Translations under genes and position numbers: made by a program
Source of the DNA: Microcaldota archaeon
Lineage (GTDB): Archaea > Micrarchaeota > Micrarchaeia > Burarchaeales > JAKAKT01
Length of the DNA stretch: 47,019 bases
Assembly (NCBI GenBank): GCA_021813385.1
Contig: JAKAKT010000085.1
Span: forward strand, 1 to 47,019
Direction of reading: 5' to 3'
The notes under the pieces: model-generated
What the model was told of the DNA's origin: nothing
The model's input: the letters and a program-made list of their open reading frames with translations, nothing else
Database searches by the model: none
Shown here: positions 1-47,019 of the stretch, piece by piece
How positions within the stretch are numbered: the first letter of the stretch is position 1
Layout: each line of letters begins with the position of its first letter

Positions 1-7
1 AACAACA

Positions 8-110
8 TTGAGGGGAAAACCAGCTTTCCCCTCAAACTCCCCTGGCTGTCCGCCTGTATCCACCCGCTAAAGCGGGTAGGGTTAGGCGGTAGGGGGCTCG
101 CTGCCCCCTA
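8..110. other. Hairpin array at left edge
   Basis: Three perfect or nested inverted repeats lie head to tail. The first is an 11-bp stem (8-18 with 25-35, loop ACCAGC). The second has an outer stem CCGCCT (50-55) with AGGCGG (84-89) enclosing ACCCGC/GCGGGT (62-67/72-77, loop TAAA). The third is TAGGGGGC (90-97) with GCCCCCTA (103-110). The array lies downstream of the minus-strand nucleotidyltransferase gene and could be a terminator cluster or part of a structured RNA cut by the window edge. From 111 to 251 I see no gene. Confidence 0.5.
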
Positions 111-251
111 AGACCCCTGCACTAATTAGGGCGGTGAGAAGCGGTGGACGCGAGCCAGTGAACTTGCACCGAGGCCGGATTGGTCGTCATGGCGATTTTG
201 AGTTGTGTGGAATGCGAGGTCGGGGGGGCTGATTCGTGGCTGATGAACCCA

Positions 252-971
252 TTATAGCGACTTCGAGTGGTGGTGGAACGCGAGGTCGAAAATCGAAAGC
301 GTTTGGTCAAGCCGCTCGTAATCGTTGATTCGCCCAATGTCGAGCCAGTATTCGCTTATCGCGTAGGTATTGATTTTTTCACCTGCGTCTAGGAGCTTCG
401 GGAACACGTTCTTCGCGAAATCATCTTTCGGGGCTATGAACTTGTAAATCTCCGGCTCGAAAACATAAATGGCCGTGTTCACGTAATTTCGAAGTATGGG
501 TTTTTCCTTGAATCCGGTGACAAACCCTGCATCGTCTGTCTCGGCTACCCCATACTCAAGAGGAAGCCCTTGCTCCTTGAGCCCGATTGTCGCGATTGCC
601 CCTTTCTTTTTGTGGTGCCTCACCATCTTGTCGAGGTCGGCCATCGAAAGGTGGTCGCCCATCACTACAACGAACGTAGAGTCTATCGCGCCCTTGGAAG
701 GAAGAATCGAGCCCGCCGTATTCATCTCCTCCTCTTCCTCTGAGTAGGTAATTTTGACGCCAAATCTCTTCCCGTCCCCGAAGTATTCTATTATCTGCTC
801 CTTGAGATAGCCGACTGTGAGGATTAGGTCCTTTATGCCGGATGACGAGAGATTGCCGATTACGAATTGGAGAATTGGCCGTTTGCCTAGCCTGAGCATG
901 GGCTTTGGAATCGAATACGTGTATGGCCGAAGGCGCGTTCCTTTGCCTCCGCACAAGACGAATGCTTTCAT
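252..971 (-). CDS. NDP-sugar nucleotidyltransferase
   Basis: This 239-residue protein is a sugar-1-phosphate nucleotidyltransferase of the NTP_transferase family, which joins a nucleoside triphosphate and a sugar-1-phosphate to give an NDP-sugar and pyrophosphate. The nucleotide-binding signature GGKGTRLRPYT is at residues 8-18, followed by PKPM at 22-25, and the metal-binding aspartate lies in the VVMGDH segment near residue 105. The length fits a single catalytic domain with no C-terminal beta-helix, so it lacks the acetyltransferase half found in GlmU-type enzymes. It is the last gene of a minus-strand group with an RHH-fused paralogue, a phosphohexomutase and a glycosyltransferase, which suggests a role in glycan or surface-sugar precursor supply. 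Substrate (glucose, mannose or GlcNAc phosphate) cannot be read from the sequence. Confidence 0.88.
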   Translation of the reverse strand: MKAFVLCGGKGTRLRPYTYSIPKPMLRLGKRPILQFVIGNLSSSGIKDLILTVGYLKEQIIEYFGDGKRFGVKITYSEEEEEMNTAGSILPSKGAIDSTFVVVMGDHLSMADLDKMVRHHKKKGAIATIGLKEQGLPLEYGVAETDDAGFVTGFKEKPILRNYVNTAIYVFEPEIYKFIAPKDDFAKNVFPKLLDAGEKINTYAISEYWLDIGRINDYERLDQTLSIFDLAFHHHSKSL

Positions 972-996
972 GAAAAAACCTCCGGTTGCCGCTATA

Positions 997-1770
997 CTAA
1001 GCTTCGTACCACTTTCCGCTGAACACGTATCCGTTGAGGGCGCGCATTTTCGATAGCTTCCCTAGGACCTCGGTCTCAAGCATCCCCTTTTTCGGCACGT
1101 GGTCGAAAACCGATGGCTCAAAGACGTAGACCCCTGCATTCGCGAGATTGCTCGGTTCCTTCCCCGGCTCGGGCTTCTGGACGAATCCCGTGATTTTATT
1201 CCCGTCGAGGTTGGCAACCCCGTACTTGCGGGCGTCCTTGACCTCCTTGAGTGCGATTGTCCCTATGGCCTTGGACTGCTTGTGGTGGGAGATCATGTCC
1301 GAGAGGTCTATGTCGCACAGGACGTCGGCATAAATTACGACGAAAGTTGAACCGAACCTGTTCTTCGCAAGGTATAGCGGCCCCGCTGTCCCAAGGGGCT
1401 CGTCCTCGCGCATGTAGTCGATTTTTACCTCGAAATCGTGGCCGTCCCTGAAGTAGGACTCGATTTCCTCGCGCATATAGCCGACCGAGATTGTGATGTT
1501 CGTGATTCCGAATTTCCTGAGCCACTCGATTATGTGCTGGAGAATCGGCTTGTCCTCGAAGAGCAGCATTGGCCGGGTCGTGGAGTAGTTGTCCTTCTTG
1601 CTCTCCCCGCCTGCCAGAATCAGCGCGCCCTTCACCTCGTCCTCTCCGAGAGCTTTCCTTATGAGAATCTCGAGGGCGTGGGACCTGCTCTTGACCTTTA
1701 CTTCGTCAACCATCGCGTCGACTTTCTTGAGGAGCGATGAATCGATGCTGAACGCTATTTTTTCTTTCAT
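997..1770 (-). CDS. RHH DNA-binding domain fused to degenerate nucleotidyltransferase
   Basis: The 257-residue protein starts with a ribbon-helix-helix segment (residues about 3-43: a short beta strand IAFSID, then two helices with the turn KVKSRSHAL), typical of CopG/MetJ-like DNA-binding dimers. From residue 48 it continues as an NTP_transferase domain. The nucleotide-binding loop keeps the opening AGGES (53-57) but reads SKKDNYST where active enzymes have GTRLxPLT, and TRP replaces PKP at 65-67. The remaining fold, including a VVIYADVL segment matching the metal-binding region, looks intact. The likely reading is a sugar-nucleotide-binding transcription regulator or an enzyme with altered chemistry; this is inference. 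The start has a purine-rich GGGGGA just upstream and a TATA-like box (TATTTAAA) near 1803-1811. It lies 25 bp upstream of the canonical paralogue. Confidence 0.85.
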   Translation of the reverse strand: MKEKIAFSIDSSLLKKVDAMVDEVKVKSRSHALEILIRKALGEDEVKGALILAGGESKKDNYSTTRPMLLFEDKPILQHIIEWLRKFGITNITISVGYMREEIESYFRDGHDFEVKIDYMREDEPLGTAGPLYLAKNRFGSTFVVIYADVLCDIDLSDMISHHKQSKAIGTIALKEVKDARKYGVANLDGNKITGFVQKPEPGKEPSNLANAGVYVFEPSVFDHVPKKGMLETEVLGKLSKMRALNGYVFSGKWYEA

Positions 1771-2004
1771 TCCCCCACGAAAGAAGGAATTCGCCGGACA
1801 GGTTTAAATAGATTGCCGAATCGTATGGCGCATAGAACTCAAAAAGAACCCGGGTGTTCGCGTCTCGAAACCCAGAAACAACCAACTGGAAGAAGTTCCA
1901 AGTCCTGGAACCCTGATGTCCGCGTCTCGGTGTTTCCAAGTCCTCGACCCGGGGCCCGAGCAGTTTCTCGTATTCCTTGGGGTCGCCGACGAAAGAATAT
2001 GGGC
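1771..2004. repeat. Intergenic region with duplicated blocks
   Basis: This 234-bp gap between two minus-strand genes has no convincing ORF. Read on the minus strand it contains two ordered copies of the pair GGACTTGGAA ... GAGACGCG with different spacing, as if a block of 50-60 bp had been duplicated and then diverged. A TATA-like box (TTTAAAT, about 1803-1809) next to the RHH-nucleotidyltransferase start probably drives that gene. The duplicated part could be an untranslated RNA or decayed gene end; I cannot tell which. Confidence 0.35.
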
Positions 2005-3366
2005 TTACTTCAAGAGCTCCCTCACTTTCCTTTCGTATTTCTCCATGAGTGCCTTCGCCTTCTTTGGAGTCTTCGCTTCCGCGAAAATTCGGATTAGGTG
2101 CTCGGTGCCCGAGGGCCTGAGGATGACCCAGCCTTCCTTTGAATTGACCCGAAGGCCGTCGAGGGTCAGGGATTCGGCGCCTTTCTCGAGCGGCTCCAGT
2201 TTGAGCTTCTCGATTACTGCGAACTTCTGCTCTGCACTGCAGTATATTCTGGTTTTCGAGTTGTAGTAGTGTGGGAGTGAATTTATTTGGCGGGAGAGGG
2301 GCTTGCCGGTTCTGCAGACATGTCCGAGAATCTTTGCCGCTGTCGCGAAGCCATCCTTGCCTGGCGAGAGGGCTGGCCAGATTACGCCCCCTGCCTCTTC
2401 GCCACCGGAAACCGCCTTGCACCGTATCTGTTCCTCGGCCAAATACGGGCCGCCGACTTTTGTGTAAATGAGTTCGCCGCCATGTTTCCTGGTTATGTCC
2501 TTAATTGTGTCAGAGGTGGCGACAGTAGTCACGACTTTTGGCTTTTTCTCCCTGGACTCGCTTAGGGCAATCTCAACTGAGAGTGCGTAGCTCTTGTCTC
2601 CGATTATGTAATTCCCTTTCTCATCAATGAATATGACGCGGTCACAGTCCCCGTCCCAGGCAATCCCCATGTCGGCGCCAGTCGCCTTCACCGAAGCAAT
2701 TAGGTCGGCTAGGTTTTCGGGGGTTGGCTCGGAGTTGTGGCCTGGGAAGAAACCGTCCGGCTGGGCGTTGAGTGTGAGAATCTTGCAGCCAAGTTTCCGG
2801 AACAGGGTTGGGGCCAAGAGGGACCCTGTGCCGTTTGCGCAATCAAGAACAATGAACGGGCGCTTCGTTTTGATTGGCTTGGTATCGACGTTTGCAAGAA
2901 TCTCGGCGATGTGGTCGTCAATCGCGAGCTTGTATTCTGTCGCTTTCCCTAGCTTGTTCCATTCCGCCCTGGGGACGTTTGGGTCTTCGAAAATCCGCTC
3001 GACCTCTTCCCCTCTTTCCCAAGAAACGGCCACTGAATTCTTGTCGACGAATTTCAATGCGTTCCATTCGGGCGGGTTGTGGGAAGCGGTAATTGTTATG
3101 CCGCCATCTGCCTTGAGTTTTTTTACCATGAGCTCGACTGTCGGGGCCGGAGAAACGCCAAGGTCAATGACGTCACAGCCTGCTGAAATGAGGCCGGCGA
3201 GAGCCGAGTGGTGGAGCATCGGGCCCGAAACCCTGGTATCGCGGGCCAGGATGACTTTGCCCCTCTTGCACCAGACTCCGAATGCAAATGACATGCGGGA
3301 GACGAACTCCGGAGTAATCACGTCGAGTTTTGCCCGAATCCCGTTTGTCCCGAAGTATTTTGCCAT
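2005..3366 (-). CDS. glmM: Phosphoglucosamine/phosphomannomutase
   Basis: A 453-residue alpha-D-phosphohexomutase that moves phosphate between C6 and C1 of a hexose or glucosamine phosphate. All four family landmarks are visible: the phosphoserine loop TASHNPP near residue 95, the metal loop DGDCDR near 238, the sugar-binding loop GGEEAGG near 322, and the phosphate-binding RPSGTE near 420. The N-terminal KYFGTNGIR is the usual family opening. Length is normal. Archaeal members act on glucosamine-6-phosphate or mannose/glucose-6-phosphate, and the sequence alone does not settle which. Its product would feed the neighbouring nucleotidyltransferases. It starts at ATG 3366 and follows the glycosyltransferase gene on the same strand after 43 bp. 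The symbol glmM is by family resemblance. Confidence 0.9.
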   Translation of the reverse strand: MAKYFGTNGIRAKLDVITPEFVSRMSFAFGVWCKRGKVILARDTRVSGPMLHHSALAGLISAGCDVIDLGVSPAPTVELMVKKLKADGGITITASHNPPEWNALKFVDKNSVAVSWERGEEVERIFEDPNVPRAEWNKLGKATEYKLAIDDHIAEILANVDTKPIKTKRPFIVLDCANGTGSLLAPTLFRKLGCKILTLNAQPDGFFPGHNSEPTPENLADLIASVKATGADMGIAWDGDCDRVIFIDEKGNYIIGDKSYALSVEIALSESREKKPKVVTTVATSDTIKDITRKHGGELIYTKVGGPYLAEEQIRCKAVSGGEEAGGVIWPALSPGKDGFATAAKILGHVCRTGKPLSRQINSLPHYYNSKTRIYCSAEQKFAVIEKLKLEPLEKGAESLTLDGLRVNSKEGWVILRPSGTEHLIRIFAEAKTPKKAKALMEKYERKVRELLK

Positions 3367-3409
3367 ATCATCACTCCATTATGTTGGCCGGTTGCGTTCC
3401 CGCATAGGC

Positions 3410-4552
3410 TCATTTCACCGTTTTATTACCGAGGGCTTCTTCATAAACCTTGAGCGTCTGCGTAGCTGCAACTTCCCAGGAATATTTTTTCATCAGCTCT
3501 TCCCTTGCACGAGAACACGCTGCCTCGAATTCCTTCTTGTTCTCGAGAACGTTGAGGATTTTGCCTGCAAGCTCGTAGTGGTTGTCTATCTCAAAAAGGA
3601 ACTTTGGCGCGTCCTTCCTATAAACTTCTTCGAAAAGCTTTGGAGCTGCCCCCACGGGGGTCGAGAGCATCGGCCTGCCAGAGGCGATTGCCTCGAGGAG
3701 AACCAGGCTCAGCCCCTCATACTTGCTTGGGAGGACCACTGCAGAAAGGGAATCGTATATTTTGGGCATTTCTTCTGGCTTTGCCCCGGAGATTTCAATT
3801 TCAACTTTGAGCCCTGAGGCGAGCCGTTTTAGGGAATCTGCTATCCCTTCATCCTTGCCGATGAGCTTGAGTTTCGAGCCCGGGCGTTTCTTCTTCACGA
3901 TTGCGAATGCCCGGATAAGCGTTTCTATTCCTTTGTAGGCATCGAAGCGGCCGATGTAGGCGATGGTGTCGGTTTTGAGCGAGGAAAGGGGAGTTCTCGG
4001 AGCGAAGCGGGAAAAATCAACCCCGTTTGGTATGGTCACTATTTTTTCTTTGGGAATTTCGCCGGCGATGTCTGGCATGGTGGCATCGGTGACAGTTATT
4101 GCCTTCCTCGCAATTCGGAGGAAAACCCGGGCAGGCACGTTCGTGTAGAGCCACTTGAAAACTCCCCCGAGTCCTTTTAGCTTCGGATAGCCGTGAATGG
4201 TGAATATGAACGGCCTGCGGGTGATGAACGCAGCGAGAGAGGTGAAGAACGGCTGGGTCGAGCCATAGCCATGCGAGTGGTAGATGTCTGCATCCATGAA
4301 GGCGAGGCGAAGCGGGAGAAACGGGATGAACCGGACGGATGAGAAAATCGGGAGAGAAAACGCCCAGTAGCGGATTACCTTGACGCCATCAAACGAATCT
4401 GAACCTGGGGCCCCGTTTGTTTTTGTTGTTACTACGGTTACTGTGTGCCCCTTCTTGGCCATTTCTTTTGAAAGGTGGTACACGTGGGCTTCAATGCCCC
4501 CGATGTCTGGAGGAAAGGCGTGAACAACCTGAATGATTTTCAAGGGGACCAA
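3410..4552 (-). CDS. Glycosyltransferase family 4
   Basis: A 380-residue GT-B glycosyltransferase. The N-terminal domain shows the glycine-rich acceptor loop PDIGGIEAHV near residue 16. The C-terminal domain has the nucleotide-sugar binding stretch with EGLSLVLLEA near residue 280, including the conserved E-x7-E pattern, followed by ASGRPMLSTPVG. These enzymes are retaining transferases that build glycans or glycolipids at the cytoplasmic membrane face. No ATG sits at the front; the listed start is TTG at 4552, and a second TTG at 4543 beginning MKIIQVV fits the family start better. It clusters with precursor genes (mutase and nucleotidyltransferases), so it probably uses an NDP-sugar made here. 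Donor and acceptor are unknown. Confidence 0.88.
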   Translation of the reverse strand: MVPLKIIQVVHAFPPDIGGIEAHVYHLSKEMAKKGHTVTVVTTKTNGAPGSDSFDGVKVIRYWAFSLPIFSSVRFIPFLPLRLAFMDADIYHSHGYGSTQPFFTSLAAFITRRPFIFTIHGYPKLKGLGGVFKWLYTNVPARVFLRIARKAITVTDATMPDIAGEIPKEKIVTIPNGVDFSRFAPRTPLSSLKTDTIAYIGRFDAYKGIETLIRAFAIVKKKRPGSKLKLIGKDEGIADSLKRLASGLKVEIEISGAKPEEMPKIYDSLSAVVLPSKYEGLSLVLLEAIASGRPMLSTPVGAAPKLFEEVYRKDAPKFLFEIDNHYELAGKILNVLENKKEFEAACSRAREELMKKYSWEVAATQTLKVYEEALGNKTVK

Positions 4553-4572
4553 CTTTGTTGCGTCGATGGTGT

Positions 4573-5280
4573 TTAACGCGGCGGAACGGACACGCCGTTC
4601 TTTGATATCTCAAACGGGAGGGGGCCGAGTTTGTGCGGGCTGCCCCTGTTTTTGACTATCTCGAGGCTCCTGCCCGTCTTTGTCTGCTTGCTGAAGTCCA
4701 GGCTTATCACTGTGTCGAAGATGAATTCTGCAATCTCGAACCTGCTCAGCTTTCCTGGCGGCGCCTCGGATGTCGCAAGCATTGTGCATCCCCTCCCAAC
4801 TATCTCGTCTATAAGCCGCTTTATGTAAAGCATTCTCTCGTAGTCGACCTTGAACAAGAGCTCGTATGTTGTCAGTGAATCGACCACAACGCGCTTAGCT
4901 CCAATTGAGCGGATGATTTCTATAAGGAGAATGCTTTCCTGGGATGCGAATTGCTGTATCTCGAGAGCGCCGACCTTCTGAATCCGAAGAAGGTCCTTCT
5001 TCTGAAGCCCTTCTATATCCCAGCCGAATTGGAGCATCATCGGTATGAGCTTGCCTTGCTCTTCATCGAAAGATATGTACGCCCCCGGCTCGCCCATTTT
5101 CGCTCCCTCGCATAGAAATTGGAATGCAAACGTGGTTTTGCCTGCTCCGGGCGGACCGCATAGCAGCGTGGAGTGGCCCTTAACGAAACCGCCCCCCATC
5201 GGCTCATCCAACCCGGGAATTCCCGAGGGTATCTTCTGAAGCCCTTTTGGCTTTTCCTCTTCGAAATCTTTTACAGGCAT
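4573..5280 (-). CDS. KaiC-like RecA-fold ATPase
   Basis: A 235-residue single-domain KaiC/RadA-like ATPase. The typical opening SGIPGLDEPMGGG precedes Walker A GPPGAGKTT (42-50), and a Walker B strand RVVVDSLT lies near residue 130. Such proteins are regulatory ATPases. One group, ArlH/FlaH, partners the motor ATPase ArlI of the archaellum. Here the gene begins 10 bp after the end of a Tad/VirB11-type secretion ATPase on the same strand, so the two are very likely co-transcribed. That mirrors the ArlH-ArlI pairing, although no other archaellum gene is next to it. A role in controlling pilus assembly is inference; the family assignment is firm. Confidence 0.88.
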   Translation of the reverse strand: MPVKDFEEEKPKGLQKIPSGIPGLDEPMGGGFVKGHSTLLCGPPGAGKTTFAFQFLCEGAKMGEPGAYISFDEEQGKLIPMMLQFGWDIEGLQKKDLLRIQKVGALEIQQFASQESILLIEIIRSIGAKRVVVDSLTTYELLFKVDYERMLYIKRLIDEIVGRGCTMLATSEAPPGKLSRFEIAEFIFDTVISLDFSKQTKTGRSLEIVKNRGSPHKLGPLPFEISKNGVSVPPR

Positions 5281-5290
5281 TTGAACCCCC

Positions 5291-7090
5291 TTATTCCATG
5301 ACTTGATTCACTGTTGCGCCCTTCCTTATAAGGCTCAGCACGCGCTCCTGGTCCAGGTAATAGTTCGCCACTACCGCTCCAAGCTTGTTTATGTCGTTGA
5401 GCGAGTTCTTCGCCATCCACTTCAGAATCATCGTCTTCTCGTCCATGTCCGTGTCGATTTCTTTTTCTGTGAAGCCTGCGGTCTCCTGAAGCTCGTTGAA
5501 CACGCGAATACTGTTGTTCACCTGCTCGAATTCGTCCGTCCTTGATTCCCACCTATAGACCACGTTGAGCTCAATGCCAAGAGATGTTAGTGAGGGGGCG
5601 AGTTCCACGACTTGTGTTGTGCGCCTCCTGTTCTTGCGCCTGTCCCTGAACTGGGTGATGAACAGGTGCATCCCCCTCATTTCGACAGAGGGTATCTCGA
5701 GCGGGGGCTCCGTGAAACGCCTGAGCGCACTTCCGGCGTTGTCCGCGTGGAAGGTCCCGTAGCACGAGTGGCCCGTGTGGATGGCCTCGAACATTACCTC
5801 CGCCTGCTGCTTCGTCCTGACCTCGCCGATGACCATGCGGTCAGGCCTCATACGCAGGGAGTTCACCATCAGGTTGAGCATCGTGATTTCGCCCTTTCCC
5901 TCCGGGTTCGGGAGCTTGCTCACAAGCGGGACCCAGTGGGCGAACTGCGGGAGGTTCAGCTCTTTTGTGTCCTCTATTGAAACAATGCGCTGATTGGGTG
6001 GAACGAAGCAGAGGAGCGCGTTGAGCATGCTCGTCTTCCCTGCGGCAGTCCCTCCGATGACCATGAGGTTCATCTCGTGCTGCATCGCAAGCCAGATGAA
6101 CGACGCCATCTCATAGCTCATATTCCCGATGTTTATCATGTCGACGACGGTCCAGGGAACCCTGGCGAACCGGCGGATTGTGAGGGTATTTCCTTTCGGG
6201 CTTACTGCCTGGAGGGTCGCATTCACACGGTCTCCTGTGAGAAGGTGAGCATCGAGAAGAGGGGCGAGGTTCGATATCTGCCTGCCGACCCTCCTGGCGA
6301 TTGACTCGCACATCTCCCTTATGCGCTTCTCTTCGAGGATTATGAGGTTCGTTTTGAGCCAGCCGAACTTCCGGTGGTAGACGTGGACCGGGTCGTCGGC
6401 GTTGTTTATCGCTATGTCCTCTATCCAATTGTCCGCCATCAGGATGTCGATATCGCCAAGCCCGAGCATGTTTATTATCAGCATATCCGCGAGGAAGACC
6501 CGGTCATCGAACGTGATTCCGGGGAATGCCTGGGAAATCATCGTTTTCGCGCCTTCCGTGAATTTCTCCTCGACAGCCGAGTACATTTTCGGGTCGATGA
6601 GCTCCTCGGTTTTCATCTCGGGCATCCTGGATAGCTCTATCTTGATCGAATCAAGAATTGCCGCGGTTGCAGGGGCGATTTCAGGCCTGTGAAGCACGTA
6701 CATTGGGGAGAATTCGTGGCGGACTCGGACGATTTCAACGAATGCGGGAATGTTTTTCAGTGTGAGGTCGTAGGAATCGAGAACCTCCGAGATGATTCTT
6801 CTCTTGCCCGGGGTTTTCGGCTCAAGAGGCAGGTGCTGGAGGGCGAGCTTCGGGGCGTCAAGCGGGTTTGCCGGGCGTTCGAGAGCGGCGATGCCGTGGG
6901 ACACGAGGACCCCCGCCCATCGTTCAACGTGCTCCTGCGTTACCTTTGGTGAGTGTTTCTCCTGTATTTCCCTAAGGGAAATGCTGCCGGTGCCCTTGAC
7001 GGAAACTCCCTCGAGAACGTTGTCGACCACCGTTTTGATAATCCTAGTGACGTTGTTCGGTGGTTCCTTCTTCATTGTCAGGCCGGACAT
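5291..7090 (-). CDS. Type IV pilus/secretion motor ATPase (TadA/VirB11-like)
   Basis: A 599-residue hexameric motor ATPase of the archaeal type II/IV secretion superfamily. A long N-terminal region (about 1-250) precedes the catalytic core. The core shows Walker A GGTAAGKTS near residue 350, the Asp-box-like IEDTKEL, Walker B MVIGEVRT, and the His box HTGHSCYGTFHAD. It powers pilin extraction and assembly with a TadC/ArlJ-type platform protein; two such platform genes lie far away at 39.8-42.0 kb. A TATA-like box (about 7108-7118) about 26 nt upstream of ATG 7090 indicates a leaderless transcript. The downstream KaiC-like gene probably shares the mRNA. Confidence 0.93.
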   Translation of the reverse strand: MSGLTMKKEPPNNVTRIIKTVVDNVLEGVSVKGTGSISLREIQEKHSPKVTQEHVERWAGVLVSHGIAALERPANPLDAPKLALQHLPLEPKTPGKRRIISEVLDSYDLTLKNIPAFVEIVRVRHEFSPMYVLHRPEIAPATAAILDSIKIELSRMPEMKTEELIDPKMYSAVEEKFTEGAKTMISQAFPGITFDDRVFLADMLIINMLGLGDIDILMADNWIEDIAINNADDPVHVYHRKFGWLKTNLIILEEKRIREMCESIARRVGRQISNLAPLLDAHLLTGDRVNATLQAVSPKGNTLTIRRFARVPWTVVDMINIGNMSYEMASFIWLAMQHEMNLMVIGGTAAGKTSMLNALLCFVPPNQRIVSIEDTKELNLPQFAHWVPLVSKLPNPEGKGEITMLNLMVNSLRMRPDRMVIGEVRTKQQAEVMFEAIHTGHSCYGTFHADNAGSALRRFTEPPLEIPSVEMRGMHLFITQFRDRRKNRRRTTQVVELAPSLTSLGIELNVVYRWESRTDEFEQVNNSIRVFNELQETAGFTEKEIDTDMDEKTMILKWMAKNSLNDINKLGAVVANYYLDQERVLSLIRKGATVNQVME

Positions 7091-7120
7091 ATCATCCCAC
7101 GAATAGGATGGGCAATGTTT

Positions 7121-7783
7121 TTATTTAAGCTTGCTGCCTGCTGGCTTGCATTCTCCCATAACCGGACATGACTGGCAGTCAGGCCCTTTTTTCCAACAAT
7201 TCCTTTTCGCAAGCTCAACCAAAAGGGCGTGAAACTCGTTGAGGATGCTCGGGTCTCGAGGAAGCCGGGATTCGTAGAAAAGGCGGAGCTCTTCGTAATC
7301 ACCATCAAAGCCATAGATTCTTTGCGTTATCCTGTGCGTGTATGCATCAATCGGGAGAATCGGGAAATCGAATGCATAGAGGAGAACCGAATCCGCGGTC
7401 TCTTTTCCAACTCCATCCAATTCCAATAACTCGGTTCGGAGTTCAGGCAGTTTGAGCTTCTTCGCCGATTCCCTGATTCTTGGGAATTCCTGTGCGAGAA
7501 GGCGGATGCGCCTTGCTTTTTGCTTGTAGAAACCTGCGGGCCGGATGCAGGATTCGATTGCCGGTTGTTTGGCTATTGCGAGTTTTTTTGCTGTTAGCAA
7601 CTTCTTTCTCCTTAGCTCGCGAATGGCCTTCTCGACGTTTTTCCAACTTGTTTGCTGTGTGAGAATTGCGCCAACTGCGACCTCGAACCCTGTTCGGGCG
7701 GGCCACCAGTCCTGCGGGCCGAAAACCGTAAGGAGTGAGGAATAAAGCTCGGTTGGTTTGATGCGCACATCGCCCGGCTTCAT
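7121..7783 (-). CDS. Endonuclease III-like DNA glycosylase (MagIII-like)
   Basis: A roughly 220-residue HhH-GPD base-excision glycosylase with a C-terminal iron-sulfur motif C-x6-C-x2-C-x5-C. The hairpin and active site read DGVGKETADSVLLY followed by PIDAYTHRI. The catalytic aspartate (PID) is present, but the lysine used by bifunctional endonuclease III for strand cleavage is replaced by glutamate (GKETA instead of GRKTA). That pattern matches the MagIII/HP0602 type of monofunctional 3-methyladenine glycosylase, so alkylated purine removal is the best guess. ATG 7783 is chosen because it lies 26 nt from the shared TATA centre; an upstream in-frame start at 7807 exists. It is divergent from the membrane protein gene at 7835. 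Confidence 0.85.
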   Translation of the reverse strand: MKPGDVRIKPTELYSSLLTVFGPQDWWPARTGFEVAVGAILTQQTSWKNVEKAIRELRRKKLLTAKKLAIAKQPAIESCIRPAGFYKQKARRIRLLAQEFPRIRESAKKLKLPELRTELLELDGVGKETADSVLLYAFDFPILPIDAYTHRITQRIYGFDGDYEELRLFYESRLPRDPSILNEFHALLVELAKRNCWKKGPDCQSCPVMGECKPAGSKLK

Positions 7784-7805
7784 GCAGGGATTTAAATATC
7801 CTAAC

Positions 7806-7813
7806 ATATATAT
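7806..7813. promoter_or_regulatory. Symmetric TATA box for two divergent leaderless genes
   Basis: ATATATAT at 7806-7813 is centred at 7809.5. The minus-strand ATG at 7783 and the plus-strand ATG at 7835 each lie about 26 nt from that centre, the expected TATA-to-start distance for leaderless archaeal transcripts. The same box probably serves both genes. Confidence 0.6.
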
Positions 7814-7834
7814 CTGGTCGGTGTTGGAATGGTT

Positions 7835-8179
7835 ATGGACAACTTAACCCAGACCGAAAATGTCCTTCAGGTCCTGAAAATAATGCTTGCCAGCCTAGCT
7901 GTGATTTTCCTTTTCGCGTTCTTTATTCAATGGAAAATTTCCAAATATCGGCTCCCAGTGATTGCATTTTACATGAAGAAACGGTTCGTAAGGCATAACA
8001 TTGTGCTCGGAACCGGGATAGTCGCGCTGTCGCTCGCATATGTTATCGAGTTCTTGTGGCTGAATGTCAAGCCATTTGACCCCGGCGGAAAGCTCCTTGT
8101 CGACGTTCTCGAGGCGGTATCGCTTGTTTGCATCGGCTTTTCGTATTACAAACTGATGAGGCTGCAGATTCCGGCCTGA
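7835..8179 (+). CDS. Small three-helix membrane protein
   Basis: A roughly 114-residue protein of unknown function. Three hydrophobic segments are visible: ILASLAVIFLFAFF near residue 20, VLGTGIVALSLAYVIEFLW near 57, and VLEAVSLVCIGFSYY near 90, with a basic stretch between the first two. ATG 7835 is preferred over ATG 7829 because it fits the leaderless spacing from the TATA box at 7806. It ends 10 bp before the start of the next plus-strand gene, which carries its own ribosome site, so the two likely form a short operon. I do not recognise the family. Confidence 0.7.
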   Translation: MDNLTQTENVLQVLKIMLASLAVIFLFAFFIQWKISKYRLPVIAFYMKKRFVRHNIVLGTGIVALSLAYVIEFLWLNVKPFDPGGKLLVDVLEAVSLVCIGFSYYKLMRLQIPA

Positions 8180-8189
8180 GGGTGTGTTT

Positions 8190-8603
8190 ATGGGAATAAT
8201 GGACCTGTTCGGGAAGAAGGATGTTTCTGATGACCTCACGAAGAAGATACCATATGTGATGAGGTATAGGTTCAACCCTTACCGCCTTGTCGCGAATAGG
8301 AATAACAGCGTTAGGCTGATGCTTACGGTCAAGAACGCGACGGGAGAGCCCCTAATGACTTCTGTTGTGCTCAAGGTCTCAAAGGGTTTGGGCTTTGACG
8401 AGAGCTGCCTCGGCCAAGTAAGGGAAATTCGGTTTGGGAATGTAGGTCCAAAAGAGGAGAAGGAATTGGATGTTGAGATATTCGGAAAGCTCCAAACCCA
8501 ACCAGGAGAATACAAGGTGCTTGTAACTGCGTTCTCACATTATCGGGATTATGCACATATTTTGAATTCAGAGAGCAAAAAGATTGGCCTGAGGGTTGTT
8601 TGA
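8190..8603 (+). CDS. Hypothetical beta-sandwich protein
   Basis: A 137-residue soluble protein with alternating beta-strand pattern (NSVRLMLTVKNATGEPL, EKELDVEIFG, GEYKVLVTAF), reminiscent of a CARDB/NEAT-like immunoglobulin fold domain. There is no signal peptide or membrane segment; the short N-terminus GIMDLFGKK resembles an amphipathic membrane-tethering helix. ATG 8190 is chosen because GAGGGTG lies just upstream. It follows the three-helix membrane protein and may act with it at the membrane. Function is unknown. Confidence 0.7.
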   Translation: MGIMDLFGKKDVSDDLTKKIPYVMRYRFNPYRLVANRNNSVRLMLTVKNATGEPLMTSVVLKVSKGLGFDESCLGQVREIRFGNVGPKEEKELDVEIFGKLQTQPGEYKVLVTAFSHYRDYAHILNSESKKIGLRVV

Positions 8604-8666
8604 AGCGTTGCGGTGTGAAGAGGAAGCGGCGTTGCTTTGGTTACTGGCCTGCGGGTCGACAGCCGC

Positions 8667-9407
8667 TCAGGCTTTCCCCGCCCTCTGGAACAAGTAGACT
8701 CCGATTATATAGCATATTGAATTTATTAGTGGGAGCAATGACGAGACGAGCTGCTGCTCTGGGAGCAGCGCATCCTGAAAGTAGAGGAGCCGGTACCAGC
8801 TCGTAAAGACCATCATAGAAAAGCCAGCAGAAAACCAGGCGAGCATCATCTCATCTGTCCGTATATACGCGTAGAGGGCCATTAGAGTGATGAATATGTA
8901 GAGGAGCATCCAGAACGCCGTGAGCACGTAAATGGCATATGTTATAAGCGTCTGATCTCCACTCTGACCGTTCAGCACCCCGTAACCGAGAAGCGCAAGG
9001 ATGACAATTGCAAGTATAAGGAGGAACTGTTTGGAGAGCGCGGGGCTCGCTTTGAGCCATCTCGTGCAAAGAAATGCCCACAACCCGCTCAGGAAAAACG
9101 CACCTGAGATTACCTGAAGCGCAGCGATTAATACTTCTGCCGGGCTGTTTGTTGCGGGGTTGAGGGATAGGTTTAGCCATTTTATTATGAGTTCACACAC
9201 CATCCCGAAGCCGAGCCAGAGCAGAACGGGGGGCTTTGATATTGTTGAAAAATACCATTTCCAGGACATTCCTGCTGCGATGACGCCGGCTAGCACGGCG
9301 ATGAGCCTGATTGTGGATATGTCGGGTGATTGCGGTTGGCCCTGGGCGGACGTAAATGTTGACAGCAGGACAATTGCCGCCGCGAACAGCATCATTCTGT
9401 TTTTCAT
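8667..9407 (-). CDS. Multi-pass membrane protein
   Basis: A roughly 246-residue integral membrane protein with about seven hydrophobic helices. The N-terminus MKNRMMLFAAAIVLLS followed by SAQGQ looks like a cleavable signal or first helix. Later helices include LIAVLAGVIAAGMSW, LLILAIVILALLGYGVL and YIFITLMALYAY. ATG 9407 is preferred to the upstream 9431 because a TATA box (TATTTAAATA, about 9436-9445) sits at the right distance for a leaderless start. Seven-helix proteins of this layout are common and unassigned in archaea. It is convergent with the preceding small-protein gene. Confidence 0.75.
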   Translation of the reverse strand: MKNRMMLFAAAIVLLSTFTSAQGQPQSPDISTIRLIAVLAGVIAAGMSWKWYFSTISKPPVLLWLGFGMVCELIIKWLNLSLNPATNSPAEVLIAALQVISGAFFLSGLWAFLCTRWLKASPALSKQFLLILAIVILALLGYGVLNGQSGDQTLITYAIYVLTAFWMLLYIFITLMALYAYIRTDEMMLAWFSAGFSMMVFTSWYRLLYFQDALLPEQQLVSSLLPLINSICYIIGVYLFQRAGKA

Positions 9408-9499
9408 CAAGACACCAATATGGGAATGCATTCTATATTTAAATACTATTCAAGTTGGTCAGCTGCATGCTATTTGTTTATACTATGGCTCTTTTGGCC

Positions 9500-10474
9500 T
9501 CAGAGTTCGCGTTCAATTAAGAAGTCCGCGAGACGCAGGAGTTTCTCCGTTGACGAATTTGTTTTCAGGATTTTGAGGTCTTTTTTTGCGTTCTTCACCA
9601 TCGACTTGGCTTTCTCTTTCGCATAATTGATGGACCCGGCTTTTTGCAATATTGTCACGCCCCGCATTATATTTGCCTTGTCGGTTGTATTTGAATTTAG
9701 AATCGAGATCAACTCCTCTCTTTCTGTTGGGGTTGTATGGGATAGCGCGTGGATTGTCATTAACGTCCTCTTACCTTCTGTTATATCGCCCCCTATTTCC
9801 TTCTTATAGAGTGTTTCCTCGCCAATGAGATTGAGTATGTCGTCTTGTATTTGGAATGCGATACCAACCGCCATTCCGTAGGATTTCAAAGTTGTTATTT
9901 GTTTTTGACGCCCTCCCCCTATCATCGCGCCGGTCTCGCAAGCTGCGCTTATCAGGGCCCCCGTCTTCATCCCAACCATCTGGAAATACCCGGCCTCTAG
10001 CACATCTTGTTTTTTTTCTGAATTCCATTTGAGTTCCATACCTTGCCCGTTTAGGACTTGAAGGAAACTTTTGTAAAGGACTTCTCGAACATCTGGGGTT
10101 ATGCCCTCCATCGCTTTGAGGGTGTAAAGGAGCATTCCGTCTCCTGAGTTTATCGTCGTTGGTATCCCGTAGATTTTATGGATGCACGGCTTCCCGCGGC
10201 GCATCTCAGAACCATCTTCGATGTCATCGTGAATCAGTGTGAAGTTATGGAAGAGCTCTATTATCGCTGCGGTGTGCAGGGCGGTTCTTGGATCACCACC
10301 AACTGCCTCGCAGGATAGCATGCACATTATTGGCCTGAAACGCTTGCCCCCCCTGTTAAGTAACTCCCAAATCGGATCGGTGACGTTTTTTGAGTCTTTG
10401 GCGGATGGGATGACTTTTTTCATATACGCGTCAATTTTAGGCGCTTCTAAGGCTAGTTCATCAAGAATCTCCAT
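9500..10474 (-). CDS. Polyprenyl (geranylgeranyl/farnesyl) diphosphate synthase
   Basis: A 324-residue trans-prenyltransferase that condenses IPP with allylic diphosphates to make the C15-C20 or longer chains of archaeal lipids. The first Asp-rich motif is DDIED, preceded by HNFTLIH and followed by RRGKPC. The second region reads QIQDDILN, where the last acidic residue of a classical DDxxD is asparagine. Met and Cys residues (MCMLSC) lie before the first motif, in the region that sets chain length. It would use the IPP made by the mevalonate cluster at 17.4-23.6 kb. ATG 10474 lies close to a TATA-like TTAAAT (about 10496-10501), so the transcript is probably nearly leaderless. The product chain length is not readable. 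Confidence 0.92.
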   Translation of the reverse strand: MEILDELALEAPKIDAYMKKVIPSAKDSKNVTDPIWELLNRGGKRFRPIMCMLSCEAVGGDPRTALHTAAIIELFHNFTLIHDDIEDGSEMRRGKPCIHKIYGIPTTINSGDGMLLYTLKAMEGITPDVREVLYKSFLQVLNGQGMELKWNSEKKQDVLEAGYFQMVGMKTGALISAACETGAMIGGGRQKQITTLKSYGMAVGIAFQIQDDILNLIGEETLYKKEIGGDITEGKRTLMTIHALSHTTPTEREELISILNSNTTDKANIMRGVTILQKAGSINYAKEKAKSMVKNAKKDLKILKTNSSTEKLLRLADFLIEREL

Positions 10475-10491
10475 ACTAATAGTTCAGTAGG

Positions 10492-10503
10492 AATCATTTA
10501 AGA
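10492..10503. promoter_or_regulatory. TATA-like region between prenyl synthase and hairpin element
   Basis: ATCATTTAAGAA at 10492-10503 reads as a TATA box on both strands. On the minus strand it lies about 25 nt from the prenyl synthase ATG at 10474. On the plus strand a start about 26 nt downstream falls at the first base of the long-range stem at 10524. Confidence 0.45.
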
Positions 10504-10523
10504 ATTTTCAGGTGGCGCCAGCG

Positions 10524-10710
10524 CTGTAGAAACCATCACGGCAGCGGCCATGCTGTTTTTCCAGAGGGGAAAAACGCACATTTGCATCTTGGGATGCAAA
10601 CCGTGCCAATTGGGGCTGCGCGCTCGGGCGCGCAGGTCCGCACTCGGGCGTGGACCGTTTGGGCTCCGGGGCCCAAACCGCGCATCGCCGCTGCCCTAGA
10701 TGTTCTACAG
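10524..10710. ncRNA. Candidate structured RNA, multi-hairpin with closing stem
   Basis: The terminal stem is CTGTAGAA (10524-10531) with TTCTACAG (10703-10710), followed inward by GGCAGCGGC (10540-10548) with GCCGCTGCC (10687-10695). Inside lie five hairpins: 10556-10562/10568-10574; 10576-10579/10603-10606 enclosing 10581-10588/10593-10600 (loop TTGG); 10616-10623/10628-10635 (loop TCGG); 10635-10641/10650-10656 (includes a G-T pair); and 10657-10664/10671-10678. The G-T pair and nested layout favour a folded RNA over a DNA palindrome. It occupies nearly all of a 304-bp gap between two genes. I do not recognise an RNase P, SRP or 5S core. Strand is unresolved; the plus-strand TATA spacing favours plus. 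Confidence 0.6.
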
Positions 10711-10778
10711 AATCTTTTCAATCGCTTGTTATGAAGTAATTTAAAGACTCGAGACGGTATATCTGTGGGGCGGATTGG

Positions 10779-11426
10779 GTGAAATTACTACTGCTTGACG
10801 CTGCGGGTATGCTTGTTGCTTTTGTGTTAGGGGCACTTGTCTTCTATTTTGGGGGTTTGTTTGGGGGGCCTTACCTTTTTCTCATACTAACATTCCTTGT
10901 CTTCAGTGTCATTGCCACGAAGTATAGGTCGGATGTGAAGAGGAAACTTGCCCTTTATGAGTATAACCGTGGTTGGGAGAACGTGGTGGCAAATGGAGTC
11001 ATACCTGTGCTTTGTGTGCTTGCTGCGTACTTGTTGCGTGAACCGGAACTTGGCATCGGGGCTTATGTTGGGTCGCTCGCAGCAGTGACTGCGGACAAGT
11101 TTTCCTCGGAAATTGGTGTGCTTGGCGAAGCGCCGAGGAAGTTGTTCAGTCTTAAGCTCGCGAAGAGAGGAGAATCCGGTGCGATAAGCCTGTTGGGTTC
11201 CCTCGCGTCTTTTAATGGGGCGCTTGCGATTGGACTGGCGAGTTATTACCTGTTCCCAGGACGTTATGATGCCTGGGGCGTTCTTGCTGTTTGTGTTGTG
11301 GGGGTGTTTGGTAGTTTTGTTGATAGTGTTTTTGGGATTTTTGAGAGTGGGGGAATCGGGAATAAGATGACAACGAATGTTATTTGCGCTTTAACCGGGG
11401 CCATGTTAGGGCACTTGTTTTTATAG
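10779..11426 (+). CDS. DUF92/VTE6-like membrane protein
   Basis: A 215-residue membrane protein of the DUF92 family. Family signatures are RGWENVVANG near residue 70, the acidic motif AAVTADKFSSEIG near 105, GAISLLGSLAS near 138, and GSFVDSVFG near 185, with about five or six hydrophobic helices between. The plant member VTE6 is a phytyl-phosphate kinase that makes phytyl diphosphate; archaeal members are mostly unassigned. Its position next to a polyprenyl diphosphate synthase makes an isoprenoid-phosphate kinase (salvage of geranylgeraniol or polyprenol phosphate) a reasonable inference. The start is GTG, with a TATA-like TAATTTAAAG (about 10738-10747) upstream. Confidence 0.82.
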   Translation: MKLLLLDAAGMLVAFVLGALVFYFGGLFGGPYLFLILTFLVFSVIATKYRSDVKRKLALYEYNRGWENVVANGVIPVLCVLAAYLLREPELGIGAYVGSLAAVTADKFSSEIGVLGEAPRKLFSLKLAKRGESGAISLLGSLASFNGALAIGLASYYLFPGRYDAWGVLAVCVVGVFGSFVDSVFGIFESGGIGNKMTTNVICALTGAMLGHLFL

Positions 11427-11507
11427 AGGGTTTGGTTGGATTGGTTGCCTGTGCTTATTGAAAAATAAGGAAAGAAGAAGAAGAAAATAAGGATATGGGA
11501 GACACCT

Positions 11508-13172
11508 CTAATCCATATCCATTCCGCCTGGGCCGCCCATACCCCCCATTCCGCCTGGGCCGCCGTGGCCGCCTGCCTTGCCTTTTGATGAAATCATGTC
11601 ATCAATGCGCAGAAGCATTCTCGCGGTCTCTGAGGCGCTTGCGATTGCCTGGAGTTTCACTTTCAGCGGCTCGATGACTTTTTCTGTTAAGTCATCGACC
11701 TTCGCCTCGTAGACATCGACCCCGACCCCCCTGCCATCGGCTTTCTTGTGTTTGTTCCTCATGAGAACCAGGGCGTCTATTGCATCCATTCCGGCGCTCT
11801 CCGCAAGCGTCCTCGGGACTATCTCGAGGGCGTCTGCAAATGCGTTTATCGCAAGTTGTTCCCTGCCGCCAACCTCTGTGGCATACTTATGTAGTTCCTG
11901 GGCAAGCTCCATTTCAGTCGAGCCTCCTCCCGTGACATATTTGCCGAGTTGGATTGCACTCGAGACTGCCCCGATTCCGTCTTTTATCGCGCGCTCGCCC
12001 TCACTGACAACGTGCTCTGAGCCAGCCCGCACAAAGATGGTTACGCTCTTCGGGTCCTTGCATTTCTCGACATAGACCATCTGCTCGCCAGACACTTTTT
12101 TCTCGTGAACGATGCCTGCGTGGCCCAGGTCTGAACTCTCGATGTCATCGAGGCTTGTAGCGATCTTTGCGCCTGTGGCTCTCGCGAGCTTTTCCATGTC
12201 GCTTTTCTTTACCCGTCTTATGGCCATGATGCCTTTTTTGGCCAGGAAATGCTGCGCAACATCATCGATGCCTTTCTGGCAGAAGACAACGTTTGCACCG
12301 CTCTTTGAAACCTTATCCACCATGTCCTTCAACATCTTCTCTTCCTGCGCGAGGAATTCGCCCATCTGTTGTGGTGATGTTATCTCGATTTTTGCGTCTG
12401 TCTCTGTTTTCTCAATCTCGAGCGCCGAATCGAGGAGCGCTATTCTTGCATTCTCAAGCCTCTTCGGCATGTTGGTGTGCACTACTTCCTTGTCGATGAG
12501 AACACCCTGTATGAGCTCGGTGTCCTCGATGTCGCCTCCTTCCTTCTTCTCGACTTTTATGAAGTCAGCGTCAATAACCGTCTTGCCGTCCCGCTCCTCA
12601 GCGACCTGGGTGACTGCCTTTACAACGATTTTCGCTAGGAAGTCCTTCGAGCTGCCAACTCCCACGGTTTTCGAACCCATTGAAATCGAGGCGATCTTTT
12701 CGAGAAGTTTTGTGTCCTTTGCTGTCACGGGCTTCGAGATTGTCTGGAGGTATTCTGTCACCCTCACAGCCGCGCTCTTGTAGCCGTTTATTATTGAGCT
12801 TGGGTGGATGTCCTGGTCTAGAAGCTCGCCTGCGTTCTTCAAGAGCTCGCCTGCGAGCATCACCGCAGTAGTCGTGCCGTCGCCGACTTCCTTGTCCTGG
12901 GTCTTTGCTATCTCCACCATTATCTTTGCAGCTGGATGCTCGACGTTCATCTCTTCGAGAATCGTGGCCCCGTCATTTGTTATGACGATGTCCCCGAGTT
13001 CGGAAACGAGCATTTTATCCATCCCTTTCGGACCGAGTGTAGTCCTAATCGCGTTTGCAACTGCAGACGCAACAGCTATGTTTGTCCTCTGCGCGTCACG
13101 TCCGAGAAGACGCGATGAGCCTTCAGGGAGTACAAGGATGGATTGCCCTCCTAGTTGTGCTTGTCCTACCAT
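11508..13172 (-). CDS. thsA: Thermosome subunit (group II chaperonin)
   Basis: A 554-residue group II chaperonin subunit that forms a double-ring ATP-driven folding chamber in the cytoplasm. Characteristic motifs are [12 protein letters not shown] near residue 45, the ATP-site NDGATIL near 70 and GDGTTTAV near 97, and GGGSTEMEL near 400. The C-terminal tail is rich in Gly and Met, as usual for these proteins. The length is standard. A ribosome site (GAGGTGAG) lies just upstream of ATG 13172 and TATA-like elements lie at about 13226-13249. It is the only chaperonin gene in the window, so homo- or hetero-oligomer state is open. Confidence 0.97.
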
Positions 13173-13239
13173 TTTCTCACCTCAAAATTTTTGGGTTTTT
13201 AATCTAGATGTACAAAACTACTGGATATATCTGACCACA

Positions 13240-13249
13240 AGTTTAAATA
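13240..13249 (+). promoter_or_regulatory. TATA box for nadC
   Basis: GTTTAAATAG at 13240-13249 lies about 26 nt upstream of ATG 13272. It decides that start over an upstream GTG at 13254 and predicts a leaderless message. Confidence 0.6.
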
Positions 13250-13271
13250 GGTTGTGGTTTTGGTTAAGATT

Positions 13272-14186
13272 ATGGCTGTTTTTAAGGGGAAGGCACCCCC
13301 GCATTTGAGGAAAATGAGGAAGTTTTGCGGTTTGAGAAGACGTTCTGTGGGGGTTGCGCTTTCTGAGGATGCTTTCTTGGGGGATTTGACGACTGCCTCT
13401 GTTCTGAAGCAGAACCCGATAATCTCTGGGAAAATAATCTGCCAGGGAAACGGGGTTCTTGCTGGGATTGAAGAAGCCAAATGGGCTATCGGAGCACAGA
13501 ACGCTGTTTTTTTAATAAAGAATGGGGCTGCCCTGAAGCCGGGAATTGCCGTAGCTGTTGTTCGCGCAAGAGCAGGGGTGGTGTTAAAACGGATTCGTAC
13601 ATCATTGAACTATCTTTCGCGTCTGTCTGGGCTAGCGACCAATGCTGAAAGATTAAGTAAGAAATTTGGGAAGAACCGGCTCGCGGCCCTTAGGAAGACG
13701 AGCCCCGGCCTTGGGGTGAGTGAAAAGGCGGCCCTTCAGGTTGGGGGGGTCATGGCGCATAGGGTTACGTTGGGGGATGGTGTTCTGATAAAAAAAGAAC
13801 ATGTTACGATTATCCAAAGGGAACTGGGCGGGTCAAGAGTAATGGCTGTTTTTGAGGCCACGCGGCGTGCGGTTGCTTATGTTAAGCGTGGGGGGTTAAG
13901 AGCTAGGGGTGTTTTTGTTGGGGTGGAGATTGAAACTCTGAATGAGGCGCTTTGGGCTGCCCGGGCCAAGCCGGACATTATACTATTTGATAATCTTTCA
14001 CCTAAAAAAACTCGAATCGTTGCGGATAGGATTCGAAACCTTGACAGGGGCATAATTGTGGAGGCTTCGGGAGCGATAACTGAGGAAACCGCTGGTTTGT
14101 ACTTGCGGGCTGGAGCTGATGTTGTTTCTGGTAGTTTTGTGTTAGACGCAAAGCCTGTTTCTTTTAAATTTTCTCTCGATGGCTAG
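13272..14186 (+). CDS. nadC: Nicotinate-nucleotide pyrophosphorylase (QPRTase)
   Basis: A 304-residue quinolinate phosphoribosyltransferase, which converts quinolinate and PRPP to nicotinate mononucleotide, pyrophosphate and CO2 in de novo NAD synthesis. Visible family features are [10 protein letters not shown] near the N-terminus, the segment [13 protein letters not shown], the active-site stretch [15 protein letters not shown] with [20 protein letters not shown], and the barrel-end motifs [18 protein letters not shown] and ADVVSGS. The length is slightly above the usual 280-290. No nadA or nadB neighbour is present. The start is set by the TATA spacing. The gene is divergent from the thermosome gene. 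Confidence 0.93.
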
Positions 14187-14243
14187 CGGGGCGGGGGGTG
14201 ACTTCCGCTATTCGTTGTTAGTAGTAGTTAGTAGAATAGTTAG

Positions 14244-14274
14244 TTTTTTATATATTATGTAACTATGGTTACAT
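14244..14274 (+). promoter_or_regulatory. TATA box and palindromic operator
   Basis: A TATA-rich box (14244-14257) is followed directly by an 18-bp palindrome, ATGTAAC-TATG-GTTACAT (14257-14274), ending one base before the ATG at 14276. A repressor bound there would block transcription initiation. The regulator is not identified. Confidence 0.5.
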
Positions 14275-14275
14275 T

Positions 14276-14512
14276 ATGATTTTATATATGTTTGATTTAA
14301 TTTGTAAGAACTATAACTCTTATAATACACTAAAACGGCGTTTTTATTACCAACTAAAGAAATCGGGAATCTCAAACTCTCCTTTTAAGACAAAATCAGT
14401 TATTCTTACCCAAGATAACTTAGAAAAGGAAGCAGACGCCTTCTTTTTAAAATGGGAGGGCTCAATAGTCGTTTATAAAACAAAAACAAGCGGGGTCGAG
14501 CAGTTCCTCTAG
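14276..14512 (+). CDS. Small Cas2/VapD-like protein
   Basis: A 78-residue basic protein in an AT-rich stretch unlike its neighbours. The pattern is beta (MILYMFDL), helix (YNTLKRRFYYQLKKSG), beta (KTKSVILT), helix (NLEKEADAFFLKW), beta (GSIVVYKTK). That order, and the aspartate at the end of the first strand, resemble the ferredoxin-like fold of Cas2 and VapD. No repeats or other cas genes are in the window, so a CRISPR role is not supported. A VapD-like RNase or toxin-type protein, or an unrelated small fold, is equally possible. The start is leaderless, behind a TATA box and a palindromic operator, which suggests tight or self-regulated expression. Fold assignment is by eye. Confidence 0.6.
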   Translation: MILYMFDLICKNYNSYNTLKRRFYYQLKKSGISNSPFKTKSVILTQDNLEKEADAFFLKWEGSIVVYKTKTSGVEQFL

Positions 14513-14578
14513 GGCAAAAAACAAACAAAAAGAGCTGAAAAGAGATTAAAAAAGAAATACCGGAAGCGTGGGGTCTCC

Positions 14579-14890
14579 CTACTTCTCCCTCATGAAACCA
14601 AACTTCGGGCTGCCCCTCTCAACAGGTATCTCTTCGGGCTTTATTGTGCCTGGGTTGCCCTTTGCAACCACCACAACATCCTCAACAGACCTAACATTCT
14701 TGTAAAGAACACTCGCTTCGGTCATAACTCTTTTTAGGTCCTCTTTTGTCCTGTAGTTTATCGGCTCCATGGTAATTCTGGAAACCTCGCCTCGCTCAAG
14801 GTCGAGTATGAGGTCCTGAACCTTACCAACAAACTTCCCAGTGTCGGTGTAAATATCCATTCCATACAGAGCCGACATCTTCTTCGTCAT
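14579..14890 (-). CDS. PRC-barrel domain protein
   Basis: A 103-residue single PRC-barrel protein. The opening ALYGMDIYTDTGKFVGKVQDLILDLERGEV is the classic strand-turn pattern of the domain (read here as residues 8-37), followed by further strands and a short charged tail. Stand-alone archaeal PRC-barrels have been linked to cell division (CdpB-type) and RNA metabolism; which applies here is not shown by the sequence. GAGGGTGATTTAG lies directly before ATG 14890, a good ribosome site. It is divergent from lysS. Confidence 0.85.
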   Translation of the reverse strand: MTKKMSALYGMDIYTDTGKFVGKVQDLILDLERGEVSRITMEPINYRTKEDLKRVMTEASVLYKNVRSVEDVVVVAKGNPGTIKPEEIPVERGSPKFGFMREK

Positions 14891-14941
14891 CTAAATCACC
14901 CTCTAGCAGAACTTATCGCTCATAGAACTATTCAATGACTT

Positions 14942-14951
14942 CTTTAAAAAC
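14942..14951 (+). promoter_or_regulatory. TATA box for lysyl-tRNA synthetase
   Basis: CTTTAAAAAC at 14942-14951 lies about 27 nt before ATG 14974 and supports that start over an upstream in-frame ATG at 14935. Confidence 0.55.
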
Positions 14952-14973
14952 CTTATGCCCCACAAAACAAACG

Positions 14974-16515
14974 ATGACGGACAACAGACACTGGGTTGAA
15001 ATCATAACCCAGAAAATCATCGAGCAGAAGAAGCCGCCATACCTAATCACATCGGGGATGACCACAAGCGGCCCGTTCCACCTAGGTACGCTATGTGAGA
15101 TGCTTTATCCAGCGTCTATCCAACAACATTTAACAAACCAGGGCCATAAGGCGCGTTTCATATTCTTCGCTGATATCCTCGATGCGTTTGATTCGGTTCC
15201 GTCGGTCTTTTCACAACACAACTCCGTCCTTTCACCTCATTTAGGGAAACCATTAGTTTACGTTCCAGACCCCCTCGGTTGCTGCCAGTCTCTCGGGGAC
15301 CACTTTCTCAACGAGGCAATCGAGATAGGCAGGAAATTCGAACTTTCGCCTGAAGTGCAAAAAATAGACAAACTCTATGAGCAGGGGCTCTTCGATAAAT
15401 TCGCCAGCATCTACCTAAAAGACGAACCACTGGCCCGCGAAGCAGTCTCAACATCCTCACTTCGGGAAAAACTTCCAGAATATTGGAACCCAATAATGCC
15501 GATCTGTCAGAACTGCGGCAGGATAGCGACAACCAGGGTGACGCAGTTTGATGACGCATCCTATTCATACACTTGCGACCGGGATGTCGGCTACACGAAG
15601 GGATGTGACCACTCCGGCGAAAACAAACTCACAGACCACAAGTACAAGATAACTTGGCGCCTCCATTGGCCGGCCTGGATGAACCTCTTCGAATCAAGCC
15701 ACGGTCCAAGTTCTGCAGAAGGCGGTGGCGTCGATCACCACACGCGGGGGGGTTCTTGGGATACGGTGGTTGTAGTTCACGACATGATTCTCCATAAACC
15801 GCCCCCAGTGCCCTACAAATTTGGTTTCATACTGCTGCAAGGAAAGAAATATTCAAAATCAAAAGGAGTGGGAATGGGCGTCGCCGAAGTAATCCAACTC
15901 GTACCGCCTGATATCATAAAATATTTTCTCCTCAAGCCAGACGTGCAAGAGAACAAGGATTTCGATCCAACAGGAAACAACATGCTCCGCCTTTACGAAG
16001 ATTATCAGGGGGCCGCGGAGATGGCAAACCTCGACCTTGAGGGGCTTTCTCGGGCGGATAGGAAGCGCGCGGTTGCGTTCAATTTCTCTACAAAGCAACT
16101 TAAATTCAAAGCTAAGTTCATTGATGTTCTCTTGAATCACCAGCTTTACAAAGACTGGGACAAGACGGCAGAGCTTGTTGGAGATAAGGAGGGGGTCTCC
16201 TACCTATTCCCCTACATAACAAAATGGCTAGAGCTAAAATATGCGCCAGAAGAATACCAATTTGAGTTCACCCCGCGTCCACCCAACAAACACAAAGAGG
16301 CTGTTCTTGTAGTTGCAGAGACGCTTAAGCCGAACATGTCGCCCGAAGAAATTCACAACCTAATATTCACAACTGCAAAACAACTAAACATCCCACCAGC
16401 CGAGATGTTTTCAGCGCTCTATAATACACTAATATCCAAGGACAAGGGCCCACGGCTCGGGAAGCTCATATACGCGATTGGTGTTGAGCGAACGAAAAAA
16501 GTCATACTAAGCTAA
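14974..16515 (+). CDS. lysS: Lysyl-tRNA synthetase, class I
   Basis: A 513-residue class I lysyl-tRNA synthetase, the archaeal type that charges tRNA-Lys by ATP-dependent lysyl-adenylate formation. The HIGH-type motif appears as GPFHLGT near residue 37 and the KMSKS-type loop as KYSKSKG near 290. A zinc-binding region with CQNCGR and later CDRD is visible near 178-205, as in this family. A leaderless start at 14974 (MTDNRHW) fits the TATA box at 14942. Its substrate tRNA-Lys(CUU), with two introns, is encoded at 25.9-26.1 kb. Confidence in identity is high. Confidence 0.95.
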   Translation: MTDNRHWVEIITQKIIEQKKPPYLITSGMTTSGPFHLGTLCEMLYPASIQQHLTNQGHKARFIFFADILDAFDSVPSVFSQHNSVLSPHLGKPLVYVPDPLGCCQSLGDHFLNEAIEIGRKFELSPEVQKIDKLYEQGLFDKFASIYLKDEPLAREAVSTSSLREKLPEYWNPIMPICQNCGRIATTRVTQFDDASYSYTCDRDVGYTKGCDHSGENKLTDHKYKITWRLHWPAWMNLFESSHGPSSAEGGGVDHHTRGGSWDTVVVVHDMILHKPPPVPYKFGFILLQGKKYSKSKGVGMGVAEVIQLVPPDIIKYFLLKPDVQENKDFDPTGNNMLRLYEDYQGAAEMANLDLEGLSRADRKRAVAFNFSTKQLKFKAKFIDVLLNHQLYKDWDKTAELVGDKEGVSYLFPYITKWLELKYAPEEYQFEFTPRPPNKHKEAVLVVAETLKPNMSPEEIHNLIFTTAKQLNIPPAEMFSALYNTLISKDKGPRLGKLIYAIGVERTKKVILS

Positions 16516-16629
16516 GAGCCAACTAAAACGAAGTTGTTTTGTGGGCCAACCAATTTCTCCTCGGCAGAAGAAAGGCATAAGATAAAACCAAACAAGATAA
16601 ATTTATAAATTTCCCATGACTAACACAGG

Positions 16630-16720
16630 AACATTGGTTCGCCCTTGAAGCGAAATAAAAAATTAGGCCAGCGCAGAGCGCTGGCAAGGCGACCAGTTTG
16701 CTGCCCGAAGGCAGATCTAG
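16630..16720. ncRNA. Candidate small RNA with three hairpins
   Basis: The gap between lysS and the coiled-coil gene (16516-16794) has no ORF. It holds hairpins TTCGC/GCGAA (16638-16642/16650-16654), GCCAGCGC/GCGCTGGC (16667-16674/16678-16685, loop AGA) and CTGCC/GGCAG (16701-16705/16710-16714, loop CGAA). A TATA-like ATTTATAAAT at about 16600-16609 would start a plus-strand transcript near 16628, just before the first hairpin. A second TATA-like stretch (about 16738-16750) probably belongs to the next gene. Confidence 0.4.
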
Positions 16721-16794
16721 AAGACGAGCATAAGCTTTAATATTATAAACAAGGGGTATTATAAACCTTACCATTCGCAAACTGTTCGGCTTGG

Positions 16795-17430
16795 GTGTTT
16801 CTTTTGGAAAACGATGAACCTAAAGAGGGTGCAGACGAGATAAAGATAAGGAGGCAAGCGCTGGAGTCTAAAAGAGAAGCGCTACTTACAAAGCTCAAGA
16901 ACATCGATTCCCAAGCAAAATATAAAAGCTACGAGGCCCGCGCCCTGCATACCGTCCTTAAAGGAAAGAGGCGCCCAGATGCCAGGGGCCTTCGAAGACG
17001 GCTCGAGACGCTGGAATTCAAGGTCCAGACCGAGGCCTCAACACTCCAAATGGAACGCCAACTCATGAAGGAGATAAAGAAGACAGAGAAAGAGATAGTG
17101 GAGGCATCTGCAGAGGATAAGCAGTTCAGGAAGCTCGCCTATCTCGAGTCTGATTTGCTAGAGTGTGAAAAAGAGATGGACAAAATAGGGAAGGAGCTCC
17201 AGGAAACAAACCGGGAAATCTCAGAGCTCGAAAAGGCATCACGTGACGAGACCAAACGGCAGATGTTTGAGGAAAGAGAGCGAAAGAAATCCGAATATAG
17301 GGAGAAGAAGAGGAAGGAAAAAAAGGACGAACAAAAGAAAGAAACAGAACCATACATGACAAAAATTGAGCCGTTGGTCTCTCTTGAAGATATCTGTGTA
17401 ATCAAGAAAAAGAGCGAAAAAGCCGACTAG
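16795..17430 (+). CDS. Long coiled-coil protein
   Basis: A roughly 211-residue, highly charged protein dominated by Lys, Glu and Arg in heptad-like order (QLMKEIKKTEKEIVEAS, KEMDKIGKELQETNREISEL). It predicts an almost continuous coiled coil with no membrane segment or recognisable catalytic domain. The start is GTG 16795 or TTG 16804; no in-frame ATG exists at the front. The tail is extremely basic-acidic (EKKRKEKKDEQKKE). It stands alone on the plus strand, convergent with mevalonate kinase. Such proteins are often structural or scaffolding; function is unknown. Confidence 0.7.
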   Translation: MFLLENDEPKEGADEIKIRRQALESKREALLTKLKNIDSQAKYKSYEARALHTVLKGKRRPDARGLRRRLETLEFKVQTEASTLQMERQLMKEIKKTEKEIVEASAEDKQFRKLAYLESDLLECEKEMDKIGKELQETNREISELEKASRDETKRQMFEERERKKSEYREKKRKEKKDEQKKETEPYMTKIEPLVSLEDICVIKKKSEKAD

Positions 17431-17449
17431 GACCTAAACGCCCGAATAC

Positions 17450-18478
17450 CTACTTTTCAAGAACAGCGCCCTGCTTGGCGATTTCAACAACAAAACAAAC
17501 AAACCCGAGGTCTTTGGCAATCGCTTCCACGCCCCTAAGTTTTTTCTCACTAACAAATGCGATGACAGCGCCGCCTTCCCCACCGGCCCCGCTTATTTTC
17601 ATACCTAAAGCACCAGCCTTAAGGCACCCGGTTCTAAGAACTTCGATTTCATCAGTGGAGACCCCCCTCTCGCTCAAGAGGAGATGGTTTTCATTCATCA
17701 ACTCTCCAATGCTTTTTGCGCAATCAGGGGTCCCTTTTGAAAGAAGGCCCGCCGCCTTGTCATAAATCGTAGCATATGGGGCGCATATCCTGGCCCGTGC
17801 ATCATCGCTCAGGGTTTCAGGAAGGCCCCCTGCACCAACGGTTTGGCCAAACCTCTCCACAAGCTCTCTGGTTGTCGATTTTTTTCCCCTGAACGTGTCA
17901 ATAACAACCAAACAAAACCCCGTAGGAAGCAGCACTCCCGTCTGTCTGAATTCAAACCCAGGCGGTGAGAACAATCGCCTGAATATCTGCGGCTTTCCCT
18001 CAACAACCGTCCTTGCGTCTATCCCGCTGGGCCGCCCCCCATGTGCAACCCCATCAACTTGCTGGGCGCATTCAAATACCTCCTCCTTCAACAACCTTTT
18101 TCCTGAAGCCCTAGCAACTGCGAGCCCGAGAGCAGCCCCAACCGAAGAACTGTTTCCAATCCCCTTACATCGCCTGTCAAGTTTCACATCAGCCTTGAAA
18201 AGCCCATTTTTTGCAATTCCCTTCTCATTTAGGAAATGATACGCGGCTCCGAACATCCCAAGAGACAGGTCTCCGGCAATCCTCCCACCAGGTTCGAAAA
18301 CAGCATCCCCCATTACTCCTGTGAGATGCAAGCTAGGCCCGCCTTCCAGGCGATTTGCTGTAACATAGTTTCTTGGGCTAATCGGTATTGCGATTCCGGG
18401 GGTCCCATAGACAACAAAATGCTCTCCGAACAATATCAGTTTAGTCGGGGCGCTCGCGACTGCGTGGTTTAAGGCCAT
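17450..18478 (-). CDS. mvk: Mevalonate kinase
   Basis: A 342-residue GHMP kinase that phosphorylates mevalonate to mevalonate 5-phosphate. Family features are GEHFVVYGTPGIA near residue 18, the ATP-binding loop GIGNSSSVGAALGLA near 112, HGGRPSGID near 155, and the C-terminal GMKISGAGGEGG near 290. ATG 18478 (MALNHAV) is chosen over the longer ORF because a TATA-like TTTTAAACTT lies about 25 nt upstream. It is the first enzyme of the mevalonate branch encoded here and faces away from the UbiX-to-IPK run, with the PH-domain gene between. Confidence 0.93.
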   Translation of the reverse strand: MALNHAVASAPTKLILFGEHFVVYGTPGIAIPISPRNYVTANRLEGGPSLHLTGVMGDAVFEPGGRIAGDLSLGMFGAAYHFLNEKGIAKNGLFKADVKLDRRCKGIGNSSSVGAALGLAVARASGKRLLKEEVFECAQQVDGVAHGGRPSGIDARTVVEGKPQIFRRLFSPPGFEFRQTGVLLPTGFCLVVIDTFRGKKSTTRELVERFGQTVGAGGLPETLSDDARARICAPYATIYDKAAGLLSKGTPDCAKSIGELMNENHLLLSERGVSTDEIEVLRTGCLKAGALGMKISGAGGEGGAVIAFVSEKKLRGVEAIAKDLGFVCFVVEIAKQGAVLEK

Positions 18479-18495
18479 AAAATAACTATACAAAC

Positions 18496-18507
18496 AAAGT
18501 TTAAAAG
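18496..18507. promoter_or_regulatory. Divergent TATA region between mvk and PH-domain gene
   Basis: CAAAGTTTAAAAG around 18496-18507 reads as a TATA box on both strands. It is about 25 nt from the mvk ATG at 18478 and about 45 nt from the PH-domain ATG at 18550, the latter having a ribosome site (GGTGGTGG). Confidence 0.45.
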
Positions 18508-18549
18508 AGTCGGGGTGTAATAAGCACACGTTCGTTGGGTGGTGGTTAA

Positions 18550-19032
18550 ATGGTCGAAAAACATACACTTCATCCGAGCTTCAAACGCCTTTACGGACTT
18601 CTCGTAGTACTACTGATAGCCTGTATAATGTTAACGGCCGCCCTTTACTTTTTAATTCAGGCAGATGTCAGCAACCTCGTCTTCATCCCGCTCGTGATTG
18701 TGTTTCTGGCTGCCGTCATGATTGTAATTTACACAACCATCTACACTTTTACATACACCTATTATTTCAGCGCGGAAGAAGTTGCTGTAGAAAAAGGGAT
18801 ATTCAGCAAAGTAACCCGCTCAGTTCCGGTGGCGAACATCGATAACCTAACGGTTCGGCGCTCGATTCTCGGGAGGGTTTTTGGTTTTGGGGACATTTGT
18901 GTCGATACCCCCGGTGGGTCTGGCTATGAGCTCGTGATGGGCCATATTGAAGCAAAAGCCCTGGATGAAGTGGTTTTTGAGATGAAACAGCATATGGCAG
19001 CCACCAGGGGGGGCATAAAGAGGAACCTCTAG
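18550..19032 (+). CDS. Bacterial-PH-domain membrane protein (YdbS-like)
   Basis: A 160-residue protein with two N-terminal membrane helices (LLVVLLIACIMLTAALYFL and VIVFLAAVMIVIYTTIY) followed by a bPH_2 domain: strands YYFSAEEVAVEKGIFSK, SVPVANIDNLTVRRSILGRVFGFGDICVDT, the standard layout of YdbS/YdbT proteins. The family is membrane-associated and largely of unknown role. It sits directly ahead of ubiX with an 8-bp gap, so it is the first gene of the plus-strand isoprenoid operon, although no enzymatic link is obvious. Confidence 0.85.
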   Translation: MVEKHTLHPSFKRLYGLLVVLLIACIMLTAALYFLIQADVSNLVFIPLVIVFLAAVMIVIYTTIYTFTYTYYFSAEEVAVEKGIFSKVTRSVPVANIDNLTVRRSILGRVFGFGDICVDTPGGSGYELVMGHIEAKALDEVVFEMKQHMAATRGGIKRNL

Positions 19033-19040
19033 GTGTCGGA

Positions 19041-19598
19041 ATGAGGGTAATTCTTGCAGTCACCGGCGCCTCTGGCGTTGCCTATGGCCTCGAGCTCGCG
19101 CGCTCGCTGAAAGGGCAGGAACTCCACACAATAGTGACAAAATCCGCCAAGGACATCGCGAAGGAAGAGCTAGAGGACAAAGAGAAAGCAATCCAGGAGC
19201 TTTCAACATTCAGCACGCTTCACGATGAAAATAATTTCAACTCTCCTCTCGCATCAGGCTCATTTCTTTTCGATGCAATGGTCATATGCCCGTGTTCTAT
19301 GAAAACAATTTCGGCCATCGCAAATGGCTACTCCTCAAATCTCGTATCCCGAGCCGCTGATGTCGCGATCAAAGAAGGCAGAAAGCTCATCCTTGTCCCA
19401 AGGGAAACGCCCCTCAGCCCCATTCATTTAGAGAACATGCTCAAGCTTTCCCGTCTCGGGGTTGTCATCCTTCCCGCAAGCCCGGGGTTTTACGGGAATC
19501 CGAAAAAAATCACCGACCTAGTCGATTTTATCGTGGGGCGGGTTCTCGACCAGCTCAGCATAAGAAACTCGAAATACAAGAGGTGGAAGCATGCTTAG
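19041..19598 (+). CDS. ubiX: Flavin prenyltransferase UbiX
   Basis: A 185-residue flavoprotein that makes prenylated FMN from FMNH2 and dimethylallyl phosphate, the cofactor of UbiD-family decarboxylases. Signatures are VTGASGVAYGLEL at the N-terminus, PCSMKTISAIANG near residue 94, LVPRETPLSPIHL near 123, and PASPGFY near 151. It overlaps the UbiD-like gene by 8 bp, so the cofactor maker and cofactor user are translated together. In the archaeal modified mevalonate pathway the decarboxylase needs exactly this cofactor. Confidence 0.95.
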   Translation: MRVILAVTGASGVAYGLELARSLKGQELHTIVTKSAKDIAKEELEDKEKAIQELSTFSTLHDENNFNSPLASGSFLFDAMVICPCSMKTISAIANGYSSNLVSRAADVAIKEGRKLILVPRETPLSPIHLENMLKLSRLGVVILPASPGFYGNPKKITDLVDFIVGRVLDQLSIRNSKYKRWKHA

Positions 19599-20892
19599 GG
19601 ATTTTCTCAACGAACTTGATTCAGACGGCCTGCTCGTGAAGATACAGAAGCCGGTCTCAGTGAAATACGAGGCAGCGGGGCTGCTCAAGGCCCTCGACGG
19701 CAGGCCGGTGCTCTTGGAGTCGATTAAGGAATCAGAGATGAGGGTTATCGGGAACATCTTCGCTACGAGGGAGCTAGTTGCCAAATACCTGAAAACCGAG
19801 AGCTCAAACCTCCTCTTCAGGATGGCTGACGCAATAGACAAGCCGAAGAAGCCAAAAGAGGCGAAAGAGCCCGGGAAGGCGCCATTCAACGAGAAACACT
19901 CGCCCGACCTTTCACCACTCCCCATCCTCACCCATTGCGAAGGTGATGGGGGGCCCTATCTCTCCTCGTCAGTGGTCGCTGCCCGCGATAAGGAATACGG
20001 GGGCAACCTCTCATTCCACCGAATGATGGTTGTTGACAAAAAGCATCTCGTGCTCAGGATTCTTCCCAGGCACCTGAACGAATTCATAAAGAGAAACGGC
20101 GGCGAGCTTGACGTGGCGATTTGCGTCGGCGGGTCAGTTCCATTCCTTCTGGGAGGGGCGACTTCAGTGGACATAGGTTTCGATGAGATGACAATTGCCA
20201 ACTCTCTCGAGCCCCTCACGGTTTCTCCCTCCCCACTTTACAAAATCCCCGTTCCAACAGAAACTGAGATTGTAATCGAGGGCCGAATCACCAAGAAACT
20301 CGCGCCAGAGGGCAAGTTCGTCGACCTCACGGAGACGCATGACATTATCCGCGAGCAGCCGCTAATGGAAATAAAGCGCGTTTCTTACCGCAATGACGCA
20401 TACTACCAGGCTCTTCTTCCGGGCGGGCTCGAGCACAAGACGCTTATGGGCATGCCCCGCGAGCCGACAATCTACCGGGAAGTCAGCAAGGTTTGCAAAT
20501 GCACAAACGTTTACTTGACTACCGGCGGCTGCAGCTGGCTTCATGGCGTCGTTCAAATCGACAAGCTGGCAGAGGACGATGGAAAGAAGGCAATTGAGGC
20601 CGCATTCAAAGGCCACAGTTCGATGAAATTCGTGGCAGTTGTGGACAAGGACATAAACATGCTCGACCCGAACGACATCGAGTGGGCGATAGCAACCCGT
20701 GTCCAGGCAGGCAAGGCGCTCGTGGTCAAGCCCCATGAGAAAGGCTCATCCCTCGACCCCTCTGCGGACCCGAACACACGCGAGACAGCGAAGTGGGGCC
20801 TCGATGCGACGAAACCTCTCGAGACAAAGGGAAAGGATTTCAACCGTGTCCCGTTCCCGAAAGTCAGGCTAGAGGAATACCTGGCGAAATGA
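19591..20892 (+). CDS. UbiD-family decarboxylase (anhydromevalonate phosphate decarboxylase)
   Basis: A 433-residue UbiD-family enzyme. Recognisable parts are the N-terminal LRDFLNELDSDGLLVKI, the central SLEPLTVSPSPLYKIPVPTE, and the C-terminal DEDGKKA/WAIATRVQA-type segments with VDKDINMLDPNDIEW. By itself it could be any UbiD decarboxylase, but its neighbours (UbiX, both aconitase X subunits, isopentenyl phosphate kinase, mevalonate kinase) match the pathway described in Aeropyrum. There the UbiD homologue decarboxylates trans-anhydromevalonate 5-phosphate to isopentenyl phosphate. The role is therefore a strong contextual inference. Confidence 0.92.
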   Translation: MLRDFLNELDSDGLLVKIQKPVSVKYEAAGLLKALDGRPVLLESIKESEMRVIGNIFATRELVAKYLKTESSNLLFRMADAIDKPKKPKEAKEPGKAPFNEKHSPDLSPLPILTHCEGDGGPYLSSSVVAARDKEYGGNLSFHRMMVVDKKHLVLRILPRHLNEFIKRNGGELDVAICVGGSVPFLLGGATSVDIGFDEMTIANSLEPLTVSPSPLYKIPVPTETEIVIEGRITKKLAPEGKFVDLTETHDIIREQPLMEIKRVSYRNDAYYQALLPGGLEHKTLMGMPREPTIYREVSKVCKCTNVYLTTGGCSWLHGVVQIDKLAEDDGKKAIEAAFKGHSSMKFVAVVDKDINMLDPNDIEWAIATRVQAGKALVVKPHEKGSSLDPSADPNTRETAKWGLDATKPLETKGKDFNRVPFPKVRLEEYLAK

Positions 20893-20900
20893 GGAATGAA

Positions 20901-22091
20901 ATGTACCTGTCTAAGGAGCAAGAAAAAATCCTAAACGGGGATAGGGGCCATGCCGCCAAGAAGTCGATGGAAATCCTCACTGCTCTCGGCGACATTTATG
21001 GCGCGGATAGGCTGATTCCCATCACTTCGGTCCAGGTTGCAGGCGTTTCCTACCACAACCTCGGCGATGCAGGCCTCGAATTTCTTGAGGAGATGGCCCG
21101 CGACGGAAAGGCAGTCGTGAAAACAACCCTCAACCCGGCGGGGATGGACCTCGAGGACTGGGAAGGTCTCGGGATAGACGCCGAGTTCGCGAAGAAGCAA
21201 ATCCGCGTTGTTCAGGCCTTTGTCAAAATGGGCATATCCCCGGCACTCACATGCACCCCCTACCTCGCAGGAAACGACCCGAAATTCGGCGAGCATATCG
21301 CCTGGAGCGAATCCTCGGCAGTCGTTTATGCTAATTCTATAATCGGGGCGTATACCAACCGGGAAGGCGGGCCATCAGCGCTCTCCTCGGCGCTCCTTGG
21401 CCTGACCCCGAATTACGGCTTGCATCTCGAGGAAAACAGGCAGGCAACGAGAAAAGTCAAGGCCTCGGCCACCATCAGCTCAATCTCCGAATTTGGCGCG
21501 CTGGGATACGCAATAGGCAAGGCAATCGGAAGCGAAATCCCATATATAACCGGAATTCACGAAGTTCGCCTCTCTGAACTAAAATCCCTCTGCGCCTCAA
21601 TCGCGACATTCGGAGGGACCGCGATGTTTCACATCGAAGGTGTCACCCCGAACAAAACAACGGTCCCGAACGAGGAAATCGAAATCACCCAGAAGGACAT
21701 TGAGAACGCTTTTGCCTCGCTCACAGACGGCAAGGACCCGGATTTCATCTCTCTTGGCTGCCCGCATTGCTCGATTGAAGAGGTTGAGAAAATCGCCTCA
21801 CTGCTCTCGGGGAAGAAAGTGAAAGTTGAAACCTGGATTACACTCTCAAGAGCAGTTAAGGGGCAGGCCGACAGGCTCGGCTACACCAAGGCAATACGGG
21901 CATCTGGAGCGAAAATCGCCTGTGACACATGCCTTGCGGTCGCCCCATTAACGGGGAGATTCCGATGCCTCGCAACCAACTCCGCAAAAGGTTGCTATTA
22001 CGGCAGGGGCAACAACAAGTTCAAGACCCTCATTGGCTCGACTGAGGAGTGCATGAGTGCTGCGGTGACTGGAAAATGGAAAGGAGGGTGA
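20901..22091 (+). CDS. Phosphomevalonate dehydratase large subunit (aconitase X)
   Basis: A 396-residue aconitase X catalytic subunit. Family features are LTCTPYLAGNDPKFGEH near residue 116 and ESSAVVYANSIIGAYTNREGG near 138. Likely iron-sulfur cysteines occur in GCPHCSIEE and ACDTCLAV. With the small subunit it would dehydrate mevalonate 5-phosphate to trans-anhydromevalonate 5-phosphate. ATG 20901 (MYLSKEQ) has GAGGA at 20891-20895 at proper spacing. An alternative ATG at 20889 overlaps the previous stop as ATGA. Large and small subunits are separate genes, as in archaea, with a small membrane protein gene inserted between. Confidence 0.92.
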   Translation: MYLSKEQEKILNGDRGHAAKKSMEILTALGDIYGADRLIPITSVQVAGVSYHNLGDAGLEFLEEMARDGKAVVKTTLNPAGMDLEDWEGLGIDAEFAKKQIRVVQAFVKMGISPALTCTPYLAGNDPKFGEHIAWSESSAVVYANSIIGAYTNREGGPSALSSALLGLTPNYGLHLEENRQATRKVKASATISSISEFGALGYAIGKAIGSEIPYITGIHEVRLSELKSLCASIATFGGTAMFHIEGVTPNKTTVPNEEIEITQKDIENAFASLTDGKDPDFISLGCPHCSIEEVEKIASLLSGKKVKVETWITLSRAVKGQADRLGYTKAIRASGAKIACDTCLAVAPLTGRFRCLATNSAKGCYYGRGNNKFKTLIGSTEECMSAAVTGKWKGG

Positions 22092-22095
22092 TTTG

Positions 22096-22317
22096 ATGGG
22101 GTTTTTCGACGCTTACAAGAAAGCAAGAGTCTGGGCGGGAATTCTTTTCATCACCATCGCCATGTTCATCCTTAGTTTATTGTTTGGCTATTCAATCAAT
22201 AAGGCAGTTGAGAGTTCGGCGTCATGGCTCGTAATTGCAGTCATCATTGCCCCAGTCGTGGACTATCTTGCAATCAGAAAGTTGAAGAAGGAAGGCGCTT
22301 TGGCTGAAAAGAGGTAA
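22096..22317 (+). CDS. Small two-helix membrane protein in mevalonate operon
   Basis: A 73-residue protein with two hydrophobic helices (WAGILFITIAMFILSLLFGYSI and WLVIAVIIAPVVDYLAI) and a charged C-terminus. GGAGGGTGA lies seven bases before ATG 22096. It sits between the two subunit genes of phosphomevalonate dehydratase, with 4-bp gaps on either side, so it is certainly co-transcribed. I do not recognise the family. It could anchor the pathway at the membrane or be an unrelated passenger. Confidence 0.75.
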   Translation: MGFFDAYKKARVWAGILFITIAMFILSLLFGYSINKAVESSASWLVIAVIIAPVVDYLAIRKLKKEGALAEKR

Positions 22318-22321
22318 TTGT

Positions 22322-22813
22322 GTGGGGAAAAAAATAAAATGCAGGAAAATCTCTGGCGGGCTCGCCTCAGGCGAAGCCTTGGTCTCGATGGCCCCAATCT
22401 CATTTTTTGGCGGAGTTGACCCAGACACCGGAACAATAATAGAGTCAGGGCATCCTCTCGAGGGAAAAGTGATTGCAGGAAAAATTTTCATATTCCCAAG
22501 CGGGAAGGGTTCGACAGTCGGCTCTTACACAATTTACCGGCTCAAGAAGAACGGGAAAGCGCCTGCAGCCATCATTAACCGCGAATGCGAGCCAATCGTA
22601 GCGGTCGGTGCAATAATTTCAGAAATTCCTGCGGTCGACAAGCCAGAGAAGGACATATTCGCGCTCGTAAGGGACGGAGACGAAATTACGGTCGACGGGA
22701 CAAAAATGGAAGTCGCAATTGCAAAACCAAAAAAACACGAAGAGCAACATAAACGGGCGAAGCAATACGCGCCCCCCAACGAAAGCGCAAGGAATAATAA
22801 AGCAAGGAGTTGA
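22322..22813 (+). CDS. Phosphomevalonate dehydratase small subunit (DUF126/aconitase X swivel)
   Basis: A 163-residue DUF126 protein, the swivel-domain partner of aconitase X. The sequence KISGGLASGEALVS, then SFFGGVDPDTGTII, GHPLEGKVIAGKI and GSTVGSYTIYRL are typical. The reading frame starts at GTG 22322, a few bases after the membrane protein stop. A basic, disordered tail of about 30 residues (KKHEEQHKRAKQ...) extends past the usual domain end. With the large subunit it forms the dehydratase of the modified mevalonate pathway. Confidence 0.9.
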   Translation: MGKKIKCRKISGGLASGEALVSMAPISFFGGVDPDTGTIIESGHPLEGKVIAGKIFIFPSGKGSTVGSYTIYRLKKNGKAPAAIINRECEPIVAVGAIISEIPAVDKPEKDIFALVRDGDEITVDGTKMEVAIAKPKKHEEQHKRAKQYAPPNESARNNKARS

Positions 22814-22832
22814 ATATTCGCGGGATGAATTT

Positions 22833-23627
22833 ATGGAAACAGTTCTGCTGAAACTCGGTGGAAGCCTCATAACATTCAAGGGCAAGCGCTCGAAGGCCGA
22901 CACAAAGACAATCGCCCGCCTGGCGAAGGAAATCGGCTCAGCGCTCAAGGTGCGCCCGATGCGCCTCATAATCGGCCACGGTGGCGGTTCGTTCCCGCAC
23001 TACCCGGCGCATAAGTATTCAATCCACAAAGGCATAACCGGCAAGGACAGCGCGCTTGGATTCGCGATAACGCAGGACTCGGCCGCCCAATTGAACAGGA
23101 TGGTAATCGAGGCCCTCCTTGAGGAAAAAGTCCAGGCAGTTTCATTCCCTCCTTCCTCCTGGACACTGGCAAGAAAGGGCGAAATAGAGCTCGCTTTCAC
23201 TGACCCGATGCGGCTCGCACTCGAGAAGGGAATGGTTCCGGTTGTTTATGGGGACCCTGCGCTCGACATTGGCCAGGGCGTTTGCATTCTCTCAACCGAA
23301 AAGGTCCTCTCTTACCTCGCACTCGAGCTCGGGGCCCAGCGCGCGATAATGGCGACCCGGGTCGACATGGTCTATACCGGCGATCCGCAGAAAAAGAAAA
23401 AGGTCGAGCCGATTCCAGCGATAACATCCGGGAATTTCCGCGAAATCCAGCCGCTTCTTTCAGGCTCCTCGGAAACAGACGTGACTGGCGGGATGTCGCA
23501 CAAGGTCGGCTCGCTATTCAGGCTGTCGGCGAGCGGAGTGAAATGCGAAATCGCCGGCGGGATGATTCCGGACAATATAAGAAATGCCCTGCTCGGGAAA
23601 CCGCACAAGGCAACTCAGGTAGGCTAA
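22833..23627 (+). CDS. ipk: Isopentenyl phosphate kinase
   Basis: A 264-residue amino acid kinase-fold enzyme that phosphorylates isopentenyl phosphate to IPP, the last step of the archaeal pathway. Landmarks are LLKLGGSLIT at the N-terminus, the glycine-rich GHGGGSFPH near residue 52 with the expected catalytic histidine region, and GGMSHKVGSL near 215. Family members usually show GHGGGSFGH; here the Gly is Pro. ATG 22833 (METVLLK) matches the family start; the longer ORF overlaps the preceding gene. IPP would feed the prenyl synthase at 9.5 kb. No IPP isomerase gene is visible in the window. Confidence 0.95.
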   Translation: METVLLKLGGSLITFKGKRSKADTKTIARLAKEIGSALKVRPMRLIIGHGGGSFPHYPAHKYSIHKGITGKDSALGFAITQDSAAQLNRMVIEALLEEKVQAVSFPPSSWTLARKGEIELAFTDPMRLALEKGMVPVVYGDPALDIGQGVCILSTEKVLSYLALELGAQRAIMATRVDMVYTGDPQKKKKVEPIPAITSGNFREIQPLLSGSSETDVTGGMSHKVGSLFRLSASGVKCEIAGGMIPDNIRNALLGKPHKATQVG

Positions 23628-23669
23628 TGGTCTTTTATACCCACGCAACAAAATAGGGTTGGTGATTCA

Positions 23670-23912
23670 GTGCCAAGGAAACGCAAGTCATCGAAACGCT
23701 CATCGAACAGTTCAGCAGCCGACCTCCCGCTCGCAACAGTCGAGAGACTCATAAAAAAATCAGGGGCCGAGCGGGTGAGTGAGAGTGCCGCCAGGGAGCT
23801 TGCCCTCGTTCTGCAGGAAAGGGCCGCAGTGATTTCTGCTAAGGCAGTCAAGCTCGCAAAGCACGCCGGCCGCGTCACAGTGACAGAGGAAGACATTAAA
23901 ATGGCCAGGTAG
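23670..23912 (+). CDS. Archaeal histone
   Basis: An 80-residue histone-fold protein. The fold runs from about residue 18 (DLPLATVERLIKKSGAERVSESAARELALVLQERA, read as helix 1 and start of helix 2) to the C-terminal VTVTEEDIKMAR, which contains the standard third-helix signature. An extra basic, Ser-rich N-terminal tail of about 17 residues (PRKRKSSKRSSNSS) precedes the fold, longer than in most archaeal histones. It packages DNA as dimers or longer stacks. The start is GTG 23670. The endonuclease III gene follows after 5 bp. Confidence 0.95.
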   Translation: MPRKRKSSKRSSNSSAADLPLATVERLIKKSGAERVSESAARELALVLQERAAVISAKAVKLAKHAGRVTVTEEDIKMAR

Positions 23913-23917
23913 GTCGG

Positions 23918-24577
23918 ATGGGCAAACCGAACGCCCAAGAAGTCCACAAGTTCCTAGCTTCAGCATACGGCATCCCAAAAAAAATTCACAATGGCCCGGT
24001 CGAAACCCTCATCATCACCATTCTCTCCCAAAACACAAATGACAAAAACAGGGACATTGCCTATTCTCGCTTCAGAAAAAAATTCCGAACCTGGGAATCG
24101 GCCCGCATCGCCCCGCTCAGCTCGATTGAGCGGGCAATCCGGCCTGCCGGCCTCTCAAAATCCAAGTCGAAATCAATAAAATTCGCACTGAAGAGAATAA
24201 AAAAAGAAAGAGGAGCATATTCGCTCGCTTTTCTGAGGAAAAAGCCACTCGAGGAAGCCCGGGGTTATCTTCTTTCATTCCCCGGAGTCGGCCTTAAAAC
24301 AGCAGCAGTGGTTCTATCTTTCTCCTTAGGGAAGCCAGCGTTCCCAGTCGACACGCACATCTTCCGGGTCTCGAAAAGGCTCGGTCTAATCCCTGAAAAA
24401 ACTACTGTGGAGAAAGCCCACGAACTCCTCGAGGCCGCAATCCCGCCAGAAAAGAGGCATTCGCTCCATTTGCTCCTCATCCAGCACGGCCGGAAAATTT
24501 GCCATGCAAGAAAACCAGAGTGCCCTGCGTGTTTTCTTCGAGAAATCTGCGCTTATAAGTTTAAGACTCGCATCTAG
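23918..24577 (+). CDS. nth: Endonuclease III
   Basis: A 219-residue bifunctional DNA glycosylase/AP lyase for oxidised pyrimidines. The hairpin and catalytic lysine are in FPGVGLKTAAVVL, the aspartate in FPVDTHIFR, and the [4Fe-4S] motif C-x6-C-x2-C-x5-C is at the C-terminus. Unlike the paralogue at 7.1 kb it keeps the catalytic lysine. ATG 23918 lies 5 bp after the histone stop; they are probably co-transcribed. The last bases overlap the stop region of the convergent radical SAM gene by 4 bp. Confidence 0.95.
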   Translation: MGKPNAQEVHKFLASAYGIPKKIHNGPVETLIITILSQNTNDKNRDIAYSRFRKKFRTWESARIAPLSSIERAIRPAGLSKSKSKSIKFALKRIKKERGAYSLAFLRKKPLEEARGYLLSFPGVGLKTAAVVLSFSLGKPAFPVDTHIFRVSKRLGLIPEKTTVEKAHELLEAAIPPEKRHSLHLLLIQHGRKICHARKPECPACFLREICAYKFKTRI

Positions 24578-25692
24578 TACTCCCCAAGCCTGCTTTGCCT
24601 TCCTGCCCCATCAATCACAATGAAATTAGCCGCCCTCTTCAGTGCAACCCCAAAATCCCCAAGCTCCCTCAGGCCCGAAATCTTTTTCCCCGCGTTCCTC
24701 GCCTTCATTATCCTGCTCGCGCTCGTCGGCCCAATCCCAGGAACCCATATCAACTCGCTGAACTTCGCTTCATTCACCTCAACTGGATAAAGTTCCTTTC
24801 TCGAATTCGCATATTTCAGCTTCAGGTCCTCGCCAACCGGCAACCTCCCACCCTTCCCGGTGAGACCTTCAATTTCCTCAAATCTGAACCCATAAACCCT
24901 AAGGAGCCAGTCCGCCTGGTAGAGCGCATGCTCCCGCAAAGGGCTTTCAGCAATCCTTCTCTCAAGCCCCGTGCCCCTGACCGGAGAAAATGAGCTGAAG
25001 TATGCCCTCCACAGCCCGAGGTTCCCGTACATCCACTCACACATCTGCAAATACTCGAGGTCGCTCTCCCCATTTGCTCCAACAACGAACTGGGTGGTGA
25101 AGTTCGTGAGCCTCCCGCTTCGTTTCATCTGCCCGAGCCAGCCCATTCTCCTCAAAATGTCGTTCCTGAACGCCTTGGTGCTCGAGAGCTCATTCATCCT
25201 CCCGGCGCTCGGCGCCTCTATGTTTATCGAGACCCTATTCGCAAGCCCGCATAATCTCTCGATGCAGTCTCTCGAGGCTCCTGGCAGGGCTTTCAAATGG
25301 ATATAACCCCCAAAGCCGAGCTTTCCCCTGACGATTTCTGCGGTCTCAAGCATTCTCTCGCTCGCGAGGTCGGGGTCTCCCCCGACAGCAGAGGAAAGGA
25401 ATAATCCCTCAACAAGGCCCTTTTTGGCAAATTCGCCAAAAACCCCGGCGAGTTCGCCCGGCTCAAAAGTGGCCCGCGCCCTTTCCCTGCAGGAATTCAC
25501 GCAGTACTTGCAGTCGTGGGCGCAGCTGTTCGTTTGGAGAACCTTGAGCATCGGGAAGCATTTCCCGTAGGCGATGGCGTTGTAAATCCCGTAGAGCGGC
25601 TGCTCGGGATGTTTCTTTCTCTCGTCGCCCCCGCAGCTCGTGTCGTATTTCGCCCCTGCCCCAAGGATTTTCAGCTTCTCGAGAGTGTTCAT
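24574..25692 (-). CDS. Radical SAM protein, putative DNA modification/repair type
   Basis: A 372-residue radical SAM enzyme. The [4Fe-4S]-binding motif C-x3-C-x2-C appears as CAHDCKYC near residue 57. The opening with LGAGAKYDTSCGG and later YGIYNAIAYGKCFPMLK is typical of the radical SAM family named putative DNA modification/repair (TIGR03916-type), which elsewhere pairs with a uracil-glycosylase-like protein. The C-terminus has a helix-hairpin-helix segment (WVPGIGPTSASRIMKAR) supporting nucleic acid contact. The UDG-like partner is not seen here; endonuclease III is the convergent neighbour. The substrate is unknown. Confidence 0.9.
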   Translation of the reverse strand: MNTLEKLKILGAGAKYDTSCGGDERKKHPEQPLYGIYNAIAYGKCFPMLKVLQTNSCAHDCKYCVNSCRERARATFEPGELAGVFGEFAKKGLVEGLFLSSAVGGDPDLASERMLETAEIVRGKLGFGGYIHLKALPGASRDCIERLCGLANRVSINIEAPSAGRMNELSSTKAFRNDILRRMGWLGQMKRSGRLTNFTTQFVVGANGESDLEYLQMCEWMYGNLGLWRAYFSSFSPVRGTGLERRIAESPLREHALYQADWLLRVYGFRFEEIEGLTGKGGRLPVGEDLKLKYANSRKELYPVEVNEAKFSELIWVPGIGPTSASRIMKARNAGKKISGLRELGDFGVALKRAANFIVIDGAGRQSRLGEY

Positions 25693-25762
25693 GAATCAAA
25701 GGTCAAGTTTCTGATTTTTATTCTAGCTCGGGCTAACTTTCCAATGGAATGAAAAAAGAAGC

Positions 25763-25866
25763 GGGTCCGAGCCCTAAACCGCAGGGGGGTTGCGACCCCC
25801 CGTCAGTTTTAGGGACCCTATTTTTGCCCAAGCAAAAATGGGCATATTTTCGCTCGAGCGAAAATA
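25763..25866 (-). ncRNA. Hairpin module A downstream of tRNA-Lys
   Basis: Nested stems occur: GGGTCC (25763-25768) with GGACCC (25813-25818); GGGGGGT/ACCCCCC (25784-25790/25795-25801); ATTTTTGC/GCAAAAAT (25820-25827/25832-25839, loop CCAA); and a 22-bp perfect palindrome at 25845-25866. On the minus strand the order GGGGGG - ATCAGGA - hairpin - GCCC-A-hairpin-TA-GGG matches module B at 26085-26178, although the stem sequences differ. A run of T follows at the minus-strand end (TTCTTTTTT), as a terminator would. The region 25693-26267 has no protein gene. Confidence 0.5.
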
Positions 25867-25912
25867 ATGTAATCCTGATTCCCCCCACTAACGTTCATCA
25901 AAAACAAAAAAG

Positions 25913-26072
25913 CGGGTCCGAAGGGAGTTTCAAGCCCCGTCGTTTTCTTTTGGGGTTGATCCAGACCTTTTCTTTCCCAAAGAAAAGGGAAGGATTTTTG
26001 AACCCTTGACCGCCCGGTTTCTCTTTTGAGAAAATAAGAGCCGGATGCTCTACCAAACTGAGCTACGGACCC
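25913..26072 (-). tRNA. tRNA-Lys(CUU) with two introns
   Basis: On the minus strand GGGTCCG (26072-26066) pairs with CGGACCC (25920-25914), discriminator G at 25913. D arm GCTC...GAGC, anticodon stem TCCGG/CCGGG with loop CTCTTAA (anticodon CTT). Intron 1 is 16 nt (26034-26019), between positions 37 and 38, with central BHB helix CTCT:AGAG and 3-nt bulges. Intron 2 is about 70 nt (25996-25927), inside the T loop: helix TTCA:TGAA with bulges AAA and ACT; splicing restores TTCAAAT and T stem AAGGG/CCCTT. Mature length is 74 nt. Intron 2 carries a 10-bp perfect hairpin (25966-25975/25979-25988). CCA is not encoded; a T-run follows. Confidence 0.87.
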
Positions 26073-26084
26073 ATGCCGAACCGC

Positions 26085-26178
26085 GGGGGAGCGCCCTATT
26101 TTTCCCCGATGGGAAAAATGGGCCATAAGTGCCGAGCACTTATCGGCCCCCTCAGTTCTGGCTATTCCTGATCCCCCC
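26085..26178 (-). ncRNA. Hairpin module B upstream of tRNA-Lys
   Basis: GGGGG (26085-26089) with CCCCC (26147-26151) encloses two perfect hairpins: ATTTTTCCC/GGGAAAAAT (26098-26106/26111-26119, loop CGAT) and ATAAGTGC/GCACTTAT (26125-26132/26136-26143, loop CGA). The segment CCTGAT-polyC (about 26166-26178) matches the same words in module A. Shared skeleton with exchanged stem sequences points to conserved secondary structure. It may be part of the tRNA-Lys precursor or a separate RNA. Confidence 0.5.
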
Positions 26179-26267
26179 CAGACGGGCGGTCAGAAACAAC
26201 CACTGTTACGGGCAATTATTCTAATTCCCAATATATATAAAACTAACTACGACGAGAAAAAAGGAGG

Positions 26268-27890
26268 TTATTCCTGTTTCTGCGCTTTCTCAAGCAGGTT
26301 GTATATGTCCAAATCAAGTCCATTGTGCTCCTCGAGTTCCCGGTCGACCCAATCAAGCAGAATCTTTTTCGCCTCGAGGAACTTGTCCCTTCCAACATCG
26401 ACATTCCCAATCGCATACCTCTTGTTCTTGGTGTTGAAGCAGAACATCGAATCGTGCACATTCTCACAGTTGTGGCAGAAGTAGCATCCTGTGCAGTTGT
26501 TGCAGGCGTCAAGCTCGAATGAGCGCGATACCTTTGTCGAGAAATGGCAGTTCACGCAGAAAGAGTTGTGCCTGCCTTCCCTTCCCCCGAACATGAATTC
26601 ACAGCTTCTCGGAGAGAAGCAAAAGGCGCAGAGCTTGGAAAGCATATATAACGTCCCCCGGTAGCAGTCAATCGAATCAATATTCAACGGGGAGTCGATG
26701 TTGTTTTTCAGCTTGCCCGAGAGCCAGTATGGCGAGAAGAAGGCGATTTTGCTCAGGATTTCCGAGGCGTTCGCAAGAGAAACGGATTCGGCTTCTCCCT
26801 GCGAAAGCGCCATCCTCTCCCCAAGGAAATCGGCTTCCCGCTGGGTAATCAGGCGCTCCAGCGGATATTCGCGAAACCAGGCGTAATCGGGTATCGTCAA
26901 TGGCTTGCCAGAAGCGCAAGACTTCCTGTCATCGAGGCGAATCGCTGAGTTTTTAGAAAGCCACCCGGAATACCCATCTATCGGAGAGAGAGGCTTCCCA
27001 AGGACCACGTTCGTAGTCTCTGAAAATGCATTTTCTATCTTGCTCTTGTCGGTTTTCTCCTCAGGGAAATGCCCTGCCGCCTTCATCGTCTCGTTGAGAA
27101 ACGAATAATCCGGTTTCTGCTTTGCAACGATTTCGGAAACAGAGGGAAGTCGTTTGTCCCTAACAAGCACCCCCCTGGACTCGGCAATAAGCTTCTCCTT
27201 TATTGCAGCATACTTGTCAGGCGGCAGCTCAAGATTGCCGATTCGATAGCGTTTGCCTTTTAGGTTGAAACAAAAACAACAATTAGTGCAGTCCGTAAGG
27301 CCGTGCGAGAAATAGCAGTCAGACGAAAAACTGATTTTCGTGGAACAGAGGCACCGGGTGATGTCCCAGGCTCCCCCGCACTTTATTGCAAAATTTACCG
27401 GGCCAAACCCATAGCAGCCGAACACATTTTCGCTGTACCCGCCCCTTGACGAATAGGCCACGTATTTTGAAAATGCCACTCTCTCCGAGTGGAGCACATA
27501 GAAGCAGTCGGTTATGGTGCTGCTCTGTTCTACGAATTTGGAGTTTCCGAGTACGATGTTGCCGGTATACGCAATCCTATCCGAAATCGCCACTAGGAGC
27601 GAGTCGATGTCCTTTATTTCGTTTATTGAGAGCGGAGGGTATCTCTTCTCCAAGTCCACCTCATCAAAAGAAATCCAGCGGGCATTCTCGGAATAGTTGG
27701 GATTTGCATAAACGACTTCCTTTCCAGAAACCCCGGATTTTTGGACCATGCGGGGGCCGTTGCCTTCGTAAAGCCATTTTGCGTAGTCCGACAGTTCGCC
27801 GACTTCGCCGCCTAAAAGGGCGGCGCAAGCCGATTTCCAGCGCTTATTCACTGAATCGTAAACTTGAGGTTCCAGCATGCGGCCACCCAT
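26268..27890 (-). CDS. Cys-rich repeat protein of unknown function
   Basis: A roughly 540-residue protein with many Cys pairs in a repeating pattern: CFCFNLKGKRYRIGNLEL in the first half and CFNTKNKRYAIGNVDV near the C-terminus, each followed by a helix (PPDKYAAIKEKL and GRDKFLEAKKIL). Between them are short beta-like repeats with Cys at regular spacing (NCCFC, NNCTGCYFCHNC). Similar Cys-rich repeat proteins are widespread in DPANN archaea and CPR bacteria and have no assigned role; a beta-helix with bound metals is my guess. Start is uncertain: ATG 27890, ATG 27878, or ATG 27935, which would overlap the aTrm56 start. No signal peptide. Confidence 0.8.
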   Translation of the reverse strand: MGGRMLEPQVYDSVNKRWKSACAALLGGEVGELSDYAKWLYEGNGPRMVQKSGVSGKEVVYANPNYSENARWISFDEVDLEKRYPPLSINEIKDIDSLLVAISDRIAYTGNIVLGNSKFVEQSSTITDCFYVLHSERVAFSKYVAYSSRGGYSENVFGCYGFGPVNFAIKCGGAWDITRCLCSTKISFSSDCYFSHGLTDCTNCCFCFNLKGKRYRIGNLELPPDKYAAIKEKLIAESRGVLVRDKRLPSVSEIVAKQKPDYSFLNETMKAAGHFPEEKTDKSKIENAFSETTNVVLGKPLSPIDGYSGWLSKNSAIRLDDRKSCASGKPLTIPDYAWFREYPLERLITQREADFLGERMALSQGEAESVSLANASEILSKIAFFSPYWLSGKLKNNIDSPLNIDSIDCYRGTLYMLSKLCAFCFSPRSCEFMFGGREGRHNSFCVNCHFSTKVSRSFELDACNNCTGCYFCHNCENVHDSMFCFNTKNKRYAIGNVDVGRDKFLEAKKILLDWVDRELEEHNGLDLDIYNLLEKAQKQE

Positions 27891-27933
27891 TCCTAGAATG
27901 AAATTATTAATCTTGAGGGGGTTAATTAACTTC

Positions 27934-28443
27934 ATGATTGCAGTTCTCCGCTGGGGCCATCGTGCAGTCCGGGATGAGCGGATAACCTCGCACGTCTGCC
28001 TGGTCGCCCGGGCATTCGGCGCGGACAAGGTGATTGTCAGCGGCGAGAATGCATCTGAAAGCGTCGAATCCACGAAAAAAATTATTGAGAATTGGGGCGG
28101 CAAGTTCGAAGTGGAATACACGAAGAACTGGCGGAAAGTCCTCGATGAGTGGGAGGGAAAAATCATCCACCTCACGATGTATGGCGAGCAACTGCAGGAC
28201 AAAATTGCACAGCTGCGCACAAAAAAGGACCTTCTGGTCGTTGTAGGCTCGCAGAAAGTTCCCCCGGAGCTTTACCACCGAGCAGCTTACAATATCTCGG
28301 TCACGACCCAGCCGCACTCGGAGGTCGCGGCGCTCGCAGTTTTCCTCCATGAATATTTCGAGGGAAAAGAGCTTGGAAAAGAATTCCCGAATGCAAAAGT
28401 GAAAATAAAGCCAAACCCTCGAGGAAAATCCTTCGAGCGATAG
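27934..28443 (+). CDS. trm56: tRNA (cytidine(56)-2'-O)-methyltransferase aTrm56
   Basis: A 169-residue SPOUT-class methyltransferase that adds a 2'-O-methyl group to C56 in the T loop of archaeal tRNAs. The start MIAVLRWGHRAVRDERITSH is highly typical. The SAM-binding knot region is in LLVVVGSQKVPPELY and VTTQPHSEVAALAVFLHEY. C56 is in the T loop, exactly where both tRNAs of this window carry introns, so modification presumably requires splicing first. ATG 27934 is preceded by a TATA-like GTTAATTAAC. It is divergent from the Cys-rich protein gene. Confidence 0.93.
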   Translation: MIAVLRWGHRAVRDERITSHVCLVARAFGADKVIVSGENASESVESTKKIIENWGGKFEVEYTKNWRKVLDEWEGKIIHLTMYGEQLQDKIAQLRTKKDLLVVVGSQKVPPELYHRAAYNISVTTQPHSEVAALAVFLHEYFEGKELGKEFPNAKVKIKPNPRGKSFER

Positions 28444-28627
28444 ATCGATAAAAGCGAAAATAAAATCGAATCCCCGGGCAAATTACGCGGGAAATTTTTT
28501 CCTTTTTAGTCTCGAGAAAATATTCCCAAACCGAAAGTGCTTTATATCTGTCATGGCATAATTAGACAGGCGACCAAAAAGCGAACTTCGAGAAAAGGGA
28601 TATATATTCTCTCGTGCAAAATAGAAT

Positions 28628-28669
28628 CGGCAGGGTGAGTGGCGACGTTCAATCGCCACGAGAATGCCG
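28628..28669 (+). promoter_or_regulatory. Structured 5' leader of TFE operon
   Basis: A TATA box (GATATATAT, 28599-28607) places transcription start near 28629. The leader then folds as CGGCA (28628-28632) with TGCCG (28665-28669), enclosing GTGGCGA/TCGCCAC (28639-28645/28653-28659). The ATG at 28680 follows 10 nt later. A leader of this size is unusual among the mostly leaderless genes here. Confidence 0.45.
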
Positions 28670-28679
28670 CGTGATTTGT

Positions 28680-28856
28680 ATGACAAAGCCAAAATCGAAA
28701 AAGTCGAAGAAGGCTGAAATCGTGCGTTTCTCGCTGTCCGATGACGCCATGATGATGCTGACCGAACTCGCCGGGCCAAACGCCGTTTGCGTGATGAAGG
28801 CGATGTCACCCGCGTATTCTGGCAATCCTGAGTTCAATAAGTTTAAGGTGGGCTAG
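28680..28856 (+). CDS. TFE N-terminal fragment (first half of winged helix)
   Basis: A 58-residue ORF starting with a basic segment (KPKSKKSKKAE), followed by helices FSLSDDAMMMLTELAGPNAVCVMKAM. These match the beginning of the winged-helix domain of transcription factor E (first helices around LLxELAGPEA). It stops at TAG 28854-28856, one base overlapping the GTG start of the next ORF, which continues with the second half of the same domain in a different frame. Either TFE is genuinely split with coupled translation (TAGTG), or a -1 frameshift joins them; the open window for such a shift is only 28847-28853. An assembly error is possible. Confidence 0.7.
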   Translation: MTKPKSKKSKKAEIVRFSLSDDAMMMLTELAGPNAVCVMKAMSPAYSGNPEFNKFKVG

Positions 28857-29515
28857 TGACGAAACCGATGAGCGACGAGGAAATCGCAAAAAAATGCGGA
28901 CTGAAAGTGAGCGACGTCCGCTCTGTCCTGAACAGGCTCCACGAGTATGGGATAACCGCATACATACGCGAGCGCGACAAGGATACGGGCTGGTTCTCGT
29001 ACAACTGGGTTGTGAACGTCATAAAGCTCTATGATGTCCTCGAGCAGAAGAAGGCGAGCGGGGCTCGCAGGGAGGAGGAGACTCTCGCATTCGAGAAATC
29101 CTACACATTCTATACCTGCGCAAACCCGGCTTGCACAGGCTCGGGCCAGCGGATACCAGAGAGCGACGCAATAATTACAACTTATTCCTGCACAAGGTGC
29201 GGCCAGAACCTGAAGATGTTCGACAACACCGAGATAATCAAATCAATGGAGCAGAAGCTTGCAACCAGGGTTCCGAACGAGCAGACTTTCGTGAGGGAGA
29301 TTACGGCGCATGCTGCACCAATGTCAAAGCATATGTCTGCTTCGCACAAGCCAGCACACAGGGGTTCGGCACTAAAATCTGCGTCGCCCCGCCACAAGCC
29401 CGCCGGCAGCAAGAGGGCGATGAAAGCAAGTACCTTTAGAAGGACCCAAAAACACGCGAAAGCCAAGGCAACTGTTAAGCGCACAGCATCCCGCAAAGCT
29501 AAAAAAAGGAGATAG
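28856..29515 (+). CDS. tfe: Transcription factor E with basic C-terminal tail
   Basis: A 219-residue TFE. The N-terminal part MSDEEIAKKCGLKVSDVRSVLNRL with ERDKDTGWFSYNWVV is the second half of the TFE winged helix. A zinc ribbon follows: C-x4-C (CANPAC) near residue 85 and C-x2-C (CTRC) near 113. Most TFEs have C-x2-C in the first pair. From about residue 150 the protein becomes a Lys/Arg/Ala-rich tail (e.g. HAKAKATVKRTASRKAKKRR), resembling histone H1 tails and unusual for TFE. TFE stabilises the open complex of archaeal RNA polymerase with TBP and TFB. The start is GTG 28856. The Nudix gene follows after 13 bp. Confidence 0.88.
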   Translation: MTKPMSDEEIAKKCGLKVSDVRSVLNRLHEYGITAYIRERDKDTGWFSYNWVVNVIKLYDVLEQKKASGARREEETLAFEKSYTFYTCANPACTGSGQRIPESDAIITTYSCTRCGQNLKMFDNTEIIKSMEQKLATRVPNEQTFVREITAHAAPMSKHMSASHKPAHRGSALKSASPRHKPAGSKRAMKASTFRRTQKHAKAKATVKRTASRKAKKRR

Positions 29516-29528
29516 CTAATTCTTTAGC

Positions 29529-29912
29529 ATGGAACAAGTCCAGGAGCTTAATGCCTACCTAGTTATTCGCCGAAGCGGGAAGCTGCTTCTTCTCAAAAGG
29601 CACAACGGAATCTGGGAATTTCCCGGGGGCGGGGTGGAATTTGGCGAAGACCCGAAAGATGCGGCGATTAGGGAGACAAGGGAAGAGACGCGATTGAGGG
29701 CGAAGGACGTGAAGCTAGTGGGGGTTACTTCTGCCGTCTTCCAAGCAAAAGGGAAACAAAAGCACGCAATCTATGCAGTCTATTTGGCAAAATCATTTTC
29801 CGGCAAGCCGATTCTTTCGAGCGAGCATTTGGAATTCGGCTGGTTCACTCTTTCTGAAGCGAGAAAAATGAGCCTCGGCCTCAACGTAAAACCCGTCGTA
29901 GATATGTTATAG
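29529..29912 (+). CDS. Nudix hydrolase
   Basis: A 127-residue Nudix hydrolase. The full signature is present: GGGVEFGEDPKDAAIRETREE, reading G-x5-E-x7-R-E-x2-E-E-x-G-type except that the last part is TRLRAKD rather than a strict Gly-hydrophobic. It cleaves nucleoside diphosphates linked to another moiety; the exact substrate cannot be told from sequence. It lies just downstream of tfe on the same strand and ahead of tRNA-Met. Confidence 0.9.
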   Translation: MEQVQELNAYLVIRRSGKLLLLKRHNGIWEFPGGGVEFGEDPKDAAIRETREETRLRAKDVKLVGVTSAVFQAKGKQKHAIYAVYLAKSFSGKPILSSEHLEFGWFTLSEARKMSLGLNVKPVVDML

Positions 29913-29955
29913 ATTAATAAATCTCACTATCCAGAATACCTCTGCGCTCCATTCT

Positions 29956-30065
29956 AGCGGGGTAATAGAAAATAACCCTAAGGGTAGTCTGGAGTGCCCG
30001 CTGGGCTCATAACCCAGAGATCGCTGGTTCAAAGGCCTTCTTGGCTGAAAATCCAGTCCCCGCTA
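29956..30065 (+). tRNA. Initiator tRNA-Met(CAU) with two introns
   Basis: AGCGGGG (29956-29962) pairs with CCCCGCT (30058-30064), discriminator A 30065. A1:T72 and the GGG/CCC anticodon-stem pairs with loop CTCATAA mark it as initiator. Intron 1 is 17 nt (29965-29981), between positions 9 and 10, bulges TA|A and AA|G around GGGG:CCCT. Intron 2 is 18 nt (30034-30051) in the T loop: GG, TTCA:TGAA, bulges AAG and AAT, inner helix GCC:GGC. Removal restores TTCAAAT with T stem GCTGG/CCAGT. Mature length is 75 nt. CCA is not encoded. A T-run follows. Confidence 0.92.
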
Positions 30066-30111
30066 TTTTTTATTGAACGATGAGCTCTAGCTAGAAGCAA
30101 AACAATACCGG

Positions 30112-30531
30112 TTACCTCAGCCACTCGCAATTTTTCCCCGGCTTATATTTTCTCAAGTCCTCGCTGGCAATCCACCGATAGCCCGCAAACTCCTTGCTCG
30201 GCTTCGCAGAAGCGCTCTTTGCAGTTATTTTGAAAACAAGGGCAGGGACCCAGTTCTTCCTTTTCCTTGAGCCCGCGTTGTGGCGCCTCTCGAACAGGAT
30301 TTCGTGGACCTGCGGGTCAATCCCCGTCTGCTGCTTGAAAGCTTCAGTGAGCCCGGCAACCGGATTCTCGCCTTTCATAAGCAGCACGCAGGGCAATTCA
30401 ACAGTTTCATCGCCCCTGAAATTCTTCCTGATAAGGAAAAGCGCCCGCCCCCCATCCTCCAGCAAGCCCGCTGCCAACACGGCCGGCTGCGGAGCATCAA
30501 CCAGTTTTCCCATAAAATGAATTTGTCCCAA
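30112..30531 (-). CDS. Nudix-fold protein with degenerate catalytic box
   Basis: A 139-residue protein with Nudix-like strand order (VLAAGLLEDGGRALFLIRK at the start, VPALVFKITAK and FAGYRWIASEDL later). The box region reads GENPVAGLTEAFKQQTGIDPQ, where the catalytic R-E-x2-E-E is replaced by A-F-x-Q-Q, so hydrolysis is unlikely. It could bind nucleotides without cleaving them. ATG 30531 or 30513 (MGKLVDA) may start it. It is convergent with tRNA-Met, and close to an active Nudix gene of similar size. Confidence 0.75.
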   Translation of the reverse strand: MGQIHFMGKLVDAPQPAVLAAGLLEDGGRALFLIRKNFRGDETVELPCVLLMKGENPVAGLTEAFKQQTGIDPQVHEILFERRHNAGSRKRKNWVPALVFKITAKSASAKPSKEFAGYRWIASEDLRKYKPGKNCEWLR

Positions 30532-30584
30532 TTGATTATATCCATTGCCCCCAAGCCCTCACTCAAACCCGGGTGGAACCTGGT

Positions 30585-30717
30585 GTGGTGAACAAATCCC
30601 ACGGCGTTAACGCCCGAACTCGATTCGAGCCCTCACTTTCGGGTTTCGGCGGAAGCGTTCCTGACTCGGGTCCCGCATCGGCTCGAGTTTGTCGTCGTAG
30701 ATTGAATTATTCACCAC
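30585..30717. ncRNA. Candidate structured RNA with 8-bp closing stem
   Basis: GTGGTGAA (30585-30592) pairs with TTCACCAC (30710-30717); ACCT (about 30578) and AGGT (about 30721) extend it beyond a GGT/GGT internal loop. Inside are GGCGTTAACGCC (palindrome near 30603) and a longer stem of TTCGAGCC with GGCTCGAG (30681-30687). The region fills the gap between the Nudix-like gene and the four-paralogue cluster (30532-30805), where no ORF is convincing. Strand is not determined. The TATA at about 30744-30755 belongs to the next gene. Confidence 0.5.
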
Positions 30718-30805
30718 GGTAGGTGGAAACCCCCTCGAAGAAGTCTTTATATTCCTTTTTTGTGATAATATCTAACTTATTCTGAAAGCGAAAAAGGTGG
30801 TAATT

Positions 30806-32206
30806 ATGGCAAGCGAAGATAATCCTCCCCAGGCAGATGCTGCTGATGGCTCCACGGACCCAAGAGCAGAACCCGAGCCGGCTCCGAGCAAAACTGACCC
30901 AAAGCAAGCGGATCCGACCCCGAGGATTGTGGCCGGTTCGATAAACATAAAAGCTCTCGAGCAAGCCCTAACAATACCAGATGCGAAAGAAAGGCTCGAC
31001 AAGATTCTCGAAATCGCGCTTGCCGCAACACCAAACGACTCTACTTCGCCGACACTGCCGCGCGAGCAAATAATGGGAGTCATCAAGGGCCCGGCGAGGG
31101 AAATGGACAAAATCTGGGGGCAGTTAGCCGACCAGAGAGCTGGCATCAAAGACAAAGTTACTGAGTTCGCAACGCAGCACCACCAGTCGCTCAGCCGATA
31201 TACTGAGCTGGCTGTTCACGTATTCGGAAACGGGGTCCCCCCGAAAGAAGGGGCATCCGCTGAGCAACTAAAACTGAGCTTAAGCGTACCAGAGCCAAAA
31301 GCGCCCCCAATATCTATAGAAGAGCAGGCGAAGCGGAAATTCGCTGGCCAGATATTAACCTGGCATCTGGGCGATGTAATGTTTGCAAACGGGCTTAGCC
31401 TAAGTCCCCTCACTCAAAACGAAAAAATACCGCTCATACAGGCTGCAGTCGATGTCTCGATGCACGCTCTCCATCCCAAATTGCCCGAGAGGATACTATT
31501 CCAATCCCCGATGAATCTAGGGTTTAGGTTGAACAGCATTCTCAAGCTCGTCAGGAACAACCCCGGGATTTTCGAGAATTCTGAAGCTGGGAATGGGCTA
31601 ATCCATCAACTGGAGAAGGTGAGGAGGAGGGACCTCTATTTGGCATCACTTGGGGACAATAATGTGCTTGATGTAGCAGATACCACAACTCTCAATATAT
31701 TGGCAGAGATTGGAGGACCCAACGCAGTCCGCCTGAGCGCCGAGATAGTGGGCCGGAACCCAAGCGAAGAAATCAAAACAGTCGCAATAGACACACTTGG
31801 GAAAATCGGGCACGCCGACCCGAGAACTGCCGTATTGGCAATAAAGCAGGCTGGAAAAGGCATAACAAAACTCGAGGGCAATGTTAGCCAAGCTCTCGAT
31901 AGGATAGCGGAATCCTGCGCGGCTGGATGCAATGTCACTTTTACTGACTTTTCAGCGCTCTGGGAAGTAATCAACCCAATCCTCAGGGCCGACGGAATTG
32001 GTTCCATCACAAGAAATACTACAATTCACGACGCAGCTTCGAAAACATTGCCAAAAGGAACAGACGATTTGGCCCGAATAGCAATAGGTATGATGAAACC
32101 GCGCCACCCCATACAAACAAGGGCAGGGGCGAAGGTTCTCGCGACATTGCAGCGCACGGGGATGAGAAGCATCGGGAACACCACGATGGTCATCAAGCAA
32201 ATCTGA
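30806..32206 (+). CDS. Helical-repeat paralogue 1
   Basis: A 466-residue soluble protein of unknown family, first of four related genes. The N-terminus (1-50) is acidic and Pro-rich. Helical repeats follow, with ILKLVRNNPGIF, TLGKIGHADPRTAVLAI, FSALWEVINPILRADGIG and IAIGMMKPRHPIQTRAG. The GxIGHxxxxxA...A and MKPRHPIxxR pieces recur in the next three genes. HEAT-like alpha solenoid is my reading, which usually means a protein-binding scaffold. ATG 30806 is preceded by AGGTGG (30795-30800) and a TATA box at about 30744-30755. No signal peptide or membrane segment is seen. Confidence 0.75.
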   Translation: MASEDNPPQADAADGSTDPRAEPEPAPSKTDPKQADPTPRIVAGSINIKALEQALTIPDAKERLDKILEIALAATPNDSTSPTLPREQIMGVIKGPAREMDKIWGQLADQRAGIKDKVTEFATQHHQSLSRYTELAVHVFGNGVPPKEGASAEQLKLSLSVPEPKAPPISIEEQAKRKFAGQILTWHLGDVMFANGLSLSPLTQNEKIPLIQAAVDVSMHALHPKLPERILFQSPMNLGFRLNSILKLVRNNPGIFENSEAGNGLIHQLEKVRRRDLYLASLGDNNVLDVADTTTLNILAEIGGPNAVRLSAEIVGRNPSEEIKTVAIDTLGKIGHADPRTAVLAIKQAGKGITKLEGNVSQALDRIAESCAAGCNVTFTDFSALWEVINPILRADGIGSITRNTTIHDAASKTLPKGTDDLARIAIGMMKPRHPIQTRAGAKVLATLQRTGMRSIGNTTMVIKQI

Positions 32207-32239
32207 ATATCGGGTGCGTGTTAGAATGGAGGCGATTTG

Positions 32240-33328
32240 ATGGCAGAAGTACATGGCGGCGGAAGCGCGGGCGTAGTGGGTGCGATGCGACTAGCAGCGG
32301 CTGAAACCCAACAGCCACAACAGCGAAGACCCTACTTAATCGCATTGGAGGCAGCTGTCAGTTCAAATTCAGTCGAAAGGATACTGGATGCCATAGATAA
32401 GGCGGTTCCAGAAGAAACACTTGGGTCAAAGTCCCTGAATGACAGGAGGAGTTCCGTTTTTGACTTTCTAATCTCCGAATTCTCCCGCGTCATAGAAAAA
32501 AAGGACAACGAAGTTGTTTCGAGAGCAATCGTGAAGCTTGTTAGCGACGAAAGAGCTGCGCAAGACTTTGTCATTTCCGCTTTTTGTGCGCTGCTCCACA
32601 AATACAATCCAACAACTGCGCCCAAGAGGCTCGAAACTGCAACCGGAGCGTTAAAGGCAATACGGGAAACCAAACGGGGCAACGAGCCATTTCACACGTC
32701 CTTGCGAGCCGCCGTTTACTCTTACCACGTAGAATCCATTGTGAAAGACTTAATAGGCCCAAACGATGCGCGCTACCCGAAACTGGCAGAATTCGTCACA
32801 GAACTCGGAGGCTCGCAGGGAGTTTGGATACTGGCATCATTCATCGAGAAAAACTGCGCGGTGCTCGAGTCGGTCACAGGCCTCGGCAGGATAGGCCATT
32901 ACGACATAGAGACAGCAGCCATCGCCCTGCACACGGCGAGCACAAAGCTCCCCCGCGATGCGGACACCCCCTCAAGGGAAGGTCACGATGTTTTCGAGGC
33001 ACTGAGAGCTGCATTCGAGAATTTGACCACAACGATTTCGCCAGGTCGCTCATTTGAAAGCAACCGGGCACTGTGGAAGGCTTTGGAACCGCACCTCTCT
33101 TATGCGGGGATGGGCTGGTTTGCGAGGCAGAGGATAAAAAGCCTGATAACCGGAGGCAATGACAAGAGCACGGACAGTTTCGTTCGGGATGCGATTGCCT
33201 TGATGAAGCCGAACAGCAGGCGCAATGCCACTTTGGTGACAGCCCTTGCCCAAGTTCCGAGATTAAAAATTACTCCAAGGCCGGCAGTAATCGCACAAGG
33301 AACCAGGCCGGCAGCCCAAAGAGCTTAA
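32240..33328 (+). CDS. Helical-repeat paralogue 2
   Basis: A 362-residue paralogue of the preceding protein. Shared pieces are VTGLGRIGHYDIETAAIAL, NRALWKALEPHLSYAGMGW and AIALMKPNSRRNATL, in the same order as in paralogue 1. The N-terminus differs, with a short Gly-rich and Gln-rich lead, so paralogues diverge mainly at that end. ATG 32240 follows GGAGG with good spacing (an in-frame TTG lies just before). It is cytoplasmic by absence of signals. Gap to the previous gene is 33 bp, fitting one operon. Function is unknown. Confidence 0.75.
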   Translation: MAEVHGGGSAGVVGAMRLAAAETQQPQQRRPYLIALEAAVSSNSVERILDAIDKAVPEETLGSKSLNDRRSSVFDFLISEFSRVIEKKDNEVVSRAIVKLVSDERAAQDFVISAFCALLHKYNPTTAPKRLETATGALKAIRETKRGNEPFHTSLRAAVYSYHVESIVKDLIGPNDARYPKLAEFVTELGGSQGVWILASFIEKNCAVLESVTGLGRIGHYDIETAAIALHTASTKLPRDADTPSREGHDVFEALRAAFENLTTTISPGRSFESNRALWKALEPHLSYAGMGWFARQRIKSLITGGNDKSTDSFVRDAIALMKPNSRRNATLVTALAQVPRLKITPRPAVIAQGTRPAAQRA

Positions 33329-33338
33329 GGTGATTTCA

Positions 33339-34433
33339 TTGGGAGATTGTGAAGGTGGCGGCAGCGGAGACACAGGAACAACTGAACACGATTCTGACAT
33401 GTTTCTGCAGATGAATTCAAGACGGTATTTCATTAATTCCCTGCCCCCAGCCCAACGGCATGCTGCAACAGTTGAAATCTTTCTCAACTATGTCCCAGGG
33501 GGCCAGCAAGCCAAGGACAAGCCTTTAGGGGAAAAAGAGGCAATCGTTTTCCGCGGCCTTCTCGGGTTCATTAATGATGCAGCTAGCCAAAACATCGTTC
33601 AAATGCTTTTAGACTCGCTCGTGGAAGTCGCAGGCACAAACTTCATATCCCGAGTCGAAGCTGACTACTATGGGTCCATCAACCTTTTCCTCTCCCTGCT
33701 CCCTCTCCCTGGTGACGAGCACGGGTTCGCCAGAATCGATGCGGCGATGCAGATTTTCGAAAACAATCCCAAGCTTTTCAACCGGGCGTCGTTCGCATCC
33801 CTACTCGAACACAGGCTAGCTTCTTTCGATTCAATGCAAGGCACTGACGATTTTTGGGCAAAGGCAGCCAAGTTTCTCAGTCAATCGGATTCCCGGGATG
33901 CCGTCGAGACCCTGGCAAAGCTCATCCGCAATGACCGGGCAGTCCCGCAGGCAGTCGAAGCTCTTGGCGAAATCGGCCACAATCACCCGGAGGTCGCGGC
34001 ATTTGCGCTCAACACCGTTCTCGCGAGCATGTCCCGCTCGGCATCCAACCCGGACCATGACGACCACTCCCTTTACCTAAAGGCAAACGCGGCCCTGGAC
34101 AAGATAGCTGACCGCATGGTCGAGAATTGTGATTTCTATGTGACCGACAACAGCTCGACTACATTCTCGAGCGTCCTTGGCAGTGCTTTGAAGCAGTTGG
34201 GAGTCCAAGGCCGGCCAGTTGCATGGCTAGCTGACACGATATCGGACCAAAACATCATCTCGCTCAAGGAGCTAGTGCGGGTCGAAATCAGGAAGCCGAG
34301 GCCCTGGCACCCACTCGAAAGCAGGGAAGCGAGGTCTTTCCTTGATGCGATGAAGAGAATGCAAGTTCCAACTCACCCAAACGTGAAACAGGCGTGCAGA
34401 TACGATGGCGCTAGGGCATTAGCGAGCAAGTGA
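33339..34433 (+). CDS. Helical-repeat paralogue 3
   Basis: A roughly 364-residue paralogue. It carries MQIFENNPKLFN (compare paralogue 1 RNNPGIF), VEALGEIGHNHPEVAAFAL and RKPRPWHPLESREAR, again in the family order. TTG 33339 is preferred because AAGGTGA lies just upstream with the same spacing as in the neighbouring genes; GTG 33330 is the alternative. The middle part has several helices with alternating Leu pattern. No catalytic motif is visible. Confidence 0.7.
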   Translation: MGDCEGGGSGDTGTTEHDSDMFLQMNSRRYFINSLPPAQRHAATVEIFLNYVPGGQQAKDKPLGEKEAIVFRGLLGFINDAASQNIVQMLLDSLVEVAGTNFISRVEADYYGSINLFLSLLPLPGDEHGFARIDAAMQIFENNPKLFNRASFASLLEHRLASFDSMQGTDDFWAKAAKFLSQSDSRDAVETLAKLIRNDRAVPQAVEALGEIGHNHPEVAAFALNTVLASMSRSASNPDHDDHSLYLKANAALDKIADRMVENCDFYVTDNSSTTFSSVLGSALKQLGVQGRPVAWLADTISDQNIISLKELVRVEIRKPRPWHPLESREARSFLDAMKRMQVPTHPNVKQACRYDGARALASK

Positions 34434-34473
34434 AGTTTCAAGGCGAATCTCAAAAAAAAAGACGGTGAAACAA

Positions 34474-35436
34474 ATGACGCAGGCAACAGAACGAATACCA
34501 CGCGGTGAAGTAAAATTCATGACCGGGGGGCTCAAGGCAGCCCTTCAGGTCGAAGAGAGCCAAAGGAAAAACGCGGTTCTCGAAGTTGTTTATGCCTCCT
34601 CGCCCGGAGCCAGGTTCCCTACCCCTCCAAGGAATTGGAAAAGGGACGTGATAGACGTCCTGCTGATTCAAATTATCCCAACCTCCGTGGACCGAAAGGA
34701 AAGAAGGCGAGCTGCAAGGGTACTCATAAAAATCGTGGGCAAGACAGATGACCAGGAAATCGTGAGGTTCTTGCTTGACCCGGGACCGGACAGGTGGGCT
34801 AACATCCAAACAGGCGAGGCAAGAGTCGAAGCGGCTTTAGGCATACTGAGAAACAACCCCGGCATTCTAAAAAAACCACTTGCAATAACGGCGATTCTCG
34901 AAGCAGCTGAAAAAACCTGCTGGGACCAGGAGTTCCAATCTTCCATCGGTGACATCGCAGACATCGCTGCCATGGCAAAAAGCGCCAGCCAGCGGGACCA
35001 CATGATTAGGCACATCAAGTCAGGCAATGCAGTTGCCCGGTCAGCAATCGCGCTATCCGAGTTCAACTACCCGGACATTGAAACTGCAATGCCCGCAATA
35101 GCCGCCCTCAACGAGCTGAGGGCTCAAGAGAAAGGCAATCCTGCGGGAAATGCCTGGCATTCAGTTGACAAAATAGTCACCTCCACAACCCAACGAGTCG
35201 CTTATTCGTCGAGCTTGGAACTCTTCGAGGCCATGGACTCAGTCCTGAGGGAACCGGACTCCGGCCTGGGTCAATGGGGCCGCAAACGGGTCAGGAGTTT
35301 GGTTATAGACAAAGGCATAACCGATACGCTGGTTTTGGCGCGAACGGCAGCGAAGTTTATCGGGCCAAAGCATCCGATTCGCGGCCCAAGGGCCGAAGCA
35401 GTCCTTCGTGCGACTCAAGCGATTGCTTTGCGATAA
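34474..35436 (+). CDS. Helical-repeat paralogue 4
   Basis: A roughly 320-residue paralogue and the last of the row. Shared pieces are LGILRNNPGILKK, EFNYPDIETAMPAIAAL, LFEAMDSVLREPDSGLGQW and FIGPKHPIRGPRAEAVL. ATG 34474 has GGTGA upstream; GTG 34465 is possible. The following CDC48 gene has its own TATA box, so the operon of four probably ends here. The IGH segment of the other three is less conserved (LSEFNYPDIE). Function is unknown. Confidence 0.75.
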   Translation: MTQATERIPRGEVKFMTGGLKAALQVEESQRKNAVLEVVYASSPGARFPTPPRNWKRDVIDVLLIQIIPTSVDRKERRRAARVLIKIVGKTDDQEIVRFLLDPGPDRWANIQTGEARVEAALGILRNNPGILKKPLAITAILEAAEKTCWDQEFQSSIGDIADIAAMAKSASQRDHMIRHIKSGNAVARSAIALSEFNYPDIETAMPAIAALNELRAQEKGNPAGNAWHSVDKIVTSTTQRVAYSSSLELFEAMDSVLREPDSGLGQWGRKRVRSLVIDKGITDTLVLARTAAKFIGPKHPIRGPRAEAVLRATQAIALR

Positions 35437-35465
35437 GGCACCCAGTTCCCGTGTTCTTCTTCCAT

Positions 35466-35477
35466 TATTTTTTATAC
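35466..35477 (+). promoter_or_regulatory. TATA box for CDC48-like gene
   Basis: TTTTTTATACTC at about 35466-35477 lies about 28 nt upstream of ATG 35501 and predicts a leaderless message separate from the upstream four-gene row. Confidence 0.55.
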
Positions 35478-35500
35478 TCTTCCTTAGAATACTCTAGCGA

Positions 35501-37624
35501 ATGCCTATCGAGCTGCGGGTGAAGGAGGCGATGCAGGCTGACGTAGGGTTCGCCATCGCCCGCGTCGACGCAGTTTCGATGCACAGGCTCGGGGCATACG
35601 ATGGGGACACTGTAATCATCGAGAAGGAAAAAAAGGCAATCGCCCGGGTCTGGCGCTCGCAGGGTGACGAGAAAGGGATAATCCGGCTGGACGGGATTCT
35701 GAGGTATAACGCCTCTGTCGGCCTTGATGATGTCGTCCGGGTCTCGAAAACAGACTGCTCCCCAGCAAAAGAGCTCCACCTCGCCCCGATGGAGGACCTC
35801 TCCTTCAAGCAGGACTTCAGGGAGTACCTCAAGGAACGCATTCTGAACATCCCGCTCCTTCCAAACAACAGCGTTGTTGTCGAGGTGATGGGCCGGGCCC
35901 TCCCGTTCATGCTCACCAGCTCTTCTCCGAAAGGGCCGGTCTATGCGACAAAAGAGACAATCGTCCAGCTCGCAACCAAGCCTCCGAAAAGCGTTTCGGA
36001 AGTCGGGATTCGGTACGAGGACATAGGGGGGCTCAAAGAAGAGGTTGACACCATCCGGGAAATGATTGAGGTCCCGCTGAAATATCCGGAAGTATTTAAG
36101 CGGCTTGGGATTTCCCCACCGAAAGGAATCCTGTTGCTTGGCCCGCCCGGATGTGGAAAGACCCTCCTCGCCAAGGCAGTTGCGAACGAAACCGAGGCTT
36201 CTTTCTTCACAATCAATGGTCCAGAAATAGTCGGAAGCCTTTACGGCCAGTCCGAGGAAAACATCCGAAAAATATTCAAGGAAGCCAAGGGAAGCTCCCC
36301 ATCCATCATATTCATCGATGAAATAGATGCAATCGCCCCGAAGCGCGAGGACACGAGCGGCGAAGTAGAGCGGAGAATGGTGTCACAACTGCTAATTGAA
36401 CTGGACGGGCTCGAGGCGAGAGGCGATGTGATTGTTCTCGCTGCTACAAACAGGCCAAATGGGCTCGACCCTGCCCTAAGGAGGCCGGGCAGGTTTGACC
36501 GCGAGATAGAAATCCGCACCCCGGACAACCAGGGGAGGAAGGAGATTTTCCAGATTCACACGCGGGGAATGCCGCTTTCCGGGGTCGAGCTGAATGACCT
36601 TGTCGGCGTAACCTATGGGTTCACAGGTGCCGACATCCGCGCGCTCTGCAGGGAAGCGGCGATGAGGGCCTTGAAGCGGATTCTTCCGGACATAAGGAAA
36701 GAAAAGGAAGGGACGCTTTCGAAGGAGCTTCTCGAGAAGCTATCCGTGACAAAAAATGATTTCCTCTCTGCCTTGAAAGCAGTCGAGCCGTCTGCGATAC
36801 GTGAAGTGGTCACGGAGGTCCCGAAGACTTCGTGGGAAGATGTCGGCGGCCTTGCGCAGGCCAAGCAGGAGCTAATAGAGGCAGTCGAGTGGCCGCTGTC
36901 GAATCCCGACATGTATGAAAAAATCGGGGTTTCCCCGCCGAAAGGAATTCTGCTTCTCGGTCCTCCTGGGTGCGGCAAGACTCTTCTCGCAAGAGCTGTC
37001 GCGAACGAATCAAAAGCCAACTTCATCTCGATAAAGGGCCCGGAGATAATCTCGAAATATGTTGGCGAGAGCGAGAAGTCGATTCGGGAGATTTTCAAGC
37101 GCGCAAGGCAAGCGTCACCAGCGATAATCTTTTTTGATGAAATCGATTCCATCGCCTCGATAAGGGGCTCGGGCTCGGACAGCCGGGCGACGGAACGCGT
37201 TGTCAACCAGCTCCTAGTCGAGATGGATGGATTGGAGGAGCTATACCAGTGCGTTGTGCTCGCAGCCACGAACAGGCCCGACCTCATAGATTCAAGCCTC
37301 CTGCGCCACGGCAGGTTCGATAAGATTCTGTTCGTCCCTGTGCCGGACAAGGAGACGAGGAAGGCGATATTCTCGATTCATACGGAAAAGATGCCCCTTG
37401 GGAAAGACGTCAGCCTCGAGAAGCTCATCGAGTCAACTGACGGCTACACGAGCGCAGACATTGCAGCGATATGCCGCGAAGCAGGGATGTTCAGCATAAG
37501 AGAAAGCAAAAAGAACAGGCAGGTCTTCAATAGGCATTTCGACCTTGCTTTCAAGAAGATACGCCCATCCCTCTCAAAGCAGGAGCTCGCTTCCTGGGAA
37601 ACAGTGAGGAAAAAATACGAGTAA
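35501..37624 (+). CDS. CDC48/VAT AAA+ ATPase
   Basis: A 707-residue double-ring AAA+ unfoldase. An N domain (about 1-180, starting [21 protein letters not shown]) precedes two ATPase modules. D1 has Walker A GPPGCGKT near 215 and Walker [16 protein letters not shown] near 270; D2 has GPPGCGKT near 488 and [15 protein letters not shown] near 544; second-region-of-homology stretches [19 protein letters not shown] and [19 protein letters not shown] are intact. It extracts and unfolds proteins, often for the proteasome. The C-terminus ends in KYE, with a penultimate Tyr reminiscent of the HbYX proteasome-docking tail though the preceding residue is Lys. Follows the four helical-repeat genes. Confidence 0.96.
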
Positions 37625-37686
37625 GCAATCTCCGCATCGAGGCCATAATGCGAATATAAAAATAACCTTCCTTTCAAGAAGACTAT

Positions 37687-38130
37687 ATGGCCCGCCCAAT
37701 GAGCCGCGCGCAGATTTTCATTTTCGATGTCATAATAGCCACCACGGCTTTCCTTCTCCTGACATTTGCCATTGTCTCGCTCTCGAGGCAGGGCGCCCCG
37801 CCAGCAAGGCAAGAGGCATACATTGTCTGCCTCTCCGGCCTCGAAGCATTAAAGGAAAACAACACTCTTTCAGATGTTGCCAATGGCACAATGCCCGAGT
37901 CGCTCCTAAATACATCTCTTGGCAATCTCCCAACACGCTTCGGCTATGAACTGAACCTGACCACCTATTCGGTGTCAGGGGCCAAAGTCAAGGCATACTA
38001 CGGGCTAAGCGGCAATCTCACGGACGCGGAATTGAGGGGCGACCTCGTTTCAGTGTGGTCTTCTTTCGTCACTGACAATGCCACGCCATTAATGGGAAAG
38101 GCACGATTGAGGTGCTGGGTGGGGAAATGA
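37687..38130 (+). CDS. Pseudopilin-like secreted protein
   Basis: A 147-residue protein with a single N-terminal helix after a short basic start (RPMSRAQIFIFDVIIATTAFLLL), a layout seen in archaeal pilins and pseudopilins cleaved by a prepilin peptidase. The rest is Asn/Thr/Ser-rich with several N-x-S/T sites, consistent with an extracellular domain. Cysteine content is low. ATG 37687 is leaderless behind a TATA box (AATATAAAAATA near 37652-37662). It overlaps the next gene by 4 bp (ATGA). Confidence 0.78.
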   Translation: MARPMSRAQIFIFDVIIATTAFLLLTFAIVSLSRQGAPPARQEAYIVCLSGLEALKENNTLSDVANGTMPESLLNTSLGNLPTRFGYELNLTTYSVSGAKVKAYYGLSGNLTDAELRGDLVSVWSSFVTDNATPLMGKARLRCWVGK

Positions 38131-39824
38131 GCAAAGGACAAACATCAACCCAGATTCTTGCCTCAGCAACCATAGCGACGCTAATGCTCACCTTGGTGAT
38201 CTCTTATGCATCCACACTAAGGAACCTCTCAACTTTCGAGCCAAACCCAGTTCCTATGGCGCTCCGCCACATAAAATCCGACTTCGATTCCGATTACGGG
38301 ACCCTCTTCTGTGATGCCGGCATATGCATAAATTCAACGCATTCAAGTGATGCGTTTATAACATTCAAGCTAAACTACCACTCGGAATTCTTTTCAAATT
38401 TAACTAACTTCACCGGGAGCTATGCGAATCTGTTTAATTCGACTCGCTCGACCCTCCTCCCAGCAGGGTTGGACGCCCACCTGGCCTCAGGCTATTTGCT
38501 GCTCAGCGAGATGGCGACAGGCTCGAACTATTCGCTCTTCAACTTCACGACAGGAAACGTCAGCCTCAATTTCAATTCAAGCACAGTGACAGCATACTCC
38601 CTTCACTATAATTGCACAAATACCTCGAGTGTGTTATGGGCCCCCGACTTATACCCCCATCAGGGCATCGAGATAAGTTTTACCCTGCCAAACTATAACC
38701 AACCTCCAACAAACACTTCCAACGTGAGCCTATCTCCAGATGAAGACGGCAGCATCCGCTTTGATGGAACCTCGTATGTGGTCGAGACAGGAATCCCGAC
38801 TTCTTCAATGGGCCTTGACAACAAAGACCCGGTGGAATATGAGAATCGCACCTACCTGAGCTTCAACACATCAGTGATTCCGGATGACTCGACTATCCTC
38901 ATAGCCCACCTGTGGTTATACGTCGATTCCTATGATGTATCGCCAGGGACACATCCCGCCTGGATCGTGGATTACAAGATGGGCCCTAGCATCATAGGGA
39001 CAACATTGACAAGCGACGACTGGGGCGATCCAGGGTTTGTGTCCGCAGGCACCCTTGATTACAACCAAACAACCGGATGGAAGGATTTCATAGTCTCCTC
39101 GTCCCGTCACATAGACATCAATGTCACAGGGCAGACGGATTTCGAGCTTGTAGGTACCTGGGCCGGGTCAGTCCAGAACAACAAAAAGGCCCTCGTGTCT
39201 ATTCGCGAGACGGAATACGCAGGAACTTCGTTTGACCCTTACATCACCATTCAGTATGCGATTCCCGGGGGCCCGTCCATAAACCGCTCGCTCAACTTCA
39301 GCACAAGCTTCAACACCACTTGCGGTCAGACAAACATCTCGTTCATCATGGGAAATCTCTATTCGAACTTCAGCTACCAAAACGTCACTCTCAATGCGAC
39401 AATCCCAACGAACAGCACGGTCGGGGTATTCCCGCTATTCAACAAAACAACATTTTACGCCCCCCAAAGCGCGTTCTCTTCAATCTGCGCATCCGGGTCC
39501 GAGCCAGCCTATCCCTCCACAGCCACTTCGACGAAATACGGTTCCTTCCACGTTTCGGGCCAGACGATAAACATGGTGCTCGCCCAGCGCTCTGGCTCCT
39601 TCAACACGGCATATTTCGACACGAACGGGAACTGCAACTTCACGGATTCCACAGACGAATATTTCATAACAGCAGGCGAATGGGTCAGGCTCGAGGGCTA
39701 TGCTGCGAAGCTGGATTCAATAGCTTCGGATGGGGCGAATGCAACATTCACGTTCGCCTCCCTCAGCCTCGAGTCAACCCTCCTCAAAGCCCGTCTCGTC
39801 CAGCCCATTTATTTAAATAAGTGA
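38127..39824 (+). CDS. Large surface protein with pilin-like N-terminus and DNRLRE-like domain
   Basis: A 565-residue protein beginning with a basic lead and a hydrophobic helix (STQILASATIATLMLTLVIS). A long Asn/Ser/Thr-rich region with many N-x-S/T sequons follows. Around residues 210-380 a segment with RTYLSFNTSVIPDDSTILIAHLWLYV and WGDPGFVSAGTLD resembles a DNRLRE-type beta-sandwich domain common in surface adhesins. ATG 38127 overlaps the previous stop (ATGA), indicating translation coupling with the small pseudopilin. It probably forms or decorates an extracellular fibre. Confidence 0.8.
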   Translation: MSKGQTSTQILASATIATLMLTLVISYASTLRNLSTFEPNPVPMALRHIKSDFDSDYGTLFCDAGICINSTHSSDAFITFKLNYHSEFFSNLTNFTGSYANLFNSTRSTLLPAGLDAHLASGYLLLSEMATGSNYSLFNFTTGNVSLNFNSSTVTAYSLHYNCTNTSSVLWAPDLYPHQGIEISFTLPNYNQPPTNTSNVSLSPDEDGSIRFDGTSYVVETGIPTSSMGLDNKDPVEYENRTYLSFNTSVIPDDSTILIAHLWLYVDSYDVSPGTHPAWIVDYKMGPSIIGTTLTSDDWGDPGFVSAGTLDYNQTTGWKDFIVSSSRHIDINVTGQTDFELVGTWAGSVQNNKKALVSIRETEYAGTSFDPYITIQYAIPGGPSINRSLNFSTSFNTTCGQTNISFIMGNLYSNFSYQNVTLNATIPTNSTVGVFPLFNKTTFYAPQSAFSSICASGSEPAYPSTATSTKYGSFHVSGQTINMVLAQRSGSFNTAYFDTNGNCNFTDSTDEYFITAGEWVRLEGYAAKLDSIASDGANATFTFASLSLESTLLKARLVQPIYLNK

Positions 39825-39841
39825 CAAACGAAGGTAAGAAC

Positions 39842-40807
39842 ATGGTTTCAAAGGAGAAGCGAATCGAGCTCAAGGCTGTGAAAATCCTGTTGAAGCCCGA
39901 GAGCATCAGGATTCCGTATTTCCCAATTAAGTTCGAGCTTGCGGTCTCCCTTGCAAGGCCCTTGCGTTCATTCGCGCCAGCGCTCCTGTCCTCGAAAAGG
40001 GACTTCAAGCGCGACCTTGAGGAGGCGGACATGCATGTGGACCCGACAGATTACGCCTCAGTCGCTGCCCTTTGCGGCATCGTATACATGGCCCTCCTGT
40101 TTGCGGTCACAGTCTCGTTTTCGATGAACCCTCGGCTCGAGGAAATGTTCCCGGAGAGCAGCGAGACCCTCAAGTCGGTCCTGATGTCTGCGCCTTTCAT
40201 CATATCGCTCATAATGATGATGCAGGTCATGAATCTTCCGAGCAATAGGGCGAGGACGAAGGCAAAGGACGTCGAGAAGAACCTGCTGTATGCCCTACGG
40301 CACATGACGGTCCAGGTGCGTTCAGGCGCAACATTGTTCGAGGGGATGAAAAGCGTCGCTTTCAGCGATTATGGGAACATCTCGAAAGACATGGACACCG
40401 CAGTAAAGCAGATAGCCTCAGGCTTCCCGATAGCGAGCGCAATAGACAACCTCGCGATGAGGAATCGCTCCAAGAACTACAAGAAAATCCTATGGCAGCT
40501 CGAGAACGCGATTCGGACGGGCTCGGACATAGGCCAAGTGCTGATGGCCATGAGCGAGAATTATTTCGAGGAGCAGAAGATAGCGATTCAGAAGTTCGGG
40601 AAGGAACTGAACACCCTCACGATGATATTCCTCATAACGACGGTCATATTCCCTGTAATGGCCGTGATAGTGCTCGTGCTTACGGCGCTCATCCCGGTTC
40701 AGTCAATCCCATCCTCATTTTTGTTCGTGTTCCTGTTCATAGTGGCGTTCATGCAAATAATGATAATAGGTTACATAAAGGAGAAGCGTCCACCCGTGCA
40801 TTTCTGA
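39842..40807 (+). CDS. TadC/ArlJ-like platform protein 1
   Basis: A 321-residue membrane platform protein of the type II secretion F family. Transmembrane segments appear near residue 80 (IVYMALLFAVTVSFSM) and 118 (FIISLIMMM), then a cytoplasmic T2SSF domain with RHMTVQVRSGATLFEGM and AIRTGSDIGQVLMAM, then two closing helices (LITTVIFPVMAVIVLVL and SFLFVFLFIVAFMQI). It would work with the ATPase at 5.3-7.1 kb. ATG 39842 has GAAGGT upstream; a GTG at 39821 is possible. Confidence 0.88.
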   Translation: MVSKEKRIELKAVKILLKPESIRIPYFPIKFELAVSLARPLRSFAPALLSSKRDFKRDLEEADMHVDPTDYASVAALCGIVYMALLFAVTVSFSMNPRLEEMFPESSETLKSVLMSAPFIISLIMMMQVMNLPSNRARTKAKDVEKNLLYALRHMTVQVRSGATLFEGMKSVAFSDYGNISKDMDTAVKQIASGFPIASAIDNLAMRNRSKNYKKILWQLENAIRTGSDIGQVLMAMSENYFEEQKIAIQKFGKELNTLTMIFLITTVIFPVMAVIVLVLTALIPVQSIPSSFLFVFLFIVAFMQIMIIGYIKEKRPPVHF

Positions 40808-40816
40808 TGCCAGGGT

Positions 40817-40912
40817 CGTGCAGGCCCGGTAGCGGGCCTCAGCTGTTCCGAGCTTGCGCAGTCCGCTCCGAGAGGACCGGGCCCTCAAGAGAATGCCGCA
40901 ATCGGCATGGCT
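40817..40912 (+). other. Hairpin cluster between the two TadC-like genes
   Basis: A 151-bp gap interrupts an otherwise tight operon. It contains AGGCCCG/CGGGCCT (40822-40828/40833-40839, loop GTAG), GTCC/GGAC (40861-40864/40874-40877) and ATGCCG/CGGCAT (40893-40898/40903-40908, loop CAAT). GGCCCGG (40823-40829) can alternatively pair with CCGGGCC (40877-40883), excluding the first hairpin. It may tune expression of the downstream platform gene or act as an mRNA processing site. Confidence 0.45.
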
Positions 40913-40958
40913 GTGCAGCAAAAGAAACAGGAGCGAAACAGTTCAATGGAGTGGTTTG

Positions 40959-42005
40959 ATGCCGAAGAGATACGTCGAAATACTCGCGCAGGCTGCGCCC
41001 AAGCAGATGGTGGCATTGAAGAAAATGCTGATTTATGCAGACATCTCGCTGTCGCCCCCAGTGTTCGTTCTCGTTGCGATAGCAGAATCGATTCTTCTGG
41101 GCGCAATCACCTCCAACATCTTCCCGACTTGGTTTGGCCTTGACGGCTTCTCAAGTTTTATCATGGGCTTCTTAGGGGGCGTTATCACCGCATGGGGCGC
41201 CCTCGTGGTAATGGCGGACAGGAAAACAAAGGACATAGAGGAGAATCTCCCAGATACGCTCCTGCTCATAGCGTCCAATGTGCGCGCAGGAGAGACCATA
41301 GACTGGGCGATGACTTCGGCCCTGAGGCATGCTTATGGGCCAATCCGGAGCGAGTTTGACAAGACTGCGAGGGAACTGGCATCGGGGTTGTCCATTGAGG
41401 AATCGTTCAACAACCTCGCAGAGCGGAACAGAAGCTCGATATTGCGAAACGTAGTCGACCTCATATTATTCGGCATGCAGTCTGGAGGAAACATGAGCGA
41501 CCTCCTCACGGACATCTCGTTTGAAATAAGGATGACGCAGACATTACAGAAAGAGGTAGAAGCCCAGGTAGCCGTTTATAGGGCGTTCTTCATTATGATA
41601 ATCCTTTTCATTGCCCCTGTTCTCCTAGCGATTTCGACGAACTTCCTTCTGGTTACGAAATCCTTCGGAGAAAGGTTATCCGCTGACCTAGGCTCAATCA
41701 CATCCGCTTCGCCAATGGGCGTGCAGAGCGGGCTCGTGTCCCAGCTCCTCGTGAAAATCCAGCAGGGCGAAATCGGGGGGCAGATAAGCGTTCAGGACAT
41801 GTACATATTTTCTTATTCTCTTTGCATAATGTCAAGCGTAGTGGCCAGCGTCCTGCTCGGGGTCATATCCCGCGGCGAGGCCAAGGCAGGGCTGCGCTAT
41901 GTGCCCGTTTTCGTCATAATCTCCGTGACCCTCTACTATTATTCCAACCAGGTGGTATTTGCCATAATGAATGACATGTTCGGGGGCCTGCTTACAGGGG
42001 GTTGA
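40959..42005 (+). CDS. TadC/ArlJ-like platform protein 2
   Basis: A 348-residue second F-family platform protein. The T2SSF domain shows LIASNVRAGETIDWAM and GMQSGGNMSDLLTDI, and membrane segments occur near residue 30-60, at AFFIMIILFIAPVLLAIS, and two at the C-terminus. GGAGTGGTTTG precedes ATG 40959. Two consecutive platform genes are the rule in bacterial Tad systems (TadB and TadC) and many archaeal pilus loci. It ends one base before the next gene's start. Confidence 0.88.
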   Translation: MPKRYVEILAQAAPKQMVALKKMLIYADISLSPPVFVLVAIAESILLGAITSNIFPTWFGLDGFSSFIMGFLGGVITAWGALVVMADRKTKDIEENLPDTLLLIASNVRAGETIDWAMTSALRHAYGPIRSEFDKTARELASGLSIEESFNNLAERNRSSILRNVVDLILFGMQSGGNMSDLLTDISFEIRMTQTLQKEVEAQVAVYRAFFIMIILFIAPVLLAISTNFLLVTKSFGERLSADLGSITSASPMGVQSGLVSQLLVKIQQGEIGGQISVQDMYIFSYSLCIMSSVVASVLLGVISRGEAKAGLRYVPVFVIISVTLYYYSNQVVFAIMNDMFGGLLTGG

Positions 42006-42006
42006 A

Positions 42007-44379
42007 ATGCTCAATCGGAACGTGTTCGCGCTTTTCCTGCTTTCAGTTTTAGCCCAGGCGGTTTTTCCTGAACCCGCCTGCCGGGTCTTCACCGAGTTCC
42101 CGCTCACCTACCCCGGGAGTTCCATTGAGATGAACGTGTCTTACGACGGTTTTCTTTTTCCGTCCCCGATTGTCGTAGTCTGCAGGCCAAACTCCCCCAG
42201 ATTCTGCTATGCCGCCCCGGGTTCAGGGTCCTGCACAGTGCCTTGTGATTATCCATACCAGGGAACCTACACGGTAATCGCAAGCTCGTTTTTCTCTAGC
42301 TGCAAGCCGTTCCTCATGGTGGTCGACCCAGGCGCAAAGCCAACTTGCGTCCTCACACCCTTTCCTGACCGGGGCAACGGGTCCCTCACAACCCGGTTGA
42401 CTGCAAGGTTCTCCAATCTCCTCCCCAATGTCTCTGTTGTTGCGATTGATTGTGGGAACGGGCTGCCGGCTTCAAAAGTGTCCGTCGTTGGGCGCTCAGC
42501 ACAGACAGAATGCCATTACTCCGCAGAGGATAGGAAAGAGTCATTCATCGCCTCAGCAAGCGGAGGGGGGGGAAGCTGCTCTGCAGATATCTCGGTGATT
42601 CCAGCATCGGATTCATCGCCTCCCCGCGTTTCATTCCATAACATTACCTACCGAATGGGCGTAAGAAATGCAATCAACATCTCGATAAACGCCACTGACA
42701 ACTCCGAAATAGACCGCGTCGAGCTATACCTCAACCGGTCTCTCGTCTTGACAATGCATTCAGCGCCTTACTCGTATTTTTTCAATCTAAAAAACTACGC
42801 CCCAGGCACAGAGTTCCTTCTCGAGGCGAGAGCTTATGACATATACGGGAATTCAAATTCCACGCCCCCCTACATAATCACGAAGATGATTGAAGAAACC
42901 CGCTCGTGCAACATCACCGCAAACCCGCTGTACTCACCCATCCCCGCGGCAATCACCCTTACGGCGGTCTTTTATAACATTTCTTCAGACGTCGTTTTCG
43001 CTTATTTCAAGTCCCACTACCCATATACGGACATCAATGTCTCCAGCCCGATGACTCAAATATTGAACAGAACAGCCCGGACCACCCTAGGCTATGGCTC
43101 CCCCGGTACATATTCTCCGTACGTTACTGATGGCAACACCACCTGCACCACCAAAATCTACATTACTGCGACCCCGGACACTACGCCCCCAGCAGTTTCC
43201 ATCAATTCTCCCACGAACAACCAGGATATCCGAATTGGCGACTCAATAGAGCTGGCCGCTTCAGCGAGCGACAACGTCCTGGTGACAGGAGTAGAATACT
43301 ACCTGGGCGACAGGCTCATTGCGAATTCCACCTCATCACCGTTCAATGCAACCTGGAACACCTCGAATGAGCACATAGGGTTCTATTACGTTTCTGCAAT
43401 CGCCCGTGACGTAGCAGGCAATCCCTCGACAATTCCCAGCAAGGTCCAAGTCATCCTTTCCACGAATAGGACATGCACCATAACTCCACAGTCGGCAGTC
43501 CTTCTTTCGAAAATTCCGGTTAATTTCTCCGTGTCTTGCTTTAACTTCACCAGGACTAACTTCAGCCAAGCAGTGACAAACCGGACAGCCTCAAATTTCA
43601 CCGAAAATTTCACAATCTCCAGCCAGGAGATCCTTAAGACTATCATGACAAAAATCTCGTGCCCGGACATGGAGTGGTCGAGCAGCCTGTTCTGGTCGGA
43701 CATTGCCCCCAGGACCTCGCCCCCAGGCATTACATTCACTCCGCAGGAAACGGCGACAGAGCTTCCGGGCACAATATCCGCCACGGACCCGGTCTCGGGC
43801 TTCTCATGCAGTTCGGAAATCCTGGTGGTGAAGGAAATCTCAGCCTGTTCGGTCAAGCTCGAGTCGCCGATTCTCGTCGGTGCCAATGTTCCAGTCACAG
43901 TCTATTACGAAAACCTCACGAAGCCACAGGAATTCCGCATAACCTGCAGGCCCAACGTGATGGCGGGCTGCTTCGCTTTGCCTGAAAAGAGCTCGTGCAC
44001 GACCTATTGCGACTACCCGAGCACCGGAAGGTTCTTCGTGGCTGCGAGCTCGCCTTCCCTGACATGCGCTTCGAAAAAGATTGTCGTCCTTCCGCACCCG
44101 GACATCTTCCCGCCAGTCGTCTCAATCACGCGCCCATTCAACCGCCAGATACTCAGCGGGGTGTACAAAGTTGAAGCTTATGCAACGGATAATTTCGGAG
44201 TCTCGAGGATTGAGTTCTTGGTTGATTCGGAAATAGCCCGTTCTGACGAATTCCCCCCATATGTTTTTGACTTCAACACATCGAAAGTCAGGAACGGGGA
44301 CCACAGCATAGCCGCCCGAGCTTATGACGAGACAGGAAATTCGATGGATTACATGGTAACAGTCACAGTCGCAAACTAA
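42007..44379 (+). CDS. Large secreted Ig-repeat surface protein
   Basis: A 790-residue protein with a signal peptide (MLNRNVFALFLLSVLAQAVF). A Cys-rich domain (VCRPN...CxxC-like pattern ending CDYPYQGTY) near residues 60-110 is repeated near 640-690 (TCRPNVMAGC...YCDYPSTGRF). Between and after them are Ig-like modules of the PPxVSINSPTNN..DSIELAASASDN type, three copies (near 215, 400 and 710). Many N-x-S/T sites are present. No C-terminal membrane helix is seen. It follows the platform genes with a one-base gap, so it is likely secreted or displayed with the pilus. Confidence 0.82.
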   Translation: MLNRNVFALFLLSVLAQAVFPEPACRVFTEFPLTYPGSSIEMNVSYDGFLFPSPIVVVCRPNSPRFCYAAPGSGSCTVPCDYPYQGTYTVIASSFFSSCKPFLMVVDPGAKPTCVLTPFPDRGNGSLTTRLTARFSNLLPNVSVVAIDCGNGLPASKVSVVGRSAQTECHYSAEDRKESFIASASGGGGSCSADISVIPASDSSPPRVSFHNITYRMGVRNAINISINATDNSEIDRVELYLNRSLVLTMHSAPYSYFFNLKNYAPGTEFLLEARAYDIYGNSNSTPPYIITKMIEETRSCNITANPLYSPIPAAITLTAVFYNISSDVVFAYFKSHYPYTDINVSSPMTQILNRTARTTLGYGSPGTYSPYVTDGNTTCTTKIYITATPDTTPPAVSINSPTNNQDIRIGDSIELAASASDNVLVTGVEYYLGDRLIANSTSSPFNATWNTSNEHIGFYYVSAIARDVAGNPSTIPSKVQVILSTNRTCTITPQSAVLLSKIPVNFSVSCFNFTRTNFSQAVTNRTASNFTENFTISSQEILKTIMTKISCPDMEWSSSLFWSDIAPRTSPPGITFTPQETATELPGTISATDPVSGFSCSSEILVVKEISACSVKLESPILVGANVPVTVYYENLTKPQEFRITCRPNVMAGCFALPEKSSCTTYCDYPSTGRFFVAASSPSLTCASKKIVVLPHPDIFPPVVSITRPFNRQILSGVYKVEAYATDNFGVSRIEFLVDSEIARSDEFPPYVFDFNTSKVRNGDHSIAARAYDETGNSMDYMVTVTVAN

Positions 44380-44401
44380 GCAGAAAAAGCCCGCGCCACC
44401 C

Positions 44402-44524
44402 GTTCGCTCTCGAATAAAAAACAAAACAAAAAAATCAAATGGCCAACGCAAAAACCACACTAAACGTGCGCCCTCGAGGGCGCCGTTTCAGTTTGTTTTG
44501 TGTTTGTTGAAAGGCCGAGCGAAC
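44402..44524. ncRNA. Candidate structured RNA with nested long-range stems
   Basis: GTTCGCTC (44402-44409) pairs with GAGCGAAC (44517-44524). Inside, ACAAAACAAA (44421-44430) pairs with TTTGTTTTGT (44492-44501), and AAACG (44462-44466) with CGTTT (44484-44488) around GCGCCC/GGGCGC (44468-44473/44478-44483, loop TCGA) with a single bulged T. A T-rich stretch follows on the plus strand. No ORF lies between 44380 and 44601. This resembles the elements at 10.5 and 30.6 kb in layout. Confidence 0.55.
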
Positions 44525-44601
44525 ATCCCATTTTTTCGCTTTTTCGACCAAAAGCTTTAAGACCCCCCCCAGCAAACCAATATTATTCGAGAGGTGGTCC
44601 G

Positions 44602-44799
44602 ATGGAAAAAGCGATTTTGATTGCGATGTTTCTGGCGATTGTGGCTTTTGGGCTAATATTTAGTGGAACTCGAGCACCCGCAACAAGCATTGGGGGCGGG
44701 AGCGGCGAGATGACGGCCGGCCACCCGGATAGCGACGGAATCATAATCTGGCAACTGAAAGCAGGGCACCCGGTCGGCGATGAAGATGTCCCACTTTAG
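44602..44799 (+). CDS. Small single-helix protein
   Basis: A 65-residue protein with one N-terminal hydrophobic helix (AILIAMFLAIVAFGLIFSG) and a Gly/Asp-rich tail with two copies of a short AGHPxxDxxx-like word (TAGHPDSDG and KAGHPVGDE). GAGGTGG lies before ATG 44602 and a TATA-like GCTTTAAGA at about 44553-44562. It is isolated on the plus strand and convergent with the large surface protein gene. Function is unknown; a membrane-anchored or secreted peptide is likely. Confidence 0.7.
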   Translation: MEKAILIAMFLAIVAFGLIFSGTRAPATSIGGGSGEMTAGHPDSDGIIIWQLKAGHPVGDEDVPL

Positions 44800-44845
44800 T
44801 TCCCTTCACTAAGCTCTTCTTATTTCTCTTTAATTCCGCTTATTC

Positions 44846-46738
44846 TCAGACGAAGTCTATCCTTATGCTCCGGGTTATCCCGACTGCAGTGACACTAATT
44901 GTAACATTTACGGGCTTTTGCTTGAAAACCATGCTTGCATAAGCCGTCCCGCCCTTGGTTACGGCGCTCGGCGTTATCGCTCCATTATCAGCTTTGAAAG
45001 CGACCGTAGTGCCATCTGGAACAAGATTTCCGTTCTTGTCCTTAACCGCGCTCTTTATTTTCGTCCTGTAAGCTCCGCCCCGGAGCGCGAGTTTCACCCT
45101 GTAACGGGCCACTGGCGCTGTCGCAGTTCTCACAGGCGGTGCCGTGGCTACCTCGGTACTCGTAGCGCTCGCTAACGGCATCGCAGGCTGTTCAGCAGGT
45201 TTTGCCTCGATAACTTGCCCGGGGTTTATGCCCGTTGGCGGCTTCTTTCTTCCAAGCGGCAGCTTGCCGCTGCTGAATAGCCAATACACAATGCCGATTA
45301 ATGCGAGGGCAAGGACTATCCCCCCTATCATAACATAGTCCGGCCCCGTGCTCTCGGGGGTTCCTTCCTCAATAATAATGGCCCCTATCTGGTTCTTGAT
45401 GCTGTTCAGCCCCGCTTTCGTGCTTACAAGGTCCTTTTCGTTTATCGGGGGGCCCATCAGCGAGTCGAGATTCTCCTTCCTAGCCTTCAAGTCTTCAAGG
45501 CGAATCTTGTTCGCCTGATTCTTCACCTTCAGTTCGGCATCTGTGATAATCGCAGAGCACTCATTGCTCAGTTTAACGAGTTCGTCGGCTTCAGCAACAT
45601 ACTGGGCAACAACGTCTTTAGTATTTCTTGATTCATTCACCAATGCAAGATATTCGGCCCTGGCGGCGGATACGTTGTCCATTTTAAGTATCCTCCCGAG
45701 GGTCTGGTTTAGGTAACTCGCTCGCTCATCCATGGTCTCCCCAGTTATTATCCTAGAAGCATTTCCTATTGTCATGTAAGTAGAAGTCACTTCTGCGGTT
45801 GCATTCGCTTTTATCTCGTTTAATAATGTCCGACTCGCGTTATTCGCAATCTCGATGGCCGTTATCCGGCTCAGCGTCTCAAACATTATCCTGCCCCGCG
45901 TATAATTTATTGCTGCATCAGACGACAGTTTCGCCTTCAGCTGCGCAAGTTTTGATTTGGCGCTTGTCAGCGCGTCACTCCTATATGGAATAGGCGAGCA
46001 GAATTCAAACCCATTGGTGGTTGTAGAATACGCTTTGAACAGGGCGTTGTTCCCTATCAGGGCGACTTGAGCCTCGATATTCGGGATTACCGAGTCCTTC
46101 GGGAGCACGTCTGATTTCTTTTCCATGAACAAGTCAAGGGTTTTCATGAGTTCGCCAAGACCCATATCCATTTCGACAGTTGCTTTTGAGAACGAGGCCA
46201 TCGCCTCAAGGAAAGGCTTGCCGTTCCCCTGTGCAAAAGGCAGACACACAGCCTGTGAATAGACGCAGGAGCGGTAAAGGCACGAATCTGCGTCCCAGCA
46301 AAGCGCCCTGTCAAGCCCCAAGCTCGTTTTGCATCTTGCCTCGAGTTCCCTGCTCTGGTTGAATACCAACACGTCTCCGCGAATCTCTTGGAGTAGGTCA
46401 GTCAAAAGCCAGAGGTTCCTTGCCCGAAGAATTGAGTCGAGTTCGGTTTCATTGACTATTAGCCTCACGCCTTCTGCCGTCACATTTAAAGCAAAAATCT
46501 CTTCTGTTTTGGTGAAATTTGTGCTGTTTGTCCCTGTCCCATTAGTTACTGCGAAGGAATACGTAACTAAACCGTAGTTTTCGCCATTCAATCCAAAGAA
46601 ACTTACAGAATAATTCCCTGTGAAACTGAGTTGTTTGAGCAGAACTTCCCTTACTGAAGCATTGAGATCGGGTTCAGCAAAAGAGAGCCCCGCTCCCATC
46701 AACATTACCACGAGGAAATAGAGGCAAAAGCGGCGCAT
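44846..46738 (-). CDS. Membrane-anchored surface protein with coiled coil and Ig-like tail
   Basis: A 630-residue protein. The N-terminal signal peptide (CLYFLVVMLMGAGLSFA) is followed by an Asn-rich domain, a Cys cluster near residue 130-165 (CKTSLGLDRALCWDADSC), a long helical/coiled-coil part to about 455, one membrane helix (VMIGGIVLALALIGIVYWL) near 465, and a C-terminal domain resembling an invasin-type Ig fold (KDKNGNLVPDGTTVAFKADNG). Standard topology puts that last domain in the cytoplasm, which is odd for this fold. A TATA-like AGCTTAATAA sits about 46762-46772. It might be a sensor or anchor linked to the pilus genes. Confidence 0.8.
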   Translation of the reverse strand: MRRFCLYFLVVMLMGAGLSFAEPDLNASVREVLLKQLSFTGNYSVSFFGLNGENYGLVTYSFAVTNGTGTNSTNFTKTEEIFALNVTAEGVRLIVNETELDSILRARNLWLLTDLLQEIRGDVLVFNQSRELEARCKTSLGLDRALCWDADSCLYRSCVYSQAVCLPFAQGNGKPFLEAMASFSKATVEMDMGLGELMKTLDLFMEKKSDVLPKDSVIPNIEAQVALIGNNALFKAYSTTTNGFEFCSPIPYRSDALTSAKSKLAQLKAKLSSDAAINYTRGRIMFETLSRITAIEIANNASRTLLNEIKANATAEVTSTYMTIGNASRIITGETMDERASYLNQTLGRILKMDNVSAARAEYLALVNESRNTKDVVAQYVAEADELVKLSNECSAIITDAELKVKNQANKIRLEDLKARKENLDSLMGPPINEKDLVSTKAGLNSIKNQIGAIIIEEGTPESTGPDYVMIGGIVLALALIGIVYWLFSSGKLPLGRKKPPTGINPGQVIEAKPAEQPAMPLASATSTEVATAPPVRTATAPVARYRVKLALRGGAYRTKIKSAVKDKNGNLVPDGTTVAFKADNGAITPSAVTKGGTAYASMVFKQKPVNVTISVTAVGITRSIRIDFV

Positions 46739-46785
46739 GAATCTAGATAGCCGAAACTTCCCTTATTAAGCTTTGCCCAAAGTTC

Positions 46786-46886
46786 AGGGCGTTGAACAAT
46801 TGGAATGACGCATTCGTTCTTCAAATCGATAATTTACGATTATTCGCTATAAAAAAGGCGTTTATCATAGTATTGTTCAACGCCCT
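46786..46886. ncRNA. Candidate structured RNA with 15-bp closing stem
   Basis: AGGGCGTTGAACAAT (46786-46800) is perfectly complementary to 46872-46886. Inside lie ACGC/GCGT and AATCG/CGATT stems. A TATA-like CTATAAAAAA (46848-46857) sits inside the element on the plus strand and could drive the next gene. No ORF covers it. Confidence 0.5.
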
Positions 46887-46965
46887 TAACAAAGGTTCTG
46901 TCCCTAAATACGGGTGATAAGTAGAAAAGGCCCGCATCCCTGTTCTTCCATATGACAACAGTGGG

Positions 46966-46982
46966 AGGCCAAGGAGGGGCCT
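46966..46982 (+). promoter_or_regulatory. Ribosome site presented in a hairpin loop
   Basis: AGGCC (46966-46970) pairs with GGCCT (46978-46982), leaving AAGGAGG in the loop, directly before ATG 46984. Confidence 0.4.
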
Positions 46983-46983
46983 T

Positions 46984-47019
46984 ATGAGATGTTTTTTCTG
47001 CAAGTCAGATAAAACCATA
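46984..47019 (+). CDS. Start of a CxxC protein, cut by window edge
   Basis: Only 12 residues are present (MRCFFCKSDKTI). The opening MRCxFC resembles the zinc ribbon of NrdR-type regulators, but other zinc-ribbon proteins start similarly. A strong GGAGG ribosome site precedes it. Confidence 0.5.
   Translation, partial: MRCFFCKSDKTI

Follow-up and report, generated by a model that had tools for sequence, protein, structure and literature searches.

The four tandem genes described here (Table 1) probably belong to a genus-level, fast-diverging family of HEAT/ARM-type scaffold proteins that expanded in tandem and became inserted beside DUF1405, LonB, and an accessory CDC48, a reading to which a probability of about 0.6 is assigned. 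The genes lie in a 47,019-nt stretch of DNA (hereafter the window) from a micrarchaeal MAG (G000) of 1.78 Mb in 105 contigs, 93% complete. Tandem expansion of a solenoid family was unexpected in a genome this small, and a literature search (open library) recovered no paper joining HEAT repeats with DPANN or Micrarchaeota.

Table 1. Features of the four-gene array, its flanks in the window, and the other family loci of the same genome
Feature	Position	Strand	Details
TATA-like element TTTATATT	30746..30753	+	About 60 nt 5' of member 1; score 8/8
Family member 1 (P0001, 466 aa)	30806..32206	+	ORF; start ATG 30806; GGTGGT ribosome site
Family member 2 (P0002, 362 aa)	32240..33328	+	Start ATG 32240; GGAGG ribosome site
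Family member 3 (P0003)	33339..34433	+	Preferred start TTG 33339; GGTGAT ribosome site
Family member 4 (P0004)	34474..35436	+	Preferred start ATG 34474; GGTGA ribosome site
TATA-like element TTTATACT	35471..35478	+	-30 before CDC48a, which has no ribosome site
CDC48a (CDC48-family AAA+ ATPase)	35501..37624	+	TIGR01243, 964.9 bits
Two genes with pilin-like N-termini	37687..39824	+	N-terminal hydrophobic segments read directly
Family members P0006 and P0007	Contig C62		Side by side
3'-end family fragment	Contig C62, beside P0006		83% DNA identity to the end of P0009
Family member P0009	Contig C42		

The preliminary description of this DNA had reported four adjacent, co-directional genes, each with a ribosome site, directly upstream of an unfoldase, and all of this was borne out: the starts could be refined from the ribosome sites, of which every gene has its own, and a gap of 64 nt separates the array from CDC48a. 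The codon-use log-odds of the four genes were positive in the read frame and negative or about zero in the other five frames, ruling out random ORFs. P0001 consists of a long low-complexity N-terminus followed by a C-terminal HEAT-like solenoid core. Upstream of the array, TTTATATT is a possible candidate promoter, its score being reached by 2.2% of random 45-mers from the window. Known RNA genes were also looked for in the window, including the gap 5' of gene 1, and none was found.

The array genes had further been taken for divergent paralogues, which sequence comparison confirmed. Pairwise identity among the four proteins was 20-25%, yet Smith-Waterman scores exceeded those of 300 shuffles in all six pairs (z 9.6-20.5), ruling out chance similarity, and phmmer linked the paralogues with E values from 3e-13 to 5e-7. 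Members 2 and 3 were the closest pair (z 20.5) and member 4 was the most divergent of the four. The ordered motifs noted earlier are real and occur in order, but not in every gene: NNPx(I/L) is missing in gene 2, the W/F...P/S-x-L motif is missing in gene 3, and gene 4 has a degenerate form of GxIGH. The reported N-terminal divergence likewise needs qualification, since a short Gly-rich start, often acidic, is common to five of the seven family members found in the genome, where it precedes a low-confidence tail.

Profile searches and structure prediction point to a HEAT/ARM-type fold. In Pfam, HEAT_2 (PF13646) matched P0003 (16.5 bits, E 0.011) and P0001 (13.7 bits, E 0.076) below its curated cut-off of 27.7, which none of the four single proteins reached, and P0002 and P0004 had no HEAT_2 match; searches of NCBIfam, PHROGs, and PADLOC with the family proteins gave no match either. 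A profile built from seven members matched designed alphaRep HEAT-like proteins in the PDB (E 8.8e-17 to 3e-4) and the HEAT-domain protein 6veh (E 4.4e-6), with MTH187 reaching only E 0.077, and these alphaRep/HEAT matches cover the centre of the profile. AlphaFold2 models, made from a seven-row alignment and of middling confidence, showed for both P0003 (pLDDT 73, pTM 0.65) and P0004 (pLDDT 71.8, pTM 0.61) an all-helical solenoid, with 17-18 helices and an N-terminal tail of low confidence. In Foldseek, designed armadillo proteins, alphaReps, and karyopherins ranked first for the P0003 model, and axonemal repeat subunits, TSC2, and importin alpha were among the first for the P0004 model; the top matches of both were ARM/HEAT-type with a probability of 1.00 but E values of 0.017-0.022, none being at or below 0.001. 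The earlier proposal of helical, soluble-looking solenoids is thereby upheld by the two models and the family profile, and the family can be assigned with moderate confidence to soluble-looking HEAT/ARM-type alpha-solenoid proteins.

At least seven family members and one fragment were found at three loci of the genome. P0007 reads in two frames and the genome is a draft, so that pseudogenes or assembly errors are possible among them. The tree of the seven members gave no resolved order, with branches near saturation. Apart from short HEAT cross-hits, no family relative was detected in 60-98 close genomes or in 301 genomes of the phylum by sequence searches, which very distant relatives could escape, and the genome_contigs, viral_contigs, and phage searches gave none. 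Weak profile matches in three related genomes (G005, G033, and G065) lie within the HEAT-like centre, and those inspected, in G005 and G033, were ordinary HEAT proteins. Taken together, a new, lineage-specific, genus-level, and tandemly expanding family is reasonably supported; the fold itself is ordinary. A viral origin was rejected (no PHROGs, phage, or viral-contig match), as was identity with a defence protein (no PADLOC match).

Other features of the same genome were recorded alongside these loci. A 711-residue protein without a known family is encoded directly 3' of P0009 (L048:929-3064, minus strand). Two copies of AAAAGCGGACARATGTTNGTTCA, resembling an insertion-sequence end, occur at a contig end by a truncated family member (L044:14242-14362). 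Moreover, a second paralogous family is present in apparently four copies (window 26268-28220, minus strand; L192:4687-6279 and 8648-10246; L193:5929-7479), with N-termini like '...NKRWKSTAKLIFGEEIGELKDYEEWL' and a Cys-rich copy in the window.

The loci outside the window suggest how the family came to its present places. In a sister genus of the same family (G001), the gene order is Orc1/Cdc6, YchF, LonB, and DUF1405, the last two being convergent and touching. In G000, P0007, P0006, and the P0009-like fragment come after the Orc1/Cdc6-YchF-LonB block on C62, where the contig then ends in IS-like repeats, and the single-copy DUF1405, with P0009 directly 3' of it, lies on a different contig from LonB. 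Because DUF1405 and LonB are neighbours in the sister genus and each stands beside family genes in G000, the simplest account, joining two contigs, is that the family probably entered between them after the genera split; loss of the family from G001 is the alternative. Hidden remnants of the family were sought in the DUF1405-CDC48a interval of G005, G007, and G013, and at the loci of G001 and G021, and none that turned up was convincing (best E 0.059). In two genera, LonB itself looks as if it were divided between two genes whose products a split intein would join: the N-half, on one contig, ends in DPLQ and an intein-like N-segment, and the C-half, on another contig, opens with an intein-like C-segment followed by SGGLG (G000, L044:10566-11966 on C62 with L198/L202 on C25; G001, L190:3010-4497 on C72 with L199/L203 on C146).

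The genome has two CDC48 genes, and the ATPase beside the array is the product of one of them. In a maximum-likelihood tree, the other copy, on contig C48, groups with copies of the order and class in a clade including named Micrarchaeota, whereas CDC48a falls into a separate clade with the copies of G005 and G007 (support 100/100). The named Micrarchaeota nest within the class's housekeeping CDC48 clade, and this assigns the genome to them. Copies of the CDC48a type were found in five of the 301 genomes (G000, G005, G013, G007, and G021, the last at 59% identity); five rows, G013a among them, are missing from the tree, so that the placement of G013a rests on an earlier, replaced tree and its 63% identity to CDC48a. 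In archaea, C-tails of the hydrophobic-Tyr/Phe-X type dock on the 20S proteasome. The complete housekeeping CDC48 copies that were read carry such tails, mostly MYR, MYA, MYG, or MFR, whereas the C-termini of the accessory copies read KKYE, RRWQ, VRA, KGL, or QYR, and these copies have YG rather than VG in pore loop 1. CDC48a of G000 ends in KKYE and lacks a Met-Tyr/Phe-X tail; it is therefore probably no proteasome activator and would act as a proteasome-independent unfoldase.

The surroundings of CDC48a also recur in genomes that lack the family. Genes with pilin-like N-termini, which had no Pfam pilin match in the window, follow CDC48a in G000, G005, and G007 (window 35501-39824 and loci L045 and L047), giving it a recurring downstream setting independent of the family. 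On its 5' side, DUF1405 lies just upstream in G005 and G007, and two inverted genes intervene in G013. The idea of one operon with CDC48 became doubtful, given the 64-nt gap, the lack of a ribosome site, and TTTATACT at -30. These features are consistent with a leaderless promoter of CDC48a's own, TTTATACT being weak alone, since about 21% of random 45-mers score as well or better.

Whether the family serves CDC48a, as first suggested, can be judged from this distribution. The four proteins would then be substrate adaptors or cofactors, with their core on the N-domain, variable surfaces choosing clients, and tails aiding the start of unfolding. The array does adjoin CDC48a on the same strand, DUF1405 neighbours CDC48a in G005 and G007 and a family member in G000, and CDC48a, as a second, specialised copy without the Met-Tyr/Phe-X tail, would need another source of clients. 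However, three of the seven members are encoded at two other loci away from any CDC48, four other genomes (G005, G007, G013, and G021) have a CDC48a but lack the family, and CDC48a is probably under its own promoter. In addition, strict SHP, VIM, and HbYX motifs were sought in the seven members without success, and no UBX domain was matched by Pfam in the four array proteins. The gene-neighbourhood survey proposed at the outset, run over the 301 phylum genomes, showed that linkage of the family to CDC48 is not conserved. A dedicated link to CDC48 is thus not supported, and the adaptor role, though possible, appears doubtful.

Tandem helical-repeat genes are not confined to the window's genome, and HEAT_2 matches numbered 81 in G005, 41 in G056, 39 in G050, and 21 in G033. 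Long runs of adjacent HEAT genes occur on contigs of G033 (L064, C11) and G005 (L063, C22), each genome with its own conserved C-terminal tail. On another G005 contig (L062, C27, about 339-9312), a MoxR-type AAA gene and then a vWA/CobT-like gene precede a tandem series of at least four HEAT-repeat genes, an arrangement that may represent a MoxR-vWA-HEAT system in an archaeon. MoxR-vWA systems bearing repeats, including HEAT, have been described mainly in bacteria and proposed as recognition or conflict modules (PMC7159879). Among the array neighbours read in the window (Nudix-like, CDC48a, and pilin/T2SSF-like genes), neither MoxR nor vWA was found, other window genes being inspected by eye. 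The window's family may represent this tendency toward HEAT arrays in an extreme and diverged form, the likeness lying in the predicted fold.

Two further readings draw on these arrays. As tandem paralogues with one core and their own ribosome sites, the four proteins could assemble into their own hetero-oligomeric scaffold or cell structure, with CDC48 as an accidental neighbour, and the similar HEAT arrays without CDC48 in related genomes fit this; nevertheless, the genes of three further members lie far from the array, and we consider such an assembly possible but short of probable. Alternatively, the genes might be a rapidly diversifying module for recognition or conflict, copied for variety and not for one cellular machine. 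The near-saturated divergence of the paralogues, their restriction to one genome among those searched, the fragment, the two-frame copy, and the IS-like repeats that close contig C62, as well as the MoxR, vWA, and tandem HEAT genes of G005, would agree with such a module, but it seems unlikely, as no nuclease, toxin, or defence domain was seen beside the array and PADLOC gave no match.

Under the preferred reading of an expanding scaffold family, tandem duplication would have multiplied a solenoid in one micrarchaeal lineage, with insertion beside the single-copy DUF1405 and LonB and beside the accessory CDC48. Each protein would be a binding scaffold whose solenoid core, made up of the HEAT-like centre and the conserved helices at the C-terminus, packs against its sisters or holds a partner common to all, while contacts to different clients would fall to the divergent helices and the flexible Gly-rich N-terminal tail. 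We infer that the family proteins bind proteins and act together; that CDC48a is their common partner is a plausible suggestion, but one that we think unlikely to be right. Still more speculative is the idea that, in a DPANN archaeon, divergent and lineage-specific HEAT-like adaptors supply clients to an accessory CDC48 that works independently of the proteasome, which, if true, would be an archaeal, independently evolved counterpart of the diversity of eukaryotic CDC48 cofactors. To our knowledge, client choice by archaeal CDC48 is largely open because eukaryotic-type cofactors are mostly missing, and a genome with two CDC48s, the one without a proteasome-docking type of tail beside a newly born scaffold family, offers a testable place to study it.

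Compared with known systems, the family resembles CDC48/p97 cofactors in being encoded beside a CDC48-family ATPase and in a possible client-binding role, and differs from them in lacking UBX, strict SHP, VIM, or HbYX and in its unconserved linkage. With the tandem HEAT arrays of G005 (C22 and C27) and G033 (C11), it shares many adjacent, co-directional helical-repeat genes and tandem expansion; those arrays, however, encode plain HEAT_2/PBS-lyase HEAT proteins (E down to 1e-51) with other conserved C-tails, and the one on C27 is preceded by a MoxR-type AAA gene and a vWA gene, not by CDC48. The nearest likeness in structure is to HEAT/ARM solenoids (PF13646 and the MTH187-derived alphaReps), with which the family shares an all-helical predicted fold and the match at the profile centre, whereas its single proteins fall below Pfam cut-offs and, outside that centre, it diverges strongly and has a conserved C-terminal motif and a Gly-rich N-terminus of its own.
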